Source: Terriglobia bacterium
GTDB taxonomy: Bacteria > Acidobacteriota > Terriglobia > UBA7540
Reading direction: 5' to 3'
Assembly: GCA_020073545.1 (NCBI GenBank)
Contig: JAIQEZ010000046.1
Coordinates: 1-34,731 of the forward strand
DNA length: 34,731 nucleotides
Positions 1 through 34,731 of the stretch are shown one piece after another. How positions within the stretch are numbered: the first letter of the stretch is position 1; every line of letters begins with the position of its first letter. The notes under the pieces were generated by a model. That model saw only the letters and a program-made list of their open reading frames with translations, was not told the DNA's origin and searched no databases. Made by a program: the position numbers and the translations under genes.

Positions 1-1159
1 TCACGCGGCGCAAATCGGCATCGTGCACGGCAAAACACAGCACGTTATCCGCCGAGGACTGCGTGACCATCAACGTGGGGATATCCTCCAGGCTGAGCGA
101 ACTGAAGGCTTTGGCCGCCAGACGTGGGAAGCTGAGCGTGTCCTTGCCGCTGACGGTGATGATATCGGCCTTGCTGACGGAAGTGATGGCTTTTACGCCT
201 CGTTGGCTGTTGGTGGCGGAGGGGACGATGCGTGTTCCCGGACACGAGGGGTTGAAGCTGTTCTTGATCCAAACCGGAATTTTCTTTTTCATCACGGGTT
301 GAATGGTCTTGGGGTGAAGGACCTTGGCCCCAAAGAACGAGAGCTCGATCGCCTCGCGGTAGGATATTTCCGGGAGGATGCGCGCTTCCGGGACGAGGCG
401 AGGGTCGGCGGTCATGACGCCATCCACATCCGTCCAGATCCAAACTTCGTCGGCGTCCAACGCCGCCCCCAAGATCGTGCCGCTGTAATCAGACCCGCCC
501 CGGCCGAGCGTGGTGCAAGCACCCGCACGCGTGGCGCCTCGGAATCCCGTAATCACCGGCAGCACCCCGCGTCGCCGCAAACCGGCCAACCGTTGGCGGG
601 TCTTGGCATTGGTTTCCTCGAAGAGAGGCGTGGCGTTACCGAAGTTGTCGTCGGTGACGACCAATTCGGTGGCGTCCACGGCTTCTGCCGGAGTGCCACG
701 CGAGCGGAGGATAGCCGCCATCAGGTTCGCGGACATCACCTCACCGAGGCTGGAGAGCGTGTCCATGGCCCGCGGCGTCACCTCGCGCACCAGTGAAAAC
801 CCGGAGCAAAGGTCTTCGAAGTTCGTCACCGCGTCAGCGAGCCGGGGAAGGACGGCGGCCTGCTCGCCGGCTTTCAGGAGCTGATCGGCGACCTCGCGGT
901 GCCGGTGCGCGAGCTCCCGGCGCGCATTTTTCCAGTGCTCGCGGTCACCCTGGCTGGCTTCCGAGGCGGCGCGAATGAGCATGTCCGTGACGCCGCCCAT
1001 GGCGGAAACCACCACCACCGCTTCCGTACGCTGCGCATGGTGGGCGACAATATCCGCCACATTCTTCATCCGCTCCGCGCTGCCGACGGAAGTCCCGCCG
1101 AATTTCATCACGACGAGCGGTTTCTTGCTCTTGGTCGGCATCGGATTCTCTTTCACCAT
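1..1159 (-). CDS. lysC: Aspartate kinase, C-terminus cut by window edge
   Basis: Catalyses ATP-dependent phosphorylation of aspartate, the first step towards lysine, threonine and methionine, in the cytoplasm. The reverse strand gives 385 codons with no stop before base 1, so the gene is incomplete at its 3' end. Visible family motifs are MKFGGTSVG near the N-terminus (residues 18-26), TTLGRGGSDYS (substrate and ATP site), VDGVMTADPR and FFGAKVLHPKTI, followed by the beginning of the regulatory ACT region. I chose the ATG at 1159 because an AGGGG lies 8 bases upstream; an ATG six codons further in (1141) is possible. The LysR gene lies directly upstream on the same strand. The family assignment is firm; feedback regulation cannot be judged because the ACT domains are truncated. 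Confidence 0.95.
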   Translation of the reverse strand, partial: MVKENPMPTKSKKPLVVMKFGGTSVGSAERMKNVADIVAHHAQRTEAVVVVSAMGGVTDMLIRAASEASQGDREHWKNARRELAHRHREVADQLLKAGEQAAVLPRLADAVTNFEDLCSGFSLVREVTPRAMDTLSSLGEVMSANLMAAILRSRGTPAEAVDATELVVTDDNFGNATPLFEETNAKTRQRLAGLRRRGVLPVITGFRGATRAGACTTLGRGGSDYSGTILGAALDADEVWIWTDVDGVMTADPRLVPEARILPEISYREAIELSFFGAKVLHPKTIQPVMKKKIPVWIKNSFNPSCPGTRIVPSATNSQRGVKAITSVSKADIITVSGKDTLSFPRLAAKAFSSLSLEDIPTLMVTQSSADNVLCFAVHDADLRRV

Positions 1160-1202
1160 AGTTTCGACCCCTGCGGGCGGAAGTCCCCCTTGCGGGACTT
1201 AA

Positions 1203-1231
1203 CGAACCGGAGACCCTGGCGCTCCGGTTCG
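1203..1231 (-). terminator. Hairpin just after the LysR gene
   Basis: A perfect 10-bp stem (CGAACCGGAG / CTCCGGTTCG, 9-base loop) begins immediately after the LysR stop codon. A second smaller hairpin (AAGTCCC / GGGACTT, 1181-1200) lies between it and the lysC start. There is no clear run of T after the stem, so this may be an imperfect terminator or an attenuating structure in the lysC leader. Confidence 0.45.
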
Positions 1232-2161
1232 CTAGCGAATCGTAACCGTATTCGTCGTAGAGGATGAGCCGGAATTGGAGGTCTTGGTTGACTCACGAAC
1301 GACCTCAATAAAAACCTTGGTGGGAAGCGACAAGTAACGGTCGCGCCGATAAACCAGACCCAACTCCCTATAAAGCTTCTGGCCCTCCAGAGGGATCAAC
1401 TTCAGCACGCCGGCGGCGACTTCCGGCTGGGCATAGGTTCGGCTGATCAGAGAAATGCCCAGACCGGCGCCCACGAATTTCTTGATGGTCTCGACGCTGG
1501 CCAGTTCCATGGAAATCTGCAGATGATCGCGATGCGCGCGCAGCAAACGGTCAATGACCACGCGCGTGTGGCCAGTCTTGGGCAGGATGAGCGGGTGGTG
1601 AGCGAGTTCCTCGACGGTCACGCTCTTGTGTTTGGCAAGAGGATGGCTCTTCGGCACCACCACCTGGACTTCGTCGCGGAAGACCGGAATCACTTCCAGG
1701 TTGTTGGCGGTCAGAGGCAGCGTGACAATACCCAGGTCAAGCGCGCCCTCCTGAACTTTCTGCAGAATCTTGTGGCTGAAATTCCGGTAGATGCTGATCT
1801 GCACCAGCGGGTAGAGTTGCTTGAAGCGCGCAAAAGTTTTCGGCAGGACGTAGAGACAAGTAGCTTCGTTAGCGCCGATGTACAGCTTGCCCCGTGGGGT
1901 CTGGTTCAACTCGGCGATCGCCTGAAGAGCTTCCTTGTGCAGCCCCAGCAGCTTTTCCGCGTAGCGATTGAGAATCTCACCCGCGGGTGTCAGTAAGACT
2001 TTCTTCCCGCTGCGGTCAAAGAGCTTTTCCCCGCACTCTTGCTCGAGCAGCCGCACCTGCGCACTGATCGCGGGTTGAGTGCGAAACATCTTCTCCGCGG
2101 CGCGGGAGAAGCTCTGCAACTTCGCCACCTCCAGAAAACTAGCTAGCTGGTCATAGTCCAT
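1232..2161 (-). CDS. LysR-family transcriptional regulator
   Basis: DNA-binding regulator with an N-terminal winged helix-turn-helix (about residues 1-60, with the typical LysR pattern SFSRAAEKMFRTQPAISAQV and LEQECGEKLFDRSGKKVLLT) and a LysR substrate-binding domain from about residue 90 to 295. At 309 residues it is the usual family length. The start was placed at the ATG giving MDYDQLASFLEVA, which matches the normal LysR N-terminus; an ATG nine codons upstream (2188) exists but neither has a well-spaced ribosome site. The effector domain resembles the CysB/CbbR-like side of the family, but the ligand cannot be named. It lies upstream of and co-directional with lysC, with hairpins between them, so control of lysC is possible but unproven. 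Confidence 0.9.
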   Translation of the reverse strand: MDYDQLASFLEVAKLQSFSRAAEKMFRTQPAISAQVRLLEQECGEKLFDRSGKKVLLTPAGEILNRYAEKLLGLHKEALQAIAELNQTPRGKLYIGANEATCLYVLPKTFARFKQLYPLVQISIYRNFSHKILQKVQEGALDLGIVTLPLTANNLEVIPVFRDEVQVVVPKSHPLAKHKSVTVEELAHHPLILPKTGHTRVVIDRLLRAHRDHLQISMELASVETIKKFVGAGLGISLISRTYAQPEVAAGVLKLIPLEGQKLYRELGLVYRRDRYLSLPTKVFIEVVRESTKTSNSGSSSTTNTVTIR

Positions 2162-2365
2162 TGTCTTTGGTCCGCGGCAACCCTCCATTCTAGCAAAAGC
2201 CAGTGAGCGCGCACGAGAAAAGTATCACATCGGAAGCCGTATCGGAATCTCCTCACCCCCTGAAAAGAGGAGCGAGCCGGCGGGTACTCCCAGCCGGGTC
2301 ACGCGAAGGAGATCAGGACGGCTCCCTTCATTTTCGCCGGCGCTCACGCTTGGGCATCCACGCAC

Positions 2366-2590
2366 TCAGGCCGAGAGCCGTTCAGCGTCCCCATCCCTGT
2401 GCAGAACAGAAACCCAAAACAACCGGGCGCCGAGCACCACAGCCAAAAGAAACAGCGCGACTGCAACGGGCGACCAAACCCCCTAAGCGGCTTGCCGCAC
2501 GAGATACCAGACGAGGAATTGCATCCATGGGACGGTGGCGCCGGCCATGCACAGCCCCGTCGTTAGCCCTTGACCGTAAGATAGCATCAT
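2366..2590 (-). pseudogene. Decayed small membrane-protein ORF
   Basis: One base after the stop of the upstream MEDS gene an ATG opens a frame of 35 codons (hydrophobic, with PWMQFLVWYLV) ending in TAG at 2483-2485. The same frame continues for another 38 codons with a clear membrane segment (ALFLLAVVLGARLFWVSVL) up to TGA at 2366-2368. Two hydrophobic stretches in one frame separated by a single stop suggest a small two-helix membrane protein broken by a nonsense mutation. It could also be a real 35-residue peptide coupled to the upstream gene, or chance. I do not recognise the family. The rest of the 2162-2591 gap shows nothing convincing. Confidence 0.3.
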
Positions 2591-2591
2591 T

Positions 2592-3299
2592 TCAGGACTC
2601 TGGCGACGGCGGCCGCTGGAGCTGGCCGTAGCCAGCGAGGGTCGAGAGCAACTTCTTCAGGTCGAATCCGACTTCTCGGAAAACATCCCGGAGATCACGG
2701 TCGCGATCTTCGGGACTCATGGAAAGAAACTTTTCCGCAGGAACATAGAACGGGTTGTCGCGAACCAGCGTGCCCTCGACCAGGAGATGGCGATGCACGG
2801 CGATAGCAGAAAACAGGTGTGGTATCTCGAGATTGTCGACGTCGTACTGGCAGAGAGCCACGCTGGGATAATGCTTCACCAGATAGTTCAAGCGCGCGTG
2901 GAACTCGAAGAATTGCGGCACGGGGATGCCCGCCGGCTCCGGCCAAATCCCCTCCTCCAGCCACCGGACGGCAGGAGCGTGGGCGGTTTCGGCGTCGGCA
3001 AAGAAACTCTGCGCCCAATCCCGCAAGCGGCGCGGATCCGCCATCTCCTGCGGGAATTGCAGAGTTCGGTCGCTGAGTCGGCGCTCCACATCCACGCCGA
3101 ACTCGCGCAGCCGGGCGAGCATGTCGTTGTGCAAGCGGGCAGGCGCCAGGTAGCAACACCAGTTACCGAGGCGCAGACCTTCGCTCACGAACCCGGCGCA
3201 GCGAACTGCGGCGGCGTGGCCGCGGTGGAGAATGGCCATGTGTTCGTGGCAGCGTACGGGAATCAGGGCCTCGAGGTAGGTAAAGATGGGCGGCGACAT
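2592..3299 (-). CDS. MEDS-domain (DcmR-like sensory) protein
   Basis: About 235 residues resembling the MEDS domain, named for methanogen/methylotroph DcmR sensory proteins. Typical features are an early His-rich strand with a bacterial 'cell full of users' pattern (HMAILHRGHAAAVRCAGFV, then EGLRLGNWCCYLAP), a central region on a small acidic helix, and the late segment LCQYDVDNLEIPHLFSAIAVHRHLL, which is characteristic. No DNA-binding or kinase domain is attached, so it is a stand-alone sensory or ligand-binding module. I placed the start at the ATG giving MSPPIFTYLEAL; a GTG 22 codons upstream gives a Pro/Gly-rich extension that looks non-native. Substrate unknown. Confidence 0.7.
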   Translation of the reverse strand: MSPPIFTYLEALIPVRCHEHMAILHRGHAAAVRCAGFVSEGLRLGNWCCYLAPARLHNDMLARLREFGVDVERRLSDRTLQFPQEMADPRRLRDWAQSFFADAETAHAPAVRWLEEGIWPEPAGIPVPQFFEFHARLNYLVKHYPSVALCQYDVDNLEIPHLFSAIAVHRHLLVEGTLVRDNPFYVPAEKFLSMSPEDRDRDLRDVFREVGFDLKKLLSTLAGYGQLQRPPSPES

Positions 3300-3828
3300 T
3301 GGGAACTGGTCCGGCAACCGAGGTTCTCCCCTCGCGGGCCCCTTCCCTCTGTGCCCAGGGGTCACGGCAACCGGCTGGGGCGTGCGGGAATCAGGCGTTC
3401 AGACCGGCGCGCGACAGTCCGGGGTTCGGCCCGCACGTTCTATTTGGCCGCGATTATGCGTTTGCTGGAGGTGGGTGTCAAGCAAAGTCGCCTCCCCGGG
3501 ACGCTGCGGAGGGTGGTGTAAAGGATGTCCTGATACCCGCTGTAAAGGATCTCTTGACACAGAACAACCACGGGGCACCCCTACGTCCCAAATGGGGACG
3601 CCACCCAGAAACCGGTTGCGTGGGTCCTCGAAAGGGAGCAAAATAATATGTGGAATCAAAAGCTCTGTGGCCGCAGCCGGTCGAAGAGGAGCCAGGGTCG
3701 TTCGCGGCGGGAGACGGCGATTCCCCCCGAGGTGGGCGGGGCCTGACGCAGAGGGGCAAGTTTAGGTTCAAACGCATTCGGGACCGCTAGCTAGCCTTCG
3801 TCAACCACCCCGATTTGGAGAAGATTCA
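3300..3828. other. Gene-free gap upstream of purF
   Basis: About 530 bases between the divergent MEDS gene and purF. Open frames here have no recognisable protein character. The only structure I can point to is a pair of 20-bp direct repeats at 3517-3560. The purF promoter must lie somewhere here but I cannot pick it out with confidence. Confidence 0.5.
3517..3560. repeat. Two 20-bp direct repeats, 24-bp period
   Basis: TGTAAAGGATGTCCTGATAC (3517-3536) and TGTAAAGGATCTCTTGACAC (3541-3560) match at 17 of 20 positions. The second copy contains a perfect TTGACA (3554-3559), but no well-spaced -10 follows. The spacing, about two helical turns, would suit two sites for a DNA-binding protein on the same face of the helix. 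Confidence 0.5.
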
Positions 3829-5259
3829 TTGGAGCCAGCCTCCCAGCTCTTCCCAAGTTTCCCTCTCGACGTTGACAAGTTCCACGACCATTGCGGGGTC
3901 TTTGCGGTCTACGGCCACCCGGAGGCCGCCAAGCTCACTTACCTGGGTCTCTACGCCCTACAGCATCGCGGACAGGAAAGCGCTGGAATCGCGATTTCCG
4001 ATGGCGACAACCTGGTGTGCAAGAAGGGTATGGGGCATGTGGATGAGGTCTTCTCGAAGGAGCTCATCCAGAGCCTGCCGGGGCGACACGCCATCGCCCA
4101 CACGCGTTACTCCACCGCCGGCGACACGGACCTGAAGAACGCCCAGCCGTTGAAAGTGAGCTGCCACCGGGGGCAGGTGGCGCTCGCGCACAACGGGAAC
4201 CTAGTCAATGCCAGCGTGATTCGGAGGGATCTGGAGAGTCGCGGGGATATTTTCCAAACCACCAGCGACACGGAAGTCATCCTGCATTTCTTCGCCCGAT
4301 CGCGACAGGCCGGCACTCCGGAAGCCGTCGCTGAAGCGCTTGACAAGGTGGTGGGAGCCTACTCCCTGGTGATGCTCTTTAAGGATGCGGTTTACGGCAT
4401 CCGCGACCCGCGCGGTTTCCGCCCGCTCAGCTTGGGAAAGGTGGATGGGGCCTACGTTCTGGCTTCGGAGACCTGCGCGTTTGACCTGATCAACGCGCGC
4501 TTCATCCGCGACGTGCAGCCGGGCGAGATGGTGATTCTGGACGGCCGGGGCGTGACGTCACTGCGTTTTGCCCCCCCCGCTCAATCGGCACAGTGCATCT
4601 TCGAGCACGTCTACTTCTCCCGGCCGGATAGTGTGGTCTTTGGCCGCTCGGTTCAGGAGAGCCGCGAGATGTTGGGCCGCTACCTGGCGCGTGAACATCC
4701 GGTGGACGCCGACCTAGTTGTTCCCGTCCCCGACTCCGGCGTCCCGGCCGCCACGGGGTTTGCCGAGGAATCCGGCATCCCTTTCAAGATTGCACTCATC
4801 CGAAATCACTACGTGGGCCGCACCTTTATTGAGCCCAGCCAGGCAATCCGCGACTTCGGCGTGAAGCTCAAGCTCAACCCGGTGCGGAGCCTGCTGGAAG
4901 GCAAGCGGGTCGTGCTGGTTGACGATTCCATCGTGCGTGGAACAACCAGCCGCAAGATTGTGCGCATCGTACGGGAGGCTGGGGCTCGCGAGGTGCATAT
5001 GCGGATCAGTTGTCCGCCCACCGTGTCGCCCTGCTTTTACGGGATTGACACGCCGACCAGGAAGGAATTGATTGCGGCGACCCATTCGGTCGAGCAGATT
5101 CGTGAATACCTGGGCGCGGATACCTTGGGTTATCTTTCAGTCGAAAACCTGCGGCGTGCGGTTGGCGATAGCGACGGCCGCTTCTGCCTCGCTTGTTATA
5201 CTAGTAGTTACCCCACCACCATTCAGGAACCGCTGATTGCATTGCGCAATCGAGATTGA
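3829..5259 (+). CDS. purF: Amidophosphoribosyltransferase
   Basis: First committed enzyme of purine synthesis: PRPP plus glutamine gives 5-phosphoribosylamine. The N-terminal Ntn glutaminase begins at Cys22 (HCGVFAVYGH) after a 21-residue propeptide, and the C-terminal half is a type I phosphoribosyltransferase with the PRPP loop VVLVDDSIVRGTTS. Cysteines in CIFEHVYF, SCPPTVSPC and CLACYTSSYP fit the [4Fe-4S]-containing, Bacillus-type subclass, in which the propeptide is cleaved. The length of 476 is normal. The start is TTG: a GGAG lies 8 bases upstream and no in-frame ATG precedes Cys22. Signal peptidase I follows after 5 bases, and purM and purN lie further downstream. Confidence 0.96.
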   Translation: MEPASQLFPSFPLDVDKFHDHCGVFAVYGHPEAAKLTYLGLYALQHRGQESAGIAISDGDNLVCKKGMGHVDEVFSKELIQSLPGRHAIAHTRYSTAGDTDLKNAQPLKVSCHRGQVALAHNGNLVNASVIRRDLESRGDIFQTTSDTEVILHFFARSRQAGTPEAVAEALDKVVGAYSLVMLFKDAVYGIRDPRGFRPLSLGKVDGAYVLASETCAFDLINARFIRDVQPGEMVILDGRGVTSLRFAPPAQSAQCIFEHVYFSRPDSVVFGRSVQESREMLGRYLAREHPVDADLVVPVPDSGVPAATGFAEESGIPFKIALIRNHYVGRTFIEPSQAIRDFGVKLKLNPVRSLLEGKRVVLVDDSIVRGTTSRKIVRIVREAGAREVHMRISCPPTVSPCFYGIDTPTRKELIAATHSVEQIREYLGADTLGYLSVENLRRAVGDSDGRFCLACYTSSYPTTIQEPLIALRNRD

Positions 5260-5264
5260 GTCCG

Positions 5265-6089
5265 ATGGAAACATTCGAATCGAAACCAGAAGAATCGTCT
5301 GCCCCTGAGCTGGCAAACGAAGGCAAAGCCGAGAAGCCGAGGCGCCAGGAAACAGCGTGGGAGACCCTCCGCTCCCTGCTCATCGTGCTGGTCGGCGTCT
5401 TCTGCATTCGCACCTTTGTCGCGGAGGCCACCGTCATCCCCACCGGGTCGATGGAGCAAACCATTCTAGTTGGCGATCATGTCTTCCTCAACAAACTGCT
5501 CTATGGTCCTCACCTGCCGTATACCTCGCTGCGCTTGCCAGTGCTCAAGGGAATTCATCGGCAGGAAATCGTGGCGTTTCGTTATCCGAGCAACCCTTCC
5601 GTGATGTTCGTCAAGCGGGTGATTGGCGTGGGCGGCGACGTGGTGAAAATTCAGAACAAGGAAGTCTTCGTCAACGGCCGGCCTCTGGATGAACCGTACG
5701 TGCAGTACCAGTTCTCAACGATGCTACCTTTGCGCGACGACTTCCCTCCCACGCCGAGCTTGCTGGAAACCCTGCCCGCAGCCTGGGGGCTCGATCCCAC
5801 TTGGGCTCGCCAAATGCCCAGCTTCATTCGCAATGACGGCCTGCACGTTCCGCCCGGCTATTTGTTCGTCATGGGCGACAACCGCGACAACTCGCTGGAC
5901 AGCCGCTTCTGGGGATTCGTCCCGCTCGAGAACGTCGTGGGCGAGCCGTTGTTTGTGTATTGGTCCTACGACGCGCCCAGCAAAGACTGGACGGCGGAGA
6001 ACCTGATGTCGCGGCTGAAGTTCGACCTCTCGATTGTCTGGAACTTCTTTACGCGAACGCGTTGGTCAAGAACCGGGCGGACTTTCTAG
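5265..6089 (+). CDS. lepB: Signal peptidase I
   Basis: Membrane-bound serine protease that removes signal peptides from exported proteins. A single N-terminal membrane segment (about residues 36-54) is followed by the catalytic region: Ser62 in IPTGSMEQT, Lys117 in FVKRVIGVGG as general base, and the conserved box GDNRDNSLDSRFWGFV. An insertion of about 50 residues between the lysine box and the GDNRDNS box, containing LPAAWGLDPTWARQMPSF, enlarges the periplasmic domain. The ATG at 5265 begins 5 bases after the purF stop; a TTG three codons upstream would overlap that stop. The position inside a purine cluster suggests simple co-transcription rather than a functional link. Confidence 0.95.
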   Translation: METFESKPEESSAPELANEGKAEKPRRQETAWETLRSLLIVLVGVFCIRTFVAEATVIPTGSMEQTILVGDHVFLNKLLYGPHLPYTSLRLPVLKGIHRQEIVAFRYPSNPSVMFVKRVIGVGGDVVKIQNKEVFVNGRPLDEPYVQYQFSTMLPLRDDFPPTPSLLETLPAAWGLDPTWARQMPSFIRNDGLHVPPGYLFVMGDNRDNSLDSRFWGFVPLENVVGEPLFVYWSYDAPSKDWTAENLMSRLKFDLSIVWNFFTRTRWSRTGRTF

Positions 6090-6303
6090 TCCCGGGCTCG
6101 CCTGGTTGGGTTCTTTTCGGAAGCACTCGCAGTCAACGAAAGCGCCGTTTGGGCAGAGCGGCGTGGGGACTTCTTCAGGCGCTCACGGGACCAGCCTGCC
6201 TGATGCCAACTGCCTCCCTTCATGAAGCCACCTTCGAAGGGAAAACGCTCCGCCGTAGTCAACGGCGTGTGCTATTATTTCTCCCCGTTACACGCAACCT
6301 TCT

Positions 6304-7329
6304 ATGCGTTATCGTGACGCCGGTGTCGATATCGACGCCGCGAGCCAAGCGAAAGCTCGCATCAAGCAGTTGGCGCGACGCACCTTCAGCAAGCGCGTTT
6401 TGAGAGAGGTCGGCGCCTTCGGCGGCTTTTTCTCGTTGCAGGGTCTTCCGCGCGATGCCGTACTGGTGTCGAGCGTGGACGGCGTCGGTACGAAACTCAA
6501 GATCGCCTTCGCCCTGAATCGCCACGATACGGTGGGAGCGGACCTGGTCAATCACTGCGTCAATGATATTGCTGTGCACGGCGCTGCGCCGTTGTTCTTC
6601 CTGGATTACCTGGCGACGGGGAAGATGCGGCCGAGTGTGGTAACGGAGGTCGTCGGCGGGCTCGCGCGTGCCTGTCGCCAGGCGGGTTGCGCGCTGGTGG
6701 GCGGCGAGACTGCCGAGATGCCAGGCTTCTACCCCGCGGACGAGTACGACCTGGCGGGCTGCATCGTGGGTTGGGTCAGGCGAAAGCTGATCCTTGACGG
6801 CAGCACCATCCGGCCGGGGGAGGTGATCCTGGGATTGCCCTCGCTCGGCCTGCACACGAACGGCTACTCGCTGGCGCGCAAGGTGCTGCTCGAGCAGGAG
6901 GGCCTGCACCTGACCGAGCACATCCCGGAACTCGGCCGGACGCTCGGAGACGAATTGCTCGCCCCGCATCACTGCTACTGGCCGGCCGTTCAGCCGCTGC
7001 TGGCGCGCGGTTGGCTGAAAGGTTTGGTGCATATTACCGGCGGAGGTATTACCGATAACACGCCGAGAATTCTTCCCGCGGGCACGCAGGCGGAAGTCCG
7101 CCTGGGAAGCTGGCCGGTGCTGCCGATTTTCGAACTGATCGCCAAATGGGGCAAGGTTGCCCAGGACGACATGCTGCGGACCTTCAACATGGGTCTGGGA
7201 CTGCTGCTGATCGTATCGCCACGTAATCTGCCAAAAGTCGCCGCGGCGCTGAAGAAGCGGCGGGAGAAGTTCTGGACCGTCGGCCGCATTGTCCGCGGCC
7301 GGCCAAGCGTGAAATACCTGGAAGCCTAG
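6304..7329 (+). CDS. purM: Phosphoribosylformylglycinamidine cyclo-ligase (AIR synthetase)
   Basis: Fifth step of purine synthesis: ATP-dependent closure of FGAM to aminoimidazole ribotide. Family motifs in order are YRDAGVDIDA at the N-terminus, SVDGVGTKLKIA (nucleotide site), VNHCVNDIAVHGA, FLDYLATGK, GGETAEMPGFY, GLHTNGYSLAR and HITGGGITDN. The length of 341 is standard. The first ATG gives the canonical MRYRDAGVD start, although no strong ribosome site precedes it. It is 214 bases downstream of lepB in the same direction; that gap has no gene I can support. PurN follows after a repeat-bearing gap. Confidence 0.96.
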   Translation: MRYRDAGVDIDAASQAKARIKQLARRTFSKRVLREVGAFGGFFSLQGLPRDAVLVSSVDGVGTKLKIAFALNRHDTVGADLVNHCVNDIAVHGAAPLFFLDYLATGKMRPSVVTEVVGGLARACRQAGCALVGGETAEMPGFYPADEYDLAGCIVGWVRRKLILDGSTIRPGEVILGLPSLGLHTNGYSLARKVLLEQEGLHLTEHIPELGRTLGDELLAPHHCYWPAVQPLLARGWLKGLVHITGGGITDNTPRILPAGTQAEVRLGSWPVLPIFELIAKWGKVAQDDMLRTFNMGLGLLLIVSPRNLPKVAAALKKRREKFWTVGRIVRGRPSVKYLEA

Positions 7330-7355
7330 CGGCTTGCCAAAACAAGTCCCAAGGG

Positions 7356-7469
7356 TGTCATCCTGAGGAGCTCCGGCGGTCCTGAGCGCAGCAAGGGAAG
7401 GATCCCCGCATTTGCCAGGCACCAAGAACTGCCGGGATTCTTCTCCCGCAAGGCGAGATCAGAATGACA
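7356..7469. repeat. Palindromic TGTCATCCTGAG-type dispersed element
   Basis: Between purM and purN. The left end reads TGTCATCCTGAGGAGC with a nested CTGAGCGCAGCAAGGGAAGG, and the right end is its imperfect inverse (GGGATTCTTCTCC ... TCAGAATGACA). The ends TGTCATYCTGA/TCAGAATGACA mark it as an inverted-repeat intergenic element. Similar TGTCATTCTGAGCGCAGCGAAGAATC-like sequences are known to me as dispersed repeats in acidobacterial and related genomes. RNA from it would fold into a long hairpin. Confidence 0.6.
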
Positions 7470-7523
7470 GCCCTCACGGGTCCTTGCGACATTGATTCGT
7501 GAATCCCTTTGCGAGTAGCTTCC

Positions 7524-8126
7524 ATGAAGAAACTGGGAATCCTTCTATCCGGCCGTGGCTCAAACTTTGAGGCCATTGCTCACAACGTACAGGCGGGCAG
7601 GATTCCGGCAGAAATCGCCGTGGTGATTAGCAACAAGGAAGATGCGCTGGGCTTGGCGCGCGGCAGGCAAATGGGGCTCACGACCCGCTTCATCCCGTCA
7701 AAAGGGAAAGAACGCGAAGCGTTCGATCAGGAAGTGATGGCCGTGTTGAGAGAGTTCCAGATCGACCTGGTTTGCCTGGCAGGCTTCATGCGCATTCTGA
7801 GCCCTTACTTCATCCGGGAATTTCGTGGCCGCATTCTGAATATCCATCCGGCCCTGCTTCCCGCCTTCCCGGGCGAAGAGGCACAGAGGCGGGCGCTCGA
7901 ACACGGCGTGAAATTCACCGGCTGCACCGTTCACCTCGTGGACGAAGGCGTGGACACCGGCCCCATCGTGTGCCAGGCGGTCGTGCCGGTGCTCGATGAC
8001 GACACGGCGGAGGCGCTCGCGGCGCGTATCCTCAAAGAAGAGCACCGCATCTATTCCGAGGCCATCTGTCTGCTGCTGGAGGACCGCGTCCGGATCGAGG
8101 GCCGCCGGGTGCTGCACAAGCGGTGA
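7524..8126 (+). CDS. purN: Phosphoribosylglycinamide formyltransferase
   Basis: Third step of purine synthesis: transfer of a formyl group from 10-formyltetrahydrofolate to GAR. Visible motifs are LLSGRGSNFEAI (phosphate loop), LAGFMRILSPYFI, NIHPALLPAFPG with the catalytic His, and CTVHLVDEGVDTGPIV with the catalytic Asp. The length of 200 is standard. The ATG at 7524 gives the canonical MKKLGILLSGRGSN; an upstream TTG (7509) would add five residues and is less likely. The ribosome site is weak. With purF and purM it makes a purine gene block in the same direction. Confidence 0.95.
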   Translation: MKKLGILLSGRGSNFEAIAHNVQAGRIPAEIAVVISNKEDALGLARGRQMGLTTRFIPSKGKEREAFDQEVMAVLREFQIDLVCLAGFMRILSPYFIREFRGRILNIHPALLPAFPGEEAQRRALEHGVKFTGCTVHLVDEGVDTGPIVCQAVVPVLDDDTAEALAARILKEEHRIYSEAICLLLEDRVRIEGRRVLHKR

Positions 8127-8191
8127 TCGCAGGGGCGTGCTTCGTTGTGACGAATGGTCGTGTGCGCCGCGCTTGGTGCTTGCCTCGATTC

Positions 8192-8227
8192 TTAACCTGA
8201 ATCCTGCGATGTGATACACTGTAGTGT
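8192..8227 (+). promoter_or_regulatory. Promoter and small dyad of the vapBC pair
   Basis: A -35-like TTAACC (8192-8197) is 17 bases from a -10-like TACACT (8215-8220), each 4 of 6 to consensus. Overlapping the -10 is a dyad ACACT-GT-AGTGT (8216-8227). A ribbon-helix-helix antitoxin normally represses its own promoter by binding such a dyad, so this is a reasonable operator candidate. The transcript would start about 9 bases before the antitoxin ATG, and no ribosome site is visible there. Confidence 0.4.
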
Positions 8228-8235
8228 GTAATGCC

Positions 8236-8520
8236 ATGGCTGCAAAAGTCAGAGTAAACATCACGGTGGATTCCCAGACGCTGCGGCTGGCCGACCGCCT
8301 GGCGCGTGCCCGGAAGATTTCGCGCAGTGCGGTCTTGCGGGAGGGCGTCCACGCACTTGTGGAATACCAGGCGCACCAAGCGCAAGACCGGGCGCGCCAC
8401 GCGAGCCAGCGCCGCGCCTCCGAGGCGATGGACCGACTGGCGCATAAGTTCGGAGACTGGCCTGCGGAGAAAATCTTGCGAGCCGCAAGAGACCGCTGGC
8501 CGGCGCTGAAGAGGGGTTAA
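8236..8520 (+). CDS. Ribbon-helix-helix antitoxin of a VapBC-like pair
   Basis: A 94-residue protein whose N-terminus is a ribbon-helix-helix DNA-binding domain: a short strand (KVRVNITVDS), helix 1 (QTLRLADRLARARK) and helix 2 after ISRSAVLREGVHALVE. The C-terminal half is charged, rich in Arg, Ala and Gln, and likely forms the helix that wraps the toxin. The ATG at 8236 gives MAAKVRVNI; a GTG at 8224 is also in frame. The stop TAA overlaps the toxin ATG by one base (TAATG), the typical coupling of toxin-antitoxin operons. The partner and layout make the antitoxin call strong; activity is inferred. Confidence 0.75.
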   Translation: MAAKVRVNITVDSQTLRLADRLARARKISRSAVLREGVHALVEYQAHQAQDRARHASQRRASEAMDRLAHKFGDWPAEKILRAARDRWPALKRG

Positions 8521-8972
8521 TGGGGAACCCGCCCGCGAGCCCCCTTCTGATTCTCGACACTTCTGTCGTCCTGAAGTGGTTCTTGGAGAAAGACGAACCG
8601 GACGTCGCCCGGGCGCGTAAGCTTCGCGAGGCTTTCCTGAGCCACCGCTGCACGCTTGGCGCTCCCGACCTTTTGCTGGTCGAGGTCGCTAATGCCTTGA
8701 CGGCTGGACACCGATCAAGTCCTAAACAAGTTTCGGAGGCGATCGCGGCCATCCTGGAGATCGGAATACGCTTTTTCGAACTTCAATTCCCGGCACTCGT
8801 GAAGGCGATCGGGCTAGCATCAACTTACGGGGTGACGGTTTACGATTCGTGCTTTCTCGCTGTGGCAATCGAATCGGACGGTCTTCTGGTGACGGCGGAT
8901 GAAGTCTTCTTGCGCAAAGTCGGAGCTCGGGTGAACATCACGTCACTGCGCAACGTGCGCCTGCCAGACTAA
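8520..8972 (+). CDS. vapC: PIN-domain ribonuclease toxin, VapC family
   Basis: A 150-residue PIN-domain protein, expected to be a Mg-dependent RNase that cuts tRNA or other structured RNA when free of its antitoxin. The four acidic residues are in place: Asp13 ([12 protein letters not shown]), Glu55 ([10 protein letters not shown]), Asp109 ([11 protein letters not shown]) and Asp127 (LLVTADEVF). The start is fixed by the one-base overlap with the antitoxin stop and a GAGGGG a few bases upstream. TyrS starts 14 bases after it, so the pair lies in what would otherwise be the purN-tyrS interval. It looks intact. Confidence 0.88.
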
Positions 8973-8986
8973 CCATTGGTCCATCT

Positions 8987-10249
8987 ATGACCATCGACGA
9001 ACAACTTGCTTACCTTACGAAAGGCGCGGAGGAAACCATCCGCAGGGAAGAACTCCAGGCGAAGCTGGAGCGCTCGGCGAAGACCGGCGAGCCCCTGCGC
9101 GTGAAAGCCGGCTTTGACCCCACGGCGCCGGATATTCATATCGGTCACACGGTGGTGATCCGCAAGCTGAAACACTTTCAGGACCTCGGGCACACGGTGA
9201 TTTTCCTGATCGGCGACTTCACCGGCCTGATCGGCGATCCTTCCGGTCAGAATGTGACGCGCAAGCCTTTGACGCCGGAGCAGGTGGCCGCCAACGCGGA
9301 AACGTACAAGAAGCAGGTCTTCAAGATTCTCGACCCGCACAAAACCGTCGTGGACTTCAACAATCGCTGGCTGGGCAAACTCACCGGACGCGACTGGATC
9401 ACGCTTTGTTCGAAGTACACCGTGGCGCGGATGCTGGAGCGCGACGACTTTGCGAATCGCCTGAAAGAGCAGCGGCCGATCTCCATGCACGAACTGCTCT
9501 ACCCGCTCTCGCAGGCGTACGATTCCGTGGCGCTCGAAGCTGACGTCGAGCTCGGGGGGACCGATCAGAAATTCAATCTCCTCGTCGGCCGGGCGATTCA
9601 GCCGGAATATGGGCAGGAGCCGCAAGTTATCATGACCATGCCCATCCTCGAAGGGCTCGACGGCGTGCAGAAGATGTCGAAGTCCCTCGGCAACTACGTG
9701 GGGATCAACGAGCCACCGGCAGAAATGTTCGGGAAGCTCATGTCCATCTCGGATGAGTTGATGTGGCGGTATTACTTGCTGCTCACGGACATGGCCCCGG
9801 CGCAGATTGAAGCGCTGAGGAAGTCGGTTGCTTCCGGCAAAGATCACCCACTCGATGTGAAAAAGGCCCTGGCCCGGCGCATCATCACGGATTTTCACGG
9901 CGCGGATGCTGCGACCCAGGCGCAGAAGGATTTTGAGGCGCAGTTCCGGGACAAGCTGTTGCCCGCTGAGGTAGTGGCGCAGGCATTTACTCTTGATACG
10001 CCGACGAAGCTATTCCGTCTGCTGGCAGCGTGCGATTTCTTCCCCTCGAACGCCGAAGCCCAACGCAAGATCAAGGAGGGCGCCGTCTACATGATGGCTC
10101 CCGGTTCAGACCCGCCAAAGTGGGAGCGTCTAAAGGACCCCAACATGGAGTTCAGCTCCAGCAAGTACTCCTCTGTGATTTTCCGAATCGGCCCCCGACG
10201 TGTGTATCAAGTGACGTTCACGCCATATCCGCCAAAAGCGAAACCATAA
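8987..10249 (+). CDS. tyrS: Tyrosyl-tRNA synthetase
   Basis: Class I aminoacyl-tRNA synthetase that charges tRNA-Tyr. The Rossmann fold shows [13 protein letters not shown] (HIGH at residues 51-54), [12 protein letters not shown], the tyrosine-pocket segments YPLSQAYDS and [12 protein letters not shown], and KMSKS at 229-233. An S4-like RNA-binding region lies at about residues 340-400 ([20 protein letters not shown]). It is of the TyrZ-like type, judged by the HIGH-box context. The length of 420 is normal. It begins 14 bases after vapC with no obvious ribosome site of its own, so translation may depend on coupling. Confidence 0.96.
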
Positions 10250-10424
10250 GGTCGGCTTGCGACTTGATTTCTCTCTCACCCGCTGACATAAGCAAGAAAC
10301 GGCTTTCGGTCGGTACTTTTCCTGTGCCAAAATGAGTGGCAGGCGAGTCTAATCACGAATAGGCTGCGGAGGCGGGGCTGGGACGACGTTCCTCACGCGG
10401 CGAAGATTCTGCCGGAGGAAGACT

Positions 10425-11411
10425 ATGCCGGAGATTACCGAGTCATTCTTACACGACCAATTGCTCGCGCGGCGTCAAAAGCTGGAGTCCGCTGCGAGGT
10501 TTGCTGACTTGCAGGATGGCATCGTGCAACTGTTGAACGAAGTTGACGCCGCCCTGGCGCGCATGGAAGCTGGAACCTACGGCCTCTGCGAGACCTGCCA
10601 TGAACCAGTCGAGAAAGACCGCCTGCTCGCCAACCCTTTGATCAGGTTGTGCGTTGACCACTTGAGTCCGGATCAACGCCGGGCGCTCGAGCAGGATCTC
10701 GAGCTAGCCTCGCAGCTTCAGCGCGGACTACTGCCGGAGACGAATCTGGCCTTCGGTGGCTGGGCCACGTCCTACCACTACCGACCGCTGGGTCTGGTGA
10801 GTGGCGACTACTGTGACCTCGTGGTTCGGGAGAATGGATCAAAGAACCTCTTCTTCGCCCTTGGGGATGTGGCGGGGAAGGGGGTTGCTGCCTCCTTGCT
10901 GATGTCACAACTGCACGCCATCCTTCGCACTTTGAACGCCGCGGATCTTCCCGCCCGATCGCTCGTCGAACGCGCGAGCCGCATCTTCTGCGAGACTACG
11001 ATGTCCACGTTTTTTGCCACACTCATCTGTGGGCGGGCGGATTCCTCGGGTGCCATGGAGTTGTGCAATGCCGGACATTGTCCCGCGCTGGTGGTTCAGC
11101 AGGGGAAAGTCACGCGCCTGGAGGCCACCGGCGTTCCGCTCGGCATGTTCTGCGATGGACGCTACTCTACACGGCAAGTGCAACTAACTCCCGGCGAAAC
11201 CCTGTTTCTGTACACGGACGGTGTCTCTGAAGCCCGGTCTCGCACGAACGAAGAATATGGCGAGAACCGCTTGGTGGATTTCCTGGCGCAGCGATCGCAA
11301 TTGCCCCCGGAGCCACTGATTCGTGCTTGCCTGGATGATTTGAGCACCTTCCGTTCCGGACAGCCCCTGCTGGACGACCTTACGATCATGGCGATTCGAC
11401 GCACCCATTAA
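10425..11411 (+). CDS. DksA/TraR-type zinc finger fused to SpoIIE (PP2C) phosphatase
   Basis: A 328-residue signalling protein with two parts. Residues 1-82 resemble a DksA/TraR module: a helical N-terminus, then GTYGLCETCHEPVEKDRL with Cys55, Cys58 and Cys76, but His79 where the fourth Cys normally sits. Residues 85-326 are a SpoIIE-type PP2C Ser/Thr phosphatase: LQRGLLPE linker, SGDYCD (Asp128), LGDVAGKGVAASL (Asp148), NAGHCPALV, LFLYTDGVSEA and LDDLTIMAIR with the last metal-binding Asp. SpoIIE-type phosphatases usually act on anti-sigma-antagonist partners. A strong GGAGG precedes the ATG. No partner kinase or STAS protein is adjacent. Whether the finger binds RNA polymerase is unknown. 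Confidence 0.88.
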   Translation: MPEITESFLHDQLLARRQKLESAARFADLQDGIVQLLNEVDAALARMEAGTYGLCETCHEPVEKDRLLANPLIRLCVDHLSPDQRRALEQDLELASQLQRGLLPETNLAFGGWATSYHYRPLGLVSGDYCDLVVRENGSKNLFFALGDVAGKGVAASLLMSQLHAILRTLNAADLPARSLVERASRIFCETTMSTFFATLICGRADSSGAMELCNAGHCPALVVQQGKVTRLEATGVPLGMFCDGRYSTRQVQLTPGETLFLYTDGVSEARSRTNEEYGENRLVDFLAQRSQLPPEPLIRACLDDLSTFRSGQPLLDDLTIMAIRRTH

Positions 11412-11559
11412 CAGGGGAAGCAATCGCCCTACATGCGGAGCCGTTTGTCCGGCCCGACCCGAGGGGGGGCTCCTTTCAGAATAGGCGCATGAGCTCTCGG
11501 CGTAAAATGCTCCATCTTGACTTCCTGCCGCCAATTCTGCATCCTTCCGAAGCTGACTC

Positions 11560-12435
11560 GTGAGAATCACCATCCTGCTGAACCCTTCCGCGAGGCATGG
11601 TAGGGCGCGGCACCTGCTCGAGGGCGCGCTGGAGGTCTTCCGCCGCCACGCCGTCGATTTTGAGGTCCGCGAAAGTCAAAGCCCGCAGCACCTGATCGAG
11701 CTGGCGCACCGGGCGCGTGAGCAAAAGCCTGACCTCATCGTCTCCGCCGGCGGCGACGGAACCCATCACTACGTCCTCAACGGACTTTTCGGGTCGGCGA
11801 CTCCGCTCGGCCTAATACCGATTGGCAGGGGCAACGATTTCGCAAAGGGAATCGGCATGCCCCGCGACCCTCGCGCCGCGGCGACAGCACTTCTGAACGG
11901 TCAAGTTCGTGAAGTCGATCTGGCCCGCGTCGGGCCGGTGGTTTACGGCTGTGTGGCGGGGGTGGGATTCGACTCCACGGTCAACCGTTATGCCAACGAG
12001 CGAGTGCGTTGGCTGAGTGGGACACTTGCGTATGTCTGGTCACTCCTGTACTGCCTGAAGGATTATCGCCCGGAGCCGCTCGAGATCACCGCCGATGAAG
12101 AGTCTTTCTCCGGAGAGGTTGCGTTTGCACTGGTTGGAAATAACTCTTCTTATGGGGGCGGCATCCGGCTCGCGCCACGCGCCAAGCTTGACGACGGACT
12201 CTTGGATGTCTGCATCATACCCTCGATGGGCCGTCTCGAGCTTCTCGGCTGGATTCCCCGCGCCTACCGGGGTGAACATCTGCGTCACCCGCGAATCAGG
12301 TACTTCCAGGCGCGCAAGATCACTCTGCGCACCACCTCGCGCATGGAACTGTTCGGTGACGGCGAATTTCTGCAAGAATTACCCGCCACCATCGAAGTGG
12401 TCCCCCGCGCTCTCCGTGTCATCGTTCCCCGGTGA
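11560..12435 (+). CDS. Diacylglycerol/lipid kinase family protein
   Basis: YegS/DgkB-like lipid kinase of 291 residues. The nucleotide-binding fold shows the motif VSAGGDGTHHYVLN (GGDGT at 64-68) and the phosphate-binding LIPIGRGNDFAKGIG (GRGNDF at 89-94). The C-terminal beta domain contains GGGIRLAPRAKLDDGLLDVCI, typical of the family, and ends with DGE followed by a short strand region. The start is GTG (VRITILLNPSARHG in the family sense); no better start is present and the ribosome site is weak. The substrate could be diacylglycerol, sphingosine-like lipid or phosphatidylglycerol. Confidence 0.92.
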   Translation: MRITILLNPSARHGRARHLLEGALEVFRRHAVDFEVRESQSPQHLIELAHRAREQKPDLIVSAGGDGTHHYVLNGLFGSATPLGLIPIGRGNDFAKGIGMPRDPRAAATALLNGQVREVDLARVGPVVYGCVAGVGFDSTVNRYANERVRWLSGTLAYVWSLLYCLKDYRPEPLEITADEESFSGEVAFALVGNNSSYGGGIRLAPRAKLDDGLLDVCIIPSMGRLELLGWIPRAYRGEHLRHPRIRYFQARKITLRTTSRMELFGDGEFLQELPATIEVVPRALRVIVPR

Positions 12436-12449
12436 GGAGGGAGAACGAT
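12421..12449 (+). terminator. Hairpin overlapping the lipid kinase stop
   Basis: ATCGTTC-CCC and GGG-A-GAACGAT form a 7+3 bp stem with one bulged base and an 8-base loop, spanning the stop codon. A smaller GGCGC-CTTC-GCGCC hairpin follows at 12454-12467. There is no T run, so termination is only plausible. It separates this gene from the convergent minus-strand pair. Confidence 0.3.
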
Positions 12450-12532
12450 CGCGGGCGCCTTCGCGCCGTGGGCAGTCAACTCGAGATGCACTGCCGCCAC
12501 AGGCGCTGCAGGGAACAACATCTCAAACCTGA

Positions 12533-12979
12533 TCAGTGTTTCGGCCCGGGGATGGTGAGGTTGATGACAACGCGCATGCGCGTGTCGATGGAGCTGATCT
12601 GCCGGCCCTCGGAGGAAGAGCCTTTGAACGTTGCTTTGATCTTGTAGTCATGCGACGGCCACAGGTCGGAAAAATGATACTGACCTCCCTCTTGAGAGTA
12701 GACAGCGACTCGCTTCCCGGTCTGAACATCCGCCAGCTCGACCGTCGCACCTTCAATGCCGTTCTCCGCCTCGTCAAGCACCACGCCCGAGACGGTTCTC
12801 GTCACGGGCTTCTTCTCCTTTGCGAGCCCAGAGGCGCACAATCCCCACGCCCAGACCAAGAGCAGGGCCGTGATCGTAATTCTTCTCAGCCCTCTGCTCC
12901 CAGACTCATGCCTCGCGTGCCCAGAGCCGGGGAAAACACCTGTCGATGAAAGGTGGGAGTTCACTTTACCAGGCCTCAT
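12533..12979 (-). CDS. Exported carboxypeptidase-regulatory-like domain protein
   Basis: A 148-residue protein with an N-terminal export signal: a basic stretch (RGLRRITITALLLVWAWGLCASG, about residues 29-51) after an unusually long polar leader, then a single carboxypeptidase regulatory-like (transthyretin-like) beta domain. The domain signature is TRTVSGVVLDEAENGIEGATVELADVQTG and later YHFSDLWPSHDYKIKATFKG. Such domains are common in acidobacterial exported and TonB-linked proteins, but here it stands alone. The ATG at 12979 overlaps the 3' end of the LysW-like gene by 14 bases, suggesting coupling. The long leader before the signal means the real start could be at an internal, non-ATG codon. 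Ligand unknown. Confidence 0.75.
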   Translation of the reverse strand: MRPGKVNSHLSSTGVFPGSGHARHESGSRGLRRITITALLLVWAWGLCASGLAKEKKPVTRTVSGVVLDEAENGIEGATVELADVQTGKRVAVYSQEGGQYHFSDLWPSHDYKIKATFKGSSSEGRQISSIDTRMRVVINLTIPGPKH

Positions 12980-13133
12980 CTTCCTTTTCTTCGTCGGAGA
13001 TTACGTCGAGTTCCACCGGGTTGGTGTTCACTACTTCCAGCTCCGCTCCGCAATCGGGGCAATCCAACTTCGCGCCTTCCTCGACGTCGTCTTCGACTTC
13101 AATCACCGCCTCGCATTCCGGGCAATGAGCCAT
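12966..13133 (-). CDS. LysW-like small zinc-ribbon protein
   Basis: A very acidic 55-residue protein with two CPxC knuckles (Cys4-Cys7 and Cys25-Cys28) and the segment CPDCGAELEVVNTNPVELD, which matches the LysW amino-group carrier of the alpha-aminoadipate lysine/arginine pathway. LysW carriers end in EDW-Gly-Glu, and the terminal Glu carries the substrate; this protein ends in EDEAW and lacks that Glu. It may therefore be a zinc-ribbon relative, not a carrier, or a variant. The ATG at 13133 gives MAHCPECEA with a GGGGG 6 bases upstream. No LysX-type ligase or other pathway gene is nearby. Confidence 0.75.
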   Translation of the reverse strand: MAHCPECEAVIEVEDDVEEGAKLDCPDCGAELEVVNTNPVELDVISDEEKEDEAW

Positions 13134-13432
13134 AAAGCACCCCCGCCACAACTCTCCTTCCGTAAGACAAGAGTCTAGTCATTTCCAAAGATCATGTCCA
13201 GCGGGAGATCGATACCCACGGCACGGGGGGGTGTTCCCACGCGGCTCCTTCACCCCAGAGCTGTTTTCCTGCCCTCGTGGACCCTACCACGGTAACTTCT
13301 CACCCCAGGTGGATTCGGCGGACATGGCTTCCTGGTTTCACTTCCAACTGGCTCTTCCCAATCCTGCCTACGCCGGGATACTCTTGAACATTCTGCGAGC
13401 AGATCAGGGAATCCGCTATCTTGAGGTGAGCC
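13134..13432. other. Divergent intergenic region before the PLP enzyme
   Basis: About 300 bases between the divergent LysW-like and PLP-enzyme genes. No protein-coding frame looks real. I looked for a SAM-type riboswitch upstream of the sulfur amino acid gene and could not recognise a conserved core. A strong ribosome site (GAGGTGAG) precedes the ATG at 13433. Confidence 0.5.
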
Positions 13433-14611
13433 ATGAGAGAGGATCGCCAATTTGCCACGCTGGCCGTGCATGCCGGGGAAGCTCCTTGCCAGGTCACCGG
13501 CGCCGTCGACACGCCCATCTATCAATCCACCACGTTCGCAGCCGCGGATTCCGACGAAATGGCCGCGCTGTACTCCGGCGAGAGACCTGGGTACATGTAC
13601 ACGCGCTATGGGAACCCCACGATCCACGCCTTGGAGATAAAAATCGCGGCGCTCGAAGCCGGGGAAGCGGCGCTGGCCTTCGCCTCCGGCATGGCGGCAG
13701 TCTCTTCCGCCATTCTGGGATATGTGCAGACCGGTGACCACGTGGTGGCGGCGGGCGCTCTCTATGGCGCAGCCTATAACTTCCTCAACCGGAAGCTCCC
13801 GGCCATGGGCGCCTCCACAACCTTTGTTCAGTCTACACGCGCGGAAGATTTCGAGAAGGCCATTCAGCCCAGTACCCGCCTGATTTACTTTGAGTCTCCC
13901 AGCAATCCCACCCTGGAGATCCTGGATATTGCCGCGCTGGCCCGGACTGCCCGTGCGCACGGGATCCCTTCCATGATCGACAACACCTTTGCCTCACCGG
14001 CGCTGCAGCAACCCCTCAAGCTGGGTATCACCATCGTGGTCCATTCCGCGACCAAGTACCTGTGCGGACACGGGGACGCGATGGGTGGCGCCGTAATCGG
14101 GCCCAAGGACTACATCGAGCACCTCAGCCGCGACATCCTCCGCGACTTCGGCGGGATCATGAGCCCGTTCAATGCCTGGCTGATCCTGCGAGGCATTCGC
14201 ACCCTTCACCTGCGCGTGCCCGCCCAATGCTCAAACGCGCAGAAGATCGCCGAATTTCTGGCCCAGCACCCTCAGGTGGAGCGCGTCCACTACCCTGGCC
14301 TGCCGAGCCATCCTGGACACGATCTGGCCAAACGGCAGATGAAAGCCTTTGGGGCCATGATAAGTTTCGAGGTCAAGGGAGGTTACGAGGGCGGGAAGCA
14401 GGTCATGGATCGAGTCAAGATCTTTGCCCGCGCCGCTAGCCTTGGCGACACCCGCTCGCTGATTGTGCACTCCGCCTCGACCAGCCATCGTGCCGTCCCG
14501 CGCGAACAGCGGCTGGCTATCGGGATCACGGATGGTTTGGTGCGCCTCTCGGTGGGAGTCGAGGCTGTTGAAGACCTGATCCACGACCTCGATCAGGCGC
14601 TGGCACTCTGA
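13433..14611 (+). CDS. Cys/Met metabolism PLP-dependent enzyme
   Basis: A 392-residue fold-type I PLP enzyme of the trans-sulfuration family (cystathionine gamma-synthase/lyase, O-acetylhomoserine sulfhydrylase or methionine gamma-lyase). The PLP lysine is Lys208 in HSATKYLCGHGD; Asp183 (MIDNTFASP) binds the pyridine nitrogen; Tyr111 (GALYGAAYNF) stacks on PLP; the partner-subunit Tyr and Arg lie in YMYTRYGNPT. The C-terminal LGDTRSLIVHSASTSH is the substrate-carboxylate region. Methionine gamma-lyases carry a Cys two positions after GALYG; here there is Ala, which argues against that activity. Substrate cannot be settled from sequence alone. The neighbours give no pathway context. Confidence 0.93.
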   Translation: MREDRQFATLAVHAGEAPCQVTGAVDTPIYQSTTFAAADSDEMAALYSGERPGYMYTRYGNPTIHALEIKIAALEAGEAALAFASGMAAVSSAILGYVQTGDHVVAAGALYGAAYNFLNRKLPAMGASTTFVQSTRAEDFEKAIQPSTRLIYFESPSNPTLEILDIAALARTARAHGIPSMIDNTFASPALQQPLKLGITIVVHSATKYLCGHGDAMGGAVIGPKDYIEHLSRDILRDFGGIMSPFNAWLILRGIRTLHLRVPAQCSNAQKIAEFLAQHPQVERVHYPGLPSHPGHDLAKRQMKAFGAMISFEVKGGYEGGKQVMDRVKIFARAASLGDTRSLIVHSASTSHRAVPREQRLAIGITDGLVRLSVGVEAVEDLIHDLDQALAL

Positions 14612-14668
14612 TGCAAAGACCGCCAGCCCAGATGGGATTCTCACGAAGATGCCAAAGACGGGTGAAGC

Positions 14669-17125
14669 CTACTCCTGCCGCAGGACGGTGTTGGGATCGA
14701 CCCGCGAGGCCCGTCGTGCGGGGATATACGCGCCCAGAGCCGCCATGGCCAGAAGGGCGATGGTGACCAGCGCGACGAGAGGCAGGCTGAAACCGCGCCC
14801 GTGCACCATAGCGGCGAGCGGCTTAGACGCGGCAAGACTCAGGGACAAGCCAACAATGACTCCACTGCCGGCCAAAATCATCCCCTGCCTCAGCACCATC
14901 CCGACCACGGTGGCGGGGTCCGCCCCAACCGCCATGCGGATTCCGATCTCGCGCTGCCGCAAGCTCACAGAATAGGTCATCAACCCGTAGAGCCCGACCA
15001 GCGCCAGCACCAGTCCGAGCACCCCGAGCCCGGCGATGGCTTCGACAAACAGACCGAGCGTCTTATGGGCGCGCACGTCGAAGAATTCCTCCATGGTCCG
15101 AACACCATAAATCGGCTGACGCGAGTCCAGCGATCGCACCAAGTCGCGCAGCGGCCCGCTCAATCCGGCCGAAGGCCCCTCGCTTTCGAGCATCAGGGTC
15201 ATCGCTGCGGCAGGGTTCTGGGCCAGCGGCAGGTAAATGTATTCCATCGGCGGTTCGATCGTGAATACGTACTTACTCTGCTTCGCCACCCCCACGATCT
15301 CGGCGAACGGTCCTTCCGCGCTATTCAATCGCAGCCGTTTTCCGATCGCGTCTTGATTCGGATAGTACTTGTGGGCGAACTGCTCGTTGACAATCACCAC
15401 GCGCTCGGAATCCGCCCGGTCGGTCGATTCAAATTCGCGGCCTTCGACCAAGGGCACGCCGAGAGTGCGGAAGTAGCCGTCGCTGACGGTGTTGGAAAAC
15501 ACGCTGACCGCCTCGGTCCCGGTTGGCAACTGGACACCCTCCGGGATGACCCGGATCGCAGGTGATGCCGGGACCATGGGCATGGCCTGTGCCAGAGCTG
15601 CCGACTTCAGACCCGAGAGAGTACGCGCCTGCTCCTGCAATCGCCGGTAGAATTCCTTCGTTTGCTCCGTCGAGTCCCGAGCCAGGGCGGGGTTAAAGCT
15701 GGCCATGAGGATGTGGTCCGTGCGGAAACCGGCCGGAGAGGAGAGAATGATCATCGCCCCGCGATATGCTTGGGTTGCGATCACCAGCAACAGGAGCGAA
15801 CCCGCCACCTGCGCCATCACCAGCGCGTTCCTTCCCAGGAATCGGCGCCGCTTGCCGGGAGCGGCGCCTCCGGCCTTCAAAGCGGGAACCAAGTCAGTCT
15901 GGGTGCCTTGGAGCGCGGGAGCCAGTCCAAACAGGACGGCGCTCGCCACGGAAACCAGCAGCACGAACAGCAGTACGTGAGGGTCAAGTTTCACATCGAT
16001 CACGAGGGGAACGTCGATCGGGATGCGGATTTGTGAAAACCAATTCGCGCCCGCCTGAGCCAGAAGGAGTCCCAACGCCCCGCCCAGGACGGCGATCACC
16101 AGGCTCTCCGTCAACAGTTGGCGGATCAGCCGCACCCGCCCCGCTCCCATGGCCAGCCGCACGGCGATCTCTCGCGCCCGGGCGGAGGCACGGCTCAGCA
16201 TCAGGTTCATCACGTTCGCGCAAGCAATCAGCAGCACCACCACGGCCAGCCCCAACAGGAAAAGGACAAGCTTTACGATGGGCTTAATCATTTGGGATTG
16301 CCGGTACGTCATAACCTCCAACGAGCAGGTGCGGTTCGTCTTCGGGTATGCCTGGGCGAGCTGCTGGCCAATCACCCTGGTCTCGGCTGCGGCTTGCCTA
16401 ACCCGGACCCCTGGCTTCAGTCGTCCCAGGACCGTCAGCACCTTGAGTCCGCGCATTTCGAGTTCACTCTGCTCCGACCCCTCGGCCAGCGCGCGCTCCA
16501 TCGCCAGGGGGACATACAGGTCGGCGCGGATAAAGGCATCCGACCCCGTGAACGATTCCGGTGCTACCCCCACCACTGTGAAGGGGAGGCCGTTGAGGAA
16601 GATGCTTCGACCAACGACGTCAGGGTTCGAGGCAAACTCGGTTTCCCAGAGATCGTGGCCGAGCACGACCACCGCATCACGCCCCGGTACTTTGTCCTCG
16701 TCGGGACGGAAGCTCCGCCCCAGGTCCGGGCGCACGCCCAACACGTCAAAGAAATTGCCGCTCACCAGCGCCCCGAATTTCATCTGGGGTTGCGCGGCTT
16801 TATCTGGGGCGAAGCCAAACTGGAAATATTGCGAGGCGGTCAAACCCGCGAAGGAATTGCTCTTCTTCCGGAGATCCTCGAAATCCGGGTTGGACAAACC
16901 GGAGTACTGGAAGATGTTTCCGAGGCTTTCGCCGCGAAATTGCGACTGGACCACCATGATGGCGGAAGGGTTAGGCACGGCCAAGGGCCGAACTAGAACA
17001 TAGTCTGCCAGACTGAAGATGGCCGTGTTGGCCCCAATCCCCAAAGCCAGCGAAACAATCGCCACCAAGGCGAACCCGGGATTGCGTTGCAGCATGCGCA
17101 AGGCGTACCGCAGGTCGTGGATCAT
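14669..17125 (-). CDS. ADOP-type ABC permease, last in cluster
   Basis: An 818-residue MacB-like permease of the duplicated (ADOP) type. It has a short N-terminal prefix, a first membrane helix (about 17-45), a large periplasmic MacB core (about 50-280), then FtsX-like helices near 285-310, 335-360 and 385-405. A second core-plus-FtsX half follows, starting with the helix at about 432-455 and ending with helices in the last 120 residues and ARRASRVDPNTVLRQE. Its N-terminus (MIHDLRYALRMLQRNPGF) differs from the other four copies here. A sigma-54-type promoter and a dyad lie upstream, next to the sensor kinase gene, so it may be an independent target of the two-component system. No ATPase is fused. 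Cargo unknown. Confidence 0.92.
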   Translation of the reverse strand: MIHDLRYALRMLQRNPGFALVAIVSLALGIGANTAIFSLADYVLVRPLAVPNPSAIMVVQSQFRGESLGNIFQYSGLSNPDFEDLRKKSNSFAGLTASQYFQFGFAPDKAAQPQMKFGALVSGNFFDVLGVRPDLGRSFRPDEDKVPGRDAVVVLGHDLWETEFASNPDVVGRSIFLNGLPFTVVGVAPESFTGSDAFIRADLYVPLAMERALAEGSEQSELEMRGLKVLTVLGRLKPGVRVRQAAAETRVIGQQLAQAYPKTNRTCSLEVMTYRQSQMIKPIVKLVLFLLGLAVVVLLIACANVMNLMLSRASARAREIAVRLAMGAGRVRLIRQLLTESLVIAVLGGALGLLLAQAGANWFSQIRIPIDVPLVIDVKLDPHVLLFVLLVSVASAVLFGLAPALQGTQTDLVPALKAGGAAPGKRRRFLGRNALVMAQVAGSLLLLVIATQAYRGAMIILSSPAGFRTDHILMASFNPALARDSTEQTKEFYRRLQEQARTLSGLKSAALAQAMPMVPASPAIRVIPEGVQLPTGTEAVSVFSNTVSDGYFRTLGVPLVEGREFESTDRADSERVVIVNEQFAHKYYPNQDAIGKRLRLNSAEGPFAEIVGVAKQSKYVFTIEPPMEYIYLPLAQNPAAAMTLMLESEGPSAGLSGPLRDLVRSLDSRQPIYGVRTMEEFFDVRAHKTLGLFVEAIAGLGVLGLVLALVGLYGLMTYSVSLRQREIGIRMAVGADPATVVGMVLRQGMILAGSGVIVGLSLSLAASKPLAAMVHGRGFSLPLVALVTIALLAMAALGAYIPARRASRVDPNTVLRQE

Positions 17126-17138
17126 ACTATGAGCACAG

Positions 17139-17154
17139 GCATGTATCCTGCCAA
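17139..17154 (-). promoter_or_regulatory. Sigma-54-type promoter of the last ADOP permease
   Basis: The minus strand reads TGGCAGGATACATGCC, with GG at 17153-17152 and GC at 17141-17140, exactly 10 bases between them, as in the -24/-12 pattern (consensus TGGCACG-N4-TTGC). The predicted start of transcription is near 17128, only three bases before the ATG, so the mRNA would be nearly leaderless. That is the weak point. Confidence 0.5.
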
Positions 17155-17216
17155 GTGACGCTGTCTGTATATGCTTGAAAACGCTTGCTCTGCTTACAGA
17201 GGGCAGGAGGGCGGCT

Positions 17217-17231
17217 GTCCGCTTTTGGGAC
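17217..17231. promoter_or_regulatory. Dyad upstream of a sigma-54 promoter (enhancer candidate)
   Basis: GTCC-GCTTTTG-GGAC, a dyad with perfect 4-bp arms in the context CTGTCCGCTTTTGGGACGG, lies about 75 bases upstream of the -12 element. NtrC-type regulators bind such dyads 70-150 bases upstream of the promoter. A related T-rich dyad is seen upstream of the adaptor gene. Confidence 0.35.
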
Positions 17232-17344
17232 GGGGGCGTTCGGGAGCGAGACGTCCAATGGCGTATTTTAGTCCTGACTGTGGAAGGGTGGTGAAGGCTT
17301 TGCCCTTGCGACTTATCCGCATTTCCTGTCGACGAGCCAGATCC

Positions 17345-18718
17345 TCACAACGGCAAGCGCAGCCGCGCCTCGCATCCGGGGCGATCCTTCCGGTTTTCTA
17401 ACGTAAGGCTCCCGCCGTGGGCTTCCGCGATTTGCCGGCTCAACACCAGTCCAATTCCGGAACCCGTGGGCTTGGTCGTGAAGAAGGGGACAAAGAGGTT
17501 GGAAGTGTTCGACAGCCCTGGACCCTCGTCCTGGATGCGAACCTCCCACTGACCGCCAAGGCGAGTCCAGCCCACGCGAACTCCTCCCCCCGTTTCGAGC
17601 GCCGCATCCACTGCGTTGCGGAGCAAGTTGATAAGGAGCTGCTCCACCTGGTCGGGGTCCGCGTGCACGGTCAGTTCGGGGCCGGGGACCAGAGTGATCC
17701 CCGTTCGCCGTTCGAGTCCGACGACTCGACGCACCAGCGCGCCCGCTTCCACCGGCTGCAGTTTCGGGGTCGGCAGACGAGCGAGCCGGGCATAAGCTTC
17801 CATGAAGCGGCTCAACGCCGCCGCACGCGCCTCGATCACCTCCAGGCCGCGACGCATGTCGTCTTCCCAGTCTGCAGGCCGGGGCTGGCGGGCCAGCATA
17901 CTTTCCAGCGTATCGGCCATGGACTTGATGGGAGCTAGAGAATTATTGAGCTCGTGGCCGAGCACGCGGATCAGTCGCTGCCACGCCTGTCGCTCTTCTT
18001 CGCGCAAGGGACGGCTCAAGTCCGCCAAGACCACGAGCTGATGAGGTTTCCCACTCTCCCGGAAGGTGCTGCGGCGCATGCCCCAGCGTCCTGCTCCGCC
18101 CGGAAAGGAGATCGTCAGGGTCCGAGCGGGCTCTCCTTCCAGGCAATCCGCCAATCCCAGTTCCGCCGCGGTCCGTCCCAGAACGCGCTCGCTGGGTTGA
18201 CCCAAAAGCCGCTCACCCGCGCGATTCATCAGGCGCAGAACCTGCTCGCTATCGAAGGTGAAGACGGCGACGTCGATTTCCTCCATTACCTTGCGCAATA
18301 AGGCAGTCGCTTCCAGCGCTCCCAGCCGGCGTCCGCGTAGCGCCTCGCCTAGAGCGTTCACTTCCAGCATCACTTCTCCCAGCGCGTCATCGGAGCGCGC
18401 GCCGCGAGCGCGAATGGAGTAATCCTCTTCGCGCAAAGCCGCCAGAAGATTGGAAAGCGTCTGGAGGGGATAAACCAGGCGAGAACGGAGGGAAAACGCC
18501 GCGCCGAGCCAAAACACCACCAAGCATGCCGTCAGCGTCCAACGCGTTCGGGTCGTGTAGTCCCCTAACCACAGGAGAAGGACCGACACCAGCACGGCGG
18601 GCAGGCCCGCGAACAAGGCACAGGACAGGAGCCGGACTTCGAAGCGCGTCCGGCGACTGCGACGAGGGGAGCGCCGTGGAGTGGACCTGCTGCTGGTCAC
18701 TACAGGATCATCAGCCAT
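17345..18718 (-). CDS. Sensor histidine kinase (NtrY-like)
   Basis: A 457-residue membrane sensor kinase, the partner of the NtrC-type regulator whose gene lies just upstream. After a basic N-terminus come two membrane helices (about 33-51 and 60-78) with almost no periplasmic loop, a HAMP-like linker (80-130), a PAS domain (about 140-235), the H-box with phospho-acceptor His255 (VLGHELNNSLAPIKS), and a HATPase domain with LLINLLRNAVDAA (N-box), DEGPGL (G1) and GSGIGLVLSRQIAEAHGG (G2). The tiny loop suggests sensing within the membrane or cytoplasm. The HELNNSLAPI sequence is typical of NtrY-like kinases. Signal unknown; the neighbourhood suggests envelope or export stress. Confidence 0.94.
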   Translation of the reverse strand: MADDPVVTSSRSTPRRSPRRSRRTRFEVRLLSCALFAGLPAVLVSVLLLWLGDYTTRTRWTLTACLVVFWLGAAFSLRSRLVYPLQTLSNLLAALREEDYSIRARGARSDDALGEVMLEVNALGEALRGRRLGALEATALLRKVMEEIDVAVFTFDSEQVLRLMNRAGERLLGQPSERVLGRTAAELGLADCLEGEPARTLTISFPGGAGRWGMRRSTFRESGKPHQLVVLADLSRPLREEERQAWQRLIRVLGHELNNSLAPIKSMADTLESMLARQPRPADWEDDMRRGLEVIEARAAALSRFMEAYARLARLPTPKLQPVEAGALVRRVVGLERRTGITLVPGPELTVHADPDQVEQLLINLLRNAVDAALETGGGVRVGWTRLGGQWEVRIQDEGPGLSNTSNLFVPFFTTKPTGSGIGLVLSRQIAEAHGGSLTLENRKDRPGCEARLRLPL

Positions 18719-18728
18719 CCGGTTTTCA

Positions 18729-18890
18729 CCCCGATCCCGAAGCGGGAACCTGCATTGGGGTCTTACACCCAGCGTTTCTAAAAAGGTCCGAGCGTGTCGC
18801 GCCGAACAGCTTCAGCATGAGGGGGATGGGGTATTCATAACATAACCAACGAATTACACGGGATTCGGACCCGCGACCTCGGGATCGGGG
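18729..18890. repeat. Inverted repeat with a tRNA T-arm-like end
   Basis: The gap between regulator and kinase is bounded by a perfect 12-bp inverted repeat, CCCCGATCCCGA (18729-18740) and TCGGGATCGGGG (18879-18890), with further partial matches inside. Next to the right arm, the minus strand reads GCGGGTCCGAATCCCGT (18874-18858), which has the stem-loop and sequence of a tRNA T-arm. No anticodon arm, acceptor or CCA can be completed, so it is a tRNA-like fragment and not a tRNA gene. Confidence 0.5.
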
Positions 18891-18891
18891 T

Positions 18892-20256
18892 TCACAAACT
18901 GTATTTCTTGAGCCGGCGATAGAGTGCACTTCGGCTCAGCCCCAGAGCCTCCGCCGCCGCACTCACGTTCCCCTCGTATCGAGCCAGGGCTTTCTTGATC
19001 AGGAGACATTCTACGTCTTCCAGGCTCATCTCTTCGAGGCGGCCAACCCCCTCGCGTCCCGCCCGCAAGCCCAGGTCGCTGGAACGCACCGCGTCGCCTT
19101 GCGCCATCAGGACGGCGCGTTCCACGGCGTGTTCCAATTCGCGAACATTGCCGGGCCAGGAATAATCCAGCAAAGTCTGCATCGCCGCGCTCTCGAAGCC
19201 GACCAGGTGCTTTCGGTAGCGCTGCGAGAACTGGCGGAGGAAATAGTTCGCCAGCAGCGGCAGGTCTTCGCGCCGCTCCCGCAGAGCTGGCAGACGAATC
19301 TCGATGGTATTCAGCCGGAAGAGGAGGTCCTCCCGGAATCGCCCGGCCTGGATCTCCTGGGAGACGTCGGCATTGGTCGCCGACAAAACGCGCACATCCA
19401 CGCGCCGCGTTTTCGAAGACCCCACGCGCTCCAGTTCACCGGTTTCGAGAACCCGCAGGAGCTTGGCTTGCAGATTCGGCGGGACGTTGGCAATCTCGTC
19501 GAGGAAGAGGGTTCCTCCCTCGGCAAGTTCGAACCGGCCCACCCGATCCGTCTTGGCATCGGTGAAGGCGCCCTTGACGTGGCCGAACAACTCACTTTCG
19601 AAGACCCCTTCGGAAAGCCCGCCGGCATTCACCGTGACCATGGGCCGCGAGGCGCGTTCCGAGAGGGCGTGGAGACTTCGCGCCACTACTTCCTTGCCCG
19701 TCCCATGTTCGCCCGTAATCAACACATTCGCATCGGAGGGACCGACGCGCGCGAGCAAGTCCAGCACGGGTCGCATGGCCGGCGATTCCGCGATCAGGGT
19801 GGGCCGGCCTTCTGCCCGCAGAAGGCGATTTTCTGCCTCCAGGCGCTGCCCCTCCCGCAGCGCGTGGCTCAACTCGATCTGTGTGCGGACTATCGCCAGG
19901 AGACGGGCATTGTCCCAGGGTTTCTGGACGAAATCCCGGGCGCCCCGCCGCATCGCCTCGACGGCGAGACTCACGCTCCCCCAGGCGGTCATGACCACCA
20001 CGGGAAGTGTGCTGTCCATCGCCTGCAAGCGCGAGAGGATATCCAAACCCTCCTGGCCGGAGGTGGTGTCGCGCGCGAAGTTGAGGTCCGTAAGGACCAA
20101 GTCAAAGTCCTTGGACTCCACGGCCGTCATGATGCCCCCGGGTGAGGTGGCGGATTCCGTTTGATAGCCCTCCGCCTTCAGCAGCAAACGAAGGGCTTCC
20201 AGGACGTCCGCCTGGTCGTCAGCGATCAGGATTCTTTTGCTCTGAGAGGTGTTCAT
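18892..20256 (-). CDS. NtrC-type sigma-54-dependent response regulator
   Basis: A 454-residue activator. The receiver domain (1-120) has acidic residues DD13-14, phospho-acceptor Asp57 (LVLTDLNF) with an extended loop (ARDTTSGQEGL), Thr in VVMTAWGS and Lys in VQKPW. The AAA+ domain (about 150-370) has Walker A GEHGTGKE, Walker B GGTLFLDE and the sigma-54 contact loop in the variant form GAFTDA instead of GAFTGA. A Fis-type HTH closes the protein (NVSAAAEALGLSRSALYRRLKKY). The loop Thr, most important for sigma-54 contact, is kept. Its own upstream region carries a sigma-54-type promoter, suggesting autoregulation. The likely targets are the adaptor, itself and the last permease. Confidence 0.95.
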   Translation of the reverse strand: MNTSQSKRILIADDQADVLEALRLLLKAEGYQTESATSPGGIMTAVESKDFDLVLTDLNFARDTTSGQEGLDILSRLQAMDSTLPVVVMTAWGSVSLAVEAMRRGARDFVQKPWDNARLLAIVRTQIELSHALREGQRLEAENRLLRAEGRPTLIAESPAMRPVLDLLARVGPSDANVLITGEHGTGKEVVARSLHALSERASRPMVTVNAGGLSEGVFESELFGHVKGAFTDAKTDRVGRFELAEGGTLFLDEIANVPPNLQAKLLRVLETGELERVGSSKTRRVDVRVLSATNADVSQEIQAGRFREDLLFRLNTIEIRLPALRERREDLPLLANYFLRQFSQRYRKHLVGFESAAMQTLLDYSWPGNVRELEHAVERAVLMAQGDAVRSSDLGLRAGREGVGRLEEMSLEDVECLLIKKALARYEGNVSAAAEALGLSRSALYRRLKKYSL

Positions 20257-20280
20257 GTTCGCTTGGGCCGGACTCCATCA

Positions 20281-20297
20281 TAGCGCGGTTCTTGCCA
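20281..20297 (-). promoter_or_regulatory. Sigma-54-type promoter of the regulator gene
   Basis: The minus strand reads TGGCAAGAACCGCGCTA, GG-N10-GC with TGGCA matching the -24 box. The predicted transcript would begin near 20271, about 15 bases before the ATG of the NtrC-type regulator. Confidence 0.5.
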
Positions 20298-20305
20298 AGT
20301 GTTAG

Positions 20306-20452
20306 GTGAATGAAGAATCGAGTGATCCGGTGGTCTGGTGATCGGGCGAACAAAAAGCATATTTCACAGCGCTGGTTTTCTGTTCGCCCGATCATCGGAT
20401 CTCCCGATCACCAGATGACTCAATGGCCCGATGATTCAATCACTCAATGATT
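20306..20452. repeat. Inverted arrays of 8-bp repeats
   Basis: Left arm: about six 8-bp units (20306-20353) such as AGTGATCC, GGTGGTCT, GGTGATCG. Right arm: nine units in the opposite orientation (20381-20452) such as CGATCATC, CGATCACC, CGATGATT, CAATCACT. The arms are partly complementary around a centre of about 27 bases. The right arm ends exactly at the stop codon of the upstream ATPase gene. Confidence 0.75.
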
Positions 20453-21117
20453 CAGTTCCCCGCGATCCACCCGTCCTGCAGCTTGATGATGCGGTGACCG
20501 TAAGCGGCGTTCGCCTCCGAGTGGGTCACCTGGACGATGGTGGTCCCTTCGTTGTTCAGCTTCTTGAACAACTCCATGATCTCTTTTCCCTGGCCCGAAT
20601 GCAGATTGCCCGTGGGCTCATCGGCAAGAATCAGCTTGGGGCTGGCGATCACGGCGCGTGCCACGGCGACCAACTGTTGCTGCCCGCCGGAAAGCTGGCT
20701 GGGAAATAGATCCTTCTTGCCGACGATCTGAAACCTGTCGAGGGTATCGGCGACCAAAGCCTTCCTCTCAGCGAGTTTCACGTCACGATAGGAAAGAGGA
20801 ATATCCAGATTCTCCGCAACCGTCAGGTTGTCCAGCAGGTGATATTGCTGAAAGACAAAACCGACGTAGCGCTTGTTCAGTTCCATGCGTCTCTTGGGAT
20901 CGAGCTTGTGGACAGGCTGTTCGAAGAAGAAGAATTCTCCCTCCCAACCGGCATCGAGCATTCCCAAGATGCTGAGCAGCGTTGACTTACCCGCCCCCGA
21001 CGGCCCCATGATGGTTACGAATTCACCCTCCGGGATGTCCAAAGCGATACGCCGCAGCACGTAATAGCGGCCTCCCGCCAAGGGATAGTACCGGTCTAGA
21101 TTGTGTAGTTTGATCAT
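20452..21117 (-). CDS. ABC transporter ATP-binding protein (MacB/LolD type)
   Basis: A 221-residue stand-alone ATPase: Walker [10 protein letters not shown] (38-46), Q-loop VFQQYHLL, signature LSGGQQQ, Walker B LILADEPT, and a terminal switch His in VTHSE. It is expected to power one or more of the neighbouring ADOP permeases, which lack their own ATPase. The ATG has an AGGGA 7 bases upstream. It lies between a permease gene and the regulator, in the same direction. It is not a close copy of the second ATPase in this cluster; for example it lacks that protein's 26-residue polar N-terminal extension. Confidence 0.94.
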
Positions 21118-21132
21118 AGCGTTGTCCCTAAA

Positions 21133-21223
21133 TTGGGCGATTGAGTGATTTGGCGATTGAGTGATTGAGAATCGCCAAGATTTTGGGCAATCGCTCGATC
21201 ACACAATCACCGGATCACCCGAT
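21133..21223. repeat. Inverted arrays of 8-bp repeats
   Basis: Left arm (21133-21172): five units, TTGGGCGA, TTGAGTGA, TTTGGCGA, TTGAGTGA, TTGAGAAT. Right arm (21184-21223): TGGGCAAT, CGCTCGAT, CACACAAT, CACCGGAT, CACCCGAT. The arms oppose each other around an 11-base centre and sit between the permease stop and the ATPase start. Confidence 0.75.
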
Positions 21224-21227
21224 TACG

Positions 21228-23618
21228 TCATTCGTATCTGAGCGCCACCATGGGATCGACCTTCGCCGCCCGGCGCGCGGGGAAGTAAATGGACAAGGCT
21301 GCCACAAGCCCGAGCAGACAGACCGATGCAATGAAGACCAACGGGTCGTGTGCCTTGACTTCAAATAGCTGGCTCTCAAGGAGGCGCGCCAATGCGAGCG
21401 CGGCGGCCAACCCGACCACGATGCCTATGATTGACGGTTTCATCCCTCCTATTAGAACCAGTCGCATGATGTCACGGCGTTGCGCCCCAAGAGCGGTGCA
21501 AATGCAGAGCTCGCGGGTTCGCTGACCAATCGCGCAGGACATCATGCCGTAGATACCGACGCTCGCGAGGCTTATTGCGACCGTGGCAAACAAGCCCAAT
21601 AGGATCAGCGTCGTGCGTCTAGGTGCCAGCGAGTTGCGGACGGCCTGTTCGAGCGTTCGAACGTTGGCGATGGGTTGATCGGGATCGGCTTCGAGGATGG
21701 TTTTCCTTACCGCCTTAACGAGAGCTAACGCCGGTTGCGCAGTTCGAATGATCATGCTCGTTGACATGGGGGAGTAGGATTGAGGACCATAAACTGTCGG
21801 ACGTGGGTCACGGTCCAGGAAGAATTGACGGACTGGGGCGACAATTCCCACGATTTCCCAGGACTCATCCAGAAAACTCAGATGCTGACCGATGGGATCC
21901 TCGTCGGGATAAAGGTCGCGTACGACACTTTCATCGACCACAAGCACTCGAGACGCCTTCGCGTGGTTATCCGATTCACTGATGGCACGCCCGCGCAGAA
22001 GCGGCATCCCCATCGCTGAAAAATAGTCGCCACTCACAAAGTTGCAGGCAACAATATAGTCCGTACGCGGAGGCTTATCCGCCCGGCCTGCGAACTCAGT
22101 CCGTCCATCATTGCTAAGCGGCAATGCAGAAGTGGCACCCACGGATTCAACGCCAGGCAGAGCAGCGACACGCGCATTCAGGTCCTTGATGAACCGCAGC
22201 CGGTCCTCACCCTTGGGGTACTTGGCGTCAGGAAATGACAGATCGAACGCCAACGTTTGCCTCGGATTGAAACCGGGATTCGTCTCAAGCAACAAAACGA
22301 AGCTGCGCAGAAACAAACCCACCCCAACAAGCAACATCAGTGTGAACGCGAATTCTGATACCACCAGGAATGACTGTGATCGCCTCTTTGACCTAGACGC
22401 CGATGCCCGTTCGGTTTCCTTCAGGGCGTGATTCAAATCTGGTTTACTCGTGCGCCATGCTGGGAGGATTCCAAACAGAAGTCCGCAGCCACAGGCGACA
22501 CCGATCGAAAACACAAGGACGTTGATGTCCAACTTGGGTTGCAGAACCTGGGGAAGCAGGCCGGCAAACATGCTGGTCAGCAGTTTGACACCGAATAGGG
22601 CAAACAGCAGACCCACCGCGCATCCCGCCACGGCGAGAAGGAGACTCTCGACGAGTATTTGACGGACAATCCGCCATGAGTCGGCACCGAGAGCAGCGCG
22701 AATGGCCATTTCTCTGGATCGGGCGTTACCACGAGCCAGCAGCAGATTGGAGACATTCGCGCAGGCGATCAACAATACCAATGCCACGGCCCCCAACAAA
22801 ACGACGAGGATCGGACGGGTGTCCCCTGCGTAAACCTCCTGCATGGGGACAACCGCGACGCTCCAGTCTGTCTTGAACGACGGATATTCCGCTGTAAGTC
22901 GCTGTTTGATTCCCCGCAGTTCCGCCTGCACCTCGGATACAGTGACGCCCGGCAAAACGCGCCCTATCACTTGCCTCCAGTGACCGGCGCGCTCCCAATT
23001 CGCTCCGGCAGCATCAATAACATCAGGCACCAGAAACATGGCATCGTCCTGCAAAAGAACGTTGGGAGGAAGCACACCGATAACTGTATAGGGAATCTGG
23101 TCGAGTGAGACGGTCCTGGCGACAACGCCCGCGTCTCCGCCGAAGCGACCCTGCCACAATTGGTGCGTCAATACGATGACACGATTGTTGCCGCCCACAG
23201 CATCTTCCCCAGCAACAAAGCCGCGACCGACGGTCGGAGTGACACCCAGAGCCGAAAGAAATTCAGAGGAGACCTTCAAACCGGAGACGCGTTCCGGCAT
23301 TCTACCTCCGGTGAGATTCAAACGCGTCTCTTCATAGACGGCGAGATGGGCAAATTTGGAGCTCTGTCCATGCCAGTCTTTGAAGGCGCCTCCGGAGACC
23401 GAATTACGGTCGAAACCCGGCAGGGTTTCATATATCCGCACAAGCTGTTGCGAATCAGGATAGGGCAGCGGCTTAATCAGAACTGAATTGACCACGCTGA
23501 AGATCGCCGTGTTAGCCCCGATGCCCAGCGCCAAGGTAATAATCGCCACGGCCGTGAAGCCGGGATTCTTGGCCAGCATCCGTAGGCCGTATTTGATGTC
23601 CTGGAACAGAGCACTCAT
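21228..23618 (-). CDS. ADOP-type ABC permease
   Basis: A 796-residue duplicated MacB-like permease. It starts [28 protein letters not shown], the N-terminus nearly shared with two other copies here, followed by a first membrane helix, a periplasmic MacB core, three FtsX helices (the first around VLLIACANVSNLLLARGNARSREMAIR), a second core (NPGFNPRQTLAFDLSF) and a final FtsX block ending [23 protein letters not shown] six bases before the ATG at 23618 supports this start; an upstream GTG/CTG-type extension is not needed. It lies between the two ATPase genes. Cargo unknown. Confidence 0.93.
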   Translation of the reverse strand: MSALFQDIKYGLRMLAKNPGFTAVAIITLALGIGANTAIFSVVNSVLIKPLPYPDSQQLVRIYETLPGFDRNSVSGGAFKDWHGQSSKFAHLAVYEETRLNLTGGRMPERVSGLKVSSEFLSALGVTPTVGRGFVAGEDAVGGNNRVIVLTHQLWQGRFGGDAGVVARTVSLDQIPYTVIGVLPPNVLLQDDAMFLVPDVIDAAGANWERAGHWRQVIGRVLPGVTVSEVQAELRGIKQRLTAEYPSFKTDWSVAVVPMQEVYAGDTRPILVVLLGAVALVLLIACANVSNLLLARGNARSREMAIRAALGADSWRIVRQILVESLLLAVAGCAVGLLFALFGVKLLTSMFAGLLPQVLQPKLDINVLVFSIGVACGCGLLFGILPAWRTSKPDLNHALKETERASASRSKRRSQSFLVVSEFAFTLMLLVGVGLFLRSFVLLLETNPGFNPRQTLAFDLSFPDAKYPKGEDRLRFIKDLNARVAALPGVESVGATSALPLSNDGRTEFAGRADKPPRTDYIVACNFVSGDYFSAMGMPLLRGRAISESDNHAKASRVLVVDESVVRDLYPDEDPIGQHLSFLDESWEIVGIVAPVRQFFLDRDPRPTVYGPQSYSPMSTSMIIRTAQPALALVKAVRKTILEADPDQPIANVRTLEQAVRNSLAPRRTTLILLGLFATVAISLASVGIYGMMSCAIGQRTRELCICTALGAQRRDIMRLVLIGGMKPSIIGIVVGLAAALALARLLESQLFEVKAHDPLVFIASVCLLGLVAALSIYFPARRAAKVDPMVALRYE

Positions 23619-23645
23619 TCGTATCCTCGGCTTTGAGCACCGAAC

Positions 23646-23827
23646 TTTCAGCACTCAGCAATCAGCGTTCAGCTTTCAGCTACTGCCCCAACCACCCCGC
23701 CTCCGATTTCTGGAGTCCGATGGACTCCATCGGAGTCCAGCAATCGGACCTGCGGGCTCCCCTCCCGCCGCGGCGGGAGGGGACTCAGGGGTGGTGCTGA
23801 CCGCTGATGGCTGATTGCTGAGAGCTG
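23646..23827. repeat. Structured intergenic element, copy 1
   Basis: Five tandem 7-bp units NNTCAGC (23646-23680) at the left and about four NN-shifted inverse units GCTGANN (23796-23827) at the right. Inside are CCAACCACCCC, facing GGGGTGGTG, and two perfect hairpins: TGGACTCC-ATC-GGAGTCCA and CCCCTCCCGCCGCGGCGGGAGGGG. Two homologous copies precede other permease genes here (27590-27756 and 30219-30389). Confidence 0.8.
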
Positions 23828-23835
23828 GACCCCTG

Positions 23836-23872
23836 CTCACCCGATCACTGGGTCTGCCGATCATCCGATTCC

Positions 23873-23875
<3 letters not shown>
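23836..23875. repeat. Single array of 8-bp repeats
   Basis: Five 8-bp units in one orientation (CTCACCCG, ATCACTGG, GTCTGCCG, ATCATCCG, ATTCCTCA), ending in the stop codon of the ATPase gene. No opposite arm is present, so this looks like half of the inverted form seen elsewhere in the cluster. Confidence 0.55.
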
Positions 23876-24622
<747 letters not shown>

Positions 24623-24644
24623 AATGTTCTCCTCAGTTCAAGTC

Positions 24645-24672
24645 GCTAGTGGTTGGTGGTCAGTGGCTAGAG
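24645..24672. repeat. 7-bp array, left flank of four-helix gene
   Basis: Four tandem 7-bp units: GCTAGTG, GTTGGTG, GTCAGTG, GCTAGAG. In the sense of the enclosed gene they supply its last codons and stop. They are inverse to the array at 25078-25119. Confidence 0.7.
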
Positions 24673-25049
24673 GCCACCCGCACCACCACCCTTCGGCGCA
24701 AGGACCCGAGCATCTTCTGCAGCTCGACGATCATTGCGGCACTCTGGTGTGCCGAGGAGTGTTGGCAGTATCCCAACTCGACCGCAAGCGTTAGCTGCGT
24801 GTCCAGTTCCGCCAACGAGCCCTCGGCATGAGACGGAAATTGAACGAATTCTTTTCTCCCTTGCCGTGCCTGGCCCTCGGGAATATCGGACGGGACCGAA
24901 ACGGCGGCTCGCCGCATCTGGGCAATCAAGCCGAACTTTTCATCATCGGGGAAGGCACGCGTCATAAAGTAGACCTGCTTCGCCAAGGCCATATCCTTTT
25001 GCCATACTAGGAGATCCCGGTAGCTCTTGATCCCACCTTCTCCACTCAC
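24660..25049 (-). CDS. Four-helix-bundle protein (S23 / 23S rRNA intervening-sequence protein family)
   Basis: A 129-residue protein with the family's characteristic order: IKSYRDLLVWQKDMALAKQVY, FPDDEKFGLIAQMRRAAVSVPSDIPEG and KEFVQFPSHAEGSLAELDTQL, then a last helix with LGY. The bundle is encoded in rRNA intervening sequences and also found widely as a free gene. FPSHAEGS and SDIPEG depart from the usual FLSIARGS and SNIAEG. The GTG start has a GGAG seven bases upstream. The gene is inserted between ATPase and permease genes, and 7-bp arrays flank it on both sides. The last codons and the stop fall inside the left array. Molecular role unknown. Confidence 0.88.
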   Translation of the reverse strand: MSGEGGIKSYRDLLVWQKDMALAKQVYFMTRAFPDDEKFGLIAQMRRAAVSVPSDIPEGQARQGRKEFVQFPSHAEGSLAELDTQLTLAVELGYCQHSSAHQSAAMIVELQKMLGSLRRRVVVRVASSH

Positions 25050-25077
25050 AGCGGTTCTCCAGAAACTGCGCGCTGTT

Positions 25078-25119
25078 GCTACCCGCTACCCACTGGGTAC
25101 TAGCCACTAACCACTAACC
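25078..25119. repeat. 7-bp array, right flank of four-helix gene
   Basis: Six tandem 7-bp units: GCTACCC, GCTACCC, ACTGGGT, ACTAGCC, ACTAACC, ACTAACC. They are opposite in orientation to those at 24645-24672 and upstream of the four-helix gene on its own strand. The array ends six bases before the stop codon of the neighbouring permease gene. Confidence 0.75.
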
Positions 25120-25125
25120 AGTGCT

Positions 25126-27576
25126 TTACTCATAGCGCAAGGCCACCATGGGATCGACCTTCGTCGCCCGTCGCGCGGGGATGTAGCACGCTGCAAGAGA
25201 CACCAGTACCAAGAGAGCCGCAACTCCGGCAAGGGTGAGCGGGTCGTGGGCGCTGACCCCGAAGAGCATATTCGCCATCAGGCGCGTCAGCCCGAAGGCG
25301 GCCACCAGGCCGATGGCAACACCCACGAGCGCCATGCTCGCCCCTTCAGCAAGAACCATCCGCCGCACATCCCGCCGCTCAGCGCCGAGCGCCATGCGCA
25401 CTCCAATTTCATGCGTCCGCTGGCCAGCAAGACAGGAAATCACCCCATAGATTCCGACGCAGGACATGACGAGCGCAAGCCCGGCGAAAATTCCTAGGAG
25501 GACCATCGAGAAGCGCCGCGCCGCGAGCGAGCCGGAAATGATCTCTTCAAACGTCTGGATGTTGTACATCACCTGCTGGCTGCTGATCTGGTTCAGGGTT
25601 TGGCGGATCGAGCCGACTTGAGCGAGCGGCGAGCCCGCGGTTCGGACCACGATTCCCGTGTGGCCGGCCATTAAGGGGATAAACGGGTCCGGGATTTGCA
25701 TCATTTGTAAATAGCATTGCGCCTGGAGGGACGAGGTCGCGTCCGTGTCAAGACCCCATTGCTTGACATGCCCAACCACGCCGACGATCTCAGCCGTGGC
25801 GTTCAAGATATCGAAGTTGATACGCTTGCCGATAGGATCTTGATTGCCGAAATAGAGCTTTGCAAAGCGCTCGTCGATGACGGTGACGAGCGGGGTATGT
25901 TCTTTATCCTCGGATGAGAGGAAACGGCCGCGCAGGAGGGGAATCCCCATCGCCTTCAAATAATTGGGCTGCACAATGTAGAAGAGCGTCTGCTTCATTT
26001 CCGCCTGACTTGGGGGCTTGGGTTGGCCTTCCAGCCAGAACGGCACCTCGGAATCGCCGGACATGGGCATGGCTGCGGTTGTTAGCGAGGCGGATTGAAC
26101 GCCGGGGACCGTAGCGACCTGATCTTGAATCCGGCGCCAGGCGGCTCGAGCAGAATCTGGGTTTGAGCTGGCCGCCGGGGGAAGCGACACCCGGAAGGTC
26201 ACCACGTGGTGGGGATCGAAACCGGGATCAACGCTCCAGAGCTTGGCCAGGCTGCGAATCATGAGTCCGGCACCGGCCAGCAGGACGAGCGCGAGCGCCA
26301 TCTCCGCGACCACGAAAACTCTCTGGGCGCTATGCCGGGCGCCGCTCGACCCGCGTCCGCCTTCTTTGAGGGTTTCATGGAGATCGGCCTGCGAAGTTTT
26401 GAGTCCCGGCACCAAACCGAACAAGATTCCTGCCAGGAAGGAAGTTGCAAGCGTAAACAACAACACCCGCCCGTCAAGATGAACTTCCTCGGCTCGCGGC
26501 AACGCCTCCGGCAGCACGCGCAGGGCTGCCCTCATTCCCCAGGAGGCGATCAGTAAGCCAAGGCCACCCCCGGCCAGGGCCAGCAGGACGCTTTCAGTCA
26601 GAAGCTGCCGGACGACGCGGGCCCGGTTCGCCCCCAACGCGGTGCGGATGGCAAACTCATGGGTGCGAGCCGTCGAGCGCGCCAGCAAGAGATTTGCGAC
26701 GTTCACGCAAGCAATCAGGAGAACAAAACCTACGGCGGCCAGCAAGACCAGCAGAAACGGCTGGGTGTCGCCCACAACGTTCTGTTTCAGCGGGACCAGC
26801 GTGATCCCTGTGCCTCTGTTGGCCTCGGGATACTCCTCGGCCAGGTGCCGCCCGAGCGCGTCCATGTCGGCATTCGCCTGCTCGAAGGTGACGCCGGGCT
26901 TGAGCCTCCCGACCGCATTCATGCCCATGCCGGTTCTGCGGTCGCGAAAAGTGGGGTCGTTCCACTGGCCGATCGGGACGTACACGTCACCCAGATGGAA
27001 GTTGTTGCCGCTGTAATGGAAATCGGCCGGGATCACGCCGACGATCGTGTACGCCGTCCCATTCAGCGTGAGTGTCTTGCCCACCGCGTCCGGCGCAGCT
27101 CCGAACTTGCGTTTCCAAAATCCGTCGCTGATCAGCACCACCGGCGCCGCGCCTATTTGGTCCTCTTCGGGGAGAAATGTCCTGCCGATAGCCGGCCGCA
27201 CACCGAGCAGCGGGAAGAAACTCGCCGAGATCATCTCCGCTGGCAGGCGCTCGGGCTCACCGATCCCGGTCAGGTCAAAGCTGTCTGTCCGATAGCCGGC
27301 GAGGGCGGAAAAGGAACGATTCTCGCGCACCCAGTCGAGGAAGTTGGGGTAGGAAATGGACCACCACGGGGAATCTGGCGTCCGCGAGTAGAGCGCCACG
27401 AGGCGTTCGGGCTCCGCGTAGCGTAGCGGATTGAGCAGTACTCCGTTCACCACGGAGAAGATCGCGGTGTTCGCGCCGATCCCGAGCGCCAAGGTAATAA
27501 TCGCCACCGCCGTGAAGCCGGGGTTCTTCGCGAGCATCCGCAGGCCGTATTTCAAGTCCTGGAACAGAGCACTCAT
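25126..27576 (-). CDS. ADOP-type ABC permease
   Basis: An 816-residue duplicated MacB-like permease with the shared N-terminus [28 protein letters not shown]. It has a first core (about 50-280), FtsX helices beginning near [34 protein letters not shown], a second half with [19 protein letters not shown], and the end [19 protein letters not shown], which also ends the next copy upstream. The ribosome site GAGG sits six bases before the ATG, in an upstream stretch identical to two other copies. The first and last parts of the gene are more conserved among copies than the cores, which presumably set cargo. The four-helix element lies downstream of it. Confidence 0.93.
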
Positions 27577-27589
27577 TCGTATCCTCGGT

Positions 27590-27756
27590 TTCCAGCAATC
27601 AGCAGTCAGCTTTCAGCTACTGCCCCAACCACCCCGCCTCCGACTTCTGGAGTCCGATGGTCCGATCCAGATCGGACCAGCAATCGGACCTGCGGGCTCC
27701 CCTCCTTAGCAGGGAGGGGACTCAGGGGTGGTGCTGATCGCTGACCGCTGATAGCT
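27590..27756. repeat. Structured intergenic element, copy 2
   Basis: Four 7-bp units (27590-27617) and three inverse units (27733-27756), with the same core as copy 1. The first hairpin is TGGTCCGATC-CA-GATCGGACCA, different in sequence from copy 1 but still perfectly paired; the second is CCCCTCC-TTAGCAG-GGAGGGG. The right arm ends at the base before the permease stop codon. Confidence 0.8.
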
Positions 27757-30198
27757 TTACTCATATCTCAGCGCCACCATGGGATCGACCTTGGTCGCCC
27801 GCCGCGCGGGGATGTAGCAGGCAACGAGTGACACCAGGCATAGCAACAACGCCACCGCCGCATAGGTCAGTACGTCAGTGGTTGTAACGCCGAAGAGTGC
27901 ACTTTCCAGATAGCGTGTCAGCGCGACTGACACCGCAATGCCCACAGCGAGGCCGGTCAGTGTCAGAAGTAGACCCTGGCCCAGCACCAGCCGGAAAACG
28001 TCAGCTCGCTGAGCTCCGACCGCCATGCGAATCGCAATCTCATGTGTGCGCTGCCGCGTCGAGTAAGCGATCACTCCGTAGATACCCACTGCCGCGAGGA
28101 TTAGGGCGAGTAATCCAAAGGCGCCCGCGAAGGTTCCCGCGACCCGTTCGAAGATGCTCCCCAACCGCATGCTCGACTTGAGGGTCGTCACGCCGAACAC
28201 GGGCAAATCGGCGTTGAGCTCATGGACAGTTCTTTCGACCGCCGGGGCGTAAGCCTGCGGATCACCTGACACCCGCGCGTGAATCATCACTAGGTCGCGG
28301 TAGCGCTGGTAAAGCGGCTGGAAGAAGACGGGCTCCGGGGCATAAACCAAGCGGCGGTACTTGCCATTTCGAGCCACGCCCACGACGGTGAACCACTGCC
28401 CGTATACGCTAACCCTCTTGCCAAGCCCGTCCTGACCCGGCCAGTACCGATTGACAAACTCCTGATTGACGATCGTGACCCGCTGTGACTTCTCGGCGTC
28501 CTGCTCGGTAAATTCACGCCCGGCCACGAGGCGAGTTCGCATGGTCCGAAAGTAGTTCGGACCCACGATGGCACGGCTGACTTCCATCGATTCGTGGGGC
28601 TGGGGAACGTAACCATCGGGACTGACGAAATCGCTGTGAAGGGTGAAACTGAGCGGCGAGAAATCCGCCAGAGTCGCCGACTCAACCCCTGGCAGGGCTG
28701 CGAGCTTCGAAAGCAGTTGCCGGTCGAACGCAATGCCTTGTGCTTCGGAATAGCCCATGGGCCCGAGCTCGTAGGAAGCCAGCAGCACGTGGTTGGGATC
28801 GAAACCGGGATCTAACCGCTGGGCGTTCTGCAAGCTGCGGATGAACAGACCGGCGCAAATCAGCAGGAGCAGCGAGAGGGAGATTTGCGCCACCACCAAC
28901 GCGCTCGAGAGCCGCGACTTGTGGAGTCCCGCCGTCATGCTGCCAGCTTCCTCCTTCAGAACTGCGATGGGGGTGAGGCTGGACGTGCGCAGCGCCGGAA
29001 GCACGCCGAAAAGCGCGGCGGTAACAATCGAGATGAGCAGGGTCGCCAGGAGCACGCCGCGGTCGATGTGGCCATTGAGCGTGAGCGGCAAACTCGTCGT
29101 GGGGGGAAAGAAGGCGGCAAACGTCCCGGCCGTCCAGGTGGTGAGCGTCAGGGCGAGCGCGCCGCCGACTAGAGCCAACAGGAGGGTTTCCACCAGGAGC
29201 TGGCGGATCAGCCGCCAGCGGCTGGCGCCCATGGACAGGCGCAGAGCAATCTCACGCCGCCGGGTCACGGAGCGTACCAGCAACAGATTGGCAACGTTGG
29301 CGCAGGCCAGCAAAAGCAACACGGCCGCCAACGCCAGCAACATGGGCAGTGTCTTGTACAAATAAACGTTGGCTCCGAAAGGCGAGCGCCAGAGAGGATC
29401 GAGCGTAATCTGGCTGGGGCCGCGATCGACGTTGCGAGAAGTCTCGATAATCTGCTGCATCAGGAGGTTCAGTTCCCCCTCGGCTTGCCGGCGATCTACT
29501 CTGGGCTTCAGCCGGGCGAGCACGTTCAGCCAGAAGCTACCGCGATCCTCAAGGCGATTCGAGCTCCAAACGAGCCGGTCCATCACGAGAGGAATCCACA
29601 CGTCTGTACGCAGCCCGGTCTTGCATCCCTGAAATTCCGGAGGAGCAACCCCGACAATCGTGTATTGATGAAGGTTGATCTGAATGCTCCGGCCGATGAT
29701 GGATCCGTCGGAGCCGAAGCGCGTCCGCCACAGGCCCTCGCTGATCACAACCACCGGCGATCCCCCGCGGTTCTGTTCTTCCGCCGGCAGGAAACCACGA
29801 CCGAGGATGGGACGCACGCCGAGCACATCGAAGTAATTAGCAGAGGTCAGAGCCCCATAGATGCGCTCCGGCTTGTCGGTGCCGGTAAGGGACATGAAGT
29901 CGTCGTGGTACGCCAGGAGGCCGGAGAGGCTCTGGGTGTGGTCACGGAGATCCAGGTAATCAAGATAAGAGAAAGGGGGAGTGGGGTGTTCACTACGTTC
30001 TCCCCTCATGACCGTAACCAAGTCGCTGGTGCCGGCGACTCCAGGAATAGGGTTTAGCAGGGTGGAGTTGATCCAACTGAAGATGGTGGCGTTGGCGCCA
30101 ATGCCCAGGGCCAGCGTTACCGCCGCCACGGCCGTGAAGCCGGGATTCTTCGCCAGCATCCGCAGGCCGTATTTCAAGTCCTGGAACAGAGCACTCAT
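27757..30198 (-). CDS. ADOP-type ABC permease
   Basis: An 813-residue duplicated MacB-like permease. The N-terminus is the shared [25 protein letters not shown], then diverges ([23 protein letters not shown]). The FtsX block begins VLLLLACANVANLLLVRSVTRRREIALR and the second half starts near LDPGFDPNHVLLASYELG. It ends [20 protein letters not shown], identical to the copy downstream. The ribosome site and upstream bases match those two copies exactly. Cargo unknown. Confidence 0.93.
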   Translation of the reverse strand: MSALFQDLKYGLRMLAKNPGFTAVAAVTLALGIGANATIFSWINSTLLNPIPGVAGTSDLVTVMRGERSEHPTPPFSYLDYLDLRDHTQSLSGLLAYHDDFMSLTGTDKPERIYGALTSANYFDVLGVRPILGRGFLPAEEQNRGGSPVVVISEGLWRTRFGSDGSIIGRSIQINLHQYTIVGVAPPEFQGCKTGLRTDVWIPLVMDRLVWSSNRLEDRGSFWLNVLARLKPRVDRRQAEGELNLLMQQIIETSRNVDRGPSQITLDPLWRSPFGANVYLYKTLPMLLALAAVLLLLACANVANLLLVRSVTRRREIALRLSMGASRWRLIRQLLVETLLLALVGGALALTLTTWTAGTFAAFFPPTTSLPLTLNGHIDRGVLLATLLISIVTAALFGVLPALRTSSLTPIAVLKEEAGSMTAGLHKSRLSSALVVAQISLSLLLLICAGLFIRSLQNAQRLDPGFDPNHVLLASYELGPMGYSEAQGIAFDRQLLSKLAALPGVESATLADFSPLSFTLHSDFVSPDGYVPQPHESMEVSRAIVGPNYFRTMRTRLVAGREFTEQDAEKSQRVTIVNQEFVNRYWPGQDGLGKRVSVYGQWFTVVGVARNGKYRRLVYAPEPVFFQPLYQRYRDLVMIHARVSGDPQAYAPAVERTVHELNADLPVFGVTTLKSSMRLGSIFERVAGTFAGAFGLLALILAAVGIYGVIAYSTRQRTHEIAIRMAVGAQRADVFRLVLGQGLLLTLTGLAVGIAVSVALTRYLESALFGVTTTDVLTYAAVALLLCLVSLVACYIPARRATKVDPMVALRYE

Positions 30199-30218
30199 TC
30201 GTATCCTCAGTTTTGAGC

Positions 30219-30389
30219 CATCAGCATTCAGCGATCAGCAGTCAGCGTTCAGCTTTCAGCTACTGCCCCAACCACCCCGCCTCCGATTTCTGGAGTCCGA
30301 TGGACTCCATCGTAGTCCAGCAATCGGACCTGCGGGCTCCCCTCCTTAGCAAGCAGGGGAATCACGGGTGGTGCTGACCGCTGATAGCT
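30219..30389. repeat. Structured intergenic element, copy 3
   Basis: Six 7-bp units (30219-30260) and two to three inverse units (30373-30389), with the same core as copies 1 and 2. The first hairpin is shorter (TGGACT / AGTCCA), and the second is down to CCCCT / AGGGG, so this copy is degrading. Its right end touches the stop codon of the permease at 30390. Confidence 0.78.
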
Positions 30390-32888
30390 TTACTCATATC
30401 TCAGCGCCACCATCGGATCGGCCTTCGCCGCGCGCCGGGCGGGAAGCAAGCAGGCCAGGAAAGCCACCAGCAGAAACATGCCCGTGCTGCCGACGTACGT
30501 GATCAGGTCGCTCCCGGTGATCCCGAAAAGACTGCTTTGCAGGAGCCGTCCGACTCCCCAGGCCCCGGCCAATCCCAACAGGATCCCCGGCAGGACAAGC
30601 CTGAATCCCCGCCACAAGACGGCTTGCAGGATTTTCGCCCTGGACGCGCCGAGCGCCATGCGGATGCCCATCTCGCGCGTGCGGCGACTGACGATGAACG
30701 CGAGCACTCCGTAGATGCCTACCAAGGCCAGCAGCAGGGCAGTGCCAGCAAAAAAGGTGAACAGGTTCATGTTGAAACGGCGGCCGGAGAGGGTGCCGGC
30801 GATGCGGGCCGTCATGGGCTGCACATCGGAGATCGGCTGATCACCGATGACTGGCAGGAGGGTCGTGCGCATGGAGGCCACGAGGCTGGCGGGATCCATG
30901 CGGGTATGTATTGCCAAGTACATGTCCGTCGGCACGGGAAACTGATGCACCGACAAGTAGAATTCGGGATTCTCACCTCGATCCAGCCCATACTGAGTCG
31001 TGTTGCCTACAACGCCGACGATCTGCACGAAGAGACGCGGTTCGTTCGGAGGAGTCCTGGGACGGAACCGTTTGCCGACGGGATCTTCACCCGGCCAGTA
31101 CTGTGCGGCCATGCGCTGACTGATGACTCCATCGAAAGGCAGGTCTTTGAAGATGGTGTAGTAGCCTTGCCGCTTGATATCGAAGCCGGGGGGAACGACG
31201 GGTTGGGGTTCCCGGCCATTCAGCAACCGGCCGCGCACGAGAGGAATGCCCATGGCGCGAAAATAGCCCGCGCTCACAATATGTAAACTTACGTCAGAAA
31301 CATTGGCTGGTGCCGGCTCCGGCCGCCCTTCAGGATAAATGGGCAGACTAGAGTTCGTTCCGCTAAAAGGAAGCGTCGTGATGACGGCACATGCGTCCAC
31401 TTCAGGCCGGTTGCCGACAGTCTCGAGAATCCGTTCGTAGTAGGCCGCGAAACTGAACGGAGCGCGCAGGAACTGGTCCAGGGACGGTGAGGGCAGTCTC
31501 AGTGCGAGGACGCGCTCCGGCTGGAAACCGGGGTCGACCTGCGTCAGCCGCCCCAGACTGCGGATCATCAGACCTGCGCCCACAAGCAGCGTGAACGCGA
31601 GGGCCACTTGGCTCACGACCAGCAGATCCCCGGCACGAAACCTGCCACCCGGCGTGCGCGCGACGCGCTCAGTGCCTTTCAGGGCGTCGATGGGATTGGC
31701 GTGGGACAACCGCCAGGCCGGAGCGAGACCGAAACCGATGCCGGTGGCTAGGGTGACGGAGACGACAAACAGCAGGACGCGCAAGTCGAGACCAGGGCTG
31801 ATGCCTGCCACTTGCTGCATCCCGAGCGGAACCAAGCGGAAAACCAAGTCATAGATCCACAGGCCAAACAGCCCACCAACCGCTCCCCCGCCGATCGCCA
31901 GCAGGAGACTCTCGGCCAGCAACTGGCGCATCAACTGGAGGCGTGAAGCGCCCAGGCCGACGCGGATGGCCATCTCACGCTGGCGGCCGGCGGAGCGGGC
32001 CAAGAGCATGTTGGCCAGATTGACGCAGGCGATCAGCAGGATGGTGCCCACTGCGCCGAGCAGCAGGAAGAGCTGCGTGCGCACCGGGCCCGCGATGTGT
32101 TCGCGCAGGGGCATGACGTTCGCCACGATGCCGGCGTTGGCTTCGGGATACTGTCTCTGGAGTCGCCGTGCGATCGTGTCCATCTGCGTCCGCGCGGTTT
32201 CCAGTGTCACGCTGGGCTTCAGGCGCCCGATCACGAAAGTACTTGCGCGGGTCATCCGGGCTGTCATGCCCATCTGCTCCGCATACGGCGCCAGAGGCAG
32301 GCACACGTCGGCCGGCTGGATGAACCTGAAAGCCGCGGGTAGGATGCCGGCCACGGTGACCGATTGCCCCTCCAGCGAAATCGCCCGGCCCACCAGATCC
32401 GGATCAGCGGCAAAGTACTTCTGCCAGGCGGTGTACGAAATCCAGGCGACCGGGGCGGCCCCAGCCTGGTCGTCTTTGGCAATCATACCCCGGCCCTGGA
32501 CGATGCGGACTCCCAGTGCGGCGAAGAAGCCGTGCGAGACCATCAGGGTGGGAATCCGCTCCACGCTGTCAACCGTTCTTAACATTCCGCTGTCAATTTG
32601 GTAGATGGACAGTTCAGAGAAGACATTCTGCTGGGCACGCCAGTCGAGGAAGTTGGGATACGAGACCGATCCATCGCGGGAGAAAGTGCTGTTGCGCTCT
32701 GTGATCCAGAGCAAACGGTCGGGATCGGGATAAGGCAGCGCGCGCAGGAATGTGGTGTTAACCACATTGAAGATCGCGGTGTTGGCGCCGATACCGAGCG
32801 CGAGCGTCAGCACCGCCACCGCCGTGAACCCCGGGTTCTTCGCCAACATCCGAAGGCCGTAACGCAAGTCTTGGAGCAGTGTGCTCAT
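30390..32888 (-). CDS. ADOP-type ABC permease, first in cluster
   Basis: An 832-residue duplicated MacB-like permease, the longest of the five. It starts [28 protein letters not shown], related to but distinct from the three MSALFQD copies. The FtsX block begins ILLIACVNLANMLLARSAGRQREMAIRVGLGASRL; the second core opens with VDPGFQPERVLALRLPSPS; the end is [18 protein letters not shown]. It follows the MacA-like adaptor gene, from which an 8-bp-repeat element separates it. The adaptor and this permease may form the original MacAB-like core of the system. Confidence 0.93.
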   Translation of the reverse strand: MSTLLQDLRYGLRMLAKNPGFTAVAVLTLALGIGANTAIFNVVNTTFLRALPYPDPDRLLWITERNSTFSRDGSVSYPNFLDWRAQQNVFSELSIYQIDSGMLRTVDSVERIPTLMVSHGFFAALGVRIVQGRGMIAKDDQAGAAPVAWISYTAWQKYFAADPDLVGRAISLEGQSVTVAGILPAAFRFIQPADVCLPLAPYAEQMGMTARMTRASTFVIGRLKPSVTLETARTQMDTIARRLQRQYPEANAGIVANVMPLREHIAGPVRTQLFLLLGAVGTILLIACVNLANMLLARSAGRQREMAIRVGLGASRLQLMRQLLAESLLLAIGGGAVGGLFGLWIYDLVFRLVPLGMQQVAGISPGLDLRVLLFVVSVTLATGIGFGLAPAWRLSHANPIDALKGTERVARTPGGRFRAGDLLVVSQVALAFTLLVGAGLMIRSLGRLTQVDPGFQPERVLALRLPSPSLDQFLRAPFSFAAYYERILETVGNRPEVDACAVITTLPFSGTNSSLPIYPEGRPEPAPANVSDVSLHIVSAGYFRAMGIPLVRGRLLNGREPQPVVPPGFDIKRQGYYTIFKDLPFDGVISQRMAAQYWPGEDPVGKRFRPRTPPNEPRLFVQIVGVVGNTTQYGLDRGENPEFYLSVHQFPVPTDMYLAIHTRMDPASLVASMRTTLLPVIGDQPISDVQPMTARIAGTLSGRRFNMNLFTFFAGTALLLALVGIYGVLAFIVSRRTREMGIRMALGASRAKILQAVLWRGFRLVLPGILLGLAGAWGVGRLLQSSLFGITGSDLITYVGSTGMFLLVAFLACLLPARRAAKADPMVALRYE

Positions 32889-32899
32889 CGTCTATCTCA

Positions 32900-33058
32900 A
32901 ATCGGGCCATCGGGAGATCGGGTGATCCGGTGAACGAGAAATCGGGTCACCGGCGCTTGCGCTCATCGGGTGATCAAGTGACCGGGAGATGGGACGACAG
33001 TTCTATTCTTTGTTCACCCGATCAACCGATCACCAGATCCCCCGATCTCCCGATGGCT
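32900..33058. repeat. Inverted arrays of 8-bp repeats
   Basis: The left arm holds about 12 8-bp units (32900-32995), for example CATCGGGA, GATCGGGT, GATCCGGT; the right arm has six in the opposite sense (33012-33058), GTTCACCC, GATCAACC, GATCACCA, GATCCCCC, GATCTCCC, GATGGCTT. A 16-base AT-richer centre separates them. The right arm runs to the stop codon of the adaptor gene. Confidence 0.8.
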
Positions 33059-34312
33059 TCATTCCAGCCGCACACGGTTGAAGGCGTCCCATGCGGACAT
33101 ATCCGAAAGGACGACTTTGTCACCGGGCTGCAATCCGCCCAGAATCTCGACAGAATTCACCGAGGCCCGGCCCAGCTTCACCTGCACGCGGCTGGCGCCC
33201 TTGCCGTCCTCGTCGAGCTTGAAGATACCCACCGTGCTGTTGGGCTGGCCGAAGGCGGGGCGACCGACGTAGACAACGTCGGCAAGGTTCTCGAGTTCAA
33301 TGGTGCCTTCCACACTCAGGTCGGGGCGCGCACCTTTGGGAAGCGGGCCATCCAGTTTAACGTCCACGGTCACCGTTCCGTTTTGCACCGCGGGGTCAAC
33401 CCGCATGACGTGGCCGGGGATAACGCCATTGCGCGTATCGATGGAAGCCGATTGCCCGATTTGCACGTCCTTGGCCTGGGTCTCAGGAATCTTGAGCTGC
33501 GCCTTGAGCTTGGCGGGCTGCACGACCTTGGCCAGAATCGTGCCGGCCGTGACGCGCTGACCGACTTCCACGGAAAGCTCCTGCAAGACGCCATCGGCGC
33601 CGGCACGCACGCGCAAGGAATCAAGCTGGGCTTTCTTCAGTTCGTACAGGGCGCGCAACTGCTCGACGCGCGCCTGCTGGGCATCCAGTTGAGCCTTTAC
33701 AGAAGCTGCGCTCACGGCGAGGCGCTGCTTTTCAATCTCGTTGCGCGTGGCGAGTGCTTCCGATTTGGCGCGCGTAACCTTGGCGTTCAACTCCGCGCCC
33801 AATCCGAGCTTGGCGAGTTCCGCGTCCTTCTCAGCATTCAGGTTGGCTTCCGTGTAGTCCGATTGCACCGTCGCCGCCGCGGCTTTCTGGTCGAGGAGCT
33901 GGCTATCGAGCTGCGCCTTCAGGCTCTTGTGCTGTGCCTCGGCGGCTTTCAGTTGCCATTCGGCATCCAGAGTGGCTTGTTCCTGCTCGGGGTTGGCCAA
34001 CTCCATGATCACGGTGTCGGCTTTAACCAGAGTGCCGGCGAGGATGAACCTTCGCACCACACGCCCGTCGGTGGTGGCCGGGATCCAGAGGATTTCTTCG
34101 GGGACGAGACTGCCCAGACCACGAACTTGCAAGAGCATGGGACCGCGCTTCACCGTGTCGACCCACACGGTGGCTTTGTCCACGCTCGGCGCGGCGGGTT
34201 TGAGCCGAGAAAGACCGAGGCTGACTGAGCCGATCGCCAGCAGGCCGACGACAAGATAAATCAGACGACGTATGCGCCGTTTGCGGATTGCGGACTCACG
34301 TGGGATATCCAT
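33059..34312 (-). CDS. MacA-like periplasmic adaptor (membrane fusion protein)
   Basis: A 417-residue adaptor of an efflux or export pump. It has one N-terminal membrane anchor (about 16-34, RLIYLVVGLLAIGSVSLGL), then a beta-barrel/lipoyl half-motif (LQVRGLGSLVPEEILWIPA), a long alpha-hairpin of about 125 residues (roughly 105-230, rich in Ala, Gln, Lys, Glu heptads), the second lipoyl half (VRAGADGVLQELSVEVGQRVTAGTILAKVV), and C-terminal barrel domains (LGGLQPGDKVVLSD). It should bridge the ADOP permeases to an outer-membrane channel not in this window. A GGAGA site precedes the ATG. It heads the minus-strand cluster behind a strong sigma-54-type promoter. Confidence 0.93.
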   Translation of the reverse strand: MDIPRESAIRKRRIRRLIYLVVGLLAIGSVSLGLSRLKPAAPSVDKATVWVDTVKRGPMLLQVRGLGSLVPEEILWIPATTDGRVVRRFILAGTLVKADTVIMELANPEQEQATLDAEWQLKAAEAQHKSLKAQLDSQLLDQKAAAATVQSDYTEANLNAEKDAELAKLGLGAELNAKVTRAKSEALATRNEIEKQRLAVSAASVKAQLDAQQARVEQLRALYELKKAQLDSLRVRAGADGVLQELSVEVGQRVTAGTILAKVVQPAKLKAQLKIPETQAKDVQIGQSASIDTRNGVIPGHVMRVDPAVQNGTVTVDVKLDGPLPKGARPDLSVEGTIELENLADVVYVGRPAFGQPNSTVGIFKLDEDGKGASRVQVKLGRASVNSVEILGGLQPGDKVVLSDMSAWDAFNRVRLE

Positions 34313-34332
34313 TTGAATCTCCGGGATAAATT

Positions 34333-34349
34333 AAGCACGGAGCGTACCA
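34333..34349 (-). promoter_or_regulatory. Sigma-54-type promoter of the adaptor-headed cluster
   Basis: The minus strand reads TGGTACGCTCCGTGCTT. GG (34348-34347) and GC (34336-34335) are 10 bases apart, and TGG-ACG with TGCT matches the consensus at nearly all fixed positions. Transcription would start near 34323, leaving about 11 bases to the ATG, including GGAGA as ribosome site. Confidence 0.65.
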
Positions 34350-34423
34350 TTGCCCTGTGGTGGCTAACCGCAGGCAAAACAAGGGGCTATAGGCTCACCA
34401 TGAGGCTTCGTCCGGCGGGGCAG

Positions 34424-34476
34424 TGTTCGTTTATGGGATTGCGCTTAGCGATAACGAACAGGGCAAAATGTCCCAG
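34424..34476. promoter_or_regulatory. Dyads upstream of the adaptor promoter (regulator-site candidates)
   Basis: A perfect 8-bp inverted repeat, TGTTCGTT (34424-34431) and AACGAACA (34453-34460), is followed by a weaker T-rich dyad, CAGGGCAAAATGTCCCAG (34459-34476). They lie about 90-140 bases upstream of the -12 element, the range where NtrC-type activators bind. Either could belong to the IS end instead. Confidence 0.3.
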
Positions 34477-34480
34477 CTCT

Positions 34481-34504
34481 GGTAGTGTCCTCATGCTTAT
34501 CCGG
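34481..34504. mobile_element. Possible terminal inverted repeat of the IS1595-like element
   Basis: GGTAGTGTCCTCATGCTTAT and the following four bases immediately overlap the transposase stop codon. This would be the IS end, but the other end is outside the window, so the match cannot be tested. Confidence 0.3.
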
Positions 34505-34731
34505 TTGTTTCAGCAAGCCCCAATATGTTGGGGTCAGTCTTGGCTGGGCGGCTTGGAACGGTTCGCCTGGTTCGCATCTCCTTATAGGTCGTGGACTTGT
34601 GCTTGGTCCCGAGTCCCAGCAGGGTTTGGAACGCCGCCATAGGTTGCTTGCGCCGATTATGGCGAAAGACGAATTCATCAAGATAAGCCTGGAGCTGATG
34701 GCGGCCCACGCCGTGATGGGTTCCGAGCAGC
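34497..34731 (-). CDS. IS1595-family (ISXO2-like) transposase, C-terminal part
   Basis: The last 77 codons of a transposase that enters from the right edge. The segment HHGVGRHQLQAYLDEFVFRHNRR followed by MAAFQTLLGLG is the conserved C-terminal end of the ISXO2-like domain, which carries the DDE-type catalytic core further upstream. The protein ends in a short polar tail. The 5' part lies outside the window, so I cannot tell whether the gene is intact. Its end is only about 150 bases from the adaptor promoter, and an active element there could affect expression. Confidence 0.85.
   Translation of the reverse strand, partial: LLGTHHGVGRHQLQAYLDEFVFRHNRRKQPMAAFQTLLGLGTKHKSTTYKEMRTRRTVPSRPAKTDPNILGLAETTG

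Follow-up and report, generated by a model that had tools for sequence, protein, structure and literature searches.

An IVP (S23-type) gene in a Terriglobia bacterium lies between two arrays of a repeated 7-bp word that face each other in opposite orientation. The same layout surrounds most other IVP genes that we surveyed. These mirror-image heptamer flanks, which track the lineage of the protein, point to a family of mobile units that has been overlooked and to which the insertions in rRNA also belong. We think it probable that the unit described here is a mobile element of the 23S intervening sequence (IVS) type, whose protein, presumably a pentameric ring, would bind its own heptamer at both ends and could thereby take part in moving the unit.

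An IVP gene enclosed by inverted heptamer arrays

The window, that is, the whole 34,731-nucleotide stretch that we analyzed (contig JAIQEZ010000046.1), contains an ORF that matches the PF05635 (23S_rRNA_IVP) profile with an E value of 7e-34 (116.6 bits, curated cut-off 33.8). A preliminary description made from the letters of the DNA had reported an S23-like gene with opposed 7-bp arrays upstream and downstream, and the sequence, the ORFs, and TRF all bear this out (Table 1). On the sense strand, the upstream array reads TGGTTAG TGGTTAG TGGCTAG TACCCAG TGGGTAG CGGGTAG from 25120 down to 25079. Its outer three units are near-identical (sense TGGTTAG/TGGCTAG), giving the word nTAGTGG. The downstream array, read on the same strand from 24672 down to 24645, starts CTCTAGCCACTGACC and ends CCAACCACTAGC. 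As had been described, it supplies the last codons of the gene, AGC CAC, and the TGA stop (24660-24662). Both arrays face inward, and the arms align as TGGTTAGTGGTTAGTGGCTAG vs TGGTTGGTGGTCAGTGGCTAG. Their similarity is z = 6.2 against shuffles, and the lag-7 identity is 17/21 in one flank and 15/21 in the other.

Table 1. Positions of the IVP unit, its parts, and gene-less array units in the window
Feature	Position	Strand	Details or basis
IVP / S23 four-helix-bundle gene	24660..25049	-	129 aa; called start codon GTG; domain 24705-25019
Upstream array, six 7-bp units	25079..25120	-	sequence; TRF 25099-25120; lag-7 17/21
Downstream array, four 7-bp units, inverted orientation	24645..24672	-	sequence; arm alignment
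Whole unit	24640..25124	-	homology breakpoints in relatives G002, G004, G006, G007, G008
Gene-less inverted 7-bp array unit (TCAGCnn ... GCTGAnn)	23645..23827	.	upstream of permease gene; dispersed palindrome nested inside
Second copy of TCAGCnn ... GCTGAnn gene-less unit	27593..27756	.	
Third copy of TCAGCnn ... GCTGAnn gene-less unit	30227..30389	.	TRF
Gene-less inverted array unit, 8-bp period, ATCGGGTG / CACCCGAT	32900..33057	.	

The unit fills the gap between an ABC ATPase gene (23873-24622, reverse strand) and a MacB-like permease gene (25126-27576, reverse strand), both identified by Pfam, which agrees with the earlier account. No transposase gene was found inside it by Pfam; the only gene matches PF05635 and, weakly, bAvd. 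When the unit is folded as RNA, its two ends are brought together (z = -1.9). The fold, the arm alignment, and the arm similarity thus give the unit complementary ends around an S23p ORF. The 23S rRNA IVSs of Coxiella, Leptospira, and Brucella likewise encode this family between complementary ends. In contrast to those, the window unit has a protein gene on either side and is not within a 23S rRNA gene, and nearly all other loci are also outside rRNA, mostly in operon gaps and with many different words.

Inverted arrays flank IVP genes in many phyla

The genome from which the window derives (the source genome) carries about 17 IVP genes. Nearly all have inverted, roughly 7-bp arrays in their flanks, with a word specific to the locus (TCAGT, TCAGC, TCCGAAG, CAGGTG, GTAGGTG, and TCGAAA among them). 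Arm similarity exceeded z = 3 relative to dinucleotide shuffles at 16 of 17 loci; the preliminary description had thus met a single instance of a general pattern. Among control small genes drawn from about 358 kb of stretches of the source genome, 2 of 116 passed the same threshold, and none was periodic at 7 bp in both flanks.

Searching named genomes yielded 80 loci, a set biased to one clade because the query was a single protein (alignment A1 of the family proved too diverse to serve as a pattern). They come from Chloroflexi, Bacteroidota, Cyanobacteria, Planctomycetes, Nitrospirota, Gemmatimonadota, Deltaproteobacteria, Spirochaetes, Patescibacteria, and others. Arms with z > 3 were present at 70/78 of these loci, compared with 7/300 random windows and 7/213 windows from the same contigs. 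Period 7 occurred in about 77% of flanks, and other periods in 0-5%. The Spirochaete loci, a set made up mostly of the best-scoring locus per genome (the source-genome set comprises every IVP hit), show the same array behavior; no 23S-resident copy was present among 20 of them. IVP genes were also present in 34/41 genomes of a sample of relatives, with up to 19 matches per genome, and no IVP match was found in phages.

Altogether, significant inverted flanks (z > 3) occur at 189 of the 210 distinct IVP loci, which span at least a dozen phyla, and 21 loci do not have significant arms. Both flanks were periodic at lag 7 at 128 loci and at lag 8 at 13, compared with 0-2 loci for other lags. As an orientation control, arms compared as direct repeats exceeded z = 3 at 62/210 loci, an excess that is probably due to partly self-similar words such as TCAGC...GCTGA. 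The inverse 7- or 8-bp arrays sought at other S23-family genes are therefore present, and they are far rarer at the control positions than the preliminary description would have needed for a chance association with gene junctions. The observation made in the window is confirmed and is general.

The repeated word follows the protein lineage

Averaged over loci, the word reads T-C-A-G-C-n-n, and AG is its most constant part. Words were more similar between the two arms of one locus (0.58) than between loci (0.43), and word distance followed protein distance with a Mantel r of 0.54 (null maximum 0.17 in 999 permutations). The correlation also held in the source genome alone (r = 0.43, P < 0.001). 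Between proteins that are 60-70% identical, often from different phyla, word similarity was 0.51 against a background of 0.38. Freely drifting non-coding repeats should not keep such similarity, which ties the word to the protein. This correlation may come from joint inheritance and not from binding; joint inheritance of gene and arrays would itself argue for a unit, without proving binding.

These data bear on whether the arrays are simply slippage repeats in tolerant gaps where IVP genes happen to settle. Inverted arrays that contain no gene do exist in the source genome and, in one relative, at the window junction itself, and a gene-less heptamer array occupies the Moorena site in sister species (see below). 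An independent hot spot is nevertheless highly improbable given the strength of the association (90% vs about 2%), the way the word tracks the protein clade, and the lack of arrays at the four scoreable bAvd loci.

The protein is predicted to share the fold of Avd

According to PMC4990558, IVP/S23 proteins lack a known function. The AlphaFold model of one family member from our set (L001) consists of four helices, with a pLDDT of 97. It aligned to 2gsc with a TM score of 0.96 and to Avd (4dwl) with a TM score of 0.83, and the modeled fold also matches Avd in DGR ribonucleoprotein structures. The 2gsc and 2rld entries contain five chains each, and 2gsc is a toroidal homopentamer (PMC4990558). 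Although the Avd and bAvd proteins of DGRs share the four-helix-bundle fold with IVP, bAvd differs in two respects: the window protein scores 20.8 bits with the bAvd profile, below the cut-off of 40, and no arrays were found at the four scoreable loci among the five best bAvd hits (IVP-HMM score under 26).

The ring protein TRAP has evenly spaced repeated NAG targets, in which AG is most conserved. The combination of a ring protein with evenly spaced short words resembles that seen for IVP, by analogy only.

Orthologous junctions with and without the unit

Orthologous junctions, both occupied and unoccupied, were found for the units in the window, Pedobacter, Moorena, and Azospirillum. For the window unit, homology with relatives on the ATPase side ends at 24635-24639, breaking at the array, and restarts on the permease side at about 25093-25127. 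The empty-site comparison that had been proposed for this ATPase-permease junction thus identified relatives that do not carry the unit (G002, G004, and G008). At the same place, G006 has a gene-less pair of TCAGC arrays, and G007 has an unrelated hairpin.

In Pedobacter, more than two dozen of the species sampled carry an IVP unit, about 400-580 bp long, at one operon junction, presumably between argC- and argD-like genes as named from our reading of the sequence. Other Pedobacter species do not have the unit there and often carry a different hairpin, commonly of the type TGTCATGCTGAG...CTCAGAATGACA (L279-L290). The words at this junction differ by species (TAAGT, TAAGG, GAAGG, and AAAGT types). 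Both arms change in step, and the protein subfamily changes along with the word. The IVPs at this site are under purifying selection, with a median dN/dS of 0.076.

In Moorena, four sister species match the upstream flank of the unit at 88-96% identity and carry another heptamer array there, without a gene. The closest relatives of the Moorena unit (82-87%) sit elsewhere in the genomes of the sister species.

These sites support the part of the preliminary description that proposed a discrete unit with its own protein; the movement itself we infer. We found no pair of near-identical IVP copies within a single genome (the source-genome IVPs compared are 21-67% identical to L001), so recent movement was not seen.

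A unit inside 23S rRNA

A plasmid search identified an unannotated IVP gene on plasmid AZO_p2 of Azospirillum lipoferum 4B (L378); the gene table of the collection lists no annotation for it. The whole L378 stretch is 23S rRNA according to Rfam RF02541, and inverted heptamer arms of the GACAGAN type surround the IVP gene. On AZO_p3 of the same strain, the 23S flanks are identical over the compared stretch and do not contain the unit. Where AZO_p2 has a 473-nt unit, AZO_p3 has a 19-nt hairpin tip, GTGTGATCTTCGATCACGC, at a place that we take to be helix 45 of 23S rRNA from the sequence context and the established 23S structure. One hairpin has thus been exchanged for another, with 19 nt replaced and no target-site duplication. 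No target-site duplication was apparent at the Pedobacter site either.

In the IVS of Coxiella, tandem GACAGAT heptamers, in 2-3 copies that vary between strains, lie upstream of the S23p ORF, next to its start codon (Warrier et al., PMC4990558). The kinship with 23S intervening sequences that had been suggested for the window unit is upheld by L378, which lies inside 23S rRNA, has the same kind of arms, and carries a GACAGAN word that matches the Coxiella heptamer.

The arms do not behave as a selected RNA stem

If the arms served an exact stem, permuting the order of heptamers in one arm should lower pairing. It did not: the mean z was 0.03, or 0.12 with G-U pairs allowed. There was also no G-U wobble asymmetry between the arms (171 compatible vs 160 incompatible mismatches); these tests span 127-165 loci. 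We therefore rejected the exact-stem hypothesis. The arms are about 84% alike because both repeat one word, and the repeated word, recognized many times, seems to be the conserved feature and to matter more than the duplex. Highly constrained, rarer sites such as 23S may need good pairing as well. Of the structured RNA unit that the preliminary description had proposed, the pairing of the ends in the fold stands, whereas an exact stem as a conserved feature is unsupported.

The same tests weigh against a selfish RNA hairpin in which the arrays serve a stem cleavable by RNase III and the IVP gene is a passenger. Such a hairpin would fit the fact that RNase III excises 23S IVSs (PMC4990558), the nearly perfect, long outer stem of the Azospirillum 23S unit, and the end-to-end fold of the window unit. 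However, a stem needs no fixed 7-bp period, and IVP is under strong purifying selection at the Pedobacter site. Together with the absence of any order-dependent pairing or wobble asymmetry, these points make an RNA-only element quite improbable.

Position and orientation of units in operons

Neighboring genes could be called at 185 loci. Both lie on the IVP strand at 134 and both are opposed at 14, such that units in transcripts have the sense orientation and mostly follow a stop codon. The IVP stop codon falls within the downstream array at 84/165 loci, and the upstream array precedes the IVP domain by a median of 49 nt. The host operons are unrelated to one another and include ABC permeases, argC-argD-like genes, cas6-cas4, nrdB-nrdA, and 23S rRNA. 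On cyanobacterial plasmids, units occupy cas6-cas4 gaps (Pseudanabaena and Anabaena; L374 and L376) and an nrdB-nrdA gap, the latter unit being opposed to its neighbors. A large survey found IVP genes beside CRISPR adaptation genes (PMC10910872), and residence between cas6 and cas4 is the likely reason for that association.

The sense orientation and the array just before the IVP domain are well explained if IVP is a domesticated regulator that binds the array in its own transcript, in the way TRAP binds repeated NAG triplets, and controls the translation or stability of the operon, with mobility being incidental. Purifying selection on IVP and the pairing of a ring protein with evenly spaced words would also agree with this, and TAACTGA repeats located just upstream of start codons have been proposed as sites of a post-transcriptional regulator (PMC4679880). 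A regulator would leave unexplained why one operon junction has the unit in some species and not in their sisters, and why units come and go in unrelated operons, and it would make the second, inverted array downstream superfluous. We consider regulation as the primary role unlikely.

A possible route of movement and relation to known elements

In the mobile-unit reading that we favor, each unit would comprise one IVP gene and, marking its two ends, a pair of inverted arrays in which the 7-bp word is repeated about 4-6 times. In both arrays, the IVP ring would recognize its own word at a spacing of 7 nt, either in DNA or in the transcript. Through this recognition, the unit or a copy of it could be moved to places where a hairpin already exists or is tolerated, such as operon gaps and rRNA hairpins. 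The inserted unit would then be co-transcribed, and its imperfect stem could permit harmless processing, as RNase III does for 23S IVSs; since there is no sign of a selected exact stem, this step would be weak outside rRNA. The window unit encodes no catalytic enzyme, only an IVP gene. Our guess is that a host or trans-acting helper enzyme places the unit, by analogy with Avd, which acts with a reverse transcriptase on a target that needs a hairpin; homing of DGRs requires a hairpin or cruciform at the target (PMC3240598).

Like REP/RAYT and MITE-type elements, the units combine a protein gene with inverted-repeat flanks and dispersed gene-less copies. They differ from these in having IVP as the sole gene and ends made of tandem 7-bp arrays and not of one fixed hairpin. 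Heptamer arrays have previously been described piecemeal (PMC4679880, PMC4692102, PMC2700814, and PMC4990558), and IVPs have been treated as ORFs of 23S IVSs that lacked an explanation. The cyanobacterial STRR, Beggiatoaceae TAACTGA, Xanthomonas GGGAATC (70-75 inverted pairs; PMC4692102), and Geobacter MTYCTGA repeats are likewise tandem 7-bp words in gene gaps, but they have not been linked to IVP, and PMC4679880 and PMC4692102 do not mention four-helix proteins. In the open literature that we searched, with subscription journals and most preprints lying outside it, no paper joins heptamer arrays with IVP genes; priority is uncertain.

We tentatively propose, with slightly more doubt than confidence, that the IVP units form one widespread, overlooked class of mobile elements, in which an Avd-like pentameric ring would recognize the tandem 7-bp word that marks each end and one hairpin would be swapped for another. 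The ORF-containing 23S IVSs would be its rRNA members, and many STRR, TAACTGA, and GGGAATC arrays would be gene-less derivatives. With a cognate DNA word beside nearly every IVP gene, the family acquires a first concrete partner that can be tested, and ORF-containing 23S IVSs gain a source outside rRNA. The proposal may also account for the scattered heptamer repeats of cyanobacteria, Beggiatoaceae, Xanthomonas, and Geobacter.

Gene-less arrays in the source genome

A strict scan showed that gene-less inverted 7- or 8-bp arrays are rare, with about nine pairs in 358 kb, the window included. Under the proposed mechanism, such arrays would be derivatives that have lost the gene. We considered whether the gene-less TCAGCnn ... 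GCTGAnn unit of the window is itself mobile and rejected this, because its only full copies in the source genome are three, all beside paralogous permease genes, and gene duplication explains them. The window contains five paralogous MacB-like permease genes within 14669-32888. Inverted-array units bound four consecutive paralogues (21228-32888), and three of these bounding units are the copies of the one gene-less unit, apparently duplicated with the permease genes. Nested in the gene-less unit is a palindrome of ~50 bp (23701-23750), a REP-like repeat that is dispersed through the source genome in at least a dozen copies and also occurs in relatives.

Inverted arrays that have an 8-bp period and no gene (GATCGGGT / GATTGAGT types) lie at 20315-20450, 21132-21223, and 32900-33057 of the window. 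They occupy gene gaps near ABC transporter genes, and more are present in two other stretches of the source genome (L024 and L025). Elsewhere in the window, two adjacent small genes (8224-8972) resemble, by eye, a ribbon-helix-helix antitoxin and a PIN-domain toxin.
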